Notes: generated by a model not told the origin, from the sequence alone. A stretch of 57,614 bases of DNA from a virus (IMGVR_UViG_3300028844_006223:1-57614), one strand, 5' to 3'; shown: positions 1 to 57,614, counted from the stretch's first letter. Numbers and translations: made by a program.

Positions 1-1224
1 ATGAAATCATTTAGTACATATTTAAAAGATACATTTATATTTTCAGAAGGGGGAAATTGCCCCGTGATCTCAAGGGAAACAGGTAAGGTCTTAGCCTCTG
101 CTGACCGAGTTGATATGAGCAAGGTCAATCGTGGTCAACTACAAAGTCATTTGATCAGTTTGTTCAAGGTTCTCAACACAAAGTTTCAAGCTAAGAACAA
201 AGAACCAATTTGGAAAAACTTTGAAGTTGTAACATCAGGACGGGCATTCAATGGTTCAAGTGAACATTTCATGGACAAAGAAATCAGTGATGAAGAATTT
301 CGAGAAGAAAAGAAAACAATGGGAGATGTTGATATCACCATTCCTCACAAATATCTCAAGCCATTGTTTGATTTGCTTGCTGACCATGAGAATCAAAGAC
401 TAACAAAAGATTTCATCTACCTTGGTCAGAACAAGAAAGAACAGCATGGTCATCAAATCAATGCCGTCTTTCAATTGCAAGAACCAAAAATCAACATGCA
501 GATTGATTTTGAAGGAACTGGATATACAGACAAGGATGAGCCTGATGAGTTTGCAAAGTTCTCACATAGTTCAAACTGGGAAGATGTTCGTGCGGGTATC
601 AAGGGCTTAGGACACAAGCATTTGCTTGTAAACATTGCTCGAGCACTGTCTGAGATCAAAAATGCAGTGGTGTTGACACCATCATCACCAGTTGAACCTC
701 CAGAAAAAATCAAGATTTCAAAGTCAGCCTCTGCACAAATGCCTACCAACCTAGCCTTTTCTGTTGATCGTGGTGTTCGTACAAAGTATGAGCCTGTCAA
801 AAATTCAAAAGGAGAGCTTGTTAAAGTTGATGGTAAGCAGGCTTTTCGTGAGCTTGCTACTTCCGATAGCAAATATGAAACAAACGTGCCAGCAATCTAT
901 ACAATGATATTTAATGAGAAGCCAGACAATGAGGACCTATCAAACTTTCGAAGCCTCTCTGGTATTTTAAGATTGTTCAAGAAACATAATGTTGAGAAAC
1001 GTTTGGTTGAAAATGTCTTTCGGTTCATGATTGATAAAAGTTTCTTTGGTAGAGGCTCGCAAGGTACAGATTCAAAGAGTGCAGAAAATGATTATGAAGT
1101 TAAGATGACGATTCTAAATAAAATGATTCAAGAATTTCCATATTTAAAATCAATTCTTGAAAGTAAAGAAAAACAAATTAAAGCATACGTTGATAATTAT
1201 AAAACAGTAGAGAAAAAAGACTAA
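1..1224 (+). CDS. Candidate injected nucleotidyltransferase with capsid-targeting-like N-terminus
   Basis: A 407-residue protein. Residues 1-17 (M-K-S-F-S-T-Y-L-K-D... F-S-E-G) match the N-terminal pattern shared by several proteins here and by T4 internal head proteins. The body looks like a Pol-beta-type nucleotidyltransferase: T-S-G at 78-80 followed by N-G-S-S, then G-D-V-D at 108-111 supplying two metal-binding aspartates, and a third candidate aspartate in M-Q-I-D-F-E near 169. The rest is helical and charged with no domain I recognise. The next gene starts on the last base of its stop codon (TAATG), so the two are probably co-translated. The ATG is the first base of the window, so no ribosome site can be checked. 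The fold call is inference from the motif pattern, and the substrate is unknown. Confidence 0.75.
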   Translation: MKSFSTYLKDTFIFSEGGNCPVISRETGKVLASADRVDMSKVNRGQLQSHLISLFKVLNTKFQAKNKEPIWKNFEVVTSGRAFNGSSEHFMDKEISDEEFREEKKTMGDVDITIPHKYLKPLFDLLADHENQRLTKDFIYLGQNKKEQHGHQINAVFQLQEPKINMQIDFEGTGYTDKDEPDEFAKFSHSSNWEDVRAGIKGLGHKHLLVNIARALSEIKNAVVLTPSSPVEPPEKIKISKSASAQMPTNLAFSVDRGVRTKYEPVKNSKGELVKVDGKQAFRELATSDSKYETNVPAIYTMIFNEKPDNEDLSNFRSLSGILRLFKKHNVEKRLVENVFRFMIDKSFFGRGSQGTDSKSAENDYEVKMTILNKMIQEFPYLKSILESKEKQIKAYVDNYKTVEKKD

Positions 1225-2801
1225 TGAAATCCTTCCGCAATTTTTTTATTCGCTCAGATTTTTTTGTTGAGGCTGCAAGTGATTCAATGCTTGACATTTC
1301 AATTCCAAATGCAGATAAAACTTTTAATGGCAAACTTCATTTATTTTTTGATACAGAATTTAAGATTGAAGAAAAAACAGACGGTGTAAAGCTTACATTG
1401 TTTCGTAATGATGAGGCATATAATCCAAAAGATTTTAGTGCAAATTGGATTGTAGCTTATAAAAACAATGTCTTACATCCAAATGAATTCAAAAAGACCA
1501 ACACCAAGAAAGTTGTCAAGTCAGGTATTGGTGTCACACAATACAAATTAGTGTTTGAACATCTCAAAGCAATTCATAAGAATCTTGAATCAGTACCAAA
1601 GAATACAGAATTCTTTATTGAATTTCTGATGACAAAACCAACCTTGACTAGATCATATGATCATAAGCATGGAATGATTTTGATTGGATATTCTCACAAT
1701 GTAACTGTAGAAACTCAGACAGAGTTTCGCCTCTACACAAAAGACGCAAAGTTAAATCAAAAGCAGAATGAACATTATGCTGAATTACTTGAACTTGATC
1801 TACCAGCACAATTGTTCAAAGGGAAAGTTGACACTTTTGAAAACTTGCTTCGAGGTGTAGAAAACTCAAATCTAAAATCTGCAGTCAACAAGCATAAGAC
1901 AGACCTCAAGGATTTATACAAGAGGTCTGATTGGGATGACCTATATCAGAAAATCAAAGAAATCTTTTTGTCAGTCACAAGTTTCTATGGCGGAACTACA
2001 GAAGGTGTAGTCTTGCATGATGTGAATTCAGGAAAGATTTACAAGTTTCTACAAGCAGATCAACATGATAAAGAAACAAGACAAAAAGTAAAAGACAAAT
2101 ATAAAATGTCAAAGGAAGAAGAGAACAAGTATTATGAGCAATTAAAAGAGATTGCAACTGACATTTTAAACGAGATTGATTTGGATAGACCATTTACACA
2201 AGTGATTGACGAAGTATCTGCTGCCGTGCAGAAGGTGAAGTTTCCTCAAAAACTTCATGCAAAGAAAAATGACCATCAAGTTCGTGAAGATTTGCATTTG
2301 ACAACCAAAATGAAATATGAAAAAATGCTGAAAGGTTGGGCAGGTGTTGTGGGTAAATTCCGAATCATCACGAAAGAACATGTGAAAATGATTGAATATG
2401 CTGTTGAAAAATATAAAGGTGCAACTGTCATGCTTGTTACTGGCGCCCGTGATAAGAAGCTTGCACAGGTGAATATGGAAATCCTAAAAGAAATTTTCAA
2501 TGGTAAACCTGTAGAAATAATCTCAGGATCAAATGGTAATATTATCTCTCTGGAAAGAAAGACAAGAAATCCAATTGTTACTTATGTGTGTGGTCCAGAT
2601 CGTGAAGAGGACTATAAAAAACAATTAGAGAATGCAAACAATGATTCTGTTGTCGATGTGTATGATAGTGGTAAGAGAGATTCAGTTTCTGCCTCATTAG
2701 CAGAAAAGATGGTACGAAGAGGTGATATGCAACAAGTCAAACGCATTGTACATCCTGTTGCATATGAACATATTGATAAGTGGAGAAATTTTTATCTTTG
2801 A
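1224..2801 (+). CDS. Fusion of ligase-type nucleotidyltransferase and NMNAT-like domain, capsid-targeting-like N-terminus
   Basis: A 525-residue protein. The N-terminus M-K-S-F-R-N-F-F... F-F-V-E-A matches the shared internal-protein-like pattern, with a possible cleavage after E16. Residues about 45-280 carry motifs of the DNA/RNA ligase and capping-enzyme superfamily: K51-T-D-G (motif I, the lysine that would be adenylylated), an F-F-I-E-F strand near 130 (motif III), E260-G-V-V-L (motif IV) and Y-K-F near 273-275 (motif V). Residues about 375-510 resemble a HIGH-type nucleotidyltransferase (NMNAT family), with G-K-F at 377-379, H386 and S-A-S-L-A-E-K-M near 489, which recalls the usual S-A-T-x-I-R motif. 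It could belong to RNA repair or be an injected modifying enzyme. The motif matches are visible; the activity is inferred. Confidence 0.7.
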   Translation: MKSFRNFFIRSDFFVEAASDSMLDISIPNADKTFNGKLHLFFDTEFKIEEKTDGVKLTLFRNDEAYNPKDFSANWIVAYKNNVLHPNEFKKTNTKKVVKSGIGVTQYKLVFEHLKAIHKNLESVPKNTEFFIEFLMTKPTLTRSYDHKHGMILIGYSHNVTVETQTEFRLYTKDAKLNQKQNEHYAELLELDLPAQLFKGKVDTFENLLRGVENSNLKSAVNKHKTDLKDLYKRSDWDDLYQKIKEIFLSVTSFYGGTTEGVVLHDVNSGKIYKFLQADQHDKETRQKVKDKYKMSKEEENKYYEQLKEIATDILNEIDLDRPFTQVIDEVSAAVQKVKFPQKLHAKKNDHQVREDLHLTTKMKYEKMLKGWAGVVGKFRIITKEHVKMIEYAVEKYKGATVMLVTGARDKKLAQVNMEILKEIFNGKPVEIISGSNGNIISLERKTRNPIVTYVCGPDREEDYKKQLENANNDSVVDVYDSGKRDSVSASLAEKMVRRGDMQQVKRIVHPVAYEHIDKWRNFYL

Positions 2802-3136
2802 TTGAACAACTGTGAAAAGTTTTTAAATGCCATTGGTATTCGATATTGATGTCCATTATAAAAATTCAAAATAGTTTCAATTGTTTCTGTTTGTGCTGAA
2901 GAAGTTTTGTTTTCTTCAATGAATTGAATATTATATAAATTGATATAAGTTTTGTCTGTTCCAAATTCAAATGATTTGAAATGAATTTCAAGTTCTCCTA
3001 AATCAATGTCATTCTCATTATCAATATGATAAGTAGCAATTTGAGAAAAATAAGCTGTGACGCCATTTTCTGCTTCAACAATCACGTTTGCATTTGAAAA
3101 ATTAAAAAAATTATTTTCGGTTTCAATCAGGACCAT
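2792..3136 (-). CDS. Hypothetical protein, 114 residues
   Basis: An isolated minus-strand gene that fills the otherwise empty 410 bases between the ligase-like gene and the tail genes. It overlaps the end of the upstream plus-strand gene by 10 bases, tail to tail. The start ATG is preceded by A-A-A-A-G-G-T at good ribosome-site spacing. The protein is rich in Asn, Phe, Ile and Glu with alternating beta-like segments and no motif I recognise. It faces the late promoter of the tail genes head to head. Confidence 0.5.
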   Translation of the reverse strand: MVLIETENNFFNFSNANVIVEAENGVTAYFSQIATYHIDNENDIDLGELEIHFKSFEFGTDKTYINLYNIQFIEENKTSSAQTETIETILNFYNGHQYRIPMAFKNFSQLFNQR

Positions 3137-3159
3137 AATTACCTTTTACTTTAAAGTTA

Positions 3160-3167
3160 TATAAATA
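3160..3167 (+). promoter_or_regulatory. T4-type late promoter TATAAATA
   Basis: An exact match to the T4 late promoter box TATAAATA, followed by C, 44 bases upstream of the first tail-collar gene. Five other boxes of the form NATAAATA lie 31 to 47 bases upstream of gene starts in this window. Confidence 0.7.
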
Positions 3168-3211
3168 CTGTTATGAAAATCTTATAAACTTATATTCTTA
3201 TATATGTAGCT

Positions 3212-4459
3212 ATGCCAATAAATTTAAATACAAATACAACCCCAGTCACCGCATATGATAAAGTAACGGAGTTTGCTGGAATACAACGACCAGCGACAAT
3301 GTTAACAGTTAAAAAGTCAATGGGAAATATTCGTTCTGGTGTAACAGCCGGTTCAATTCCAGAAAAAGCCGAACTTATTCTAATGACAGATGATGCTGGT
3401 GATATCAATGGTGAAATACGAATTGGTACAGGAAATCGTGGTGCTGTTTACTATACAACTGGAGTTGCTGATAACTCATTTCCAAGTGGTGAAGAAGAGT
3501 TTTATCCACTAACATCTTCTGGTGATCCAATTAATAACAACACCTTACCTTTGTATCAAGTTGGTGCGTTGATTTATTTTGCAGGACCAGAACCTCCTGT
3601 AGGATATTTATTTTGTAACGGTGGTGTTTATGAATCAGCACTATACCCAGAATTAGCAACTTTTCTTGGTAAAGAATTTGAAGTAAGTGCAACACAATTT
3701 CGTGTTCCTGATTACACAAACACAATGGGTCAAGAAGGTTCACGATATCAAGGTGGACTGTTTATTCGTTTATTAAATCAAGGTGGTCCTACTGTTGCTA
3801 ATAACAATCCAGATTATATTGATACTATTCTTGATGTTAATCAATATGGTGATTATCTACCTCACAGCGGAAATACATTTGTTGTAGACCGTCAATACGG
3901 ATCAATTCAACAAGAAAGTTATATTTCTCATAATCATAAACTACTTACAACAAATGTATCTGATACAGAAGAATCACATAGTCACAGATACTTTGGTGCG
4001 TATGGTGCAACCGATGGGTATTATCTAGGAAGAATTGATGGTGAACAAGCAATTAGTGGAGATGGATATAAAATTTCAGAAAGAGATCCAATTACTAGTT
4101 TTATAATCTATAGCGGTCTTGCAACAACAGATCAAGGTGGTGCGCCAGGAGCACAAGATTTTTTTGTTGGATCTTCAGAAGCATTTAAACCAAATCCTAC
4201 CTATGATACACAATCTTATAATTTTCCAGTTGATTTAGGACTTTTAGCTAGTAAGTATCCAATGGAAGGTGTAAGTCCCGGACAAGATATGCAAATTGGA
4301 GATCACTTGCATTCGGGATGGATTGGACACGGACCATCATTAACTGATAATACGCATAATACTATTCATTATACTACAACTACAACTGGAAATACTTGGA
4401 GTAATCAAGGCGAAACACAACCTAGAAATTATTCAGTTTTATTTTGTATTAAATATTAA
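3212..4459 (+). CDS. Tail fibre or adhesin with phage tail-collar domain (1 of 3)
   Basis: A 415-residue virion protein, the first of three tandem genes of one architecture. Residues about 116-170 form a phage tail-collar domain like that of T4 gp12: V-G-A-L-I-Y-F-A-G, then P-P-V-G-Y-L-F-C-N-G-G, Y-P-E-L-A, and F-R-V-P-D-Y. Downstream are H-x-H motifs (S-H-N-H-K, S-H-S-H-R, D-H-L-H-S), the kind of site used by T4 gp12 and gp37 to bind metal in the trimeric receptor-binding tip. The C-terminus R-N-Y-S-V-L-F-C-I-K-Y resembles the C-terminal motif of collar proteins and its tandem neighbours. Read from the late promoter at 3160. Which fibre it belongs to cannot be told. Confidence 0.8.
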   Translation: MPINLNTNTTPVTAYDKVTEFAGIQRPATMLTVKKSMGNIRSGVTAGSIPEKAELILMTDDAGDINGEIRIGTGNRGAVYYTTGVADNSFPSGEEEFYPLTSSGDPINNNTLPLYQVGALIYFAGPEPPVGYLFCNGGVYESALYPELATFLGKEFEVSATQFRVPDYTNTMGQEGSRYQGGLFIRLLNQGGPTVANNNPDYIDTILDVNQYGDYLPHSGNTFVVDRQYGSIQQESYISHNHKLLTTNVSDTEESHSHRYFGAYGATDGYYLGRIDGEQAISGDGYKISERDPITSFIIYSGLATTDQGGAPGAQDFFVGSSEAFKPNPTYDTQSYNFPVDLGLLASKYPMEGVSPGQDMQIGDHLHSGWIGHGPSLTDNTHNTIHYTTTTTGNTWSNQGETQPRNYSVLFCIKY

Positions 4460-4470
4460 AGGACTTACCA

Positions 4471-5826
4471 ATGGCTGGTATACAAAAAATTAGTTCCGGT
4501 ATCATTCAAAAAGGTTTATCTGTTGACAATAGAGATAAAGTTAAAGCAGCAGGTGAAGTTTTTATTTCATTGAAAGAAACAAATCCACCTCAGTTTGATG
4601 GTGGTGGTAATCGTATCAATAAGGTTACTGGTGATATTCGTGTACATGATGGTAAGACTCCCGGTGGTATTTCAACACCTCCTCCAGGAACAGTAGCACA
4701 TATACTGACAGAAAAAGATCCTGATTTTCAAGATGAAACACATCCTGCGTCAGTAAAACCAAAATACGGATTTAAAACGCCTGACGGTTGGATGTATTGT
4801 GATGGTAGACTATTAGATAAAGACGATTTTGGTGCATTGTATGCCGCTATTGGAGATACTTGGAATGATCCAAATACAGTGATACCATCAACTCATTTTC
4901 AAATACCAGATTTTCGTGGATACTTTTTAAGATGTTATAAGAATCAACGTGTAAGTGGTGAGTTTGGAATCGGATCAAAAAGGATAGACACTATAACAAA
5001 ACATGGACATCATATTATTACAGGACTTGGTGGTGCACATACACACCAATATCGCAAATGGGATATTGATTTAAGTCTTGATCCACCACATTTGCCCGGT
5101 GGTTCAAAAGTTGATTCTGTTGATGGTTTGAATTACTCAGGTACATATGTTGTACAAAGACGTGGAAATCGTAACGAAGAGTATGAAGAACAAAAGGTTG
5201 AAGAACTTTGGAAGAAAAATATTATTGGTGGTTTACATGCATGGAACATGCACTATTTACCAGGTGAAGCAATGCCTCCAGTTTATGGTGCAAATCCTTT
5301 ATATAAAGCAGATTTTTTTACGGGTGAAATGAATTCTCCTGGAGTGAATGGAATTCAAGAGGGTAATATGTATGGATATGAACCTACATCCTCCATTTCA
5401 ACAACCGCTGCAACAGAAACATTTATTGGTGGTACTCATACTGAACCTGTATTAAAGTCTGGTGTACATCGTAAATGGGTTAAAGCTGATTATCCTAATT
5501 CAGGACAACCAATATTTGATTTTGAAGATCACTATGCAAGAACAGGTACTTCATCACTTGATCCAAAACCAGATTATGTTGTAGTTGGCGATAACACTTC
5601 TTTTCCTGTTGATGTACCTCAACAACATTTACATGAAGTTGCAACAGGATTTTCTATAGGAACTTATCCAGCAAATACAACTATTGAAATGACACCTTCA
5701 AATACATATGCACAAACTACAAAAACCTATCTTGATCCAGGATTTGTGCAGCCAACTCTTATTGGACCTGACGAAGAACAAGGATTTCCAACAAACATTA
5801 AATTACCAACATTCATTAAGTATTAA
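4471..5826 (+). CDS. Tail fibre or adhesin with phage tail-collar domain (2 of 3)
   Basis: A 451-residue paralogue of the preceding protein, 11 bases downstream. The collar domain spans about 68-155: G-I-S-T-P-P-P-G-T, then T-P-D-G-W-M-Y-C-D-G-R, L-Y-A-A-I-G-D-T-W, and F-Q-I-P-D-F-R-G-Y-F-L-R. This is closer to the textbook collar motif than its neighbour. H-x-H metal-site candidates follow (K-H-G-H-H, A-H-T-H-Q, Q-H-L-H-E). It ends in K-L-P-T-F-I-K-Y. Expected to be a trimeric virion protein that touches the host surface. Confidence 0.8.
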   Translation: MAGIQKISSGIIQKGLSVDNRDKVKAAGEVFISLKETNPPQFDGGGNRINKVTGDIRVHDGKTPGGISTPPPGTVAHILTEKDPDFQDETHPASVKPKYGFKTPDGWMYCDGRLLDKDDFGALYAAIGDTWNDPNTVIPSTHFQIPDFRGYFLRCYKNQRVSGEFGIGSKRIDTITKHGHHIITGLGGAHTHQYRKWDIDLSLDPPHLPGGSKVDSVDGLNYSGTYVVQRRGNRNEEYEEQKVEELWKKNIIGGLHAWNMHYLPGEAMPPVYGANPLYKADFFTGEMNSPGVNGIQEGNMYGYEPTSSISTTAATETFIGGTHTEPVLKSGVHRKWVKADYPNSGQPIFDFEDHYARTGTSSLDPKPDYVVVGDNTSFPVDVPQQHLHEVATGFSIGTYPANTTIEMTPSNTYAQTTKTYLDPGFVQPTLIGPDEEQGFPTNIKLPTFIKY

Positions 5827-5831
5827 AGGTC

Positions 5832-8800
5832 ATGGCTAATATTAAAGATATCGCACCAGAGTATGAATATGGTTCAAATCGAACCACACAAACACAAATA
5901 CAAACTGATGCTGGAATTTCGGGGACACTTGGATTGCAAATGCTTCAAACAACTAGTGTTCGTGTAGCCAACGCAAGAACGTATCCATCTCGTTTGCCCT
6001 CTTCAGATCCATCAGCCTTTCGTGTAGGTCCTCAAGGTCAAATTACAATGTCGAGTGACCTATATCCGGCATCATTTTATGCACCAGCATATCCAGGTGC
6101 AGGACAAATTGAAATAGGTCCTATTGGTACATTTGAAACTGTAGAACTCAAGGGTAGAGGGACTGTAGATCCAGCAAACTTTTTTTATCTAACATCAGAT
6201 ACTAAAGTACAAGATCCTTTAAACGTAGAAGCTCCTGCAGGAATATCAACACCTCCGACTGGCACAATGGGATTTTTTCCTGTAAATAAAGTACCAATGG
6301 GTTGGATTACATTAGGTGGTTCTACAAGATATATCTATAAGAGAGCATATACTTATCGTTACATACCAACAAATACAATATTATCACCTTCTGATCCTTT
6401 AATTGGTTCTGATCCTGCTAACTGCATCCCAGCATTTGCAAATACAGAATATACAGCAATTTATAATATTCTAAAAAGTTGGGATCTAGTTGGTCTCGAA
6501 ACCGCAAGTATGTATGAATTAGTATTTGCAACAAAGAATCCTTTTTCTGGATACTTTGTAAGAACTGCTAATCCAACATTTGAAGGTATCGCACAGAATA
6601 CACATCCATTTGAAACTGAAGGACAGTATATGTCTAACCACTCTCATGATGGTTATACATATCCCAACTATGCTTCACCAATTAATACTTATCATGCTTC
6701 ATCAAAATTACCATTAGTAAACAATTATTTAATTGATGATTTAGCTGGATCAAAAGTACCAGACACAACCACGGTAAATTGGGGTAGTGTTTGGGCAGGT
6801 GGTGCAACAGCAAATAGTAGTTATTTTCATACCAATAAAGATTTAGGACATGATATTCGTCTGTTCTCTTATCGAAAAACAAATGGTACTGTATTAGTTT
6901 ATGATTCTGAAGAAGAGTTGAAACCAGCAGATATGAATCCAATCACATGGGTTGATGGTAGACAAAACGGATTACCAACCATATTAAATTGGAACGAAAA
7001 TATTGATCTAACAATTGATATTCATCAACAATTTTCGCAACTAACTAATACTTCATATCAACCTTTATATAATAAAGGAAATAATTATGCTAGCCAATTT
7101 GATTATATTGCTCTAGAATACTGTCATCCTACAATATTTGGAAAGTATGATTATTTCGGTAAACTTGAACCAGTTGCTAATGAACAAATTCAATATGAAT
7201 TATTTTTTGAAAAATATACCGCTGGTGGTGGACCATCTAATTTTACATTGAAATTTTGGAATTGGAAAGGTACTCGTTTACTAATTATTGACAATGGTGG
7301 TCCAGAAATTGAAAAAGCATTTAGAGGTATAGGTAATCAATGGGCACATGCTCCTACATGGAATAGTAGTATTAAGATATGTGATTTGAATATCTATGAC
7401 ATATATCGTTATGCAATGTTATTTGGTATTCAACCAAGTACATATGGTGCATATCTACCATCAAAATTGAAAATTTGGATTCGTCCAAATGTTAATGGTG
7501 TTCAATTCACAAATACACATGATTTATCTTTAGTGTATAAAGACTTAAATCATGTTACACATGATGCTGAATTAAAAGAAGATTATTTGAAAAAAGTCTT
7601 ATCCGCTGGAATTTACCATATTGCAAATAATACTCGAAGTAATGTTCCATCAATACCTTATGCAAATCGTAAATGGAATCCAATTACATCTCAATTTGAA
7701 CCAAGTCCATCAATTCATACAATTGAAGTCCGATCACTTGATAACAGTTTAAATTTAGATAAAGGACGAACATCTTATCATGTTGAAAGAGTAAACCGAT
7801 GGAATAATGCAGATACAGATTACTATAACCGAAGAGGTTTCTATGAGCCACACCTTGGTAATTTAGTTTATGCAAACTCAGATTTTGGTGTTGCAAATAC
7901 CAATCAAAGAATTGGTACAAGTTACATGTTCAACTACCGATATACTTTTGGTTCAGAATGGGGACAAGAAGGATACACTGTAACACCACCAAATGTTTTA
8001 CCTACATGGGCTCATGATGCAGGTTCTGTATTTGCTCAGAGTACATTGAAAGATGTTGCTCCATTTACAGTAATTGATCATGCTAACATTCAACATAGTG
8101 TAATCAATTATGATACACATGTTCATACAAGAATTAAAACATATCATCGTTCATTGGTAGACCGAAGACTTGACCGAAAACAAAGTTCACCTATTCTGGG
8201 TTGGCAAAGAAATCCTTCTGGATATGTGCGTACAATTGGGCCGGAAGGTCTTGCAATTTCTGGTCTTCCAAAAACAAGTACATCATCAACTGTACTAAGT
8301 CCAAAAAAATCAAGATGGGTAATCAAAAAAGATTTTAGCAAATCATTATCAGATGCCTCAGCATTTCCAAATGCTGCACAAGGTAATGATTCATCTGTAA
8401 CTGTTGGTAGCTCAGGTTCACCAAGTGAGACAAAGCCAACAGGATTTCCTTATGAAACTTGGGATAAGAATAGATTTAATAAATTAAATTCATTACCAAG
8501 TTTCAATCAATTATGGAATGCAAATCCTGACGGTACAATTACTGCAAACTATTCTACAGAAGCAGAAGACAATAATCCTATTGAAACAGGTGGAAGTAAC
8601 CCATCTTTTGATGATCCAACAAATACACCTGGTATTAGTTTTCAACAAGGTACAAAACCTTATCATGTTCCAAATTGGAGATTTCGAAGATTACGAGCAA
8701 GCTACAACGGTGGTGGTGATGATTCTATAGTTTCTCAACACAACTCTTCTAATTCTGATACGGGTGTATCACCATATGTTAATCCATCAGATCTTTCTGA

Positions 8801-10655
8801 ATATGATTATCTAGGTGGCGGTGCTGAGAATGAAGTTTCAAAATTTCTTGGAATAAAAGATAGTGCAAGAGCAACGGAAATTAGTGTCGAAGGTGAAGGT
8901 AATAATGTTCAATACAATAAAGTATGGATGCATGTAGGACTTCCAGCGTCATATAGGTTTGAAAATTCACTCACAAAACAAAATAGTTCCTATAGTAGAA
9001 AATTGATGCGTGGTTTGAAATCACACCGAACAAACGCACAAGACCGGCAATTTTGGGGTCATCACAGAGGTCACTTCTTCAGCCGATCAGAAAATGCATC
9101 CCATAATCATACTTTCGGCCAACATCAAGATAACCACCGTAATCACGGACATCAAGGATGGCAACATTATACTTCACAAACAGGACATTCTGATAATTGG
9201 TATTCAAATTATCCGGCATATTATCCTCACAATCTGTCAGACCAGCCCTCAGTATACCATAATAATGGAGGAAGAAGGTCAAGCATACAATCTGAATATG
9301 CTGGTCCGAATGTAGGAAGCAGTGATGGTGCAAATTATATATATCATGGGAATTCAGGTTATGGTGATAAACAAGTTAGAAAAGCCGAAAATAATTCTCT
9401 CAGTGGTGCTAGTAAAGGTTCTAATCGAGGAGGCCTTGGTGATATATACAGAAACAAAATATATACAGGTGGTGAGTATAATCATGTAAGTGTATCTGGA
9501 CCATATGGTGCATTGTCTCCCTTTAATACAGGAGATCGAGCTGTAGCTCCTGGTACTATAACTACTTCTGGTGATGGAGGTTCCAATGATGGCGCACATT
9601 TCGGTGTCCGTATTCCTTGGCATTATAAAATTAATCTACAGTTGGATGGTTCTTTATCTGGACAAAGTAATCATTCGACTGGAACACAAACAGATACTTT
9701 TTATAACAGACAAAATGAAAGAGCCGGAGAAAAAGTAGAAAGACAGCAAAGTTTTTATGGTAAAAGAATGATCGCAGGTTCAACATATGGTGATAATCCA
9801 TGGGTAGTTTTGAATCACGAACCATTTAGCGGTGCGCATGGAACGATGAGAGATTTATATCTCAATACTTCTGGAATTAGTGTTAGCGGCGCAAAAGTTG
9901 ATAAACTCTCTACATTTAATTTACCTAGAGAAGGTTCTAACGAAGAAATCGGAACAATGTATAGATATCTTGATCGATATAATCCTGAAGATCAAAGAAA
10001 CTTATATGCATTTTTATCAGATTATTATTCCGCATATGATATTGCAACAGAAGATTATGCAGTAAATAACTATACATATAAAAATCCTTACTTTGCAGAT
10101 GCTAGAAAACAAAAGCAATACCGAAATTATACCGGTTTCCGAACAAGGTCGGACCGATATTTGACTGTAAATACAAAACATCAATTAGATTTGGTTAAAG
10201 AAGACCAAATTTACGGTCATCATATATATAAGGACGAATCTAGTCATTTCTTTAGAAATTTTGGAACGAGGTACCATAGTCGCCATGATGGTGCTGATTA
10301 TGGACATAGATTTGTATCAATTTATAATCGTGGATCAAACCATCCCATGTACTCTGTTCAGACAGGTAAATATCGTCACTATCATCCAAAAGATGTGATG
10401 GATTTTTCACTAAAACAATCACTTCAGTCTAAACCCGAATTTTTTGCACCATGTCATATCACACGTTCTGATGAATTGACTGAAGATCCATATCGTTTAA
10501 CCTTCTTGAACACTGGTTCATCTGGACCACTTGCGCAAAGAACAACAACTGTAGGTGGACACGAACATGATTTGATTTATGCAAACACAACATTCCGAGG
10601 AGACACGGAATTTAGACCCATAAATATAGCATTAGTACCGTGTATCAAAGTTTAA
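5832..10655 (+). CDS. Giant collar-domain tail fibre or receptor-binding protein (3 of 3)
   Basis: A 1,607-residue virion protein, the largest gene in the window, starting 5 bases after its paralogue. Residues about 136-280 carry a collar-like segment (G-I-S-T-P-P-T-G-T, M-G-W-I-T-L-G-G, F-S-G-Y-F-V-R-T). The central 1,200 residues are Asn, Tyr, Gly, Ser and Thr rich with no repeat I can define. Around residues 1075-1125 lies an exceptional His-rich stretch with many H-x-H or H-x-x-H steps (H-H-R-G-H, S-H-N-H-T, N-H-R-N-H-G-H). More such motifs occur at S-H-D-G-Y, T-H-V-H-T and H-E-H-D-L near the end, consistent with metal-knitted trimeric fibres. The C-terminus I-A-L-V-P-C-I-K-V matches the end style of its two neighbours. 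Confidence 0.8.
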   Translation: MANIKDIAPEYEYGSNRTTQTQIQTDAGISGTLGLQMLQTTSVRVANARTYPSRLPSSDPSAFRVGPQGQITMSSDLYPASFYAPAYPGAGQIEIGPIGTFETVELKGRGTVDPANFFYLTSDTKVQDPLNVEAPAGISTPPTGTMGFFPVNKVPMGWITLGGSTRYIYKRAYTYRYIPTNTILSPSDPLIGSDPANCIPAFANTEYTAIYNILKSWDLVGLETASMYELVFATKNPFSGYFVRTANPTFEGIAQNTHPFETEGQYMSNHSHDGYTYPNYASPINTYHASSKLPLVNNYLIDDLAGSKVPDTTTVNWGSVWAGGATANSSYFHTNKDLGHDIRLFSYRKTNGTVLVYDSEEELKPADMNPITWVDGRQNGLPTILNWNENIDLTIDIHQQFSQLTNTSYQPLYNKGNNYASQFDYIALEYCHPTIFGKYDYFGKLEPVANEQIQYELFFEKYTAGGGPSNFTLKFWNWKGTRLLIIDNGGPEIEKAFRGIGNQWAHAPTWNSSIKICDLNIYDIYRYAMLFGIQPSTYGAYLPSKLKIWIRPNVNGVQFTNTHDLSLVYKDLNHVTHDAELKEDYLKKVLSAGIYHIANNTRSNVPSIPYANRKWNPITSQFEPSPSIHTIEVRSLDNSLNLDKGRTSYHVERVNRWNNADTDYYNRRGFYEPHLGNLVYANSDFGVANTNQRIGTSYMFNYRYTFGSEWGQEGYTVTPPNVLPTWAHDAGSVFAQSTLKDVAPFTVIDHANIQHSVINYDTHVHTRIKTYHRSLVDRRLDRKQSSPILGWQRNPSGYVRTIGPEGLAISGLPKTSTSSTVLSPKKSRWVIKKDFSKSLSDASAFPNAAQGNDSSVTVGSSGSPSETKPTGFPYETWDKNRFNKLNSLPSFNQLWNANPDGTITANYSTEAEDNNPIETGGSNPSFDDPTNTPGISFQQGTKPYHVPNWRFRRLRASYNGGGDDSIVSQHNSSNSDTGVSPYVNPSDLSEYDYLGGGAENEVSKFLGIKDSARATEISVEGEGNNVQYNKVWMHVGLPASYRFENSLTKQNSSYSRKLMRGLKSHRTNAQDRQFWGHHRGHFFSRSENASHNHTFGQHQDNHRNHGHQGWQHYTSQTGHSDNWYSNYPAYYPHNLSDQPSVYHNNGGRRSSIQSEYAGPNVGSSDGANYIYHGNSGYGDKQVRKAENNSLSGASKGSNRGGLGDIYRNKIYTGGEYNHVSVSGPYGALSPFNTGDRAVAPGTITTSGDGGSNDGAHFGVRIPWHYKINLQLDGSLSGQSNHSTGTQTDTFYNRQNERAGEKVERQQSFYGKRMIAGSTYGDNPWVVLNHEPFSGAHGTMRDLYLNTSGISVSGAKVDKLSTFNLPREGSNEEIGTMYRYLDRYNPEDQRNLYAFLSDYYSAYDIATEDYAVNNYTYKNPYFADARKQKQYRNYTGFRTRSDRYLTVNTKHQLDLVKEDQIYGHHIYKDESSHFFRNFGTRYHSRHDGADYGHRFVSIYNRGSNHPMYSVQTGKYRHYHPKDVMDFSLKQSLQSKPEFFAPCHITRSDELTEDPYRLTFLNTGSSGPLAQRTTTVGGHEHDLIYANTTFRGDTEFRPINIALVPCIKV

Positions 10656-10676
10656 TAATTAGAAGGAGAATATATT

Positions 10677-11342
10677 ATGTCAAATAACGGACCAAAAGAT
10701 GTATGTTTATTAAGTGGTGATGGTTATTTTATCGATGCTGTAAGAATATTTTATGACCAACGAGCAGAAGCGTATATACTGCCACCTTCTGCAGTTGAGG
10801 CGCCTTATCCAGATATTACTAAAATTGATAATGGATATCTAGCAAGATGGGATAGGGCTGCTGAAAGATGGAGATATGAAATTGAAGATTATTCATTTGG
10901 TACAGTAGATGCAGATCCACTTGAGATTTTAAAAGCATCCATTGAAACAAAAATGGATGCCGCTAAAGAAAAAATCATTGAAGCATTTGTTGATGGTGAT
11001 AGCACAAAACAACAAGCTTGGGGTGACTATAGAACCAATCTAAGATTATTATTATTTCAAATGTTTGATACTCAAAAAGCTCAAGCTGAGGCACAACCGT
11101 ACGATGCAGCAAAACCTTATCTTGCTGGTAATATTGTTTCACATGGTGGAAAATATTATACACTTGATATTACAGCAACAATTGGTGTACCTCGAGCTAC
11201 ACCGCCCGCGGCACCTTGGATTGAAGTTTCTTTAGGTGCCGCAATGCCAACACTTAAAGAACATCCTAATCCATTTTTGGCAAGAAAAGATCCAGGTGAA
11301 TTAATTCACTTCACTGGTTGGCCTCCATTTCCTAACGCATAA
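10677..11342 (+). CDS. Tail-associated protein with carbohydrate-binding-like module
   Basis: A 221-residue protein with a strong ribosome site (A-G-A-A-G-G-A-G). The N-terminal 75 residues look like small phage tail-fibre accessory proteins (Y-F-I-D-A-V-R, W-D-R-A-A-E-R-W). A helical middle follows. Residues about 143-185 (Y-D-A-A-K-P-Y-L-A-G-N-I-V, G-G-K-Y-Y-T, A-P-W-I-E-V) resemble a chitinase-type carbohydrate-binding module of the form G-x-x-V-x-x-x-G-x-x-Y with a closing W. It lies directly downstream of the giant fibre, so a fibre partner or chaperone is likely. A CATAAATA box inside the end of the upstream gene (10619-10626) could add late transcription. Confidence 0.65.
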   Translation: MSNNGPKDVCLLSGDGYFIDAVRIFYDQRAEAYILPPSAVEAPYPDITKIDNGYLARWDRAAERWRYEIEDYSFGTVDADPLEILKASIETKMDAAKEKIIEAFVDGDSTKQQAWGDYRTNLRLLLFQMFDTQKAQAEAQPYDAAKPYLAGNIVSHGGKYYTLDITATIGVPRATPPAAPWIEVSLGAAMPTLKEHPNPFLARKDPGELIHFTGWPPFPNA

Positions 11343-11348
11343 CAAATT

Positions 11349-11891
11349 ATGGCAAAACAACACTGTTTAATTAATATCGAAACTGATCATTTTATTAAAA
11401 CTGTTACATCACCTTCAGTTGTACAAGATCAACTTCATTTATATCGAGTTGTTTTTGCACACCCACCAGACCCTTCTGAATATCCAATGAAATGGGATGA
11501 AAACACTGAAGGTTGGAATGCGGATAAGGTAGAATATAAAAATACAAAAAACGAAATAGCACAACCTATAAGTAATATACCAGCTGCACAACAAGTCAAT
11601 ACAGGTGAAAGTTTAAATCCAATGTACTTTGATGGATTAAAACCTTACACAAAATCTGCATTACTTGACCTATTTCAAAATGAACTTGAACGTATCAATG
11701 AATATACATTGCGATTAGCACTGACAGGAAAAAAAGCTACAAAGAAACTTAAAATTTATCGTGAAAGTTTGCAGAAGAAAATTGAAGAAACTAAAAGCAT
11801 GAAACAAATGTATAGTGATATTCCATGGGAAGCAGATGATGATACTTTAAAAAGAATATTCAAAACAGGAAAAGTAGATATTAAACCATGA
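11349..11891 (+). CDS. Hypothetical tail-module protein, 180 residues
   Basis: Begins 6 bases after the previous gene and overlaps the next one by an ATGA junction. The first 60 residues contain L-Y-R-V-V-F-A-H-P-P-D-P-S-E-Y-P followed by M-K-W-D-E-N-T-E-G-W, a style similar to the N-terminus of the preceding protein. The C-terminal 80 residues are helical and lysine rich. No family recognised. Co-transcription with the fibre genes suggests a virion or assembly role. Confidence 0.6.
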   Translation: MAKQHCLINIETDHFIKTVTSPSVVQDQLHLYRVVFAHPPDPSEYPMKWDENTEGWNADKVEYKNTKNEIAQPISNIPAAQQVNTGESLNPMYFDGLKPYTKSALLDLFQNELERINEYTLRLALTGKKATKKLKIYRESLQKKIEETKSMKQMYSDIPWEADDDTLKRIFKTGKVDIKP

Positions 11892-12037
11892 AAGAAGTTC
11901 CCGATTCATTGAAGATGGAATTCACATTGGCAATGAGAGAAGTCGAATATGAAATTCGTAAGAAAAAACAACAAGATGAATTGATTCGCCAATTTAGCGA
12001 AGCAATGGAAAAAGATAAAGCTAAAAAAAGTTCTTGA
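11888..12037 (+). CDS. Small helical protein, 49 residues
   Basis: A short gene that begins M-K-E-V-P-D-S-L-K-M-E-F and ends K-A-K-K-S-S. Its ATG overlaps the stop of the previous gene (ATGA), which argues for translational coupling. It is strongly charged and predicted to be one or two amphipathic helices. It is the last gene of the tail block, and its stop codon overlaps the -35 hexamer of the promoter in front of hsp20. Function unknown. Confidence 0.55.
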   Translation: MKEVPDSLKMEFTLAMREVEYEIRKKKQQDELIRQFSEAMEKDKAKKSS

Positions 12038-12062
12038 CAAAATCTTAAAAGTATGCTAAATA
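12034..12062 (+). promoter_or_regulatory. Candidate sigma70-type promoter for hsp20
   Basis: A perfect TTGACA at 12034-12039, a 17-base spacer, and TAAATA at 12057-12062. It sits about 110 bases upstream of the Hsp20 start and would give a leader of about 100 bases with strong secondary structure. An early or host-polymerase promoter is likely. Confidence 0.55.
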
Positions 12063-12067
12063 TGATC

Positions 12068-12168
12068 AGAGAGGAGTGTATGGTTCATTCTTCTCTGCTG
12101 TGGTTGCCCGTTTGGGGACCACGATATATCGTGCAGTTTGCACAAATATAACTCGCTTTTTAAGGAGG
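12068..12168 (+). promoter_or_regulatory. Structured hsp20 leader, candidate ROSE-like RNA thermometer
   Basis: The leader folds into successive helices. Helix I pairs 12068-12078 with 12086-12096 (11 pairs, two of them G-U). Helix II pairs 12100-12109 with 12114-12122. A perfect 14-base palindrome spans 12120-12133, and a T-G-C-A stem lies at 12132-12142. The ribosome site A-G-G-A-G-G (12163-12168) can pair with C-T-C-G-C-T (12152-12157) across a 5-base loop, with G12155 bulged. T-C-G-C-T fits the U-(U/C)-G-C-U anti-ribosome-site motif known from ROSE thermometers of small heat-shock genes. The pairing is read from sequence; temperature control is inference. Confidence 0.5.
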
Positions 12169-12172
12169 CAAT

Positions 12173-12667
12173 ATGCCGTTTTTGACTCGTTACTCAAATA
12201 ACGATTGGAACCGATTTGTGAACCATTCAATTGACTTGTTTGATCGAATGGAAATTATTTTAAATGATTCTCGGTTCTCAAATACTTCTACCACATCATT
12301 TCCACCTCATAACATCCGTAAACGTGACAACTCATACTTACTTGAGATGGCAGTAGCTGGCTTTGGTAAAGATGAGATTTCAATCACTCGAGAAAAAGAT
12401 TATTTGATCATTGAGAGCAAGAAAGACACAAAGGCTGATGATACAGATGGTTTTGTATATCGTGGCATCGCTAATCGTTCTTTCAAAAAAATGTTCACTC
12501 TCGGTGAGAATATGAAAATCATTGCGGCTGATATTAAAGATGGTATGCTTTATGTTGGTCTTGAGCATGAAATTCCTGAAGAGGACAAACCTCAGACCAT
12601 TGAGATTGGTAAAAGTACAGATGCAATGACAAAAGTGATTAACTCTGTCAAGAAGTTAGAAGCTTAA
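12173..12667 (+). CDS. hsp20: Small heat-shock protein, Hsp20 / alpha-crystallin family
   Basis: A 164-residue ATP-independent chaperone of the Hsp20 family, which holds unfolding proteins. Residues about 47-145 form the alpha-crystallin domain: N-I-R-K-R-D-N-S-Y-L-L-E-M-A-V-A-G-F-G-K-D-E-I, then Y-L-I-I-E-S, Y-R-G-I-A-N-R-S-F-K-K-M-F-T-L, and D-G-M-L-Y-V-G-L. Hsp20 genes are common in marine T4-like phages and are thought to aid virion assembly or host stress tolerance. The gene stands alone between a candidate promoter and a terminator-like hairpin. Its ribosome site is only 4 bases from the ATG and lies in a possible thermometer helix. Confidence 0.92.
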   Translation: MPFLTRYSNNDWNRFVNHSIDLFDRMEIILNDSRFSNTSTTSFPPHNIRKRDNSYLLEMAVAGFGKDEISITREKDYLIIESKKDTKADDTDGFVYRGIANRSFKKMFTLGENMKIIAADIKDGMLYVGLEHEIPEEDKPQTIEIGKSTDAMTKVINSVKKLEA

Positions 12668-12675
12668 ATATAATT

Positions 12676-12693
12676 GGCGGTCTTCGGGCCGCC
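12676..12693 (+). terminator. UUCG-loop terminator hairpin after hsp20
   Basis: GGCGGTC TTCG GGCCGCC: a seven-pair stem (one G-U) closed by the very stable UUCG tetraloop, 8 bases after the Hsp20 stop. It is followed by only T-T-A-T rather than a full T run, and it directly abuts the late promoter at 12695. It could be a transcription terminator or a 3' mRNA stabiliser. Confidence 0.7.
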
Positions 12694-12694
12694 T

Positions 12695-12702
12695 TATAAA
12701 TA
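12695..12702 (+). promoter_or_regulatory. T4-type late promoter TATAAATA
   Basis: An exact TATAAATA followed by C, 38 bases upstream of the next start codon and immediately after the UUCG hairpin. Confidence 0.7.
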
Positions 12703-12740
12703 CTTGACACACAACTTACATACACACAAAAGGAGAAAAA

Positions 12741-13048
12741 ATGAATTACTTCGATCTCAATACCACCTTTCGGTCTAGCCGATACTCAGAAATGCAATCC
12801 TATTTTAAATCCGAATATAAAACTGACCACGAATGGGCTTTTAACAATTGGCTTGAATCAAGAACAGAAGCCAAAAAAAAAGTTTTCTCGAACATTGCTG
12901 CTATCTTTGGCGCCTTGCCTTTCCTACGGAGCAACAATTAAAAGAAAAATATCTAAGTCAGGCGACAAACCTTGCAGATCTTGAACTCCGTATGAATAAT
13001 TGGGATCGACGAAATGGTCGCCAGAACAATATTGGTCCAACATATTAA
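12741..13048 (+). pseudogene. Small DUF3563-like protein gene with apparent -1 frameshift
   Basis: The first frame runs 12741-12941 (66 residues, M-N-Y-F-D-L... A-L-P-F-L-R-S-N-N). In the -1 frame a continuation reads F-P-T-E-Q-Q-L-K-E-K-Y-L-S-Q-A-T-N-L-A-D-L-E-L-R-M and stops at 13048. Y-L-S-Q-A-x-N-L-A-D-L-E-x-R-M is the hallmark of DUF3563-type proteins, so the two parts belong together. One extra T in the run C-C-T-T-T-C-C near 12920 would give a clean protein of 102 residues. This is either a sequencing error, a real mutation, or frameshifting in expression. Read from the late promoter at 12695. Function unknown. Confidence 0.65.
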
Positions 13049-13071
13049 CACATCACACACAAAAGGTAATT

Positions 13072-13344
13072 ATGGCTGATAATAAAAACCCCTATCAAAT
13101 TCGTCAAGAACTACTGAACACGGCAAAAGATTTTGTTGAGAATATGTATCAGGTTCAGCAATCTGCAATTGAACGCCAGTTCCAATTAGCAGAACAAATT
13201 ATGGAAAAGAATGAAGAATCTGGACGGCAAATGTTTGAACAAACAACTGAAAATCTTGAGAAATATGCAAAAGGTTATCCAGGTGTTGATCAAATTCTAG
13301 CAGTTGCAAAACAATTCCAAGACTTCGTCGACAACAAGAAGTGA
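13072..13344 (+). CDS. Phasin-like small helical protein
   Basis: A 90-residue protein. I chose the ATG at 13072, preceded by A-A-A-A-G-G-T, rather than one at 13000 that would extend into the previous gene's tail. The sequence is one long amphipathic helical region (E-N-M-Y-Q-V-Q-Q-S-A-I-E-R-Q-F-Q-L-A-E-Q-I) and recalls phasin-type proteins. No enzymatic motif. It sits with the DUF3563-like gene in a short block between two hairpins. Confidence 0.6.
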   Translation: MADNKNPYQIRQELLNTAKDFVENMYQVQQSAIERQFQLAEQIMEKNEESGRQMFEQTTENLEKYAKGYPGVDQILAVAKQFQDFVDNKK

Positions 13345-13353
13345 TATCAAAGT

Positions 13354-13391
13354 CTCCTAAATAATATATCTAAACGATTATTATTTAGGAG
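13354..13391 (+). promoter_or_regulatory. Perfect 12-bp hairpin covering the ribosome site of the resolvase gene
   Basis: CTCCTAAATAAT (13354-13365) and ATTATTTAGGAG (13380-13391) are exact reverse complements with a 14-base loop. The right arm contains the A-G-G-A-G ribosome site for the ATG at 13396. When folded, this helix would block initiation. It is not followed by a T run, so a terminator is less likely. Confidence 0.65.
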
Positions 13392-13395
13392 CATC

Positions 13396-13995
13396 ATGTT
13401 ACATATAGGAATTGATTTTTCCATCACAAGTCCTTGTATTTGTTTTTGGGATTCACGATACGAACATACGTTCGAAAATAGTTCTTTCTTCTTTCTATCA
13501 TCAAGCAACACTCATAAAAATTTTGATTTTCCAAAGAACATAACATTTGAAGATACGTCATCTTCAAAAAACAATCCTGTTAGGTTTTCAGAAAATGCAG
13601 AAAAGCTTACAAACAAAATATTAGCAGAAATTGAATCAGTGCGCAAATTCAATATTCTTCTCGAGGGATATTCAATGGGCGCAAAAGGTCGGTTATTTGA
13701 TATTGGTGAAGCTACCGGTATCTTTAAATATTTCTTATCAAACAATAATTTGAATGTTGCGACAGTTGCGCCAACAGCAATTAAAAAGATGGCAACTGGT
13801 AAAGGCAATGCAAATAAATTCTTGATGCTTGAAAAATTTACAGAAATAAATATAGAATTAAAATCTTCAGAATGGATAAAAAAATTGACCACTGAGAAAC
13901 ATCTACTCTCTCCGCTGACTGATATTGTAGACAGTTTCTTTATTGCTAACTCATCAACGGTAGTATATGATCAAGGCAAATTTAGTTCAAGATAG
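13396..13995 (+). CDS. RuvC-like Holliday junction resolvase / RNase H-fold nuclease
   Basis: A 199-residue protein with the RuvC-type RNase H-fold layout. It opens with I-G-I-D-F-S-I-T-S-P (D7 as first acidic ligand). The second motif is I-L-L-E-G-Y-S-M-G-A-K-G-R (glutamate about 93), followed by D-I-G-E-A-T-G-I-F-K, V-A-P-T-A-I-K-K, and a late D-I-V-D-S-F-F-I-A acidic motif. Phage RuvC-type enzymes resolve branched recombination or packaging intermediates; T4 uses the unrelated gp49. Its ribosome site lies in a 12-bp hairpin, and it overlaps thyX by 29 bases. The fold is quite sure, the exact substrate less so. Confidence 0.75.
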   Translation: MLHIGIDFSITSPCICFWDSRYEHTFENSSFFFLSSSNTHKNFDFPKNITFEDTSSSKNNPVRFSENAEKLTNKILAEIESVRKFNILLEGYSMGAKGRLFDIGEATGIFKYFLSNNNLNVATVAPTAIKKMATGKGNANKFLMLEKFTEINIELKSSEWIKKLTTEKHLLSPLTDIVDSFFIANSSTVVYDQGKFSSR

Positions 13996-14839
13996 TAAAT
14001 TAATAAATGGCGAAAGACTCTTGACTTTTAACCTAAAATATGGTAGAATAATACATAGCGAACTCTTACGTCATCGAGCGGCGTCACATTCAGTAAAAAG
14101 TTCAAGAGCAATACCAACAAAGAAGTATCGGGAAGAAGTTGAAACTAATCCATATATTCCTGTGAAGTTTGGAACAAATCAAAAAGGAATGCAAGCTGGT
14201 AATCAAACACCAGCAACATTATCTTTTGGAACAAAGATTTGGAAACTCTCCGCAAGATTTGCATGTATTGCGCATAGCATGATGGAAAAAATTAATGTGC
14301 ATAAAGAAGTTGCAAATCGTATTTTAGAACCATATGTTTGGGTAGAAGAGACATTGACTATTGAAGAAGATGCTCTGATGCAAATAGCTGAATTGAGAAT
14401 TCATGATGATGCACAAGAAGATGTTCGTCGAATTGCTGAAGAAATGGTATATGAAACTGAGAACAGTAAAGAGCCTGTAATACTTGAAGAAAACCAATGG
14501 CACGTTCCATATGTTATTCGTCAAATTAATGGTAATATGATTTACAAAGATAATGATGGTAAGAATCTTACACTTGATGAAGCAATCATTTGTTCGGCAG
14601 CAAGATGTGCCAGAAGTTCATATGCAAACCATGATAATTCAACAACAACTTATGAAAATGATACAAAGCTTGCTGATCGTTTGGTCGGTTCAACACCGAT
14701 GCATTTATCTCCGTTTGAACATCAAGCAAGACCATTTTTAAATAATGATGAAAAACTTGAGTACATGTCAAACTTTCGTCATTTCTTTCAACAAAGAAAG
14801 GCAATTGAAAATTCATTATGGCAGCACAAACTATCTTAA
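13967..14839 (+). CDS. thyX: Flavin-dependent thymidylate synthase ThyX
   Basis: A 290-residue ThyX enzyme that makes dTMP from dUMP using FAD, NADPH and methylene-tetrahydrofolate. The signature R-H-R-A-A-S-H-S-V-K-S-S-R spans 35-47, a variant of R-H-R-x7-S. A second conserved part is T-P-M-H-L-S-P-F-E-H-Q-A-R-P-F near 250. It starts inside the resolvase gene and overlaps the methyltransferase gene by 22 bases. Together with NrdA, NrdB and glutaredoxin it forms the deoxynucleotide supply. T4 itself uses the unrelated ThyA type (td); ThyX is common in marine T4-like phages. A TTGACT-17-TAGAAT match lies inside its 5' end. Confidence 0.9.
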   Translation: MIKANLVQDSKLINGERLLTFNLKYGRIIHSELLRHRAASHSVKSSRAIPTKKYREEVETNPYIPVKFGTNQKGMQAGNQTPATLSFGTKIWKLSARFACIAHSMMEKINVHKEVANRILEPYVWVEETLTIEEDALMQIAELRIHDDAQEDVRRIAEEMVYETENSKEPVILEENQWHVPYVIRQINGNMIYKDNDGKNLTLDEAIICSAARCARSSYANHDNSTTTYENDTKLADRLVGSTPMHLSPFEHQARPFLNNDEKLEYMSNFRHFFQQRKAIENSLWQHKLS

Positions 14840-16134
14840 AAAATACAAAGCAAGATTCATTTCGTTCACAAGTTCTAAGACTCTGGAAACAACCACATGA
14901 CCGAGTGTTAAGAATTTTTCTACGAGATGCGGACTCACGTGGTTTTCCTGTAATTAAAGATTGGCCTGGTTTTATCGAAAAATATGGTAGTGATTATGTA
15001 CATGCTACATTGATGTACTATATTTTAGAGTACAAGCTACCAATGCCTCGCACACCGATTGAATTGGCCGATATCAAAGATTTATTCTGGCGATTCTCAA
15101 CAAAAACTATTTCACCATTTATTCATGCAAGTGATATGAATAGTCCGTTGATGCATCGCCTGTCAACACATCCTTACAAGTATGATTATGATGAACACAC
15201 TCTAGGCTATTTTCCTCAGAATACAACAGCAAATAAGATTTCAAATTATTTTGCTCAATCTGAAAGAATGCTCTGTGAGGTTCTTGATCGTGAAAGCACT
15301 GTACATCTATGGACTACAGAAAAAGGTGTGTCAAGATTTGTTGATGTTCTAAGAAGACTACCTTCAAAGAGTATGTCAGAAGCTGACTTGAAAAAAGTTT
15401 TTAGCTATGCCGGTCAAGTTGCTGCACAATTTAATGTAAACACGGCAAAGAACATTTATAATTTATTTCCCGGTGAAACTATCTTTGATATCTCATGTGG
15501 CTGGGGTGACCGCTTAACAGGATTTTATCTATCAAATAAAAGTACATATATAGGTACAGACCCAAATGAAAAGATGTTTGAGAAATACAAAGAAATGTGT
15601 TTACAGTATGAAAGCTGGCTAGGAAAGAAAGGTGATATTCTTCATGAAGGTGATGAATACTTTGAAATTCGTGGTAAGAAAAATGTTCGCATATATAATT
15701 TACCCGCGGAAGATTTACCATATAAAGATTTACCAAACATTGATATAACTTTTTCTTCACCTCCATATTTCAATCGTGAATTATATGCCAAGGATTCTGC
15801 AAAAGAATCAAATCAATCTTGGAATCGTTATTCATCTGACAACGAATGGCTAAACGGATTTCTTTATGTTGTGCTTGATAACATCATGCCTAAATCTAGG
15901 TCAACACTTGTAAACATTACAGACATTGGCACAGATGCACAAAAGAACCGAGTATTCATTTGTGATCCAATGGTAGATCGATATCGTGATGAGTTTCGTG
16001 GTATGATTGGTTTTCAATTGTCAAGATTAATGAACATTGAAAATGTCAACAATGGTACTTATACAGAACCAATCTGGGTATTTGGTGAGAAGTTACCACT
16101 ATACAATAAAAAAGATTTAATGAGTATATTTTAA
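14818..16134 (+). CDS. DNA methyltransferase (N4-cytosine / N6-adenine class)
   Basis: A 438-residue protein. The C-terminal half is a class I S-adenosylmethionine-dependent DNA methyltransferase, with F-D-I-S-C-G-W-G-D-R-L (motif I) near 220, Y-I-G-T-D-P-N-E next to it, and I-T-F-S-S-P-P-Y-F-N near 305 as motif IV (S-P-P-Y, the amino-methyltransferase signature). The N-terminal 200 residues (W-K-Q-P-H-D-R-V-L-R-I-F-L-R-D-A-D, D-W-P-G-F-I) are probably for target recognition or a phage-specific domain. No restriction partner is adjacent, so it is an orphan enzyme likely to protect phage DNA or mark it. Confidence 0.8.
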   Translation: MAAQTILKNTKQDSFRSQVLRLWKQPHDRVLRIFLRDADSRGFPVIKDWPGFIEKYGSDYVHATLMYYILEYKLPMPRTPIELADIKDLFWRFSTKTISPFIHASDMNSPLMHRLSTHPYKYDYDEHTLGYFPQNTTANKISNYFAQSERMLCEVLDRESTVHLWTTEKGVSRFVDVLRRLPSKSMSEADLKKVFSYAGQVAAQFNVNTAKNIYNLFPGETIFDISCGWGDRLTGFYLSNKSTYIGTDPNEKMFEKYKEMCLQYESWLGKKGDILHEGDEYFEIRGKKNVRIYNLPAEDLPYKDLPNIDITFSSPPYFNRELYAKDSAKESNQSWNRYSSDNEWLNGFLYVVLDNIMPKSRSTLVNITDIGTDAQKNRVFICDPMVDRYRDEFRGMIGFQLSRLMNIENVNNGTYTEPIWVFGEKLPLYNKKDLMSIF

Positions 16135-16146
16135 TTAAGGAGTATT

Positions 16147-16407
16147 ATGTTTCACCGAATTACAGCAACATTTGATCAAGGATCATGGGAAAGAATAATC
16201 AATACAGAATTTCTTGTCTGTATTGATCCGTATCAAGATGAACATGAGATGTATATTCGTTTTCAATTAACAACTGAACAAATTGCGTTTGTATATACAA
16301 ATCTTGAACACATGATGCAAGATTATAGTCGCCTAGCAAATAATCTTGGACAGGAATATACAAATGTACATACAATCATTACACCAAAGAGTTGTAAGGA
16401 GTTATAA
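16147..16407 (+). CDS. Hypothetical protein, 86 residues
   Basis: Starts 13 bases after the methyltransferase with a good ribosome site (A-A-G-G-A-G) and shares its last base with the next ATG. It is an acidic protein with a beta then helix pattern (T-T-E-Q-I-A-F-V-Y-T-N-L-E-H-M-M-Q-D-Y). No family recognised. Tight spacing shows that it belongs to the same operon. Confidence 0.6.
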   Translation: MFHRITATFDQGSWERIINTEFLVCIDPYQDEHEMYIRFQLTTEQIAFVYTNLEHMMQDYSRLANNLGQEYTNVHTIITPKSCKEL

Positions 16408-17918
16408 TGCAAAGAGAATATAATGTTGATGCTGCTATTATTGGTGCCGGTACTTCCGGCATGACTGCTTATAGAATTTTAAAAAAAGCTGGCCTATCAG
16501 TACTGCTAATTGAAAAAGGTGCATTTGGTACAACTTGTGCTCGAGTTGGTTGTATGCCAAGTAAATTACTTATTTCAGCAGCAGAAAGAATGGTTGATTT
16601 GAAATCAAGTTATAATTTTGGATTTGAATCAATGATCAAACCAGACATGGATAGAATATTTGAAAGAGTAAGAACAGAAAGAGACCGTTTTGTAAAGTTT
16701 ACAACTGACTATGTTGCTGAAATACCAAAAAACGAAATTTTAAAAAAGGTTGTATACTTTGATGATGATGGTGTATTATCTACCTTTAGTGGTATAAAAA
16801 TACATGCAAAATTTTATCTTGTGGCAACTGGTTCACAGCCAACATTTCCTAACGAGTTTGAAATAAAACAAACAACAAATACTCAAGGTGATGATGATTA
16901 CATCTACCAAGGAAGTTTATTTACAAGTGATACAATTTTTGAACGAAAATTTAGAGCAGAGGAACACATTTCAGTAGTAGGTGCAGGTGTGATCGGTCTT
17001 GAATTAGGTCAAGCGTTTGATGAATTGGGAATACACACTACAATTTTTGGAAGAAATAATCAAATCTCAAATTTAACAGACCCTGAAGTTAGTGGATATG
17101 CAAAAGAATTTTTTAAAAATAAACTTCAAAACTTCTATCCAAATTCTGAAATAACAAAATATAAATCAACACTTGAGGCTAATGGCGAATATATAAATTG
17201 GATATTTTATAAAGACCTTGATAATCAAGATGCAAATGATGCTACACTAGAAGATGAGACATCTAATGAAATCATTAAAGGTGTAAAAACTTTTTCAGAT
17301 GCTACATTAGTGGCTAGTGGTAGAAAACCAAATATTGCTGTTTTGAAATTACATAACACCGGAGTTGGTTTCACAGAAGGATTACCTAATTTTGATGCAG
17401 AAACAATGTTTTGTTTAAATGACCAAAACGAACCAGTAAATATTTTAATTGCTGGTGATTGTACGGGTGAAAGACCTCTGCTACATGATGCTGCTGATGA
17501 AGGAAGAGCGGCTGCTGAAAATATAATTCGAGTAATTAATAACGAGCCGATTCAAAGACGTTATATGGGACCTCCAGTAACGATAACATTTACAAATCCT
17601 GGTATAGCAACAGTTGGATATTCATTTAGTCAAATAAAGGATTATTTAGATGATGTCAAAATTGGGTTTGCATCATTTGAAGATCAAGGTCGCTCACGAA
17701 TTTTGCATAAAAATTCTGGATTAATAAAAGTATATGCAGATAAAAAAACTGATTTATTTTTGGGTGCAGAGATGATTTGTTCAGATGCTGAACATTTTGC
17801 ACATACTTTATCATGGGCATTGGGCGCCGGAATGACTATTGGTCAAATGCTTCAACTACCGTTTTATCATCCAACAACTTTTGAAGGTGTGAGAACTGCA
17901 CTTAGAAATTGCTTATGA
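16407..17918 (+). CDS. Pyridine nucleotide-disulfide oxidoreductase, dihydrolipoyl dehydrogenase-like
   Basis: A 503-residue class I flavin disulfide reductase. The FAD-binding G-A-G-T-S-G starts near 13. The redox disulfide is C44-A-R-V-G-C49, followed by M-P-S-K-L-L. The NAD(P)-binding V-V-G-A-G-V-I-G-L-E-L-G lies near 195, and the second FAD motif I-L-I-A-G-D-C-T-G-E near 350. The C-terminal active-site pair is H488-P-T-T-F-E493. All catalytic residues of dihydrolipoyl dehydrogenase, the E3 subunit of 2-oxoacid dehydrogenases, are present, so it should be active. Such a full-length enzyme is unusual in a T4-like phage. It may redirect host central metabolism or feed electrons to thiol partners. 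Confidence 0.85.
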   Translation: MQREYNVDAAIIGAGTSGMTAYRILKKAGLSVLLIEKGAFGTTCARVGCMPSKLLISAAERMVDLKSSYNFGFESMIKPDMDRIFERVRTERDRFVKFTTDYVAEIPKNEILKKVVYFDDDGVLSTFSGIKIHAKFYLVATGSQPTFPNEFEIKQTTNTQGDDDYIYQGSLFTSDTIFERKFRAEEHISVVGAGVIGLELGQAFDELGIHTTIFGRNNQISNLTDPEVSGYAKEFFKNKLQNFYPNSEITKYKSTLEANGEYINWIFYKDLDNQDANDATLEDETSNEIIKGVKTFSDATLVASGRKPNIAVLKLHNTGVGFTEGLPNFDAETMFCLNDQNEPVNILIAGDCTGERPLLHDAADEGRAAAENIIRVINNEPIQRRYMGPPVTITFTNPGIATVGYSFSQIKDYLDDVKIGFASFEDQGRSRILHKNSGLIKVYADKKTDLFLGAEMICSDAEHFAHTLSWALGAGMTIGQMLQLPFYHPTTFEGVRTALRNCL

Positions 17919-18610
17919 AAAAATTTTTAGACCGTGGAACTATTATAATTGAAAAAGAAAAAAATGAAACATATTATAATGAATTTCCATTTCATCTTGT
18001 TGTATATCATGATGTTTTTGCTCCTGAATTATTGACAGAAGTTGCCGAAATATCAAAACAATTATTATGGTTCTTTGACCATTATGATAAAGGTACAATA
18101 AAGAAGCCAACTGGTGCAGTTTTTAATTTTGACAATTTTAAAGGAGCGTCAAAACAACAACGATATTTACAATCAGCAGAAAAGGAGTTTCCAGCTTTTA
18201 AAGATTTTTTACTTATGCTGACTGAAATTGATTATACAATATTAGAAATTTTAAATAATGATTATCCTGAATTTCCAATAAATACTGATAACTATAAAGA
18301 AAACCTTATTCAAAATTTGATTAATTGGTTTCAATCAAATGAAAACCCAATATTACATACAGATGGTGGAATTCTGTCAACACTAACACCCTATGTTGTT
18401 GATAGAGTTGATTTTGATTTGTATAATTCTCGAGGAGAAACAGAGTTCTTAGTGCAAAATAAAACACATATGGTAGGTACACTTCCAAGAAATGGAGATG
18501 TTGTTGTGTTTAGTGGACAAATACGGCATCGTGGAAATGGATGTATTGATAATATTCGAAGATATTCATATGTGTCTACATATAAACACCCAAAAGAAAA
18601 AAGAGATTGA
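17915..18610 (+). CDS. 2-oxoglutarate/Fe(II)-dependent oxygenase
   Basis: A 231-residue protein of the prolyl-4-hydroxylase-like class. The iron triad is visible as H-T-D-G-G (H-x-D) and a distal H in V-V-F-S-G-Q-I-R-H-R-G-N, with R-R-Y-S-Y-V supplying the basic residue for 2-oxoglutarate. I took the ATG at 17915, which overlaps the upstream stop as ATGA. Such oxygenases are common in marine T4-like phages; targets are unknown. Downstream, the kinase gene starts within its stop codon. Confidence 0.8.
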   Translation: MKKFLDRGTIIIEKEKNETYYNEFPFHLVVYHDVFAPELLTEVAEISKQLLWFFDHYDKGTIKKPTGAVFNFDNFKGASKQQRYLQSAEKEFPAFKDFLLMLTEIDYTILEILNNDYPEFPINTDNYKENLIQNLINWFQSNENPILHTDGGILSTLTPYVVDRVDFDLYNSRGETEFLVQNKTHMVGTLPRNGDVVVFSGQIRHRGNGCIDNIRRYSYVSTYKHPKEKRD

Positions 18611-19230
18611 AACATATTATATTTGTAAGAGGTTTGCCCGGTTCAGGGAAAACAACTCTAGCTACAAGACTTGCACAGAAATGTAATTCAAAGTTTTTTG
18701 AAGCAGATCAATTTATGGTTGACCAGCATGGTAACTATAAATTTGACATTCGCAAACTTGGCTATGCACACAAACAATGTTTAATTGATGGCTTAAAATA
18801 TCTAGCAAGAAATCAAACAGTTATATTTTCAAATACCTTTGTTACCATTCGTGACTTTGTACCTTACATTCGTGAGATACAAAATTTTAAATCTATAAAT
18901 TTAACTGCAAATAATTTTGTTGCAAATTCAAATAATTCAATTATTGAACTACGAGAGAATTGTGGAGATCCAATATCGGTCCGAACAATTTGGCGTCCAT
19001 CAGAACCGCCAATTACAGATACCGATCTAACCACATATCCTAAAGTAGAACCAAATCTCGACAATATTAAAATTACAATTTATCAACCAGGATATCATGG
19101 TACTTCTGTGCATAATGTTCCAGAGCAAACTATGGAGAACTACAGAAGAAAATGGATACCTACTACAACAATTACCCAACACTTCAAAAGGAATTTAAAG
19201 AAAGCAGATATACAATACAATATCTTATAA
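18607..19230 (+). CDS. Polynucleotide 5'-kinase (kinase half of split T4 Pnkp)
   Basis: A 207-residue P-loop kinase with a TTG start that overlaps the upstream stop (TTGA). Walker A is G-L-P-G-S-G-K-T-T near residue 9, similar to the G-C-P-G-S-G-K-S of T4 polynucleotide kinase. An acidic F-E-A-D-Q-F follows near 32. The C-terminal part G-T-S-V-H-N-V-P-E-Q-T-M matches the x-V-H-x-V-P-x-x-x-x-x-x-M motif of that family. T4 Pnkp carries kinase and 3'-phosphatase in one chain; here the phosphatase is the next gene. Role: repair of RNA or DNA ends, for example after host anticodon nuclease attack. Confidence 0.75.
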   Translation: MKHIIFVRGLPGSGKTTLATRLAQKCNSKFFEADQFMVDQHGNYKFDIRKLGYAHKQCLIDGLKYLARNQTVIFSNTFVTIRDFVPYIREIQNFKSINLTANNFVANSNNSIIELRENCGDPISVRTIWRPSEPPITDTDLTTYPKVEPNLDNIKITIYQPGYHGTSVHNVPEQTMENYRRKWIPTTTITQHFKRNLKKADIQYNIL

Positions 19231-19240
19231 AAAGGAATAT

Positions 19241-19672
19241 ATGAAATTACCACAGGCAATTATAGTTGACGTTGACTTTACAGTAGCAAATAACGGTCAT
19301 CGTGATCCTTATGATTTCAGTGAAAAAGTTTTAGACGATTTGCCTATAGTTCCAATGATACATCTTGTCAATGGGCTTGTACAAGTTTCAGAATATTATC
19401 CCATCTTTCTCACCGGACGAAACGAAATTTGTCGAGAACATACTAAAAAATGGCTTGACAAACACTTCAATTTCAAGTATACTTTGATCATGAAGGCTCT
19501 GGAAAACCAGAGAGGTCGTACTTCAATCTTCAAAGAAAAAATGTACAAAGAACAAATTCAAGACCAATACAATGTCTTTCTAGTCATTGATGATGACAAC
19601 AGAAACGTCAAGATGTTCAGGTCCTTAGGTCTTGATGTACTACAACCACATATACTTGCAAGGAAAAATTAA
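19241..19672 (+). CDS. HAD 3'-phosphatase (phosphatase half of split T4 Pnkp)
   Basis: A 143-residue HAD-family phosphatase. D10-V-D12-F-T is the nucleophile motif, followed by R-D-P-Y-D-F as in T4 Pnkp. Motif II is F-L-T-G-R, a lysine lies in E-K-M-Y-K-E-Q, and I-D-D-D near 118 is motif IV. The order and spacing match the C-terminal phosphatase domain of T4 polynucleotide kinase-phosphatase, here encoded separately 10 bases after the kinase. It should remove 3' phosphates or 2',3'-cyclic phosphates before ligation. Its stop codon shares a base with the DNA polymerase start. Confidence 0.78.
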   Translation: MKLPQAIIVDVDFTVANNGHRDPYDFSEKVLDDLPIVPMIHLVNGLVQVSEYYPIFLTGRNEICREHTKKWLDKHFNFKYTLIMKALENQRGRTSIFKEKMYKEQIQDQYNVFLVIDDDNRNVKMFRSLGLDVLQPHILARKN

Positions 19673-22188
19673 TGTTCTATACTAATGTATCCTTGATCAA
19701 TAATCGTATTCATATGCGATATATTGAGAATGGTGTGAGAAAACAAAACGATTTTGCCTTTACACCGGAACTTTTCGTACCAAGTCCAAAAGGCAAGTTT
19801 CGTGATTTGTATGGTAAAACCTTCCGACCAGTTGAAGTTGAATCTGCAAAAGTTGCAAGAGAAAAAGTTGCCGCAAGCCGAGGTATTGAAGGCTACACAA
19901 TTTGTGGCAATCCAAAACCTGAGTTTGAATTCATTGCAAAGAACTTTGATGGTCATATTGAATTTGAATCGAAATATGTGAACATCGCCTATCTTGATAT
20001 TGAGGTGTTCACTGACGGTACTTTTCCTGAGCCATCGGAAGCAAAGTTTCCTATCAATGCTATTTCATTTCGTATACATGGTAAGACACATGCCTTTGGC
20101 TTGACTTATGATGATGTTACATATGAGAGCAAGAAAGATGATGTCGAAGTTTATCTGTTTGATTCAGAAGAAAAACTGCTGATGGAATTTGTCGACTTAT
20201 GGTCTTCATCTGAAATTGATATCATCTCTGGCTGGAATTCAAATAGCTTTGACATACCATATATCTGTCGAAGAATTGAAGGTATCTTCGGTGATAAGTT
20301 TCTTCGGAAGCTTTCACCATTTCATCGTGTGTATTCTGTTGAAAGAAAGAATGATTTTGGAAACAAAGAAGTTCAATATAAAATATCAGGCATCTCTCAA
20401 TTAGATTATCTTGCAGTCTATAAAAAGTTCACATTCAAAAACCGTGAGAGTTATAAACTTGATTATATTGCACAAGTTGAATTGAATGAACGTAAAGAAG
20501 ATGTTTCTGAATATGACAATCTATTTGATCTATATGAAAAGGACTTTGAACTTTTCATGGATTATAATATCAAAGATACTGAACTTGTTGAAAGGCTTGA
20601 TGACCGTTTGAAGTTGATGGAGATATCTCTATCACTTGCTTATTTTTCAAAGGTCAATTTTGAAGATATCTTCAGTCCTATGCGATACTGGGAAAATATT
20701 ATTCATAATTATCTTTATGAAAATTTTATTGTTTCGCCGATTGATAAACAAGTGAATGAAAAGTCTGAGAAGTTTGAAGGTGCTTATGTTAAGAATCCAA
20801 TTGTAGGTAAGCATGACTTTCTTGTATCATTTGATTTCACCTCACTGTATCCTTACATTCTAAGAACATTCAATATATCACCAGAAACAATTGTTGATAT
20901 GCGTGAAGATGTTGATATTGTTTCTGTATTAAACAAGACACTTGATTTGTCTGAAGAAAAAGAACGTGACCTAACTGTAGCAACGAATGGTGCAAGGTTC
21001 TCTCGTAAGCATACTGGCTTCATACCTGCACTTGTCAAACGAATGCTTGACTTGAGAAAGAATGCCAAGAAGGATATGATCACAACAAAGCAGGAGATTG
21101 AGAAACTGAAAACTGAAAATGCATCTGCTGATGAAATTGACAATCTTGAAAAGAAGGCAAAGGCATTATTCAACATGCAATTGGTTGCAAAAGTTGCTGC
21201 AAACTCTTTCTATGGTATCTGTGGTCTCAAGTATTTCCGTTTCTACGATATTCGTTTGTCTGAAGCGGTAACGTTATCTGGTCAAGCAGCAAACCGTTTT
21301 GTAGAACAACGTGTAAATCAATATCTGAATAAGATTCTTGAGACAACAAACCGAGACTATACTGTTTATATGGATACTGATTCATGTTATTTTGACCTAG
21401 GTGGCATGGTCAAGAAGTTTGCACATAACAAAACAAAAGAGAAGCAATATGAATTTGTAAAGAAAGTTGGTTATTCAAAGTTAACTGATGTAATCAATGA
21501 TGCAATCGTAGAGTTTAATGATTATTTGAATGTTCATGATCCTGTACTTGATATGAAAATGGAAGCAGTTGGCTCTGGTGTCTTCATCGCCAAGAAGAAG
21601 TACATTATGTCAATTGTTCATATGGAAGGTGTTGATTATGCAGAACCTGAAATGAAGATGACCGGTGTTGAGGCTGTTAAATCATCAACACCTGCACCAG
21701 CAAGAAAGGCTTTGACCGATTGCGCACAGATCATTGTGACTGGTTCAGAAGATGAATTGATTGAATATGTTGATGAGTTTCGAAAGAATTGGAAAAGTTT
21801 ACCTCCTGATGAAATTGCTTTACCGACCTCTGTCAATGGTATTCGTAAGTATCATATTGAAGGCAATCAATATAAGTCAGGATGTCCAATGCATGTTCGT
21901 GCAGCAATCAATTACAATCACTGGATTCAGCGAAAAGAAATTGATATGTACTATTCAGATATCAAAGATGGCTCGAAGGCAAAGTATATTTTCCTGATAA
22001 AGAACAACAAAACAAAAGAAAATGTGATTGCCTTTCCAAATAAATTACCAAAAGAACTTGACTTACACTCAAAAATAGATTATAATACTCAAATAGAAAG
22101 GTCTTTTTTATCTCCTCTCAAAATTATGTTAGAACCGACCAAGTGGTCATATGAACGAAAAGCAAACCTGATGGACTTATTTTCATAA
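19672..22188 (+). CDS. 43: Family B DNA polymerase (T4 gp43 type)
   Basis: The 838-residue replicative polymerase; T4 gp43 has 898. The 3'-5' exonuclease part carries A-Y-L-D-I-E-V-F near 105, I-S-G-W-N-S-N-S-F-D near 185, and Y-N-I-K-D-T-E near 300. The polymerase part has F-D-F-T-S-L-Y-P-Y near 387 (motif A), K-V-A-A-N-S-F-Y-G near 505 (motif B) and Y-M-D-T-D-S near 563 (motif C, catalytic aspartates). All catalytic motifs are in one uninterrupted frame, with no intein or intron. It heads the replication block with uvsX and the helicase. Confidence 0.96.
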   Translation: MFYTNVSLINNRIHMRYIENGVRKQNDFAFTPELFVPSPKGKFRDLYGKTFRPVEVESAKVAREKVAASRGIEGYTICGNPKPEFEFIAKNFDGHIEFESKYVNIAYLDIEVFTDGTFPEPSEAKFPINAISFRIHGKTHAFGLTYDDVTYESKKDDVEVYLFDSEEKLLMEFVDLWSSSEIDIISGWNSNSFDIPYICRRIEGIFGDKFLRKLSPFHRVYSVERKNDFGNKEVQYKISGISQLDYLAVYKKFTFKNRESYKLDYIAQVELNERKEDVSEYDNLFDLYEKDFELFMDYNIKDTELVERLDDRLKLMEISLSLAYFSKVNFEDIFSPMRYWENIIHNYLYENFIVSPIDKQVNEKSEKFEGAYVKNPIVGKHDFLVSFDFTSLYPYILRTFNISPETIVDMREDVDIVSVLNKTLDLSEEKERDLTVATNGARFSRKHTGFIPALVKRMLDLRKNAKKDMITTKQEIEKLKTENASADEIDNLEKKAKALFNMQLVAKVAANSFYGICGLKYFRFYDIRLSEAVTLSGQAANRFVEQRVNQYLNKILETTNRDYTVYMDTDSCYFDLGGMVKKFAHNKTKEKQYEFVKKVGYSKLTDVINDAIVEFNDYLNVHDPVLDMKMEAVGSGVFIAKKKYIMSIVHMEGVDYAEPEMKMTGVEAVKSSTPAPARKALTDCAQIIVTGSEDELIEYVDEFRKNWKSLPPDEIALPTSVNGIRKYHIEGNQYKSGCPMHVRAAINYNHWIQRKEIDMYYSDIKDGSKAKYIFLIKNNKTKENVIAFPNKLPKELDLHSKIDYNTQIERSFLSPLKIMLEPTKWSYERKANLMDLFS

Positions 22189-22200
22189 AGGAGTTATACT

Positions 22201-23292
22201 ATGTCAAATTTTTTCAATAGCTATGCTAAGATGATGAAGAATGAAATGGCTACGATTGTAGGTAAGCAAGGTATGATTGGTGATTGTGATGAGTTTCTTG
22301 ATACTGGATCGTTCATGCTAAACGCAATCATGTCTGCCGACTTATTCAAAGGTATTCCTAAGAATAAAACAATTGCAATTGCTTCTGATTCCGGTATTGG
22401 TAAATCTTTCTTTTGTGTATCAATTGCAAGAGAGTTTCAACAAAACAATCCTGATGGCTTTGTGATGTATTATGAAACAGAAAATGCTTTTACATCTGAT
22501 ATGTTTGTTGATCGTGGCATTGATACAAATCGGTTACTCTACATTCCTTGTGGTACTGTAGAACAATTTCGTCATGAGTCAACAAAATTTGTAAAAGAAT
22601 ATAATGCGTTACCTGAAGAAGAGAAAGTTCCATTCATCATGATTCTTGATTCAGTAGGTAATTTATCAACAGAAAAAGAATATGAAGATGCTATCACTGG
22701 CGCAAACAAAACTGATATGACAAAAGGTAGACTTGTCAAGTCAGCAATCAGAACTCTCAAAATGGAACTATCAAAGGCAGGCGCTCCATTGATCATGACA
22801 AATCATGTCTACTCTGAAATCGGCAGCATGTACCCTAAAGAAGTGATGACAGGTGGTAAGGGCCCTTTGTTTCTATCTGATGTTGTTCTATTTCTATCAA
22901 AACGAAAAGATAAAGACGGCACAGTTCAGATTGGAAACTTTATCACAGTTCGTGCTAGAAAATCTCGATTCACTCGAGAAAACTCTGCCGTTGAAGTTTA
23001 TTTGAATTTCAAAACTGGTATTAATAAATATCATGGACTGCTCCCTTTTGCTGAGAAGGCAGGTATATTTCGAAAAATTGGAAATCGCTATACCGTACAA
23101 GACGGTAGAAAACTTTACGAAAAACAAATTATGCAATCTCCTGAAGAATTCTTTACACAAGAAGTTCTCGAACAAATCAATGATGTAATTAAGGAAGAAT
23201 TTTCTTACGGTGAATTTAGTCCTGAGCTTGAGAAAGAAATCTATGAGGAACCTTTAGACGATCTGCATGAAGACATAGTTGAAGAAAGGTAA
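22201..23292 (+). CDS. uvsX: UvsX RecA-like recombinase
   Basis: A 363-residue strand-exchange protein of the UvsX/RecA family, central to recombination-dependent replication. Walker A is S-D-S-G-I-G-K-S near 64 and Walker B is F-I-M-I-L-D-S-V near 146. An L-I-M-T-N-H-V-Y stretch near 198 matches the region after the DNA loops. The end is acidic (D-D-L-H-E-D-I-V-E-E), as in T4 UvsX, where the tail modulates partner binding. It starts 12 bases after the polymerase with a strong ribosome site (A-A-A-G-G-A-G). Confidence 0.95.
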   Translation: MSNFFNSYAKMMKNEMATIVGKQGMIGDCDEFLDTGSFMLNAIMSADLFKGIPKNKTIAIASDSGIGKSFFCVSIAREFQQNNPDGFVMYYETENAFTSDMFVDRGIDTNRLLYIPCGTVEQFRHESTKFVKEYNALPEEEKVPFIMILDSVGNLSTEKEYEDAITGANKTDMTKGRLVKSAIRTLKMELSKAGAPLIMTNHVYSEIGSMYPKEVMTGGKGPLFLSDVVLFLSKRKDKDGTVQIGNFITVRARKSRFTRENSAVEVYLNFKTGINKYHGLLPFAEKAGIFRKIGNRYTVQDGRKLYEKQIMQSPEEFFTQEVLEQINDVIKEEFSYGEFSPELEKEIYEEPLDDLHEDIVEER

Positions 23293-23295
23293 GAT

Positions 23296-23748
23296 ATGGA
23301 AACTACAGAAACAATGGTAATTGATTATGAAGATGTTAATGTTATTAATACTGGTGTTCAAGCGAATACAGATGAAGTAACATATGCAATTGAAAAGGCA
23401 ACTTCAGATCCTAATGAAGAGAGATGGGCAATCCGTATTGAAAGCGGACTATTTAAAGATTTTTTGTTTACAATCAATCACATGCGATTGTATGTAGAAG
23501 ATGAAGAAGAAGATAAATCATTAGTCACTGATGAGAATATGGAAGAATTGATTGACAAAGATATTCAAATGGATTTTGAATATGACATCAAGTATGTTCC
23601 TGCGACATATAAAGATTCAAAACTTAAAGTACAGGCAGGTCCAATCACATATGAAAATAACCAGACTTTTTTTGAAGCAGTTGCAAGAAATATTTTGATG
23701 GACATTGTTATTAATTATCCTGAATTATACTCTACTGAAAAGGAATAA
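23296..23748 (+). CDS. Hypothetical protein between uvsX and helicase
   Basis: A 150-residue, very acidic protein located between uvsX and the gp41 helicase gene with only a few bases on either side. Beta-rich middle (R-W-A-I-R-I-E-S-G-L-F-K-D-F-L-F-T-I-N-H-M-R-L) and helical end. A protein of this size in this place is usual in marine T4-like phages, as I recall it. No motif gives a function; a replication or recombination accessory role is inference from position. Confidence 0.65.
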   Translation: METTETMVIDYEDVNVINTGVQANTDEVTYAIEKATSDPNEERWAIRIESGLFKDFLFTINHMRLYVEDEEEDKSLVTDENMEELIDKDIQMDFEYDIKYVPATYKDSKLKVQAGPITYENNQTFFEAVARNILMDIVINYPELYSTEKE

Positions 23749-25110
23749 ATGAACACAAAACTTGCTCTATACAATCTAGTGAATAATCGTGACTATTTAA
23801 ATCGTTGTTTACCTTTTATTAAACCTGAATATTTTGAGGAGAAGTTAGAGCAAAGAATTTTTTCATATATTTCTGAATTTGTCACAGAATATAATACCTT
23901 ACCAAATGATCAAGTAATTGAATATAATGCATCATCTGATAAAAATCTCAATGATAGTGAGCTAGAAGAAATCTTTGAGAAGTGGAATGAAATCAAAGAT
24001 GTTGACTGTGACAATGTAACAAACGAATGGCTCTACAATATTACCGAAGAGTGGTGTAAAGAAAGAGCCATCTTTCTGGCTGTAAGTGAATCAATTGGCA
24101 TTATTACAGACGAAAAGAATAAGCACAAGAAAAATGAAATACCTGACTTACTCAAAGATGCCTTATCGGTATCGTTTGATACAAACGTAGGTCATGATTT
24201 TATTGAAGATTCTAAATCTCGCTATGAATATTATCACAAGAAAGAAAGTAAGATACCGTTTGACATTGATATGTTAAACAAAATTACAAAAGGTGGCTTC
24301 ACACATGGTACTCTGAATCTGTTTCTCGGTGGTACAAACTCAGGTAAAACTTTGTTTATGTGCCACTTGGCAGCTGGCTATCTCAAGCAAGGCTACAATG
24401 TTCTTTACATTACGCTTGAAATTGCAGAAGAATTGATTGCTCAGAGAATTGATGCTAACTTAATGGACATGAAAATGGCAGATGTACCTTTGTTAGATCA
24501 AGATAAGTATCTTGGTAAGATTGATAAAATTCGTAAGAAAACTATCGGTCAACTCAAGATTAAACAATATCCACCTGCTGCGGTAAATATCAATCATTTT
24601 CGTGCATTATTAAATGAGCTAAATCTAAAGAAGAACTTTAATCCAGATATCATTATAATTGATTATTTGGGTATTACGGCATCGGCTCGTATTAAATCTT
24701 CTGAGAATTCATTTAGTTATTATAAATCTGTAGCAGAAGAAATGAGAGGACTTGCAGTTGAGAGAAGAGTGCCAATCATTACCAATCATCAATTCAATCG
24801 TTCAGGTCAATATAATACTGATGTCGATCTTGAAAACATTTCAGAATCACATGGTATCTCAATGACTGCGGATTTTATGGCAGCCATTATTGTATCTGAA
24901 GAATTTCTTGAAGAAAAGAAAGTAATGATTAAACAATTAAAAAGCCGATATAACGATCCAAATTATTATAATAAATTTATGATAGGTATGGATCGTGAAA
25001 AAATGAGACTGTATAATCTTGAAGATCAACTTGAGAATGTAATTCTTGAAATCGATAAAGAAGATACATTCGATTCAAAAAAACCTAAAGTTAACATTGA
25101 CTTTTCATGA
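23749..25110 (+). CDS. 41: Replicative DNA helicase (T4 gp41 / DnaB type)
   Basis: A 453-residue hexameric 5'-3' helicase. The N-terminal domain is helical. The RecA-like motor starts with G-G-F-T-H-G-T-L-N-L-F-L and Walker A G-G-T-N-S-G-K-T near 195, followed by Y-I-T-L-E-I-A-E-E, Walker B I-I-I-I-D-Y-L near 304, and T-N-H-Q-F-N-R near 344. It acts with the primase encoded at 30156. The ATG follows the upstream stop directly (TAAATG). Confidence 0.94.
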   Translation: MNTKLALYNLVNNRDYLNRCLPFIKPEYFEEKLEQRIFSYISEFVTEYNTLPNDQVIEYNASSDKNLNDSELEEIFEKWNEIKDVDCDNVTNEWLYNITEEWCKERAIFLAVSESIGIITDEKNKHKKNEIPDLLKDALSVSFDTNVGHDFIEDSKSRYEYYHKKESKIPFDIDMLNKITKGGFTHGTLNLFLGGTNSGKTLFMCHLAAGYLKQGYNVLYITLEIAEELIAQRIDANLMDMKMADVPLLDQDKYLGKIDKIRKKTIGQLKIKQYPPAAVNINHFRALLNELNLKKNFNPDIIIIDYLGITASARIKSSENSFSYYKSVAEEMRGLAVERRVPIITNHQFNRSGQYNTDVDLENISESHGISMTADFMAAIIVSEEFLEEKKVMIKQLKSRYNDPNYYNKFMIGMDREKMRLYNLEDQLENVILEIDKEDTFDSKKPKVNIDFS

Positions 25111-25116
25111 GGAACT

Positions 25117-25695
25117 ATGATTGATTCTTATTTTATTGGACAGCCCAGATTTTTTGCCGATCCACAACAGATTTATACGAGGGCAACAATCTGGGATCGA
25201 ACACAAGAAATGAATGATGATTTGGTGAGCTATTGGAATTCAACGGTAAGTAAACACGATAATGTATTCGTCCTTGGTGAACTATTTGGTGGGCCAAATC
25301 GTGATTTTTCTTTTATTGAAGAACTCAATGGAAATATTCACTTCATTCATAATCAGGTAGATGTCGAGCATAAATATACCAACACTGAATGGTTTACAAC
25401 TTTTTGCTCAATGGAATTTTTAGCGGGCACAAACTCTATTTATCTAACCAATTATTTGGAACACATAAATACTGTAGAGTCTAATATTATCATTTCATCA
25501 GATAACACTGCTTTACTGAAAAGAGTAAATTACGATTACTGCTATTTTGTAAATCACTGCGGTACGACAAGGTTTGTTAAAAATTTACATTCACCAGTTT
25601 TCAATGTTTGTGCTGATGATTGGCTTTTCAAGCCAGTATCAATACGAGAAATTATAAATTTATACAACAACTATAGACGAACTTATACAGATTAA
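25117..25695 (+). CDS. Metallophosphoesterase-fold protein with lost metal ligands
   Basis: A 192-residue protein that follows the layout of small calcineurin-like phosphoesterases: an opening strand, then M-N-D-D-L-V-S-Y-W-N-S-T-V, V-F-V-L-G-E-L-F-G, L-N-G-N-I-H-F-I, and a closing F-N-V-C-A-D-D-W-L-F-K-P-V-S-I. The catalytic positions are replaced. The first D-x-H is G-Q-P-R, the usual G-D is G-E, G-N-H-D is H-N-Q-V-D, and the late G-H-x-H is N-H-C-G. It is probably a pseudoenzyme that keeps the fold for binding. It lies between the helicase and an acidic core-like protein. The alignment is by eye, so the family call is inference. Confidence 0.65.
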   Translation: MIDSYFIGQPRFFADPQQIYTRATIWDRTQEMNDDLVSYWNSTVSKHDNVFVLGELFGGPNRDFSFIEELNGNIHFIHNQVDVEHKYTNTEWFTTFCSMEFLAGTNSIYLTNYLEHINTVESNIIISSDNTALLKRVNYDYCYFVNHCGTTRFVKNLHSPVFNVCADDWLFKPVSIREIINLYNNYRRTYTD

Positions 25696-25700
25696 TTAAC

Positions 25701-26261
25701 ATGCAAAGTTATTCAGAATTTATTTCATCATTCGTTTTATCTGAAAAGAAAAAGAAAAAAGATGATGATGACTTCCTTAGTGATTTAGATCAATCCGATG
25801 AAGAAGAATCTGATGATGCAGATGCCGGAGAAGAGGATGAAGACGGAGAAGAAAGTTCTGAAGATGCACCACCTGAAGAAGAACCGAGTGAAGAAGAACC
25901 AGAGGAGGCAGACGGTCTTCAAGATGGCGAAGATGGCAAAGATGATGCTAAAAAGGATGACGATAAAAACGATGAAAAGAAAGTTGATGCTCAACAGACC
26001 AACATTGAGAAACAAGCAGTAAAGAACGTTTCAAAGAAACTTAAACCAGATGAAAATGAAATTGAAGACGATGATGTTGAAGATGATATTGAAGATGAAA
26101 TAGATTATCTTGAAGATGATGAAGAGCGAAATAGTAAAATGTCTTATGCAGATAAGAAAAAAGAAAAAGTAATGCAGAAGAAAGAAACAAAAGACCGAGA
26201 TGAAAATAAAGTCAAGGTAGTTATTAATCCCAGTTTAACAGAACATTTAAACAATTGGTAA
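25701..26261 (+). CDS. Highly acidic protein with capsid-targeting-like N-terminus, candidate prohead core protein
   Basis: A 186-residue protein. The N-terminus M-Q-S-Y-S-E-F-I... V-L-S-E matches the shared internal-protein-like pattern, with a possible cleavage after E19. Most of residues 25-145 are Asp, Glu, Lys and Pro in low-complexity runs, such as E-E-E-P-S-E-E-E-P-E-E. T4 prohead core proteins gp67 and gp68 are similarly small and acidic and are cut by the gp21 protease. A scaffold or internal-core role is therefore the best guess. No enzyme domain. Confidence 0.7.
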   Translation: MQSYSEFISSFVLSEKKKKKDDDDFLSDLDQSDEEESDDADAGEEDEDGEESSEDAPPEEEPSEEEPEEADGLQDGEDGKDDAKKDDDKNDEKKVDAQQTNIEKQAVKNVSKKLKPDENEIEDDDVEDDIEDEIDYLEDDEERNSKMSYADKKKEKVMQKKETKDRDENKVKVVINPSLTEHLNNW

Positions 26262-26267
26262 ACTAAA

Positions 26268-27500
26268 ATGCCCACTTCAAATGATCGAAAAATTTCACAA
26301 CTCCCTGAATCATTGGCCCTACTCGATGATACTAATTTTTTAGTAATTAATGGTATGGGTACCGCACCAAGAAATGAAAGAATTGATGCAACAATGTTGT
26401 TTCATCAAATTCCTGTTGAAATTAGCGTAGGTGCAGATTTAAATGGTAAGGATGTAATTTTTAATTCAACTCCTGGTGGAACAAATCGATTTGTTTATGA
26501 TGGGTATTCTGGAGACCTAGCACTTGGACATGATCTTACAGTTGCAAATAATACAATCATTGAAGGTGACCTTGTTGTAAAAGGTGTTTCTTCTTTTTCG
26601 AATCCAGTTTTATTAAATTTATCCTTGCCCGGTGTATTAGACGTTACAGGTGCTGCAGACTTTAAAGATAATTTAAATGTTGATGGGACGGCAAGCTTTA
26701 ATCATATTACCGGAATTGGTAATTTTGTAATGCAAGGTGTTGCTACTTTTCAATCTGTAACTAATTTTACAAGCAACGCAAATTTTACTGGAATTAGTAC
26801 AGGTTATATAAGTGCTGTATCTTCACAAGCAACGAATATGACAGCAGTAAATATTACTGCAGGTGATTTAAATCTATCAGATGATCTATCTGTTGGTCAA
26901 AATGCAACGATACAAGGAATGCTTACAACTACCGGAAATGTATTTGGTGATACATCCGTTTTCAATAAAGGTACAATTGCAACTGACTTTATGGTCGGTG
27001 AAACACTCACATCAAAAGATGTTGTTGTTGCAAACAATCTAACAACTCCTGCATTTACAACACAAAACTTTACCTCACAATTTGTAAATGCAACCAACGT
27101 ATTGACAACTCCTCAACTCAATGCAACAACAGCAACCCTCTCAAATTTAACTACTACAAACCTAACCGCAACCAGTGTACAAGTAGTTAATCAAGCACAA
27201 ATTCCAACATTAAATGCAACAGTTGTGAACTCAGGTTCAGCCGCAATTACAGGAACAGCAACTATTGCTGATGTTCAAGCAGGTGATATCACAACGTCAG
27301 GAATGATTTCTGGTCCAGATATTGATGTAACTCGAGCGAAAATGAATCAAGCTATTTTTGATATCTATACTACCCCACCGCCCGTTTCAAGTTTTGGTCT
27401 CGGTACAATGATCATTCAGTCAGCAGGTGGAAATACAAAAATTCTAGTTGCTGTTTTAGATCCATCAAATAATAAAGTATGGGCAGACGTTAACTTATAA
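26268..27500 (+). CDS. Tail fibre protein with repetitive beta-structured shaft
   Basis: A 410-residue protein. The N-terminus (R-K-I-S-Q-L-P-E-S-L-A-L-L-D-D-T-N-F-L-V-I-N-G) is typical of phage fibre attachment domains. From about 75 to 350 it is made of short Asn, Thr, Ala, Val and Ile steps, for example S-N-L-T-T-T-N-L-T-A-T-S-V-Q-V-V, which suggest a beta-helical or triple-beta trimeric shaft. The C-terminus has P-P-P-V-S-S-F-G-L-G-T-M-I-I. It is isolated from the main fibre block, between the acidic core-like protein and unknown genes. Confidence 0.7.
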   Translation: MPTSNDRKISQLPESLALLDDTNFLVINGMGTAPRNERIDATMLFHQIPVEISVGADLNGKDVIFNSTPGGTNRFVYDGYSGDLALGHDLTVANNTIIEGDLVVKGVSSFSNPVLLNLSLPGVLDVTGAADFKDNLNVDGTASFNHITGIGNFVMQGVATFQSVTNFTSNANFTGISTGYISAVSSQATNMTAVNITAGDLNLSDDLSVGQNATIQGMLTTTGNVFGDTSVFNKGTIATDFMVGETLTSKDVVVANNLTTPAFTTQNFTSQFVNATNVLTTPQLNATTATLSNLTTTNLTATSVQVVNQAQIPTLNATVVNSGSAAITGTATIADVQAGDITTSGMISGPDIDVTRAKMNQAIFDIYTTPPPVSSFGLGTMIIQSAGGNTKILVAVLDPSNNKVWADVNL

Positions 27501-27518
27501 TTTTTTATCTTAATATGA

Positions 27519-27920
27519 ATGTTTAATTTAAATGATATAAACTATTATCAATATGCAATTCAAGGATTGAAAACAAAGTGTACAAGTGAAATTGAATTTC
27601 GTTTGTTATTAAAACATATTGTTTATATCAAGAGATTAATTAAAAAGTATAAAGATAATTTTATTAATATTAACATTAATTTACTATTAAATCATTATAT
27701 TATACTATATAATGAAATTGAAGTGCCTGTTGTAAATCATATACTATTTCATGATATTGATGAAATATTCTATCCGCAATTAAAAACTATTTTATTATTT
27801 TTAAATAAAATACAAGGACATGAATCTTATATAATTAATAATAGTGAGATAGTAATATCTCATATACAAATTGATAAAAATCTTGAGAAAATTTTAAATT
27901 CAATTATTTTAAATGAGTAA
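27519..27920 (+). CDS. Hypothetical Ile/Lys/Asn-rich protein
   Basis: A 133-residue protein, very AT-rich in codon use. The pattern I-N-L-L-L-N-H-Y-I-I-L-Y-N in the middle followed by Y-P-Q-L-K-T-I-L-L-F-L resembles an uncharacterised helical family I remember from T4-like phages. It overlaps the next gene by 8 bases. No function can be given. Confidence 0.6.
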   Translation: MFNLNDINYYQYAIQGLKTKCTSEIEFRLLLKHIVYIKRLIKKYKDNFINININLLLNHYIILYNEIEVPVVNHILFHDIDEIFYPQLKTILLFLNKIQGHESYIINNSEIVISHIQIDKNLEKILNSIILNE

Positions 27921-28989
27921 TACATTTTTTGAAAAACAACTTAAATCTTTTTTAGGTATTGAAGAAGATACGATCGGTACCGGAGATATAGGTGGTGCAG
28001 ACTTAACAACTGATGCTAGACCGGCTGCTTCACCTCTTGAAGGTGGAACAAAAGGTTATCATGTAAAGAAGAAAAAGAAAAAGATTGCAAGAACACCTTT
28101 ACTTGTAAGAGGTTTCTTAGACCACATGCTTGAAGCAAAAGAAATCTCAGATGCTCTTGAGTTTGGTTCAAGTTTTCCAGAAAGCGCACTCAAAGAAAAA
28201 CTCAATAAAGAATTTTATCGTGTCGGTGATCAAAAGTATACCATTCCATTTTTTCGGCGAAGTGGTCAATCAGGATTTGGTAAAATGTATTTTGTAGGTG
28301 GTGATGGGTTTGCACTACGGTTCAATCGTTTAAAACAAAATAAAGAAGATAAGGGAATTGATTCAATATCTTTTTGGAATAAATGGCGCACAACTGTAAT
28401 TGAAGAAGATTTAAATTTCGGTCAAACACCTGATGCTGACGTAATTACAGAAGGCATGCCTATTGAATCTGTATTTCAAATTGCAGAAGACATTTTCAAA
28501 AATCGTAATCCTAAAACATTGATCCTGAAAAATCTTAGTATTAAGAAAAATGGAAAGCCAGCAAACAACGAGTTCGAAAAGGAACTCGCTGATGCCGAAA
28601 AAACTTCAATAAGTTATATGGAATTACTTGACTTTGCTAAGGAAAAGGGTTATAATATATCTGATGCAGAAGATGAATCACTCAAGATCAATGTTCAAGT
28701 ACCTATGAAAATACCGAATGAGGAGTATATCGTACCACATAAAACAGAATATGCTAAAGACAATTCTGATGATGATTTAGTGAAGAATGGTAAGTTGATG
28801 TTGACTGCAGTCAACATTCAAGCATTCACTAAAAATTCAACCTACGCTGAGGAGTTACTTCAATTTTTTGACAGTTTATTCAAAGATAAGTTAATCAACA
28901 ACCTATCATTTGAGTCTGTACTATTTGCATCCAAGATCAGAGAAACTAATCATCCTAACTGGATAAATTTACTAACACCTAAGATGTAA
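27913..28989 (+). CDS. Hypothetical protein with basic N-terminal patch
   Basis: A 358-residue protein. Near residue 50 there is a K-K-K-K-K-K tract, then L-L-V-R-G-F-L-D-H-M-L-E-A-K-E. This looks like an internal version of the Phe-Leu-x-x-hydrophobic-x-Glu cleavage pattern seen at the N-termini of the candidate injected proteins, but it is not at the N-terminus. The middle has Y-R-V-G-D-Q-K-Y-T-I-P-F and M-Y-F-V-G-G-D-G-F-A-L-R-F. I do not recognise a family. Its start lies inside the previous gene. Confidence 0.65.
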   Translation: MSNTFFEKQLKSFLGIEEDTIGTGDIGGADLTTDARPAASPLEGGTKGYHVKKKKKKIARTPLLVRGFLDHMLEAKEISDALEFGSSFPESALKEKLNKEFYRVGDQKYTIPFFRRSGQSGFGKMYFVGGDGFALRFNRLKQNKEDKGIDSISFWNKWRTTVIEEDLNFGQTPDADVITEGMPIESVFQIAEDIFKNRNPKTLILKNLSIKKNGKPANNEFEKELADAEKTSISYMELLDFAKEKGYNISDAEDESLKINVQVPMKIPNEEYIVPHKTEYAKDNSDDDLVKNGKLMLTAVNIQAFTKNSTYAEELLQFFDSLFKDKLINNLSFESVLFASKIRETNHPNWINLLTPKM

Positions 28990-28997
28990 AGTTTATT

Positions 28998-29438
28998 ATG
29001 AAGAGAGTGAGTGCAGGAGTTGTGTTAACAAACGGAAGAGTTGTGCTTGGTTGTCAAGCAAGTCGAAACAATTGGGATTTGCCCAAAGGAGAAATTGAAG
29101 AAAAAGAAAAACCAATTGATGCTGCAATCCGTGAATGTTACGAAGAAACAGGATTGAAAGTTCCAAAGAAAGAACTTACTGAATTAGGATTTTTTGAGTA
29201 TACAAAATATAAAGACTTATGGTTATATTTGTATGTACCAGAGCAATTACCATCAGTAAAGAATATGAAGTGTTCAACATACTTTACTGACAGATATGGT
29301 AATTCAATCCTTGAAGTTTCAGATTATAAATATATACCTTTTTCAGAAATCGATAACTATTTTTATTTTTCAATTTGTAAGGTTTTAAATAAGATTGTTA
29401 AAACTTCAATTTTTACTTCTCATTTCAAGGAGACTTAA
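28998..29438 (+). CDS. Nudix hydrolase
   Basis: A 146-residue Nudix enzyme, which cleaves nucleoside diphosphates linked to another group. The Nudix box G-x5-E-x7-R-E-U-x-E-E-x-G-U is complete: G-E-I-E-E-K-E-K, then I-R-E-C-Y-E-E-T-G-L, at about residues 31-53. T4 NudE is a phage example that acts on ADP-ribose and FAD. Here it could clean up ADP-ribose or capped-RNA products linked to the ADP-ribosyltransferase or nucleotidyltransferases of this phage; that link is inference. Confidence 0.85.
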   Translation: MKRVSAGVVLTNGRVVLGCQASRNNWDLPKGEIEEKEKPIDAAIRECYEETGLKVPKKELTELGFFEYTKYKDLWLYLYVPEQLPSVKNMKCSTYFTDRYGNSILEVSDYKYIPFSEIDNYFYFSICKVLNKIVKTSIFTSHFKET

Positions 29439-29440
29439 TT

Positions 29441-29797
29441 ATGAATCACTTCCATTCTTTATTAAACGTTATTGAGATGATTGAGATCGACAAAGATACA
29501 TCAAAGAAAATGTTTGGGCATTATGTTGGAGAATTTCTACAACTTGCTGTTCACCTTGGCGAAAGTGTATCTGAAGAAGATTTTAGGCAAATGCAAGAGG
29601 TTGCAATGGCATTTGGTCTTTCCGAAAAGGAATGTCAAGATGCTTTTGATGATGCCGATAACACTGATTCAAAAAATGAGTATGATAAATATGATAAGGT
29701 TCTTGATAACGTTCCGAAATCAGATAAAGAAACATTCTTTAGCTCACACCTAAATCGTTGGATAACACCAGAAGCTGATTCTCGTATTTTATATTAA
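29441..29797 (+). CDS. Hypothetical protein, 118 residues
   Basis: Follows the Nudix gene by 2 bases with a strong ribosome site (A-A-G-G-A-G). Acidic and helical, with S-E-E-D-F-R-Q-M-Q-E-V and L-S-E-K-E-C-Q-D-A-F, reminiscent of small helical regulators such as TerB-like folds, but this is too weak to name. Part of a run of small genes leading to the primase. Confidence 0.55.
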   Translation: MNHFHSLLNVIEMIEIDKDTSKKMFGHYVGEFLQLAVHLGESVSEEDFRQMQEVAMAFGLSEKECQDAFDDADNTDSKNEYDKYDKVLDNVPKSDKETFFSSHLNRWITPEADSRILY

Positions 29798-29803
29798 AGA
29801 ATT

Positions 29804-30184
29804 ATGACAATGAAAGAACACTTTAAATTCAAAGAAGATATTGCAAGATTACTTATTGAACAAAATTCAGAGAAGCCTGTTCAAAAAATAATCAAAAAAA
29901 GGATTGTACCTAAGATGTCTCGTTTGAATGCAGATGTTCCATATCTAACTGAAGAGAAAATTGAAGATGCTTTTTATTCAGTTGAACCGAATAAAAAGAC
30001 AATCAAATTATTAAGATGGCTTTCCATTCAGGAAAACCTAGATGAAGCCTTTGAATTTTTTAAATCTCACCCAGATCGTTTCGAAGATTGTAATGATATT
30101 CTTTCCTCACAGAAAACAAATTTTGATAACTTTATTAAGAGTTTAATTGTAAAACATGAACAGGCAATCTCTCAAGGAGAATAA
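29804..30184 (+). CDS. Hypothetical protein upstream of primase
   Basis: A 126-residue helical, lysine- and glutamate-rich protein. It starts 6 bases after the previous gene and overlaps the primase start by 29 bases, so translation is likely coupled. No motif recognised. The position suggests a replication accessory role, which is inference only. Confidence 0.55.
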   Translation: MTMKEHFKFKEDIARLLIEQNSEKPVQKIIKKRIVPKMSRLNADVPYLTEEKIEDAFYSVEPNKKTIKLLRWLSIQENLDEAFEFFKSHPDRFEDCNDILSSQKTNFDNFIKSLIVKHEQAISQGE

Positions 30185-31199
30185 AAGCCTTCAGAAGGAA
30201 TTTGTCAATCGACTCTCACATTCGCTAAAAAATTTTAAATGGAAATCTGACGGAGCAAACTTTTCTTGTCCTATTTGTGGCGATAGTAAAAAGAATTCGA
30301 CAAAGGCCCGAGGCTATTTATTCTTAAAAGAAAATCTATATCGTTATTTTTGTCATAATTGCGGCTTCAGTGCCAAGTTTTCTTTCTTTCTCAAGAAAGT
30401 AAATCCTGCATTGCATAATCAATACATTCGTGAAATGTTTGCTGAGAATGCAAACACCGCTTACTCAAAAGAAGAGACCATTGTTTCTGTCCGATCAAAA
30501 GTTATTTCAAGTGAGCGTCCTGCTGAAAGTTCTGCTGAGATTCGAGCAGCATCAATTTCATCTTTGAGAGATGACCATGATGCGAAACAATATGTACTTC
30601 GACGAAAAATACCAGAGCAATATTTGAACTCATTGTATTATGTTCCTAACTTTGGTGATTGGGTTCGTAAGCACTATGATATGAATTATACTGGTGGTAA
30701 TGATGAACGAATAATCATACCCTTCTATGATGGTAAAAAACGTCTTGTGGCGTTTCAAGGTCGTGCGCTATCAGGCAATACAAGACTGAGATATATCACG
30801 ATAAAGATTAAAAAAAATGCACCAAAAATATTCAATTTTGATAGAGTTGATACAAGAAAAAAAATCTATGTTGTTGAAGGACCGATTGATGCAATGTTCT
30901 TGCCCAATGCAATTGCTATCGCAGGTTCTGATGTACCACCGGCTCTTGACCAACAAGGTTTTGATCTAGTCTTTGTTGCGGACCGTGAACCTCGCAATCC
31001 TGAAATCATCAAAAAAATTGCAAGCATGATTGACAGAAAATATAAAGTTGCTCTTCTTCCCGAGTCAATGACGGGAAAAGATATAAACGAATATATATTA
31101 AGAGGGTATACCACAAATCAAATTATATCAATGATTGACCGATTTACATTTGAAGGGCTTCAAGCAATCTTTCAACTCAAGCTTTGGCAAAAAATATGA
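30156..31199 (+). CDS. 61: DNA primase (T4 gp61 / DnaG type)
   Basis: A 347-residue primase that makes RNA primers for lagging-strand synthesis with the gp41-type helicase. The N-terminal zinc site is C-P-I-C near 39 and C-H-N-C near 63. The Toprim catalytic core shows Y-V-V-E-G-P-I-D-A-M near 237 and L-V-F-V-A-D-R-E-P near 268, with the expected acidic residues. T4 gp61 has 342 residues. The ATG lies inside the previous gene and its stop overlaps the next start (ATGA). Confidence 0.9.
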   Translation: MNRQSLKENKSLQKEFVNRLSHSLKNFKWKSDGANFSCPICGDSKKNSTKARGYLFLKENLYRYFCHNCGFSAKFSFFLKKVNPALHNQYIREMFAENANTAYSKEETIVSVRSKVISSERPAESSAEIRAASISSLRDDHDAKQYVLRRKIPEQYLNSLYYVPNFGDWVRKHYDMNYTGGNDERIIIPFYDGKKRLVAFQGRALSGNTRLRYITIKIKKNAPKIFNFDRVDTRKKIYVVEGPIDAMFLPNAIAIAGSDVPPALDQQGFDLVFVADREPRNPEIIKKIASMIDRKYKVALLPESMTGKDINEYILRGYTTNQIISMIDRFTFEGLQAIFQLKLWQKI

Positions 31200-31642
31200 A
31201 TAGTTTTTCAGACCATTCAATTCATGAAAGTAAAGAAACAGCAAATAAACTTTTCAAAAAAATTGAGAAGTACATGGATGATTCTGACCATGAATACAAC
31301 TCGAAAGATTTTGATGAACATACTGCTGAGTTGTACCGCAAGATGACAAATGAATTGACTACTATATATAAACTAAGGTCAAGAAAATTTGCGTATGAAT
31401 ATTTGAAAGCTATTTTTGACGATGCAATGAAATCTTCAGAAGATCGAAAAATTGAATCTCAAGTTCGTAATATTCTGAAAGCTTGTAAGTCATTGGTATC
31501 AAAATCAAATTATGAAATCAATAAAAAAGAACACACAATTGGATCATATAAATTAAATCAAACAGAAGATATTGGACCGACAAATGTTGGAGTCAATTTG
31601 AACGACCAACGCATTCGTTTTAAGGTTAAATCAAAGACCTAA
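31196..31642 (+). CDS. Hypothetical helical protein downstream of primase
   Basis: A 148-residue protein. I took the ATG at 31196, which forms an ATGA overlap with the primase stop, over a TTG at 31184. The N-terminus M-N-S-F-S-D-H-S-I-H-E-S partly fits the shared capsid-targeting-like pattern (S-F early, then I-x-E), but the match is weak. The rest is helical with many lysines. No family recognised. Confidence 0.6.
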   Translation: MNSFSDHSIHESKETANKLFKKIEKYMDDSDHEYNSKDFDEHTAELYRKMTNELTTIYKLRSRKFAYEYLKAIFDDAMKSSEDRKIESQVRNILKACKSLVSKSNYEINKKEHTIGSYKLNQTEDIGPTNVGVNLNDQRIRFKVKSKT

Positions 31643-31646
31643 AATT

Positions 31647-31654
31647 GATAAATA
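31647..31654 (+). promoter_or_regulatory. Candidate late promoter GATAAATA
   Basis: GATAAATA 44 bases upstream of the next start codon, the same spacing as the exact late box at 3160. Seven of eight bases fit the T4 late box. Confidence 0.5.
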
Positions 31655-31698
31655 TTCTTACTGTTCTTAAATCATAACCGAACTATTGAGGATTATAC

Positions 31699-31932
31699 AT
31701 GGCGTGGTCAGACTTACAAGACGGATGGAACACAATTACACCAAAACCAAAAAAAATTGAAATATTTACAAGAGGCGGCCAAAGCTACTTAATACAAGAT
31801 ACGGATGTTCAACTTGATCATAATCCTTCTGGTGCAACCGGTACGATTTTCATAAAAGATAATCGTGGAACAGGTAAGGTTATGGTCATTATTGATAAAA
31901 GTGATATAGTCTCACTCGTAGTCAAAGAATAA
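31699..31932 (+). CDS. Small beta-rich hypothetical protein
   Basis: A 77-residue protein in its own transcription unit behind a candidate late promoter and a G-A-G-G-A ribosome site. It contains I-E-I-F-T-R-G-G-Q-S-Y-L-I-Q, G-T-I-F-I-K-D and V-M-V-I-I-D-K-S-D-I-V-S-L-V-V, which suggests a small beta barrel. Late expression hints at a virion or assembly role. Function unknown. Confidence 0.6.
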   Translation: MAWSDLQDGWNTITPKPKKIEIFTRGGQSYLIQDTDVQLDHNPSGATGTIFIKDNRGTGKVMVIIDKSDIVSLVVKE

Positions 31933-31958
31933 CCCTTATAACAAATTAAAGCTTTTCG

Positions 31959-31982
31959 AACATGATGTTCATAGATCATGTT
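31959..31982 (+). repeat. Inverted repeat in nrdA leader
   Basis: AACATGAT (31959-31966) and ATCATGTT (31975-31982) are exact reverse complements with an 8-base loop, about 50 bases before the nrdA start. It could be an operator, an mRNA hairpin or a weak terminator; a T run follows about 17 bases later. The surrounding 97 bases hold no gene. Confidence 0.4.
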
Positions 31983-32029
31983 AATGGATTAGTACATTCT
32001 TTTTTTAACAAATTTTGTAGGAGAGTTGT

Positions 32030-34294
32030 ATGAGTGCCCAGATTTTGACGTTGCCAAATCAGAAGGATTCATTTTACGGTGTCACTATTACTGAAGACCG
32101 TAATGAACTTCTGTCTGAGATGGCAGTTAAAATGCTGAGTCAATTTTATTGTGATGATGGTGAAACACCACAAGAAGCATTTGCAAGGACTGCACTTTGT
32201 TTTTCTGATGGTGATACAGAATTAGCACAAAGATTATATGATGGTGTGTCAAAAGGTTGGTTTATGTTTGCCTCACCTGTATTATCAAATTCAGTATTAC
32301 CGGGCATTAAACCAAAAGCAATGCCAATATCATGCTTTCTTTTGGACATACAAGACAATTTAGAATCAATTATAGACCACTCAACTGAAGTTCGGTGGTT
32401 ATCAGTCAAGGGAGGAGGAATCGGAGCCAACTGGTCCAAGGTCCGTTCCGTATCAAACAAAGCTCCAGGACCTATGCCATTCTTACATACAATTGATGCG
32501 GACATGATAGCATACCGACAAGGTAAATGCTATCTACCAACAACACAAGTTCTCACAGACGATGGCTGGTGTAGGTTTGAAGATCTAACACCAGACAAAA
32601 GAGTAGCACAACTTGATGAAGAAGGAATTTCTTCTTGGGTTCCTGCTGATAAAATTGTGATGGAACCTCATAAAGGTGTGATGTATCGTTTTACAAATGA
32701 TAAAGATGTTTGTATTACAGTAACACCAGACCATTCAATGGTAATTTTCAACGGTGAAGGAGAGTCAAAGAAAGTTCGTGCTGAACATCTGTATCAATAT
32801 GATGATTGGTTTATTATGAAAGCAGAACAACTTCATGTTGGATTAACAGTATCTTGCAACAAAGAAGCAGTGCCGATCTATTCACTTCGTAAGTTCTCAT
32901 TTGATTGGGATGCTCTCGTATATTGCGTAACTGTACCAACAGGTAGAATTATGGTTCGTGATAGTCCACTCTTTGAGCCTATCATTTGTGGTAATACTCG
33001 CAAGGGTTCACTTTGTGCATTTCTTGATATCTCACATCCCGACATTATAGAATTCATTCACATGCGAGTACCAACTGGTGATGTGAATCGAAAAAATCTC
33101 AACCTTCATCATTCAATCAACATACCTGATGAATTCATGAGAGCAGTTGAGCGAGATGAAATGTGGGACTTGATCGATCCAAATGATGATACAGTTCGTG
33201 ATACAATTCGTGCGAGAGAGTTATGGGAAACTCTTCTCGAAATTCGATATCGTACAGGTGAGCCATGTATTCATTTTATTTCTGAATCAAATCGTCATCT
33301 ACCGCAATCACTTAAAGATCAAGGACTACGAATTAATAGTTCAAATCTTTGTCAGGAAATCACACTACCTACAAATGATGAAAGAACAGCAGTTTGTTGC
33401 TTATCATCATTGAATCTAGACAAGTTTGATGAGTGGAGAGATACATCACTTGTTGAAGATATGATCACAATGCTTGATAATGTTCTTCAATTCTTTATTG
33501 AACATGCACCAGATGAATTATCAAAAGCAAGATATTCTGCAACAAGAGAACGTTCATTAGGACTTGGTGCAATGGGCTTTCATTCTTGGCTACAGAAAAA
33601 CAATATTGCTTGGGAAAGTGAAAATGCAAGAGTTGAAAATGAAAGAATATTCTATCATATTGATCGTAAAGCAAAAGAGCAGACACACCGATTGGGTCAA
33701 CAAAAAGGTGAGTACCTTGACGGTGAGGGTACAGGAAGACGTAATGCACATCTGACTGCCATTGCGCCGAATGCTAACTCTGGTATGCTGCTTGGAGTCT
33801 CACCATCAATCGAACCATACAATGCCAATACATACACTCAAAGATCAAGAATTGGTTCTTATTTAATTAAAAATCCGTATCTTGCTAAAGTGTTGGCAAA
33901 GTATAATAAGAATACAGATGCAACATGGTCAAACATCATGTTGAATCGTGGGTCAGTTCAACACTTAAAGTTTCTATCTGACCATGAAAAGGCTGTATTT
34001 AAAACCGCAATGGAATTAGATCAAGCTACAGTTGTTCAACATGCTGCAGATCGACAAAAGTATATTGAGCAAGGTCAATCTGTAAATCTATTCTTTCCTG
34101 CTAAAATGGACAAGGCGAGTCTATTAAAGGTTCACTATTTCGCATGGAAAAATAAACTTAAAACTTTATACTATCTACGAACAGAAGCTGAACATCGTGT
34201 TGAAAATGTTTCATCAAAAGTTGAAAGAGATGCTTTGCGAGACTACGTTGACAAATCAGCGGAAGGAGATGAATGTCTGGATTGTCAGGGCTAA
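32030..34294 (+). CDS. nrdA: Ribonucleotide reductase alpha subunit NrdA with in-frame mini-intein
   Basis: 754 residues as encoded and 598 after removing a 156-residue intein. It is the aerobic class I large subunit, which reduces ribonucleotides. The redox cysteines are P-I-S-C-F (early), N-L-C-Q-E (with the catalytic Cys and Glu) and V-C-C-L-S-S-L-N-L. The radical-transfer tyrosines appear as L-Y-Y-L-R-T, and a C-x-x-C lies at the C-terminus (E-C-L-D-C-Q-G). The host sequence resumes as R-Q-G-K / T-R-K-G, the position of loop 2 in E. coli NrdA (R-G-G-A region), which links substrate and effector sites. The next gene begins within its last codons. Partner: the Grx-NrdB fusion at 34968. Confidence 0.93.
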   Translation: MSAQILTLPNQKDSFYGVTITEDRNELLSEMAVKMLSQFYCDDGETPQEAFARTALCFSDGDTELAQRLYDGVSKGWFMFASPVLSNSVLPGIKPKAMPISCFLLDIQDNLESIIDHSTEVRWLSVKGGGIGANWSKVRSVSNKAPGPMPFLHTIDADMIAYRQGKCYLPTTQVLTDDGWCRFEDLTPDKRVAQLDEEGISSWVPADKIVMEPHKGVMYRFTNDKDVCITVTPDHSMVIFNGEGESKKVRAEHLYQYDDWFIMKAEQLHVGLTVSCNKEAVPIYSLRKFSFDWDALVYCVTVPTGRIMVRDSPLFEPIICGNTRKGSLCAFLDISHPDIIEFIHMRVPTGDVNRKNLNLHHSINIPDEFMRAVERDEMWDLIDPNDDTVRDTIRARELWETLLEIRYRTGEPCIHFISESNRHLPQSLKDQGLRINSSNLCQEITLPTNDERTAVCCLSSLNLDKFDEWRDTSLVEDMITMLDNVLQFFIEHAPDELSKARYSATRERSLGLGAMGFHSWLQKNNIAWESENARVENERIFYHIDRKAKEQTHRLGQQKGEYLDGEGTGRRNAHLTAIAPNANSGMLLGVSPSIEPYNANTYTQRSRIGSYLIKNPYLAKVLAKYNKNTDATWSNIMLNRGSVQHLKFLSDHEKAVFKTAMELDQATVVQHAADRQKYIEQGQSVNLFFPAKMDKASLLKVHYFAWKNKLKTLYYLRTEAEHRVENVSSKVERDALRDYVDKSAEGDECLDCQG
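32528..32995 (+). mobile_element. Mini-intein in NrdA (156 residues, no homing endonuclease)
   Basis: An in-frame self-splicing element at NrdA residues 167-322. Block A is C-Y-L-P-T-T-Q-V-L-T-D-D-G-W starting with Cys1. Block B is I-T-V-T-P-D-H-S-M with the T-x-x-H core. Block F is V-Y-C-V-T-V-P-T-G-R-I. Block G ends P-I-I-C-G-N followed by extein Thr. The usual penultimate His is Gly here. At 156 residues there is no room for a homing endonuclease, so it can splice but not home by itself. Joining K166 to T323 restores an unbroken NrdA sequence. Confidence 0.88.
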
Positions 34295-34704
34295 AATCAT
34301 TTAGCACCTTTATCACTGAAGTTACAGATATTTCTCAAGACCATGAACATGGAAATGTTGATGCTTATGTTGTTGATACAAATCGTGAGCAATTGAAAAA
34401 TTTTCTTTCATCGAATGGTGTACCCGAAACAATTACGAAACAATATCTCAATAAGTTTCGTAGAGTTGGAATCATCAAGAATATGGAAGTTGAACTTGAA
34501 AACAGAGGTAAAGGAATTGGCAAGAAGCTTTTTGATCAAGTGATTGACCAAGCATATGATGAGGGTGCGGAAGCAATCTTTCTAATTGCTGATGTAGGCG
34601 AAAAGAATCAATTTGATTTGGTTCGATGGTATCAATCATACGGGTTTGACAAAATTGCAAAAACAACGAATTCAGACTATCTAATGATCTTACATGAGGA
34701 ATAA
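34273..34704 (+). CDS. GNAT acetyltransferase with capsid-targeting-like N-terminus
   Basis: A 143-residue protein overlapping the end of nrdA by 22 bases in another frame. The start region contains L-K-S-F-S-T-F-I-T-E-V, which fits the shared internal-protein-like pattern; a TTG at 34282 would give an even closer match. The acetyl-CoA motif of the GNAT family is clear: N-R-G-K-G-I-G-K-K-L-F-D near 77-88, followed by A-I-F-L-I-A-D-V-G and W-Y-Q-S-Y-G-F. It is a candidate protein-modifying enzyme delivered with the DNA; the target is unknown. Confidence 0.75.
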   Translation: MSGLSGLKSFSTFITEVTDISQDHEHGNVDAYVVDTNREQLKNFLSSNGVPETITKQYLNKFRRVGIIKNMEVELENRGKGIGKKLFDQVIDQAYDEGAEAIFLIADVGEKNQFDLVRWYQSYGFDKIAKTTNSDYLMILHEE

Positions 34705-34705
34705 A

Positions 34706-35020
34706 ATGAACGTTTTAATATACACTAAACCAGGATGTGATTATTGTATGGATGCGGTTGAATGGTTTGCCTCAAGAGGTATTGAATATTCTCTCGTACA
34801 TACCGATTCACCATTTGAACAAAAACAACTAAAAGCAAGGCTCACAAGAGAGCATAAAATTAACATCAGAACTTTTCCTCAAATCTTTGTTGATGGTGAA
34901 TATATTGGAGGTCAACAAGATTTGATGAAAAAACAGTCATACATTTTAAAAAAATTTAAAGAGGAAGATGCAAGTCCACATTTACTCAAAAACGGGTTGC
35001 GATTATTGCCAGAAGGCTAA
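34706..35020 (+). CDS. Glutaredoxin
   Basis: A 104-residue thiol oxidoreductase of the glutaredoxin family. I chose the ATG at 34706 behind G-A-G-G-A. The active site is K-P-G-C-D-Y-C near residue 9, followed by F-P-Q-I-F-V-D-G-E-Y-I-G-G, the glutathione-binding T/F-x-P and G-G part. The last 18 residues are read from the same DNA as the start of the next gene in another frame, an overlap of 53 bases. It likely supplies electrons for ribonucleotide reductase. Confidence 0.88.
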   Translation: MNVLIYTKPGCDYCMDAVEWFASRGIEYSLVHTDSPFEQKQLKARLTREHKINIRTFPQIFVDGEYIGGQQDLMKKQSYILKKFKEEDASPHLLKNGLRLLPEG

Positions 35021-36188
35021 AGATTGGTTTCGTATTAATCAAATTGAATATAACGAAACGTTACTTGATGATCAAAATGAAAGAATGGATTTCTATCAAA
35101 AGATTTCAAATGGTAAAGAAGTCAATAGTGTTCCACAAATTTTTATTGATGAAAAACATATAGGTGGTTACGTTGACTTAGTTAATCAAGAAGATTTTTT
35201 ACTTAAAAAGGCCTTTGGTGGTCTTGAAACAAGTTCAGTAACTTATAAGCCATTTCGGTATCCTTGGGCAGTTGACATGGCTCAACAGCATGAAAAAATT
35301 CATTGGATTCCAGAAGAGGTTTCTCTTGAAGATGATGTTCATGATTGGAAATCAAAAAAACTTTCACAAGGTGAGAAAGATTTCATTCGTAGTGTGTTGA
35401 CATTGTTTGTTCAAAGTGATGTCAATGTAGGTGAAAACTATATCAATTACTATCTAAAGATCTTTAAGAACAATGAAATTCGCAAAATGTTGGCAAGCTT
35501 TGCTGCCCGTGAATTCATTCATCAAGAAGCGTATGCTTTGTTCAATGATACAATTGGATTTCCTGAAAGTGATTACAGCGCCTTCTTAGATATTGAACAG
35601 ATGAGAGACAAACATGACTTCATGCTTGATATTGATATTCATTCAAAAGAAGGTATTGGTTTATCAATTGCAAAATCTGTTATCAATGAAGGCCTTGTGT
35701 TGTTCAGTTCTTTCGCCATGTTATTGAATTTTCAAAGATTTGGTAAATTGAAAGGATTTGGTAAGATCAATGAGTGGTCTATTCGTGATGAGAACTTACA
35801 TGCACAGGGAATGGCTAAATTGTTTAAAACATATTGCAATGAAAATCCACGAGTTGTCAATGATGATTTTAAGAAGAAAATTTACAGTATGGTTCGTACC
35901 GCTGTAAAACTTGAAGATATCTTTATTGAAAGAGCCTTCGGCTTTTCTGAAATGGAAGGTTTGACAATTGAGGAAATGAAGATGTATATTCGTTACATGG
36001 CAGACAGAAGATTAATTCAACTTGGTATGAAAGGTAATTATAAAGTAAAAGATAATCCATTATCATGGCTTGATTTTATTTTAAATGCTCCAGACCATAC
36101 TAACTTTTTTGAAAATCGAGTAACTGAATATTCCGTTGGAGGTTTAACTGGTAAATTCAGTTATGACTTTTTAGAGGAAGCGGCATGA
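34968..36188 (+). CDS. nrdB: Glutaredoxin-NrdB fusion, ribonucleotide reductase beta subunit
   Basis: A 406-residue protein in two parts. Residues 1-80 are a second glutaredoxin (K-T-G-C-D-Y-C, then V-P-Q-I-F-I-D and H-I-G-G). Residues about 90-400 are NrdB, the diiron tyrosyl-radical subunit, with metal ligands in V-Q-S-D-V-N-V-G-E, E-F-I-H-Q-E-A-Y (Glu, His, and the radical Tyr four residues on), I-N-E-G-L-V-L-F and R-D-E-N-L-H. All key residues are present. A built-in glutaredoxin could reduce NrdA directly. It overlaps the upstream glutaredoxin gene by 53 bases and the next gene by 4. Confidence 0.9.
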   Translation: MQVHIYSKTGCDYCQKAKDWFRINQIEYNETLLDDQNERMDFYQKISNGKEVNSVPQIFIDEKHIGGYVDLVNQEDFLLKKAFGGLETSSVTYKPFRYPWAVDMAQQHEKIHWIPEEVSLEDDVHDWKSKKLSQGEKDFIRSVLTLFVQSDVNVGENYINYYLKIFKNNEIRKMLASFAAREFIHQEAYALFNDTIGFPESDYSAFLDIEQMRDKHDFMLDIDIHSKEGIGLSIAKSVINEGLVLFSSFAMLLNFQRFGKLKGFGKINEWSIRDENLHAQGMAKLFKTYCNENPRVVNDDFKKKIYSMVRTAVKLEDIFIERAFGFSEMEGLTIEEMKMYIRYMADRRLIQLGMKGNYKVKDNPLSWLDFILNAPDHTNFFENRVTEYSVGGLTGKFSYDFLEEAA

Positions 36189-36886
36189 CCCATTTCTTAG
36201 TTAAGCTTGATCGAAAGGTCAAGCTTGTATTTTTACTTTACTTTTTCTTTGCAGGTTTTTGGACATTAAACGGATTTGATAAATTCTTCAATGGAGAATT
36301 TCGGCATGATACAAATCCAAATGTAGCAAAGTTTGCAATTCTTGATGCAGAAACAGGTGAGTTAGAATATCGAATTCACAAGTATCGAGTACATGGTCTC
36401 TTTGGTGTGAATCGTGATGAAGCATTTCGAGAATACTTCTCTCAGTTAGGTCTATCCTATGAGGTCTCTCAGTATGCTCTCTACACAATTAGCTATATTG
36501 AAATCGTTCTTGGATTGGTCTTTCTTTATATTTTCATAAGGTCAATTCTTGGAATCAAGAATGAATATTCAAAACGAACCTTGTATGGTACAAGAACTCT
36601 TCACCGCTTGGCATTCAAAATTTCAACTTTATTGTTCACATCATTTGTCATGTTTGATAATCTTACTGGTGACAGATTTGAGAACCTGGAGCACTCGATT
36701 TTCTTCTTGTTGTTGCTCTTTACATACTATCTATTTTTACAAGCAGAGAAGATTGAAAAGGTTGAATATGACCAGCTGATTAAGGGTTGGGAGGGTGAGA
36801 AGAATCGCCGTTCAAATTCTGTTCAATATGCTGGTGTTGATCGACGTGCCGAAAGAAAATTAGATCATGCCAAAGAACTTCATTGA
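36185..36886 (+). CDS. Multi-pass membrane protein
   Basis: A 233-residue protein with about four hydrophobic segments: residues 13-31 (V-F-L-L-Y-F-F-F-A-G-F), about 95-118 (I-V-L-G-L-V-F-L-Y-I-F), about 140-160, and about 170-190 (F-F-L-L-L-L-F-T-Y-Y-L-F-L). The layout recalls small DoxX/MauE-like four-helix membrane proteins, but I cannot confirm it. ATGA overlap with nrdB suggests co-expression. The C-terminus is charged and cytoplasmic. It is the last plus-strand gene before 18 kb of minus-strand genes. Confidence 0.65.
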   Translation: MTHFLVKLDRKVKLVFLLYFFFAGFWTLNGFDKFFNGEFRHDTNPNVAKFAILDAETGELEYRIHKYRVHGLFGVNRDEAFREYFSQLGLSYEVSQYALYTISYIEIVLGLVFLYIFIRSILGIKNEYSKRTLYGTRTLHRLAFKISTLLFTSFVMFDNLTGDRFENLEHSIFFLLLLFTYYLFLQAEKIEKVEYDQLIKGWEGEKNRRSNSVQYAGVDRRAERKLDHAKELH

Positions 36887-36891
36887 TTACG

Positions 36892-37176
36892 TCAGCCTCT
36901 CGGAATCCCACCATAAAAACGTTTGTGACCAGTCGGAAAAGGTGGGCGAATTGGTTCTCGATAAATTGTTTTTGGAAAAATTGGTTCTGTACAACAGTTT
37001 GTATAGGCATTCTTCAGTATACGATTAATGCGAGGTGATCCTTTTGGAGATGGTTGCTGTTGAGCTTTCAACGAAAACGTAATCATCTCCTCAATTCTTT
37101 TCTGTTCTGTTCTTCTGTCAGCATCACTCATACCCATCAAGACAAACGCACTGAGAATAATAATAAGTTTTTTCAT
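36892..37176 (-). CDS. Small exported protein with signal peptide
   Basis: A 94-residue protein with start ATG at 37176, overlapping the upstream stop as ATGA. That overlap and the position of the signal peptide decide against a GTG 24 bases upstream. Residues 1-18 (M-K-K-L-I-I-I-L-S-A-F-V-L-M-G-M-S) form a typical signal peptide without a lipobox cysteine. The mature part is basic, contains a C-C pair, and ends P-P-F-P-T-G-H-K-R-F-Y-G-G. Paired with a tiny membrane protein, it could act in the cell envelope. Confidence 0.55.
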   Translation of the reverse strand: MKKLIIILSAFVLMGMSDADRRTEQKRIEEMITFSLKAQQQPSPKGSPRINRILKNAYTNCCTEPIFPKTIYREPIRPPFPTGHKRFYGGIPRG

Positions 37177-37292
37177 TTTGTTTCTTTGTGTTGAATCCAC
37201 CTTTTATCTTTTTCAACAATTTCTTTGAGTATAAACAGAATTGCTCCTGTTCCCACAACATGCATAATCACAAGTGCTATTGTTTCAAACAT
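37173..37292 (-). CDS. Tiny membrane protein, 39 residues
   Basis: Reads M-F-E-T-I-A-L-V-I-M-H-V-V-G-T-G-A-I-L-F-I-L-K-E-I and ends with K-E-T-K. One transmembrane helix, then a charged tail. An A-G-G-A-G ribosome site sits 5 bases before the ATG. Its stop overlaps the next gene's ATG, a sign of translational coupling. The pair of a one-helix membrane peptide and an exported protein is reminiscent of phage envelope functions; no homologue recognised. Confidence 0.55.
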   Translation of the reverse strand: MFETIALVIMHVVGTGAILFILKEIVEKDKRWIQHKETK

Positions 37293-37300
37293 TTTGTCTC

Positions 37301-37528
37301 CTAGTAATGTCCGTGGTCACGGATAAATTCATACTCTAAATCGATCTGAATATCTTCAAGTGTAATGTCAAGGCTTGTGAATGAATCTTTTGCTTCACGA
37401 ATTGCCTTTCCTAGATCCGCTCTGTCTTTACCATTTGGCATTTTCTCATAAAGCGCAATGGCAAATTTGAATGTTTCAGGTGCAGATTTTATTTCTGCGA
37501 GTATTTCTGAGATTTCTTTTTCGTCCAT
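37301..37528 (-). CDS. Small acidic hypothetical protein
   Basis: A 75-residue helical, acidic protein (M-D-E-K-E-I-S-E-I-L-A-E-I-K-S). It overlaps the end of a 44-residue gene upstream by 40 bases and ends 8 bases before the tiny membrane protein gene. No family recognised. Confidence 0.5.
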   Translation of the reverse strand: MDEKEISEILAEIKSAPETFKFAIALYEKMPNGKDRADLGKAIREAKDSFTSLDITLEDIQIDLEYEFIRDHGHY

Positions 37529-37623
37529 TGGCTACTTTCCTGAATTGCTTGTTTGGCCCATTTAGGCAAATCTTTGAATTTGTAAGAAGTCACACCAATT
37601 TGTTCTTCGGGATCTATTCCCAT
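37489..37623 (-). CDS. Tiny protein, 44 residues
   Basis: Reads M-G-I-D-P-E-E-Q-I-G-V-T-S-Y-K-F-K-D-L-P-K-W-A-K-Q and ends lysine rich. A-A-G-G-A-A lies just before the ATG. Residue content is protein-like until it enters the overlap with the next gene (about the last 13 codons). Plausible but unproven. Confidence 0.45.
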   Translation of the reverse strand: MGIDPEEQIGVTSYKFKDLPKWAKQAIQESSQWTKKKSQKYSQK

Positions 37624-37638
37624 AAGTTTCCTTTTTAT

Positions 37639-37725
37639 TTAAAAAAATGTAGATAACAATAATAAAAACATTATATAACAAAACAATGTACAAAAAACAC
37701 AATTAATTTTATATTGTAAATTCAT
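37639..37725 (-). CDS. Possible hydrophobic peptide, 28 residues
   Basis: Reads M-N-L-Q-Y-K-I-N-C-V-F-C-T-L-F-C-Y-I-M-F-L-L-L-L, ending in Phe. It overlaps the stop of the upstream membrane protein as ATGA, which is the main argument for it. Very AT-rich DNA makes chance possible. Confidence 0.3.
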   Translation of the reverse strand: MNLQYKINCVFCTLFCYIMFLLLLSTFF

Positions 37726-37907
37726 AAGTTCTCTCCATTAACTTTAAATCCAAAAGGATGTGACGCTTCCCAAAAGAACAAAAGGAATATTAAAAAACCA
37801 ATTGCATAAATTACCGAACCAGTTACAAAAATAAAAACAAACCACTCACGCATACTTGTCGGAAATGTTGGTAAATAGTCTCTTAATTTTTTTGCTTTAA
37901 ACTTCAT
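37722..37907 (-). CDS. Small membrane protein, 61 residues
   Basis: A basic N-terminus (M-K-F-K-A-K-K-L-R-D-Y-L-P) and one transmembrane helix of about 25 residues (W-F-V-F-I-F-V-T-G-S-V-I-Y-A-I-G-F-L-I). It starts 1 base after the lipoprotein gene's stop. Likely an inner-membrane protein of the same operon. Function unknown; superinfection exclusion or lysis timing are possible. Confidence 0.55.
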   Translation of the reverse strand: MKFKAKKLRDYLPTFPTSMREWFVFIFVTGSVIYAIGFLIFLLFFWEASHPFGFKVNGENL

Positions 37908-37908
37908 A

Positions 37909-38520
37909 TTACTTTACTAAGATTGTAAATTCAATTGGCGACATCTCAGTGACATTTGTTCCTGAGAGTAGATAACCATACAAATCAGTTTTATAAACAA
38001 GTGTAATATCTGATGTATTATCAGGATTTACATTTGCTTTATCCAATGTCATTTCATCTTTAATAATAGTATATGTAAAAAACCCGGTTGATGTTGTCGA
38101 GAAATTATCTGCCGATGGTGTAACACCTGATTGATTCATTACATATTGATTTGAACCATTTGCATAAAATGTTAGTGTTGGCATCGCACCGAGAGTCCAA
38201 TTAACAGCGGTGACGTTTGCCGTACTATCATCAAACATTGCGATTGATGAATCTGAATTATTTGAAACATTATTTAAAACATCTTCTGATGTTGCAGCAG
38301 ATGTAGAAGAAGATGTATTGTTGACCTCTGTTGTAGTGGTCGTTGTATTATTGGTAACTGTTACGCTTGTGTGATTGTCACGAATGATTTCAGTATATTC
38401 CGTAAGAGTATGGTTATCCCGAATGTCAGTCATCTGCACTTCTTCTTTGTTTTCGGGGAAAGCATCTCGACAACCAATCAAGCCAATTACAGCCAATCCT
38501 AAAACCATAAGTTTAAACAT
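37909..38520 (-). CDS. Predicted phage lipoprotein
   Basis: A 203-residue protein with a lipoprotein signal: M-F-K-L-M-V-L-G-L-A-V-I-G-L-I-G-C, where L-I-G-C17 is the lipobox. Residues 45-90 are Thr, Asn and Ser rich, a flexible linker. The C-terminal 110 residues form a beta-rich domain (T-L-T-F-Y-A-N-G-S-N-Q-Y-V, F-T-Y-T-I-I-K-D, F-T-I-L-V-K) with a lipocalin-like look. Expected in the outer membrane or periplasm. Phage lipoproteins often block adsorption of other phages; this role is inference. Confidence 0.65.
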   Translation of the reverse strand: MFKLMVLGLAVIGLIGCRDAFPENKEEVQMTDIRDNHTLTEYTEIIRDNHTSVTVTNNTTTTTTEVNNTSSSTSAATSEDVLNNVSNNSDSSIAMFDDSTANVTAVNWTLGAMPTLTFYANGSNQYVMNQSGVTPSADNFSTTSTGFFTYTIIKDEMTLDKANVNPDNTSDITLVYKTDLYGYLLSGTNVTEMSPIEFTILVK

Positions 38521-38537
38521 AGTACCTTTATCTTTAA

Positions 38538-39608
38538 TTATTTTTTCTTTATCTCTCTTAAATATCTCGATATGATTCGTGTGTCCTTTTCAAGCTCATC
38601 ATAATCAAGGACTTTGATTGGAAACTTAAATTGACTTTTCCATTCATGTAATGTTTTACCAATCTTTTTGACATCATTGATCGCATCATCGGTCATAAAG
38701 CAATACACAATCTCAAAATCACTCACTACAATTTCATCATAATCAATACTTTTTTCTCTTTTCTTAACATTCTTTTTTGCTACAGTAGCAGGCCACTTTA
38801 ATACATACTCAACAAAGATTGATTTCCATTCATCTTTGCTTGTGATGATTTTTTCCATCTCATCTAGATATTTCTTAATATACTGTTGCTTGACTGCACC
38901 CGGTATATCGTGCTTTCGAAGTGTTGCATACTTCTCTTCACCTTTGTTTTTCGCAGGTTCTCTTTTCGATTCGTATTTATTTCTCAGTTCATCAACCAAC
39001 TTATCTTTCATTTGCCTCAATGCAAAAAGCAATGCTGATACTGTTTGAATTGAATAAGAGTCACCACGAAATACTGCCTCTGGTGTAATTGCTCCATTTC
39101 CAATATCAAGAACTCGTTTACCTTGTTTGTCAACTTTGCTCATAATATCTTGGTCAAGACCACCAACAGCCTGACCTTTGACAATTGCAATTACGCCACC
39201 ACCATTATCAGACCAAATACCATCAACAAGTGTACCAAAATTATCAACCGTATAAGTTGAAATTTGTTTTGTTCTTCTCTTTTGTATCTTTAATAAGTTT
39301 TCAAGTCCTTTAACACCTGTTGAATGTGCTGCAGTAATTTTAATTGCAGAAGTAAATCTTTCAAATAATCTTGCATTTAATGGTATATTAAATGCACGGT
39401 CTCCTTTTTTCTGAAAGATATATTGTGTCCTCTCTGTTGCAAATCCTTTTGAGTTAATATCCTTTTCATCATTTTCATCATAACTTGGATCACCAAATTG
39501 ATCTGCAGCAATCAAAGCTTCCGATTCATAGAACAAATGATCAAACAATGACCTTTGCCATTGAACCTTTTCAATAAGGTATTCAGTAAAGCTATTGAAT
39601 GTTTTCAC
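38538..39608 (-). CDS. Candidate injected protein with capsid-targeting-like N-terminus (unknown domain)
   Basis: A 356-residue protein with a GTG start forming a GTGA overlap with the ADP-ribosyltransferase gene. The N-terminus M-K-T-F-N-S-F-T-E-Y-L-I-E-K fits the shared pattern, with L-I-E as likely cleavage site. Residues 60-200 include G-D-R-A-F-N-I-P-L-N-A-R-L-F-E-R and G-G-V-I-A-I-V-K-G-Q-A-V-G-G-L. The C-terminus is basic and helical, with I-V-Y-C-F-M-T-D-D-A and K-F-P-I-K-V-L-D-Y-D-E-L. I do not recognise the domain. Operon context suggests co-packaging with its neighbours. Confidence 0.65.
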   Translation of the reverse strand: MKTFNSFTEYLIEKVQWQRSLFDHLFYESEALIAADQFGDPSYDENDEKDINSKGFATERTQYIFQKKGDRAFNIPLNARLFERFTSAIKITAAHSTGVKGLENLLKIQKRRTKQISTYTVDNFGTLVDGIWSDNGGGVIAIVKGQAVGGLDQDIMSKVDKQGKRVLDIGNGAITPEAVFRGDSYSIQTVSALLFALRQMKDKLVDELRNKYESKREPAKNKGEEKYATLRKHDIPGAVKQQYIKKYLDEMEKIITSKDEWKSIFVEYVLKWPATVAKKNVKKREKSIDYDEIVVSDFEIVYCFMTDDAINDVKKIGKTLHEWKSQFKFPIKVLDYDELEKDTRIISRYLREIKKK

Positions 39609-40462
39609 GGGTCAAATCCCCATTCAGCAAGTGAGTTACCATCCGTATATACATCTTTTGCTTTTACTTTTTTACTGATAATACGGAACTTGTTATTTAG
39701 ATTGTCCTGTCCATGTTCCTTTGCATACTGGCGCACGATTGTTACCCAATCACCAGGATTGATGCTATCAATGTTTTCAACTTTAGCATTACTTTTCTTG
39801 ACTTTTTCTTCTTCGTCACCTAACCATTCATAATATTTTTTTGAGCCAAGTTTTTGATATTCTTTTTGAAACTCAGGATGGACTTTGTTTCTTCTCATCC
39901 ACATTGCTTGTGCTTTCTCAAGTGCGTCGAGTCTTTCCTCTTTTGTTTGATTGTGAGGTACTGCACGATAGATCGTTACCTGTCTGTTTGGCTTGTTACG
40001 ATATCCATTCACAACCAATGCTGCATCTTTCTCTTCTTTTGTTCCAGCATATTCTGTCCAGCGGTCATAGTAGTCTTTAGGATATACTTCATTGTGTGTC
40101 ATGTCATGAAGAGGTGCTCCTTCTTTTCCTGCTGATTGATGCTCACCTTTGTAGTCTTCTGAAATGTTTTTCTTACTGACATAAGCTACTGGAATCTCTT
40201 TCATTTTATTCAACCAAAAAGCAACCATTCGATGCCTGCCTTCCATTACAAATAGATGCTTATCATTCTTTTCAACGTAAATCGGAAGTGCTTCTTCACC
40301 TCTCTTTAGCTGATTCAAAATTTTATTTGTTCTTCTTTCATCTTTTGGAAATTCATCATAAGTGCCATGCATTTCCTTTATTTGTTTTTCAAATTTTGAA
40401 ATGGGCTCTTTTTTCAATTCAACTTTTACATTGTCAGCAGAAGTTCCTAACCACTCACTCAC
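39605..40462 (-). CDS. ParB-like domain fused to ADP-ribosyltransferase
   Basis: A 285-residue protein. Residues about 15-98 are ParB/sulfiredoxin-like (L-P-I-Y-V, F-V-M-E-G-R-H-R-M-V-A-F, I-P-V-A-Y-V). Residues about 155-285 look like an R-S-E-type ADP-ribosyltransferase: V-T-I-Y-R-A-V-P supplies the Arg, N-P-G-D-W-V-T-I and Y-A-K-E-H-G the middle strand, and the end A-E-W-G-F-D-P the Glu. T4 packages the ADP-ribosyltransferase Alt, which modifies host RNA polymerase. The GTG start at 40462 overlaps the upstream stop. Nine further sense codons (S-I-T-Q-Q-D-L-K-D) precede it in frame without an ATG, so expression may be by coupling or frameshift. Confidence 0.72.
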   Translation of the reverse strand: MSEWLGTSADNVKVELKKEPISKFEKQIKEMHGTYDEFPKDERRTNKILNQLKRGEEALPIYVEKNDKHLFVMEGRHRMVAFWLNKMKEIPVAYVSKKNISEDYKGEHQSAGKEGAPLHDMTHNEVYPKDYYDRWTEYAGTKEEKDAALVVNGYRNKPNRQVTIYRAVPHNQTKEERLDALEKAQAMWMRRNKVHPEFQKEYQKLGSKKYYEWLGDEEEKVKKSNAKVENIDSINPGDWVTIVRQYAKEHGQDNLNNKFRIISKKVKAKDVYTDGNSLAEWGFDP

Positions 40463-40887
40463 ATCCTTGAGGTCTTGTTGAGTAATGCTCTACCAGCAAC
40501 TTTCATTGTATATTCTTTTGGTGTATACTTCTGCGCAATTTTTTTGTACAAACTTGTTCTTGACTTTTCTGCCGCAGAGAACTCTAGTTCTGGTGGCTTT
40601 TTCTTGGTCAAATATTCTTTGCCTACATTCAAAACAGTTGAGATGATTTTTGCTGCTTCTGGTCCTTTTTCACCAGTGATACCAAATCTACCATCTGAAT
40701 TCATGAATGTACCGATGTTCAATCTTCCATCAATATGAACATAGAATGTTTCATTATTTTTTGTTTGAAACTTTCGAACATAATCATCATCTGATGGATC
40801 TAATTTTTCAAGGTCATCATCGCTCAATTCTCGAGTCGGGTATGGATTGTCAAACAGTTCTGTGAGAAATTCGTTATAAGTTTTCAT
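40459..40887 (-). CDS. Small candidate internal head protein (paralogue 2)
   Basis: A 142-residue protein with start ATG at 40887, overlapping the upstream stop as ATGA. The N-terminus M-K-T-Y-N-E-F-L-T-E-L-F-D is very close to T4 internal proteins (M-K-T-Y-Q-E-F-I-A-E), with L-T-E as the likely gp21-type cleavage site. The rest shares I-S-T-V-L near 85 and S-R-x-x-L-Y-[KR]-[KR]-[MI] near 118 with the next gene, so the two are paralogues. The stop overlaps the GTG of the ADP-ribosyltransferase gene. Confidence 0.7.
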   Translation of the reverse strand: MKTYNEFLTELFDNPYPTRELSDDDLEKLDPSDDDYVRKFQTKNNETFYVHIDGRLNIGTFMNSDGRFGITGEKGPEAAKIISTVLNVGKEYLTKKKPPELEFSAAEKSRTSLYKKIAQKYTPKEYTMKVAGRALLNKTSRM

Positions 40888-41324
40888 TGTGGCTTCACCT
40901 TGACATTCCAACGAATAAGGCCCGAATTCCTTTTCTCTTCTGTCGATTCATATTGAGGATATTTCTTACAAAATGTTGAAATCATTCGACGATACAGTTT
41001 TACTCGACTTGGCTCTGAAGATACTGATTCAACAAAGAAATGATCGGGCTCTTCGGCATCAACAAACTTTTTGAGAATTTTTAGAACAGTTGAAAAGATT
41101 TGAAACTCTTCACCTTTACCTGACTTTGTTCCTTCTTCGTTGCTATCACTATCAAAAGTAAATTCATAAGCACCATTCTTATCAACAATTATACTGACTT
41201 CAATAAATTGACCGTTTGGTGTTTTGAATTCATAAGTTTCTTCATGATCTTCAATGCTATGAACCAATTTATATGGTAAAGGCTTGTCAAATAACTCTGA
41301 GAGTAGTTCTTTATACGTTTTCAT
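40884..41324 (-). CDS. Small candidate internal head protein (paralogue 1)
   Basis: A 146-residue protein. The N-terminus M-K-T-Y-K-E-L-L-S-E-L-F-D-K-P matches T4 internal proteins and its downstream paralogue. The body is acidic with F-T-F-D-S-D-S-N-E-E, a central I-F-S-T-V-L-K-I-L-K-K, and S-R-V-K-L-Y-R-R-M near 115. Removal of about 10 residues at L-S-E would leave a small globular protein. It starts 3 bases after the EF-hand gene's stop. Function unknown. Confidence 0.7.
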   Translation of the reverse strand: MKTYKELLSELFDKPLPYKLVHSIEDHEETYEFKTPNGQFIEVSIIVDKNGAYEFTFDSDSNEEGTKSGKGEEFQIFSTVLKILKKFVDAEEPDHFFVESVSSEPSRVKLYRRMISTFCKKYPQYESTEEKRNSGLIRWNVKVKPQ

Positions 41325-41327
41325 GTA

Positions 41328-41639
41328 TTATTTTTTGGACATGTATGCTTGAGCGCCGAAGTAAAATCCGACAATTGATGCTAAAGAAACATAGAATAAT
41401 CCAAGCAAGTCCGCTAAAGCGGCAACTCTTGCATCGGATATGATAGGTGAGAATAGAGCAATGGTTGAGACCAACATGGCTAAAATTGAAACCCAAGACA
41501 TTCTTCTTTGTGCATCTGCTTTTTCTTCTTTCAATTCAAGTTCAAGAATTGCAGTTGAGCGTTTCATCTCATCGTCAGAAATTTTACCATCTTGGTCAGT
41601 ATCAAATCGAGATCGATATTTTTCTAATAAAGTAGGCAT
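41328..41639 (-). CDS. EF-hand membrane protein
   Basis: A 103-residue protein. One canonical EF-hand calcium loop spans 13-24 (D-T-D-Q-D-G-K-I-S-D-D-E). A charged helix follows, then two transmembrane segments at about 48-67 and 77-97 (A-S-I-V-G-F-Y-F-G-A). It is the first gene of the operon holding the candidate internal proteins and the lipoprotein, 40 bases downstream of a late-promoter-like box. A calcium-sensing or membrane-anchor function is inferred from the motifs. Confidence 0.7.
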   Translation of the reverse strand: MPTLLEKYRSRFDTDQDGKISDDEMKRSTAILELELKEEKADAQRRMSWVSILAMLVSTIALFSPIISDARVAALADLLGLFYVSLASIVGFYFGAQAYMSKK

Positions 41640-41679
41640 GATAGTTTACAGTTAGTTGTTATTAAAAGAATTCTTTTAA

Positions 41680-41687
41680 TATTTATC
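41680..41687 (-). promoter_or_regulatory. Candidate late promoter GATAAATA (minus strand)
   Basis: GATAAATA on the minus strand, about 40 bases upstream of the EF-hand gene and the candidate internal-protein operon, matching the spacing of the other late boxes. It overlaps the stop of the DUF2061 gene. Confidence 0.5.
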
Positions 41688-41910
41688 AATCAACAGTTTT
41701 ACCATTTTCTAAAACTCCAAAGTCAGAGAAACGATACCATACTCTTTCATGTGCATAATATAAGATCATTTTAGTAATTATTTCAACACCTCCAATAGTT
41801 GCGCCAATTGCAGCACTACCTGTAATAATCCAACTAATGACAATTGTATCAAGTGTTCCTAAAATTCGCCAAGTGATTGTTTTGAATAAATGTCTTTTAT
41901 AACTTACCAT
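41686..41910 (-). CDS. DUF2061 membrane protein
   Basis: A 74-residue protein with two hydrophobic segments. K-T-I-T-W-R-I-L-G-T near 10, then T-G-S-A-A-I-G-A, and the ending Y-Y-A-H-E-R-V-W match the DUF2061 family. In bacteria this family often sits beside, or is fused to, APS kinase genes. Here an APS-kinase-like gene lies three genes upstream in the same operon, which supports a link to sulfate activation or transport. Function unproven. Confidence 0.75.
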   Translation of the reverse strand: MVSYKRHLFKTITWRILGTLDTIVISWIITGSAAIGATIGGVEIITKMILYYAHERVWYRFSDFGVLENGKTVD

Positions 41911-42559
41911 AATCCTCTATTATATCATTCAGAATTAAATCCCAAGATTTATCTGAGCCTCTAAATCCATTGTTAACTGGGTCAACATAAACAGGTTCAG
42001 TTAAAATATAACGAATTAACTTATCATGAATTTGTTTCTTATCACGGATAAGATCACCAACATCATTATATTCTGTTTCTATTTCAATTAACTTAAAAGT
42101 ATCATTGTTTATAAAAATTTTTAGGTTTTCAATTAATTTTTCATAAGTTGGATTTCGGTCTTCACCCCATCTTTTACGATGGTCATGTCCATATTTGTCT
42201 AACCATCGTATAAAAATTAAATTATTTTTTTCTTTTGTTAACAAAAGATTTTTAAACGTATGTAAAAATCGGCCTTTCGCTTCTTCTACTGTCTTGTCAT
42301 GACTAAAAATCAAACCAGTTGTTGCATCAATTGGCGTTATATCTTTTGGAGCAGAATCTCTCCATGCATTCATTGAGATTGAAAGTTGATTAATATCGTA
42401 AGAATGTGAAAATATTTTTTCCAATGAATGCAATGGTGTTATACACCAATCAAATGGATAAGAAATTGATTTCGCACCATGCTTTACTTTAAATCGATTA
42501 ATTTGCCATGCAGGACGACACCATGATCCTATAGGAATTAAACAATTAAATTTTTCCAT
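41897..42559 (-). CDS. DUF1796-like protein, putative papain-like peptidase
   Basis: A 220-residue protein. The N-terminus I-P-I-G-S-W-C-R-P-A-W-Q, followed by S-Y-P-F-D-W-C-I-T-P near 35, fits the DUF1796 pattern (conserved early Cys, then P-F-D-W). Later H-D-K-T and F-I-R-W-L-D-K-Y-G. Members occur in surface-sugar clusters; peptidase activity is only a family suggestion. It overlaps both neighbours by about 14 bases. Confidence 0.6.
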   Translation of the reverse strand: MEKFNCLIPIGSWCRPAWQINRFKVKHGAKSISYPFDWCITPLHSLEKIFSHSYDINQLSISMNAWRDSAPKDITPIDATTGLIFSHDKTVEEAKGRFLHTFKNLLLTKEKNNLIFIRWLDKYGHDHRKRWGEDRNPTYEKLIENLKIFINNDTFKLIEIETEYNDVGDLIRDKKQIHDKLIRYILTEPVYVDPVNNGFRGSDKSWDLILNDIIEDYGKL

Positions 42560-42944
42560 CTTTTTTCATTTGCTCCCTTATTTTGGTAGCAGATACATCA
42601 TGAATATCTTGAGGAGGAACATGTTCAATAATATCATAACCAACGCCACGACCATAGTTAACTGATTCGATGTCAGGCACGATTGTAGCAATCACTCGGC
42701 CGTCTGCAAACAAATCCCATAGTTCATTCTTAACGTTGTCAAGGATCTGTTCTGCAGTCCAAGGATTGATTTCATCTGGCTTGACATCACGAATTGCAAT
42801 CCAAACATTCTTGCCTTCATTCAATCTTTGATCAATCAACCAACGATGACCGGCATGCCAAGGTTGCCAACGTCCAAAGAATACTGAATATTTCTTTTCC
42901 GAACTTGATGTTTCTTTATCTGCCTTTGCTTTAAAATCTGCCAT
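42546..42944 (-). CDS. HIGH-motif nucleotidyltransferase (cytidylyltransferase-like)
   Basis: A 132-residue protein. F-F-G-R-W-Q-P-W-H-A-G-H near 22-33 is the nucleotide-binding motif, and V-S-A-T-K-I-R near 119 the C-terminal signature of the NMNAT, cytidylyltransferase and ATP-sulfurylase-like superfamily. It overlaps the APS-kinase-like gene by 14 bases. Paired with that gene, it could activate sulfate or a sugar phosphate. The substrate cannot be read from sequence. Confidence 0.75.
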   Translation of the reverse strand: MADFKAKADKETSSSEKKYSVFFGRWQPWHAGHRWLIDQRLNEGKNVWIAIRDVKPDEINPWTAEQILDNVKNELWDLFADGRVIATIVPDIESVNYGRGVGYDIIEHVPPQDIHDVSATKIREQMKKDGKI

Positions 42945-43395
42945 AATTTTGCTCCAAAATATCTACAATTTCTCTTACCGAATCTTCTGGTGATTTAATT
43001 GTAGTATCAATTAAATAAAAATTCTTTTCAGGTGGTTCATAATTCTCAACATGAAAATGGTCACGTTCTCTTGGTTCATCTGCAAAGATATAAAACTCAA
43101 CGATGTGATGTTTCATTCTTTCTTTAAACTCTTCACGAAGCCAACGATATGGTGAAACCAATGATACGATTACATTCATATCTTTGTTATGACAAAACTC
43201 GGCAATCATCTGAGCATTGCGAATGTTGTTAATTCTTCCCTGTTCGGAATAATCTTTGTTAACAGTAAGTTTTCTTAGATCATCTCCATCTACCTGAACG
43301 GTCGGTTTATTATTTTTTAACCATAAAGTATCTTTGAATAAATTTGACAAAACAGTTTTTCCATGTCCTGGTTGTCCAGTCATCCAATAAATCAT
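42931..43395 (-). CDS. cysC: Adenylylsulfate (APS) kinase-like protein
   Basis: A 154-residue P-loop kinase. Walker A is G-Q-P-G-H-G-K-T near 7. D-G-D-D-L-R near 37, Y-S-E-Q-G-R-I-N-N-I-R-N-A near 48 and the I-V-S-L-V-S-P-Y-R strand are the APS kinase pattern. APS kinase makes PAPS, the sulfate donor of sulfotransferases, and this operon encodes two sulfotransferase-like proteins. The usual region near 105 (F-I-F-A-D-E-P-R-E-R-D) is shorter than in CysC. Confidence 0.78.
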   Translation of the reverse strand: MIYWMTGQPGHGKTVLSNLFKDTLWLKNNKPTVQVDGDDLRKLTVNKDYSEQGRINNIRNAQMIAEFCHNKDMNVIVSLVSPYRWLREEFKERMKHHIVEFYIFADEPRERDHFHVENYEPPEKNFYLIDTTIKSPEDSVREIVDILEQNYGRF

Positions 43396-44870
43396 GCTGC
43401 TCCTTGCTGCTGACGATATTGAACACCTACACCATCTTTAGCTCCTTCAGGAATTGGTTGTCCAAAGTGTTCATAATGAAAATTAAAGTTTGTGCGATAG
43501 TTTACTGTTGGTGTATTATAATGTCGAAACCGAATATTATTTTTTCGTATTGTAGAATATAAAACTTTATCACCAAATATATGCATATTACTTTCCATTT
43601 CCCACCAAACGTTTGCGATTCTTCGTGCATCCTTATGAATCATATAACAGTTTGTATCAACAAATTTAAACGCATCAGTTTCAAAACATAAACCCATGAC
43701 TTCACCTTCAAGGTTACAAATGTTTCTTTGACATGTTGCGATTGGTTTTTCAGAACTTAAATCATCAATCATTTGTTCAACATGATTAGGCTCTAGCCAG
43801 TTGTCATCATCTAACCAAAATACCGCATCTGCTCCTCGCTGAAATGCAGAAACAGTACCAATATATCTAGGAGTATCACCATAATCTCTGTGCGGTTCTG
43901 ATAATTCAATAATCTCAATATCAGTTAAATTATAAAGTGCATTAATCTTTGACTTGGCTTGTGGTCCGTCAAGTACTAAAATATGTTTCACTTTTTTATG
44001 AGTTTGATTGCGAACAGATTCAATATTTTGTTTTAAATATTCAATATTTGGATCAAACACTGGAGTGATACAATATACATTCATGTTATCTTTTTTTGGT
44101 TTTACATTATAAATTTTTCGAAAATCATCAAGACTTTCTCTTTTTAAAGTTTGATCACCTACAGTAATATATTCACCAATAGGCCAATCTTTTGGATTCT
44201 CAATCATATGTAACACAAACTTTTTTTGACGTTCATGCCAATCGGTTTCTGTAACTGTATCAATTTCTCGATCATTATTTTTAGCAGTTGGGTGTGGATT
44301 GTAAATAGTATAATCATCAATTACATGAAAGGGCATCATATTATTATTGTGTGCAACATTTGATAGCATGATATCAATTGCTGTTGAATACTCAAGTTCA
44401 AGTTCAAACCATTTTTCGACAAGTAATTTTAATAAATCTTGACGAATGATCATGAAACACATTTCAACAAAATTTGATTGTCTTGTGCCGCTTCCTGTAG
44501 ATTTAAAAATTGGTGCAAAGAAACCATAGTCACTTCCATCTCTACTGAATGTACATGCGCTCCAATTATTTTTTGAAGCTCGGTCAAATGCTTCTTCAAT
44601 CTCTTTTGGTCTTATAAGCAAATCACTATCTGCAATTAAAACATATTCATAATCTTTAAAATGTTCATAATTGTCTGCAAACTTAGACCAAATCATTCCT
44701 TGTTCTGCAGAAATAAAATTAAAATTTAAACTATTAAGTTGCTCAAGAACTTTGTCATCCTTACCATAAAAATTAATTGCACGGTCATAAACAGCAGATT
44801 CTTTTTCTGCCCATGAAAGCCATTGGTCATCATTGTCACCTACACCTGTGAAAATCAAATATTTATTCAT
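43392..44870 (-). CDS. Two-domain glycosyltransferase
   Basis: A 492-residue protein. Residues 1-250 form a GT-A-like domain with V-L-I-A-D-S-D-L-L (D-x-D near 78). Residues about 265-480 are a second family 2 glycosyltransferase: V-Y-C-I-T-P-V-F-D-P-N, then I-L-V-L-D-G, and V-F-W-L-D-D-D-N-W-L-E near 350 as the D-x-D site. Two catalytic domains in one chain suggest that alternating sugars are added. GTGA-type overlaps on both sides place it in the glycan operon. Confidence 0.75.
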   Translation of the reverse strand: MNKYLIFTGVGDNDDQWLSWAEKESAVYDRAINFYGKDDKVLEQLNSLNFNFISAEQGMIWSKFADNYEHFKDYEYVLIADSDLLIRPKEIEEAFDRASKNNWSACTFSRDGSDYGFFAPIFKSTGSGTRQSNFVEMCFMIIRQDLLKLLVEKWFELELEYSTAIDIMLSNVAHNNNMMPFHVIDDYTIYNPHPTAKNNDREIDTVTETDWHERQKKFVLHMIENPKDWPIGEYITVGDQTLKRESLDDFRKIYNVKPKKDNMNVYCITPVFDPNIEYLKQNIESVRNQTHKKVKHILVLDGPQAKSKINALYNLTDIEIIELSEPHRDYGDTPRYIGTVSAFQRGADAVFWLDDDNWLEPNHVEQMIDDLSSEKPIATCQRNICNLEGEVMGLCFETDAFKFVDTNCYMIHKDARRIANVWWEMESNMHIFGDKVLYSTIRKNNIRFRHYNTPTVNYRTNFNFHYEHFGQPIPEGAKDGVGVQYRQQQGAA

Positions 44871-45646
44871 TAGTCCTCCATTATAAAACGAAGCCGATTA
44901 AAAGTATTTCGCCAAAGAAGTGAGTTATTATCATTAAATTTATTATATCTCTCATACAAAGAAGTGCGCATGTCAAGAAGGTCACGATCATGCCATTGAT
45001 AATTACGAATATATAAATCTTGTTTTGCTAATACACGCATTAAATTATACCAAATATCATCACCAGTTGAGCAATGTTTCATGAAGATGTCTTCACGAAA
45101 AAATAAATCTTTAACTTCTTTAAACATTGAAGAAGAAAAAACAGTTCCAGCGCCATTAGTTGAAAAATTATAAACACTTCGATTATGTATTATCTTTCGA
45201 AACACTTGATACTGAAACTGATTCATTGTTTCAAAACTTGTTACATTTGATGTGAACCCACGATAATTGATTGAACATTGTTCACGTTCATAATCATTGA
45301 GAAGATTTTCAAATAAATTTTTATTATATACAAAATCATCATCAATTGTTATCATGAGTGATTCACTTTCCCACAAGTCTTTCATAGTATATATTAACTT
45401 ACGATATGACCCAATATTCTTTACCCAGCGGATCTCAATACGGTCTGAAAATTTTTCAAGAACTTGATTTAATTGTGGATGTGTGATTTGTTTATTCGCA
45501 AAACCTTTATCAAGTAAATAAGGCTCTTCAGATAAATGAAGAAGAACTTTTTCTGGTTGCCGAGTCTGATTTGTTAAGAGATGATTTAAAACAAATGCAC
45601 ACCGATCTTGTTTTTCAAAGATTGTTGTTAAAGTCACATAAAACAT
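44870..45646 (-). CDS. Glycosyltransferase, GT-A fold
   Basis: A 258-residue protein. It starts Y-V-T-L-T-T-I-F-E-K-Q-D-R and has the metal-binding M-I-T-I-D-D-D-F-V near 98. The C-terminal half includes S-T-G-D-D-I-W-Y-N-L-M, a likely acceptor-side catalytic acid. It shares one base with the preceding gene. The sugar and linkage are unknown. Confidence 0.72.
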   Translation of the reverse strand: MFYVTLTTIFEKQDRCAFVLNHLLTNQTRQPEKVLLHLSEEPYLLDKGFANKQITHPQLNQVLEKFSDRIEIRWVKNIGSYRKLIYTMKDLWESESLMITIDDDFVYNKNLFENLLNDYEREQCSINYRGFTSNVTSFETMNQFQYQVFRKIIHNRSVYNFSTNGAGTVFSSSMFKEVKDLFFREDIFMKHCSTGDDIWYNLMRVLAKQDLYIRNYQWHDRDLLDMRTSLYERYNKFNDNNSLLWRNTFNRLRFIMED

Positions 45647-45648
45647 AA

Positions 45649-46281
45649 TTAGTTATTTTCATTAAAAATAAAGTTTTGTATTTCAATATTACTAAATCCG
45701 TCGATTTGCCAGCCAAGTTTCTCAGAAGTTCCAAACCATTTTTCATCAGTTTGCCATTTTCTCCAGAAGATATCAATAGCATACGTTCTTGTAGGCTTTC
45801 CTAATAATAACTGACTTGCTGCAAACTCAATTTCAGGTAACATTGTTTTTAAAAAATTTACATTAGCAAAATAAGAAGTTGTAGTTATAAATTTATGACA
45901 ATGGACTAACTTTTCATATTTGCTTTTGAGTAATTCTGATTCATTGCGATATGCAATTTGAATTACATTATAATCAATAGTTTCAAAAAAATCAAAATAT
46001 TCTTCAAGTATATTTGTTTCAACCCACCACTTTAAATCATCCTCAATTATTAGAATATTTGAATAATTATTTTCAATCGCATGTTTCCAAATACCAGTAT
46101 GTGAGTATGAACATCCTGCCGCTCTTTGTTCTCGCATTGGATAGTTTGTATGATCAACAGCAGAAATTCGAACTACTTTATCAGCATGTTTTTTTGGAAT
46201 CAAAGGTATCACATTTTGTTCAATATGTTTCCATCTATCAGTTCTTTTGTCGAGATTAATAATATAAATTTTATCTAGCAT
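45649..46281 (-). CDS. Family 25 glycosyltransferase (LPS type)
   Basis: A 210-residue protein. I-Y-I-I-N-L-D-K-R-T-D-R-W near 5, then A-V-D-H, G-C-S-Y-S-H-T-G-I-W near 57, and I-L-I-I-E-D-D-L near 76 are the standard motifs of glycosyltransferase family 25, known from LPS and collagen glycosylation. Two bases separate it from the next gene. Confidence 0.82.
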   Translation of the reverse strand: MLDKIYIINLDKRTDRWKHIEQNVIPLIPKKHADKVVRISAVDHTNYPMREQRAAGCSYSHTGIWKHAIENNYSNILIIEDDLKWWVETNILEEYFDFFETIDYNVIQIAYRNESELLKSKYEKLVHCHKFITTTSYFANVNFLKTMLPEIEFAASQLLLGKPTRTYAIDIFWRKWQTDEKWFGTSEKLGWQIDGFSNIEIQNFIFNENN

Positions 46282-46282
46282 C

Positions 46283-46900
46283 TTATTCTATAACTTTCAA
46301 ATAATTGTTTGTGTCATTAGTAATATTGTTCCATAGTAGGACATCTTCATGAAAAACTCGTTCAACCCATTTAGAAACTGCTTCACGGTCATAATCTTCA
46401 TTTTTATTTGAAGTGACATTGATTTTTTTTACGACTTCAAGTTTTGGCAAGCCAAGTAGTTCAAGTAACTTTGAAAACTGAACATCAATATCATTTGAAT
46501 ATTTTAGAATAATAGTTCGGTCATTTGCAGAATCAATAAGCCAACTTTTTTGAGGAGCAAAATGCCATTGAGGTTTAGTGATTTCTGTATCTAATTGGCT
46601 CATAAATTCATCATCGTTTTGGTCCCAATAATACATAAATTCATCAATAGTTTTTGCTTTTCTTACAAATTGTTTTTTGAATGACCACTCAGAATTTATT
46701 GCACCATGTCTCCAATAGAAATACGAACTTAAAAAACGGTCAACAGGTTCACGAACAATTGCAAATGAATAAGGATAATCTATATTTTTTTGTTTATGTC
46801 CAAATGAAGGATGTAAAAAAAATTTAGCATATCTACTTCTTATTAATTTTTCAATCGTATTTCCTCCAGATTTAGCAATATGTACAAACCCTAATTTCAT
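46283..46900 (-). CDS. Sulfotransferase 1
   Basis: A 205-residue protein. The N-terminus G-F-V-H-I-A-K-S-G-G-N-T-I-E is the PAPS 5'-phosphosulfate-binding loop, and A-I-V-R-E-P-V-D-R-F-L-S-S-Y-F near 52 is the 3'-phosphate-binding motif. It should transfer sulfate from PAPS to a sugar. I took ATG at 46900; a TTG at 46906 overlaps the previous stop. With the APS-kinase-like gene it makes a phage sulfation route plausible. Confidence 0.8.
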   Translation of the reverse strand: MKLGFVHIAKSGGNTIEKLIRSRYAKFFLHPSFGHKQKNIDYPYSFAIVREPVDRFLSSYFYWRHGAINSEWSFKKQFVRKAKTIDEFMYYWDQNDDEFMSQLDTEITKPQWHFAPQKSWLIDSANDRTIILKYSNDIDVQFSKLLELLGLPKLEVVKKINVTSNKNEDYDREAVSKWVERVFHEDVLLWNNITNDTNNYLKVIE

Positions 46901-46902
46901 AT

Positions 46903-47781
46903 TCAAAATTCCAAAATATTGTAAAAGTTTTCAAATTTGTCTACTTCATAAAAATAATTGAAATGTGGATAAAAATATTTTATGTTGTTATTTAATAGAC
47001 AAGGTACAAAAGAAAAACTACTTTTCGATGTAATCAATATATCTGCAGAACATAACATATGAAATGATTCAAATTCATTTTTATCTAAATGCAATTCTAC
47101 ATTTTCTGAAAGTAATGGTTTTAATTGATTTAATGTACCATCACTGACAATATTCACAATGTGGTCTGAATATTTTATTTTTAATTTTTTAATCAAATCT
47201 ATATAAAATTTTAAATCAATATATTTACCTGGATATTTTTCTGGAGTAATATCTCCTAATCGTATATGTATTACAATGTTCTTTTTATTATTTTTAAAAT
47301 TATATGTTGTTTTTTCTTTCCAATAGCAATCATAAAAATATTGTTTATAATTAAACAATAAAGAGAAATGATAACTTGAAAAATTGTCAATAGGTAATTT
47401 AAAAATTACTTTATCATTGTTTCTAAATAAATTTTCCCAAGTTGATAATCTATCATTAATATTTTTTATATCTTTTAAATCATTAATATGTTTTGTATGT
47501 AATAAATCTATTTTAGGTAGATTAATTAATTTATGGTCTAATGGTCTTTTTGTATGTAATTTATCTTTAAAATTTAAGTAGTCATCCCATTTTATTTTTG
47601 GATTGTTATCAATAGTAAAACTCCAATTATTAGTAGAATTATATTTGCGATTTGTTTCAGTAAAGGGAGTGTGTATAAAAGTTAAGTTATATATTTTTGA
47701 TAACAAGAATCCAAAGGACCACATAACAAATTGATGTCCAATGCCTGCCCAATTTGTACTATTTGATTCAATATAATTCAT
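46903..47781 (-). CDS. Fucosyltransferase-like protein (GT11/GT23 superfamily)
   Basis: A 292-residue protein. N-W-A-G-I-G-H-Q-F-V-M-W near 10 corresponds to the G-L-G-N-Q loop of fucosyltransferases. I-V-I-H-I-R-L-G-D-I near 170 is the H-x-R-x-G-D GDP-fucose site. L-I-T-S-K-S-S-F-S-F near 250 matches the S-S-F-S-x motif. GDP-fucose would come from Gmd and Fcl at the start of this operon. DNA here is strikingly rich in A and T. Confidence 0.72.
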   Translation of the reverse strand: MNYIESNSTNWAGIGHQFVMWSFGFLLSKIYNLTFIHTPFTETNRKYNSTNNWSFTIDNNPKIKWDDYLNFKDKLHTKRPLDHKLINLPKIDLLHTKHINDLKDIKNINDRLSTWENLFRNNDKVIFKLPIDNFSSYHFSLLFNYKQYFYDCYWKEKTTYNFKNNKKNIVIHIRLGDITPEKYPGKYIDLKFYIDLIKKLKIKYSDHIVNIVSDGTLNQLKPLLSENVELHLDKNEFESFHMLCSADILITSKSSFSFVPCLLNNNIKYFYPHFNYFYEVDKFENFYNILEF

Positions 47782-48646
47782 TAATAATATTCCTTAAATA
47801 AAACCACCAATTGTATTTGTTTAAGATCAAATATCTGGCTTCTTCAATTGCAATTATTTCATCTTTACTCACAGGTTCATTTATCATTTCAATAGTTTCT
47901 TTATCCAAAGGTTTTGAAATATCAACATAACGATATGAATTTTCAGGATAAATTTCATTTATATTTGGACATCCCCAATAAATAGGCAATGTCCACATCA
48001 ACAAATCTTCATTAACACGGGTAATAAAATTCTTTTCCTCTCCGTTTTCAAAAGAGAAACTTTTATAATAATTTTTTAAAATACTTTTATCTTTATTCTT
48101 ATTGATTCCTTCTTTATTACAATAATTTTCTGGTAGTCCTTTATAATTATTAAAAGAATTTTTTAAATTTGGTTTACCATAGAAATCTATATTAAATATT
48201 TTTTGAATGTTCTTTAACCAGTTATATCTTAATTTTTGTCCATGTGTTTTTTGTTTTTCAGAAACTATGCTGATATATTCTTTATCTTTTAATATTTCAT
48301 TATATTTTAAATTAATTAATTCATTATAATTATAATTCAACCACCACATTACAAAACAAAAATTTTTATCATATGTAATTAGTTTATCTGCATATGATTT
48401 TAAATTTAGATTTAAACAATTCAAAAAAGAAGGTTCTCTTTGAAATAAAAATACTTTTGAATTTGAATTACGATTCTTAAATGCATTCATATAATTTGAA
48501 TGAATATTGTCATGAATACAAATAATATCTGCTTCGTTTATATTTGAGGTAAGATCAAAAAAATTAAAATTATTTGGTTTTTGAAGTTCTAACCTTAAAT
48601 TATAATTCACTTCATTCCAAGAAATAATGTTATATATTTTTAACAT
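47768..48646 (-). CDS. Alpha-1,3-fucosyltransferase-like protein (GT10)
   Basis: A 292-residue protein. The C-terminal half carries the GT10 signature: S-F-S-F-E-N near 195, then I-T-R-V-N-E-D-L-L-M-W-T-L-P-I-Y-W-G-C-P, close to the family motif F-E-N-S through V-x-E-K to P-V-Y-x-G. It ends N-K-Y-N-W-W-F-Y. It overlaps both neighbours. This is the second enzyme expected to use GDP-fucose. Confidence 0.75.
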   Translation of the reverse strand: MLKIYNIISWNEVNYNLRLELQKPNNFNFFDLTSNINEADIICIHDNIHSNYMNAFKNRNSNSKVFLFQREPSFLNCLNLNLKSYADKLITYDKNFCFVMWWLNYNYNELINLKYNEILKDKEYISIVSEKQKTHGQKLRYNWLKNIQKIFNIDFYGKPNLKNSFNNYKGLPENYCNKEGINKNKDKSILKNYYKSFSFENGEEKNFITRVNEDLLMWTLPIYWGCPNINEIYPENSYRYVDISKPLDKETIEMINEPVSKDEIIAIEEARYLILNKYNWWFYLRNIINELY

Positions 48647-49173
48647 TTTTTTACTTCTACGTTTAAACTCATTAATTTACCATTTTCAAAATCCATATGT
48701 GGAATATATGCTTTACTATAATCATCATAATTTTCTGGTAAAAAATCTTTCCAATTATAATATTTCACTTCTGAAAAACCGACATCAGTCAAAATATCGT
48801 GTAAAAATTCAAAATCAAATATTACATGGTGATAATTGTAATCATAAGTTTGTCCTCCGAATAATAAACCGAGTAATTGATTAAGGTCTTTTGTTTCCTG
48901 ATATTGTTCAACTACTGCTTTAAAATTAGGAACAGATATTCTCAATATACCGTCATTTTTTAAAATACGAAACCATTCTTTCAATACATTATGAATTTGA
49001 TTTCGTTTAAAATGTTCAAGAACATGACATGCATAGATTTCTTCAACAGTATTGTTTTCAATAAATGATAATTCACTTATATCAGAAACATAGTCTATAT
49101 GATCAAAATCAATGACATCTATATGTGTATAACCTGGTAAATATTTTTTACCACATCCTAAATGCAATTTCAT
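48640..49173 (-). CDS. Class I SAM-dependent methyltransferase
   Basis: A 177-residue protein. M-K-L-H-L-G-C-G is motif I. I-D-V-I-D-F-D near 18, I-Y-A-C-H-V-L-E-H near 47, and I-L-K-N-D-G-I-L-R-I-S-V-P near 70 complete the fold. Likely acts on a sugar or glycolipid; such genes are typical in O-antigen clusters. Confidence 0.82.
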   Translation of the reverse strand: MKLHLGCGKKYLPGYTHIDVIDFDHIDYVSDISELSFIENNTVEEIYACHVLEHFKRNQIHNVLKEWFRILKNDGILRISVPNFKAVVEQYQETKDLNQLLGLLFGGQTYDYNYHHVIFDFEFLHDILTDVGFSEVKYYNWKDFLPENYDDYSKAYIPHMDFENGKLMSLNVEVKKC

Positions 49174-49177
49174 TTTT

Positions 49178-49825
49178 TTATAATTGTTTTACATATAAAG
49201 CATCCACCCATATTCCATTGTGAGAATTAGTGTCAATTACTCTATAAAAATTAAAATTTTTTAAAAATATATCAATATCATTAATTAAAGGTTGATTCTC
49301 ATATAATTCAACAAAACTAACTTCACACAAAATAGATTTAAAATTATTTAATATATCACCAAATCCTTTTAAAACTTCTAATTCAGCACCTTGAACATCT
49401 AAACATAAATGGTCATAATCATTATTAGAAATATTATATTTTTCATAAAAAGTTTTCATTGTGATTGTTTTAACTTTTATATCATCTATTATTTTGACTG
49501 TTGGAAAATGTTTTAAATGCTTATCTAATGGCAAAACGGATGAAGATTGGCCATCATTATTTGTAATGAAAAAATCAAATTCTTTGTTATCTTCGGACCA
49601 TACAGTATGATTAAATATTTTTTCACTTTTAGTTTCCAAATGTTTTATTTCTTCAAAAATATTAGGAAGTGCCTCAATCCATATAATTTTATCAACACCT
49701 ATTTTATTATAAGATTCTCTTTCTTGTAATCTACTTGCTCCGATATGTATAATACCTTTAATATCACCAACTTTTTCTTTTAATTTCAACATATGTTTAT
49801 GTTTTTCTTCATGATGTGGGTTCAT
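49178..49825 (-). CDS. FkbM-family methyltransferase
   Basis: A 215-residue protein. G-I-I-H-I-G-A-S near 19 replaces the usual D-V-G-A motif. I-W-I-E-A-L-P-N near 47, S-S-S-V near 92, and C-L-D-V-Q-G-A-E-L-E-V-L near 140 match the FkbM family (I-K-x-D-V-Q-G-x-E). O-methylation of a sugar is expected. Four bases separate it from the previous methyltransferase gene. Confidence 0.82.
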   Translation of the reverse strand: MNPHHEEKHKHMLKLKEKVGDIKGIIHIGASRLQERESYNKIGVDKIIWIEALPNIFEEIKHLETKSEKIFNHTVWSEDNKEFDFFITNNDGQSSSVLPLDKHLKHFPTVKIIDDIKVKTITMKTFYEKYNISNNDYDHLCLDVQGAELEVLKGFGDILNNFKSILCEVSFVELYENQPLINDIDIFLKNFNFYRVIDTNSHNGIWVDALYVKQL

Positions 49826-49838
49826 TATATTTTTCCTT

Positions 49839-50447
49839 TCATTTTTTTATGTAAAATTCATCATCAAATTTATAATTAAAAAAGTTAATATCATCTTTGT
49901 AATAATTTGTAATTATATCAAAATTTTTTGAATTTTTATAATATGTTCTATAGTCAATATCATTTTTTAAAATTATATTCTTTTTTGGTAAAGGATGTTT
50001 TTTTATATTTAATTTTTCAAAAAGAAAATTCATATCATCTTCAAAATTTTCTAGACGTATAATAAAATTAACTCTTATTTTATTATTATATGTTAAATGT
50101 TTATAGTATGGAGTGGCATGCCATTTTTCGGAAGGATGGCCATTATAAACATTATTTTTTAGTCTTTCGCAAAATTTATCAAAATTAATATTTTTATCTG
50201 TTATGCGCCAATGGTGCATAATTGAAATTGCTCTTCTGTAAGGATTTCTTATGTTGCTAAAAACATAACATTTTTTTAAATCTTCTTTAATTTTTTTATC
50301 AACACTATCATATAAATTTCCATCTTTATACCACAAGCCTACATGAGCGCCTCCATAATATTCTATATTATTTGGTATACAAAAAGAGTCAGTAATAGTT
50401 CTTGAACCTGCTCTTGGGATTCTTAAATATATAACTTTATTATCCAT
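49839..50447 (-). CDS. Sulfotransferase 2
   Basis: A 202-residue protein. V-I-Y-L-R-I-P-R-A-G-S-R-T-I near 4 is the PAPS loop, F-S-N-I-R-N-P-Y-R-R-A near 63 the 3'-phosphate motif, and I-I-R-L-E-N-F-E-D-D-M near 130 the family 2 sulfotransferase signature. Very rich in Lys, Asn and Ile from AT-rich codons. It gives the cluster a second sulfate-transfer enzyme. Confidence 0.75.
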   Translation of the reverse strand: MDNKVIYLRIPRAGSRTITDSFCIPNNIEYYGGAHVGLWYKDGNLYDSVDKKIKEDLKKCYVFSNIRNPYRRAISIMHHWRITDKNINFDKFCERLKNNVYNGHPSEKWHATPYYKHLTYNNKIRVNFIIRLENFEDDMNFLFEKLNIKKHPLPKKNIILKNDIDYRTYYKNSKNFDIITNYYKDDINFFNYKFDDEFYIKK

Positions 50448-50455
50448 ATTTTATT

Positions 50456-51052
50456 TTATAAATTATGTTTATTAATAAAATCAATTATGTATTTTGGATT
50501 ACCAATGTGAACATTACCATCTGATAATGGTATATTTAAAAAACCTTCATTATCTGCATATTCATTATAAACATCTATAAATATATAATTATTTTTCAAA
50601 CAGTATTCTTTTAATTTTTGATTGAAATAATTAACATATGATTTTCTTTGGTTATCTGTTCCTACAAATGGCCACTCAGGATTGTTGCCATCTTTTTTCT
50701 TATCCTGAGGATATGGCGGAACTACATTAAAAATACAAATATTGATATTAAATTTAATTAAATCTTTGTTAAGTTTGATCGTATCAAAATATTTTTTTAC
50801 TATTAAATCAATTTGTTTTTGATATGTATTATCTTTTGTCAAATGTTTATGTATATGTCCTCTACAATCAATTTCACCAAAACAAAATATAATACTATCA
50901 TTTGGTTTTAATCCTATATTTGATATATTAACTCTTTTTAACCCATCTCTACCGGCAGTGAACGCTAGAATAGCCCGTAACCAATGTACTTTAACACCAG
51001 GAATTTTTTCCCAAGGAAATTTAGAGTGACTATCTCCGATTGTGTGTATCAT
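50456..51052 (-). CDS. SGNH-hydrolase-like protein
   Basis: A 198-residue protein. I-G-D-S-H at 5-9 is block I with the nucleophile Ser, F-C-F-G-E-I-D-C-R near 56 holds block III-like residues, and D-G-N-V-H near 180 is the D-x-x-H end of the triad. It could be a sugar O-acetyl esterase or acyltransferase. Overlaps the GDP-fucose synthase stop region by 4 bases. Confidence 0.65.
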   Translation of the reverse strand: MIHTIGDSHSKFPWEKIPGVKVHWLRAILAFTAGRDGLKRVNISNIGLKPNDSIIFCFGEIDCRGHIHKHLTKDNTYQKQIDLIVKKYFDTIKLNKDLIKFNINICIFNVVPPYPQDKKKDGNNPEWPFVGTDNQRKSYVNYFNQKLKEYCLKNNYIFIDVYNEYADNEGFLNIPLSDGNVHIGNPKYIIDFINKHNL

Positions 51053-51969
51053 TTTTTATACCATTCATACGTTTGTTTTAAGCCATCTTCTAAACTAATT
51101 TTAGATTCCCACCCATAGTCTTTTGCTTTGTTTACATCTAAAAGTTTTCTTGGTGTGCCATCTGGCTTTGTTCGATCCCAAATGATATCACCTTGATAGC
51201 CGACTACATTTGCAATTGTATAAGCAAGGTCTCGTATCGATACATCTTTACCTGTGCCGATGTTGATTACCTGAGTGCTATTATATTTATCCATCAGATG
51301 GATAGCAGCATCGGCAAGGTCATCTACATGAAGAAATTCTCTCTTAGCTTCTCCAGTACCCCAGACTTCAACAGTAGGCTCATTGTTGATCTTTGCTTCA
51401 TGAAACTTACGAAGTAATGCGGGTAGGACATGTGATTCATTCAAGTCAAAATTATCATTTGGTCCATATAGATTTGTAGGCATTAAAGACATTGCATTCC
51501 AACCATATTGATTCATATATGCTTGACACATTTTGATACCAGCAATCTTTGCTATAGCATATGCATCATTTGTACCCTCAAGGGCACCAGTCATAAAGTA
51601 TTCTTCTTTGATTGGTTGTTGTGCTAATCTTGGATAGATGCAGGAAGAGCCGAGAAAACAAAGTTTCTTGACACCACTTTCATATGCTCCATGAATCACA
51701 TTTGTTTGAATCAACAAATTATCATAAATGAATTCTGCTTTGCGTGTTGAGTTAGCTAGAATACCACCAACTTTAGCTGCAGCAAGAAATACATAATCAA
51801 ATTTATAGTTACTAAAAATGTAATCAGTACTTTCTTTTTGGCGTAAGTCAAAGTCTCGACTATTAAATGTTAATATATTTTTATAGCCATCATTCTGCAA
51901 TCGTCGATAAATTGCCGAACCTACAAGACCTGTATGTCCTGCAACAAATATTTTACTGTCCTTCTCCAT
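51049..51969 (-). CDS. fcl: GDP-L-fucose synthase
   Basis: A 306-residue short-chain reductase that converts GDP-4-keto-6-deoxymannose into GDP-L-fucose. G-H-T-G-L-V-G-S near 11 is the NADP site. L-G-S-S-C-I-Y-P-R near 105, Y-A-I-A-K near 136 with the catalytic Tyr and Lys, and N-L-Y-G-P near 165 are family hallmarks. It overlaps gmd by 17 bases. Confidence 0.93.
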
Positions 51970-52966
51970 AACACATTTCTCTCACTAATGATTTAAAGTC
52001 ATACTCTGGTTTCCATCCAAGCCGCCATCGTGCATTCGTGGAATCACCCAATAAGCTTTCTACTTCAGTTGGTCTGTAGTATATATCATTGATAATAACA
52101 AGCTTTCTGCCAGTCTCAACATCAAATCCGCATTCATCCAAACCTTCTCCTTCCCAACGAATATCATATCCAAAATGTTCTGCAGTCAATTCAACAAAAT
52201 CTCGAATTGAATATTGTTCACCGGTTGCAATCACATAATCATTTGGATATGAGTCTTGTAATATCAACCACATTGCACGAACATAATCCTTCGCATGTCC
52301 CCAATCTCGTTTTGCATCAAGGTTGCCTAATTGAAGAACCGCTTGATCATTATCTCTCATCTCACGAAAACCATTGACAATTTTCTTTGTGACAAATGTA
52401 TCACCTCTTCTTGGTGATTCATGATTAAATAATATTCCAGAACAAGCGAACATTCCATATGCTTCACGATAATTTTTTACAATCCAATAAGCATATAATT
52501 TTGCTATGCCATAAGGTGAACGAGGATAGAAAGGTGTCTGTTCGTTCTGAGGAGTTTCACGAACTTTGCCATATAGTTCTGAAGTTGATGCTTGATAGAA
52601 TTTGACTGATGTTTCAAGACCCAGTGTGCGGATTGCTTCAAGAAAACGGAGTGTTCCTAATCCACCAACGTCACCTGTATAGTCAGGTATCTCAAATGAA
52701 ACCTTAACATGTGATTGTGCAGCAAGATTATAGATTTCATCAGGTTGTGTTTTTTGAATGATGTGTAATAAACTTGAGCCATCAGTCATATCACCATAAT
52801 GTAGTTTTAGATTAGGATGATCATTTAATAAATGATCAATTCTTCCTGTATTGAAAGATGATGACCTTCTGATGATACCATGAACTTTGTAATTTTTTTC
52901 AAGAAGTAATTCGGTAAGATAAGAGCCGTCTTGTCCAGTAATGCCACTGATGAGTGCAGTTTTCAT
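51953..52966 (-). CDS. gmd: GDP-mannose 4,6-dehydratase
   Basis: A 337-residue dehydratase that makes GDP-4-keto-6-deoxymannose. [10 protein letters not shown] near 8 is the NADP site. [11 protein letters not shown] near 29, A-S-T-S-E-L-Y-G near 125, Y-A-W/Y-I-V-K near 155, and F-N-H-E-S-P-R-R-G near 178 match the family. Together with fcl it gives GDP-fucose from GDP-mannose. The codon use is less AT-biased than in the genes further along the operon. Confidence 0.94.
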
Positions 52967-53011
52967 AATATATCACCTCAAGTTGAGAATGTTTATAATG
53001 ATCTATACATT

Positions 53012-53137
53012 TTATATTTCAGATACTTGATCTTCTTTTGCTTGTTCGATATCTAAATCAAACTTATTTAGCGGAACGTTTTGAGGAGGTTCCGCTGTTT
53101 CGCTAAATGTATTTTGTGTATTCGCTTGATAAGACAC
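53012..53137 (-). CDS. Tiny protein, 41 residues, GTG start
   Basis: Reads V-S-Y-Q-A-N-T-Q-N-T-F-S-E-T-A-E-P-P-Q-N-V-P-L-N-K, then F-D-L-D-I-E-Q-A-K-E-D-Q. It starts 3 bases after the preceding stop and reads like real protein. It fills most of the 170-base gap before gmd; the remaining 45 bases hold nothing I can name. Confidence 0.45.
   Translation of the reverse strand: MSYQANTQNTFSETAEPPQNVPLNKFDLDIEQAKEDQVSEI
53066..53108. repeat. Overlapping inverted repeats with exclusive pairings
   Basis: AGCGGAAC (53070-53077) pairs with GTTCCGCT (53089-53096), while ATTTAGCG (53066-53073) pairs with CGCTAAAT (53101-53108). The left arms overlap, so only one helix can form at a time. It lies inside the 41-residue gene. 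It may regulate the operon from gmd onward or be a weak terminator. Confidence 0.4.
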
Positions 53138-53139
53138 CG

Positions 53140-53481
53140 TTAGTTTATTTCAACCCAGGAAGTTGATTCTTCGTTCCAACGATAGTTTGTTTTGATTGTT
53201 GTTGGTTTTTCAACCGGAGCTTTCCATCTTGCTTTTGGATGGTCACCTTCTACATATTCTTCAAGAACCCATGATGGATAAGGTTTTGGTGGAAGGAACA
53301 TATCAAGTTTGCGATCATAAGTATCACCTACGGCGGCAAACTTGTTACGAAATTTATTGTTATATGATGTTTGTATATATTGGTGTGGGTCACCAGCGGT
53401 GCCGTTGTTAATTGTAATTGGTTCTGCAACAATTACATTAACAACTTTACCGTTTGGTTTAATTTTTGCAAAATGTGACAT
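53140..53481 (-). CDS. Conserved small phage protein, likely virion-associated
   Basis: A 113-residue protein. M-S-H-F-A-K-I near the start, N-V-I-V-A-E-P, Y-I-Q-T-S-Y-N, R-N-K-F-A-A-V-G-D-T-Y-D and P-P-K-P-Y-P-S-W-V-L form a pattern I remember from small proteins of T4-like marine phages found near fibre genes. It lies just downstream of the glycine-rich adhesin. No biochemical role known to me. Confidence 0.65.
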   Translation of the reverse strand: MSHFAKIKPNGKVVNVIVAEPITINNGTAGDPHQYIQTSYNNKFRNKFAAVGDTYDRKLDMFLPPKPYPSWVLEEYVEGDHPKARWKAPVEKPTTIKTNYRWNEESTSWVEIN

Positions 53482-53500
53482 AATAAAATTTTATTAAAGA

Positions 53501-54862
53501 TTAAACAATACCAAATTGTGTAGCAGGATCAACAAGTGATGCTGAGAATGGTCCAAAGGCTTCATCAAGTTCAATGCGAATCAAAATAAATCCTGAACCA
53601 CCATTGTACCCTTGAGGTACTGGATAATTAGCAATATTGAATAGTGATTGCGCCCAAGCGCCCACTGTAGCATCAACCCGCAAACTACCTCCTGCTCCTC
53701 CACCAGTATTTACACCACCTGCACCACCAAATAATCTATCAGCAGAATATCCAAATGCATAACCATTCTTACCACCTTTACCATTGAAATATCTTTTATT
53801 CAATGTATCAAAACCAGCTGCAGCACGATAGCTTGCTCCACCGCCGCCGCCACCTAAACCGCCATCACCGGGTTCTTCATCTCCAGTTGCAGCACCTCCG
53901 CCGCCACCACCCCAGTAAATATCTCCATTATACCTATATACATTTTGAAATACTTCATTAACCCAAGGAACAGTAATACCATCACCACCATCACCGGCTT
54001 TCTTTTCTGTACCAACACCACCCGTAGTACCTGCTCCACCTCCGCCTCCGGAAAAGTATGTTTCAGTTGTAGGTGTTTGTGTGTATGAAGGATCTTCATC
54101 CCAGGGATTTGAATTTCCACCATCATTGTTATTCAGTAACATTGCCCCGCCCATATATGTACCAGTGGACTGAGTATTTAATGTTGTCCAATCTGCATTG
54201 TCAACTTTAGCAGCACCACTACCAAAACTAGCAGGATGACCGGCAAGACTTTGATCTGATTTATTACGGTCAGCACCACCTGCACCTCCACCACAACCAC
54301 CGGGAACAGCAAGCGTATCAGTTCCACGATATCCACCAACACCACCACCTTCAGCAACAACTACAGGTACTACAGGATATGGATGAGTTGGATTATTCCA
54401 TGGTGATGAAGCTCCCCATGTTCCTGTTGTAGAACCCAAATATGGTCCAAATGAACTAGGGCTACCAGGATTACCTAGGTGACCAGATAAAGGAGATGCC
54501 AATGAATCAAATCCTGATTGTTGAACGCCTCCTGTTCCACCAGCACCTACAGTACAAATATAATGTCCTTCAGGTAGTTGTGCTTTCTCAATATTAATTA
54601 CAGCACCTCCTCCGGAACCACCAGAAATATTTCCAATTGAACTACCACCGCCTCCGGCAACAATTAAGATATCAGTGTTTGAAGTTTTTTGCAAAATTAA
54701 TGCGCCAGTTGTTGGATAAGAAATCACCGCATACGATTTTGCATTAGCAGTATCAGTATAGAATTTATATTCTCTATTTTCGACAATATATGTTCTTAAT
54801 GTTTGATCAAGATAACCCGGACCTATTTGCACAAGTTTATCTAATATTTTGGTAAGAGGCAT
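53501..54862 (-). CDS. Glycine-rich tail adhesin
   Basis: A 453-residue protein. I chose the ATG at 54862, behind C-G-G-A-G-A, rather than a start 57 bases further out. Residues from about 70 onward contain many glycine runs (A-G-G-G-G-S-S, S-G-G-S-G-G-G-A, S-G-G-G-G-G-A-G, L-G-G-G-G-G-G-A-S). These recall the polyglycine sandwiches of T-even gp38 adhesins, which cap long tail fibres and decide receptor choice. The end F-I-L-I-R-I-E-L is the usual strand after glycine-rich fibre domains. Probably a virion receptor-binding protein. Confidence 0.7.
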   Translation of the reverse strand: MPLTKILDKLVQIGPGYLDQTLRTYIVENREYKFYTDTANAKSYAVISYPTTGALILQKTSNTDILIVAGGGGSSIGNISGGSGGGAVINIEKAQLPEGHYICTVGAGGTGGVQQSGFDSLASPLSGHLGNPGSPSSFGPYLGSTTGTWGASSPWNNPTHPYPVVPVVVAEGGGVGGYRGTDTLAVPGGCGGGAGGADRNKSDQSLAGHPASFGSGAAKVDNADWTTLNTQSTGTYMGGAMLLNNNDGGNSNPWDEDPSYTQTPTTETYFSGGGGGAGTTGGVGTEKKAGDGGDGITVPWVNEVFQNVYRYNGDIYWGGGGGGAATGDEEPGDGGLGGGGGGASYRAAAGFDTLNKRYFNGKGGKNGYAFGYSADRLFGGAGGVNTGGGAGGSLRVDATVGAWAQSLFNIANYPVPQGYNGGSGFILIRIELDEAFGPFSASLVDPATQFGIV

Positions 54863-54908
54863 TATATCTCCGTATTGATTTATATTTTCATTTGAAATAC
54901 TTATAAAG

Positions 54909-55103
54909 CTATTTAGCAAATAACTTGTGTCGTATTTTTAAAATAAGATTATTTGCTTTGCGTAGAGTCGGTGCGAATTTTTCAATAAACTCAATCTCTA
55001 ATTTATCGATATCTTTTTCTTTGCAACGAATTATTGGACAAACGTATTTGACATAGAAAAGGATGATTTTGATTTGAAATTTTCGAAATGATTCTTCATC
55101 CAT
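54909..55103 (-). CDS. Small basic hypothetical protein
   Basis: A 64-residue protein rich in Lys and Ile, mostly helical (F-Q-I-K-I-I-L-F-Y-V-K-Y-V). It is the first gene after a minus-strand late-promoter-like box, 31 bases downstream. Function unknown. Confidence 0.5.
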   Translation of the reverse strand: MDEESFRKFQIKIILFYVKYVCPIIRCKEKDIDKLEIEFIEKFAPTLRKANNLILKIRHKLFAK

Positions 55104-55134
55104 ATGTACTTTGAAGAGACGAGTCCTTTTATAG

Positions 55135-55142
55135 TATTTATC
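55135..55142 (-). promoter_or_regulatory. Candidate late promoter GATAAATA (minus strand)
   Basis: GATAAATA followed by C on the minus strand, 31 bases upstream of the leftward operon with the glycine-rich adhesin. It is back to back with the rightward late box at 55164 in the 115-base divergent region. Confidence 0.5.
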
Positions 55143-55163
55143 AGATTAATTGATTTTAAAAAT

Positions 55164-55171
55164 TATAAATA
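55164..55171 (+). promoter_or_regulatory. T4-type late promoter TATAAATA
   Basis: An exact TATAAATA followed by C, 47 bases upstream of the large Gp88-domain gene. Confidence 0.68.
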
Positions 55172-55218
55172 CATGTAGTATAAATTAGGCGCTTAACTTT
55201 AACCAAGGAATTAAAATC

Positions 55219-57614
55219 ATGCAATCTTTTTCAAGTTTTTTCAAGGAAACAATTCTTGAATTAGCTATGGATCCATCCATGGCTTTGATGGCACAAGGAA
55301 GTATTGATACAGTTAAACATGCAAAGTATAAATTTAAACCAGGTGGAAAACTTGGAGATCCGAAAGGTGAAATCTTTATGCTCATGACACCAAAACAATT
55401 TTATGAAAATGAAGAGGCAGAAGGCCGATTGAAAAAAGAAAATAAGGCTACGCTGAGTGAAAACTACTGGCAAGATCTAGTAGCAATGAAATATACTTCA
55501 GAACGTGACTATAAAAGCTGGGGTGATAATGTTCGTAATCGTATGCAAATCATCAAGAACATTCCTAACTTCAATGAAGAACAATTAAAAACGAATGTTC
55601 GTACCTTCAATAAAATGCAAAAAGATGCCTTTGATAATTATTCAGGTGCATACAATTCACAAACAGAAAAAAGATTTCAAGCAAAAAGAGAAGGTGCCGT
55701 ACAAAAGAATTTCAAACAAGATCTATTCAAACAACTTGAAGATAAAAACATTCTTGATGATAAAGTTAAAAGCACATATGAAGTTGGTCTTAATTTAGAC
55801 CATTTACAAGATTCAAAGTTTATTAAACTATTGATGAAATCATTGCAAGTTGAAGCAGGTCTCATCAAAGGTACTTATAAAGATCCTGCAGTGAACAAGC
55901 CATTACTGCATGGTTCTGCAATGATGGATGGTAATTTACAAGTCAATGATGAACAAGTATTGATTGACTACATCATGGGTAAAGATGTACCTTATGATGG
56001 TATCGTAAGAAATATCTTTAAAGACAATGGTGAACAACTATCAAAGAGTGAAGTCAAAGAATTGTTTACAGCAATGGGTGATGAAGTCAAATCATTGACT
56101 GACAAAGGTATGGATAAAGAAAAAGCGATCAAGCAAGTGATTGGTAACTATGCTAAAAAATCAAAAGATGGTGGTGATGCAAAAGAAGGTGAGTTGAAAT
56201 ACTATTTCTATGATGGTCTTTCAAAAGAAGTAAGCAAGTTCAAGCAGATGTCTGAACAAGAATTGATGAGAAGATTTAAAAGTTTCAACAAATCTGTAGG
56301 ATCATTGCAAAATAGTTTTAAGAAATCTTCATTTGATCCTGGCAAATCATTGTCTCAAAATCAAAAGATGATGAAATCAATGGGCGCCTTAGGCAAGAAC
56401 AAAGAGATTTATGACTTCACGCTGCCAGCGTACAAGGGCTTGGTGTATATGGAAAGGCCATGGAAGGACGTATATGGAAATATGCAGAAACCCGGCCTCG
56501 CAATCATAAACACCTGTCCTTCTGCGGCGCTTTGTAAATCTTTCTGTTATGCAACAAAAGGTTTTTACACAATGTATTCTTCTCCATCAATTAGTGCTGC
56601 ACAAGTTCTAACCTATCTTGTCAATCATCCAGCTGAATTCGAAAAGCAAGTAACAAACTATCTATCTCAACTTCATGGAAAGTCAAAGAAAGAAGTTGTT
56701 ATTCGCTGGCATGATGCAGGAGACTTCTTCTCTCGATCATATTATAATATGATCATGCGCATTGCAGCAAAGACACCAGACTTGTTGCACTATGCTTATA
56801 CAAAACGAGTTGAAATGATTCATGAAGTTGTCACAGGTAAAGACTTCAAAGGTGGTAAGGTGCAAGGTCTATCAAAGATACCTGACAACTTTGTTTTCAA
56901 TCTAAGTTATGGTGGTACATATGATGCGAAGATATCAAAGGTACCTGAACTTGCAGAATTTAAATTCTCAAAGGTTATTGATCTATCGATACCTGTCACT
57001 GAAGAATATGAACATGTCATGAAACGGGATGTGCTTGATAAGAGTTTTGTTGACAAAGCACACAAATTAGGAGATGAATATCATAATTCAGTTACTGTAA
57101 AAACTGTGACTGAAAAAATCAAGTCATTGACACATGAAGGCAAAGTACATAAAGATGTGACTGTACATAAGAAAATCCTAGAGTTTCATTACATTCCAAA
57201 ACTTGCTGTATTACCAGCACACACAATGGAAGAATTTATCAAACGAAACAAAGAAGTATTGGATACATTTCATAATCTTGATCATCATAATGTATTCCAT
57301 AAGATGTTTGATGAAGCAAGAGGACATCAGCATAGTAGAGTTACATTTGATGAAAAGTGGGTCAAGAAGAATCTAAGTTCAGAAGAAAAGAAGAAGCTTG
57401 AAGATCAATATCCTTCTTTATATAAAACTTATCTACCTGGTCCTATTCTTGATATTTACAAAAAAGCAATTCAAAAGTATTATGGTTTCAATAAACCAAT
57501 TTTAACATATGATGAAATGATTTCGCAAAGTGAGAATAAAACAGAACGAAATAAATATCATGTACTTGTTTCAACAAACGATGGGGACGTTTCGGCGCAA
57601 CGGCGAGACATTCA
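55219..57614 (+). CDS. Large Gp88-domain protein with capsid-targeting-like N-terminus (partial, cut by window end)
   Basis: At least 798 residues, open to the last base. The ATG at 55219 follows A-A-G-G-A-A. The N-terminus M-Q-S-F-S-S-F-F-K-E-T-I-L-E-L fits the shared pattern, with F-K-E or I-L-E as possible cleavage site. Residues about 20-400 are helical and lysine rich. From about 415 comes a domain like phage gene product 88: C433-x5-C439-x3-C443-Y-A, then A-A-Q-V-L near 460, and I-R-W-H-D-A-G-D-F-F near 495. The three cysteines suggest a metal or iron-sulfur site. Gp88 proteins I know of are much shorter, so this looks like a fusion. Read from a late promoter. Confidence 0.78.
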   Translation, partial: MQSFSSFFKETILELAMDPSMALMAQGSIDTVKHAKYKFKPGGKLGDPKGEIFMLMTPKQFYENEEAEGRLKKENKATLSENYWQDLVAMKYTSERDYKSWGDNVRNRMQIIKNIPNFNEEQLKTNVRTFNKMQKDAFDNYSGAYNSQTEKRFQAKREGAVQKNFKQDLFKQLEDKNILDDKVKSTYEVGLNLDHLQDSKFIKLLMKSLQVEAGLIKGTYKDPAVNKPLLHGSAMMDGNLQVNDEQVLIDYIMGKDVPYDGIVRNIFKDNGEQLSKSEVKELFTAMGDEVKSLTDKGMDKEKAIKQVIGNYAKKSKDGGDAKEGELKYYFYDGLSKEVSKFKQMSEQELMRRFKSFNKSVGSLQNSFKKSSFDPGKSLSQNQKMMKSMGALGKNKEIYDFTLPAYKGLVYMERPWKDVYGNMQKPGLAIINTCPSAALCKSFCYATKGFYTMYSSPSISAAQVLTYLVNHPAEFEKQVTNYLSQLHGKSKKEVVIRWHDAGDFFSRSYYNMIMRIAAKTPDLLHYAYTKRVEMIHEVVTGKDFKGGKVQGLSKIPDNFVFNLSYGGTYDAKISKVPELAEFKFSKVIDLSIPVTEEYEHVMKRDVLDKSFVDKAHKLGDEYHNSVTVKTVTEKIKSLTHEGKVHKDVTVHKKILEFHYIPKLAVLPAHTMEEFIKRNKEVLDTFHNLDHHNVFHKMFDEARGHQHSRVTFDEKWVKKNLSSEEKKKLEDQYPSLYKTYLPGPILDIYKKAIQKYYGFNKPILTYDEMISQSENKTERNKYHVLVSTNDGDVSAQRRDI

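Follow-up and report, generated by a model that had tools for sequence, protein, structure and literature searches.

The first two genes of the window (the whole stretch of DNA analysed, 57,614 nucleotides of IMGVR_UViG_3300028844_006223) encode a Pol-beta-superfamily nucleotidyltransferase, hereafter NT, and a fusion of an RNA-ligase-like domain with a degenerate HIGH-superfamily domain, hereafter LIG, and we see an even chance that the two proteins form the core of an RNA end-repair module that is packaged in the phage head in this lineage. The window comes from a marine T4-like phage, whose DNA polymerase is about 41% identical to cyanophage polymerases. Judging from sequences and models, the parts are of known kinds, and what appears to be new is a tagged ligase-HIGH fusion paired with a Pol-beta nucleotidyltransferase. 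The papers searched hold no description of a ligase-HIGH fusion behind a head-targeting signal together with such a nucleotidyltransferase, although this does not prove that none exists. The first-pass annotation had called the architecture unfamiliar, but the ligase-HIGH architecture is not unique to this phage: it occurs in 21 sequenced phage records, from Campylobacter Firehammervirus and Vibrio phages.

The NT gene (1..1224, plus strand, 407 aa) and the LIG gene (1224..2801, plus strand, 525 aa) overlap by one base, the stop codon of the former running into the start codon of the latter in the sequence TAATG (1222..1226, plus strand), through which translational coupling of the two genes is probable. 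According to the locus coordinates, the same junction displays 4-base overlaps in loci L013, L032, and L033, and overlaps of at least 4 bases are found in L013, L023, L026, L027, L032, and L033. Both window proteins match PHROG families without a function, phrog_19290 for NT (2e-55) and phrog_27149 for LIG (2e-67). Searches of the two proteins against Pfam, NCBIfam, PADLOC, and the PDB sequences gave nothing meaningful or above chance, and weak matches to M-Ras and DUF1529 were dismissed as chance.

NT belongs to the Pol-beta nucleotidyltransferase superfamily by the active site in its sequence and the fold of its model. Its relatives were taken from single-pass searches and, near-identical copies aside, are 27-52% identical to the window protein; an iterated profile search drifted into the ligase family, probably through mixed inclusion, and was set aside. 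In the alignment of 33 NT sequences, the GS motif (G85 and S86; 253..258, plus strand), the metal-binding D109-V-D111 (both aspartates; 325..333, plus strand), and the third aspartate, D169 in QIDFE (505..507, plus strand), show no variation wherever they are covered. The GDVD and the later Asp had been recognized in the first-pass annotation as motifs of the Pol-beta type, and both are confirmed here; the upstream GS had been missed. AlphaFold2 was given the window proteins together with fetched relatives, and the NT model (pLDDT 89) is disordered only at the N-terminal residues and in the tail of the protein. The best Foldseek matches of this model are the DNA polymerases beta and mu (E 1.3e-3, probability up to 1.00), with low TM values of 0.2-0.26, and therefore the superfamily is clear but the substrate is not. 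NT did not match any Pfam family, RlaP included, which counts against RNA repair, as do the DNA polymerases, at low TM, as its nearest solved folds. NT was also considered as an RlaP and rejected: PF10127 was not matched by 23 members at E 0.1, nor at the NT genes of the searched phage records.

LIG is a member of the covalent nucleotidyltransferase (ligase/capping) superfamily, as judged from the presence in its sequence of motifs I (KxDG), III, IV, and V. These lie in an Rnl2-like adenylyltransferase domain (aa 22-280; 1287..2063, plus strand), backed by Foldseek and by PF09414 in relatives, and comprise K51-T-D-G54 (motif I, 1374..1385), Glu133 (motif III, 1620..1622), E260-G261 (motif IV, 2001..2006), and Lys274 (motif V, 2043..2045), all on the plus strand. 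K51, D53, G54, E133, E260, G261, and K274 are invariant in all 23 fused LIG proteins. In both the NT and the LIG family, the catalytic residues are kept at sequence identities of about 30%. In the model (pLDDT 87, disordered only in its N-terminal stretch), residues 281-370 (2064..2333, plus strand), where an OB fold would be, are all helix, so that LIG has no OB fold of the kind seen in DNA ligases and in capping enzymes. This helical C-terminal domain without an OB fold is that of the Rnl2-type fold, and the top PDB match of the model in Foldseek is indeed T4 RNA ligase 2 (2hvr, E 5e-7, probability 1.00), with the editing ligase TbREL1 also among the matches. The RNA_ligase family PF09414 is matched by 8 of the 21 LIG relatives (best E 2.6e-5), but not by the window LIG itself. 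T4 RNA ligase 2 (Rnl2, gp24.1) and other PF09414 proteins share with LIG the adenylyltransferase fold, the four motifs, and the helical C-terminal domain. In contrast to T4 Rnl2, LIG has KxDG instead of KxHG, a single lysine in motif V, the second being missing, a fused HIGH domain, and a putative N-terminal propeptide. We count the KxDG and the missing second lysine against an RNA-repair role, as well as the absence of a match in hhalign between the LIG family and the single T4 Rnl2 sequence. The K-T-D-G adenylation site read in the first-pass annotation is therefore real, and the structure prediction and fold search that it had proposed returned the folds it expected for both proteins. The losses that it had foreseen as grounds for abandoning its proposal (K51 or the aspartates in close relatives, or these folds in the predictions) were not encountered, since K51 is kept in 23 of 23 fused relatives, D109, D111, and D169 in all relatives covering them, and the folds are as proposed.

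The C-terminal part of LIG (aa 371-525; 2334..2798, plus strand) is a degenerate HIGH-superfamily nucleotidyltransferase-like domain. CTP_transf_like (PF01467) is matched by 18 of the 21 LIG family members, PPAT (4f3r) follows T4 RNA ligase 2 among the Foldseek matches of the LIG model, with a TM of 0.77 on the target, and profile A3 matches NMNAT at 2.7e-6. The HIGH-like domain of the first-pass annotation thus holds for the fold and the profile, but not for the active site, as the window LIG reads T383-K-E-H386 (2370..2381, plus strand) instead of HxGH or TxGH, and S489-A-S-L-A-E-K (2688..2708, plus strand) instead of SxTxxR, with the arginine lost. Both HxGH/TxGH and the arginine of SxTxxR are retained in only three of the 23 fused proteins (L015, L029, and L036). 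None of the nine proteins scanned reached an NMNAT or PPAT equivalog cut-off and, given the eroded motifs, the earlier description of this domain as an NMNAT is not supported: the resemblance is established at the fold level only, and LIG is better named an RNA ligase with a degenerate HIGH domain. We expect the HIGH domain of the window to bind rather than to catalyse. HIGH-superfamily NMNAT and PPAT, and the phage genes annotated as "cyt(it)idyltransferase", have the fold and residual motifs in common with it, whereas the window domain is degenerate and fused to a ligase. The stand-alone HIGH proteins of phage X1 and of L045 are relatives that retain HSGH or HKGH and the arginine, and a cyanophage stand-alone HIGH protein also starts with MAMRSFLTFLTE, followed by a putative cut and Ala.

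Homologues retrieved by tblastn are found in 22 phage records for NT and 21 for LIG, where their annotation is either "hypothetical" or no more than a nucleotidylyl-transferase domain note. Their hosts are those of the Campylobacter Firehammervirus (CP220 group) and of the Vibrio pv27, Va1, and phiKT1024 types, with Xanthomonas X1 added for NT only. Scans of IMG/VR gave 20 NT loci and 23 LIG loci, and one scan of cellular genomes gave no homologue of either protein. CP220 gp026 and gp100, and pv27 CDS0281 and CDS0276, are true homologues, with 29-35% identity over most of their length. The CP220 pair is not adjacent and its ligase, unlike that of the window, has no N-terminal extension; both extensions are missing from the pair of Vibrio phage pv27.

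The genomic context of the relatives is informative regarding the substrate. In about 20 contigs, NT and LIG share a strand and a stretch of at most about 3.2 kb; they are far apart only in the Campylobacter phages, which counts against RNA repair. The divergences of NT and LIG are correlated (Mantel r 0.58, a value not attained in any of 10,000 permutations), as common descent also predicts. Seven loci have a P-loop kinase (AAA_33/zeta-like) in the vicinity of the pair, and in L033 such a kinase and the ligase form a single protein. The small c0-cluster proteins beside the ligase, considered as stand-alone HIGH genes, are P-loop kinases in the L014-L021 group according to Pfam and alignment, and that assignment was rejected. 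A PolyA_pol+HD gene (CCA-adding type) lies directly 3' of the ligase gene in L036, and in the phage of L017 the ligase gene and an RlaP gene are about 6 kb apart. In X1 and in L043/L045, NT is followed by a separate gene with ligase motifs and a separate HIGH gene, a split version of the fusion; as these ligases are linked to LIG by motifs only (hhalign places motifs I and III in register, weakly, E 0.013, probability 3%), they are counterparts rather than proven homologues. In the L016-L021 group and in CP220, a gp30-type DNA ligase gene lies 2-6 kb downstream, and therefore LIG is not the replicative ligase. Together, the kinase, the CCA-adding-type enzyme, the split ligase and HIGH genes, and the separate DNA ligase point to the end repair of RNA, possibly tRNA. 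This would agree with known RNA-repair systems, which pair ligases with Pol-beta nucleotidyltransferases and an end-modifying enzyme (PMC7824862). RlaP is such a Pol-beta-type nucleotidyltransferase, found alongside RNA ligases in large phages, where its predicted role is to put back nucleotides ahead of the sealing step (PMC7824862). In contrast, NT and its relatives have no PF10127 match, and the L017 phage carries its RlaP in addition. No tRNA gene was found in the window or in the 29 loci scanned, which counts against RNA repair.

The proposed packaging is based on the N-termini, whose first 15-21 residues are disordered in both AF2 models. NT starts with MKSFSTYLKDTFIFSE (aa 1-16; 1..48, plus strand), a putative capsid-targeting propeptide resembling the N-termini of T4 internal proteins, with a probable cut after Glu16; it is followed by Gly-Gly-Asn (aa 17-19; 49..57, plus strand), the probable mature N-terminus. 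LIG reads MKSFRNFFIRSDFFVE (aa 1-16; 1224..1271, plus strand), likewise a putative capsid-targeting propeptide, followed by AAS. The starts themselves, MKSFSTY and MKSFRNF, have an aromatic residue both at position 4 and at position 7, the two positions of the capsid-targeting sequence that govern targeting in T4, where the prohead protease (gp21) cuts after [LI]xE (PMC9026906). The T4 internal proteins IPII and IPIII start with MKTYQEFIAE followed by the cut and Ala, and IPI starts with MKTFKEF. In the window, the pattern M[KQ][ST][FY]xx[FYL] opens seven of the 65 genes versus 0.016 expected, in support of the internal-protein-like N-termini that the first-pass annotation had attributed to NT and LIG.

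All the start-containing NT sequences share Gly-Gly-Asn near the N-terminus (31 of 31, with a check of start codons and ribosome sites). In 20 sequences the preceding residue is the initiator Met1, and this start is secure because the upstream stop is usually only a few codons away. Another 13 sequences are extended and, in 11 of them, from several lineages, the residue before Gly-Gly-Asn is Glu, versus a background of 7%. These 11 read [LIF]xE, with Leu or Ile two residues before the Glu in 10, fitting [LI]xE before Gly, and Phe in the window. The form with Glu before Gly-Gly-Asn is present in the Campylobacter CP220 and IBB_35 group, and the published virion table of IBB_35 includes 25 unassigned proteins. 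Removal of Met in the former and proteolysis in the latter would expose the same Gly-Gly-Asn terminus, which at the sequence level is strong circumstantial evidence of processing. In the LIG relatives, the extension is missing from Vibrio and CP220 and ends in E/A or E/S in others (the slash marking the cut). The sites of the window, FSE/G in NT and FVE/A in LIG, have Phe instead of Leu or Ile at P3, and in L044/L045 a Cys precedes Gly-Gly-Asn; both observations count against packaging. Matches to a T4-type head protease family were obtained in CP220, X1, and pv27, and also in five metagenomic records, of which three score above the cut-off. The nearest relative, whose contig of 146 kb is probably incomplete, gave neither a head protease nor a capsid gene, a further point against packaging, and no head genes or head protease were found among the window genes scanned. 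The T4 internal proteins IPI-III and Alt resemble NT and LIG in the MK[ST][FY]xx[FY] start (internal proteins), the cut after Glu, and the small propeptide; the differences are that the cargo here would be an RNA-ligase-like enzyme and a nucleotidyltransferase, and that packaging is a prediction.

From these features, we propose the following order of steps. NT would add one or several nucleotides at a damaged 3' end, and LIG would adenylate itself on K51, transfer the AMP to a 5'-phosphate, and seal the strand, the substrate being most likely a cleaved tRNA or another structured RNA. In relatives, the 5'-phosphate would be restored by the P-loop kinase that neighbours the ligase or forms part of it. 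The HIGH domain would be a former adenylyltransferase that, in this protein, probably serves only for nucleotide or RNA binding or as a scaffold of the complex. In this lineage and several others, both proteins carry an N-terminal signal like that of T4, behind whose Glu the prohead protease would cut. They would then be packaged in the head and enter the cell along with the DNA, and repair could start at once when the host cuts RNA in defence. We put forward only tentatively the most specific form of this proposal, namely, a virion-delivered kit in which the injected nucleotidyltransferase and ligase-HIGH protein repair RNAs cut by anticodon nucleases or other RNases before expression of the phage genes, the exposed Gly-Gly-Asn of the nucleotidyltransferase being part of the mechanism.

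Regarding the enzymatic activity, other readings must be weighed, and we rank DNA repair above protein nucleotidylation, and the latter above NAD+ synthesis. It seems improbable that a Pol-X-like polymerase and a ligase are packaged to mend gaps, nicks, and other breaks of the incoming phage genome. Such a role would agree with DNA Pol beta and mu being the nearest solved folds of NT, and with the logic of short-patch repair, which consists of a polymerase plus a ligase. However, LIG lacks the OB domain and resembles RNA ligases, the separate gp30-type DNA ligase is encoded close by in several of these phages, and the pair has a CCA-adding-type enzyme and kinases as neighbours. The first-pass annotation had instead proposed that both proteins attach nucleotides to a target and are candidates for delivery at infection, which would make them injected effectors that modify host targets by AMPylation or a similar reaction. 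The statement is too broad, and the sealing of nucleic acids is likelier than the nucleotidylation of a host protein because T4 RNA ligase 2 is the nearest match to the ligase fold and the gene neighbourhood is one of RNA end repair. Pol-beta-fold enzymes can AMPylate proteins and the ligase fold adenylates itself. Moreover, the ADP-ribosyltransferase Alt enters the host with the T4 DNA (PMC9026906). Nevertheless, we hold this reading to be quite improbable, as it leaves the helical domain of the ligase and the repair-type neighbours unexplained, no similarity to the PADLOC models was detected, and the top fold matches of NT include no solved AMPylators. Finally, the HIGH domain could act as an NMNAT, either against NADase defences or in recycling NMN for an NAD+-using ligase, in line with its profile similarity to NMNAT and PPAT and with the NMNAT activity known in phages as NadM/NadR (PMC9503650). 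We give this very little credence: the motifs are eroded in the window and in most fused relatives, no equivalog cut-off was reached, and the model suggests that no helical NMN-binding Ia domain precedes the ligase.

A different doubt concerns the extensions, which could be a lineage-specific tail instead of packaging signals, with the enzymes acting after their expression, whichever enzymatic reading is preferred. The many relatives that evidently work without an extension, among them Vibrio phages that encode a T4-type head protease, are in agreement with this. In contrast, a mere tail explains neither the excess of Glu at position -1 in several lineages nor the preference for Leu or Ile at P3, nor the similar start on seven window genes, and we therefore regard it as unlikely, albeit a reading to be taken seriously.

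The proposed RNA end repair by NT and LIG, carried in the head in this lineage, provides a first functional hypothesis for two PHROG families that had none, as well as for genes of well-studied Campylobacter and Vibrio phages. In addition, the pattern of Met1 or xE before Gly-Gly-Asn may offer a sequence-only handle by which internal proteins that undergo processing can be recognized in phages other than the T4 group. In the known RNA-repair systems of phages, such as T4 Pnkp/Rnl1 and the RlaP systems, the enzymes are understood to be synthesized in the host cell after infection. Repair enzymes that arrive with the virion would be at work ahead of any phage gene expression and could thereby pre-empt RNA-cutting defences.

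Among the related phage loci, L033 holds a single gene (7269-9236) for a triple fusion of P-loop kinase, RNA ligase and HIGH domain, in which a capsid-targeting-like stretch (SFNTFF...IIE, then S) lies internally, between the kinase and the ligase; this protein is a candidate for a repair enzyme in a single chain. In L036 (1812-4753), a PolyA_pol+HD tRNA-nucleotidyltransferase-like gene is located directly 3' of the ligase-HIGH gene, and in L048 (4991-9141) two tandem paralogues of the nucleotidyltransferase precede a ligase-HIGH protein of 650 aa with an additional C-terminal region.

In the window, a P-loop kinase located in the replication gene cluster (18607-19227, +), weakly similar to a polynucleotide-kinase PHROG, may serve this phage's repair module as its 5' kinase. 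Separately, a small cytidylyltransferase-like protein with an intact HAGH (42549-43395, -) adjoins an APS-kinase-like P-loop gene within a large minus-strand sugar/glycosyl cluster (about 42-53 kb).

Because the 'cytidyltransferase' of Synechococcus phage ACG-2014f (L078, 5695-6909) starts with MAMRSFLTFLTE, followed by A, head targeting may extend to the stand-alone HIGH enzymes of cyanophages. Besides the nucleotidyltransferase and the ligase fusion, five further window genes present T4 internal-protein-like starts: 25701-26258 (+), 38541-39608 (-), 40462-40911 (-), 40887-41324 (-) and 55219-57612 (+), listed respectively as MQSYSEF, V/MKTFNSF, MKTYNEF, MKTYKEL and MQSFSSF. A sixth case, the gene at 34273, which matches acetyltransferase PHROGs, carries KSFSTFITE a few residues in rather than at the very start. 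Packaging in this phage may extend to many proteins.
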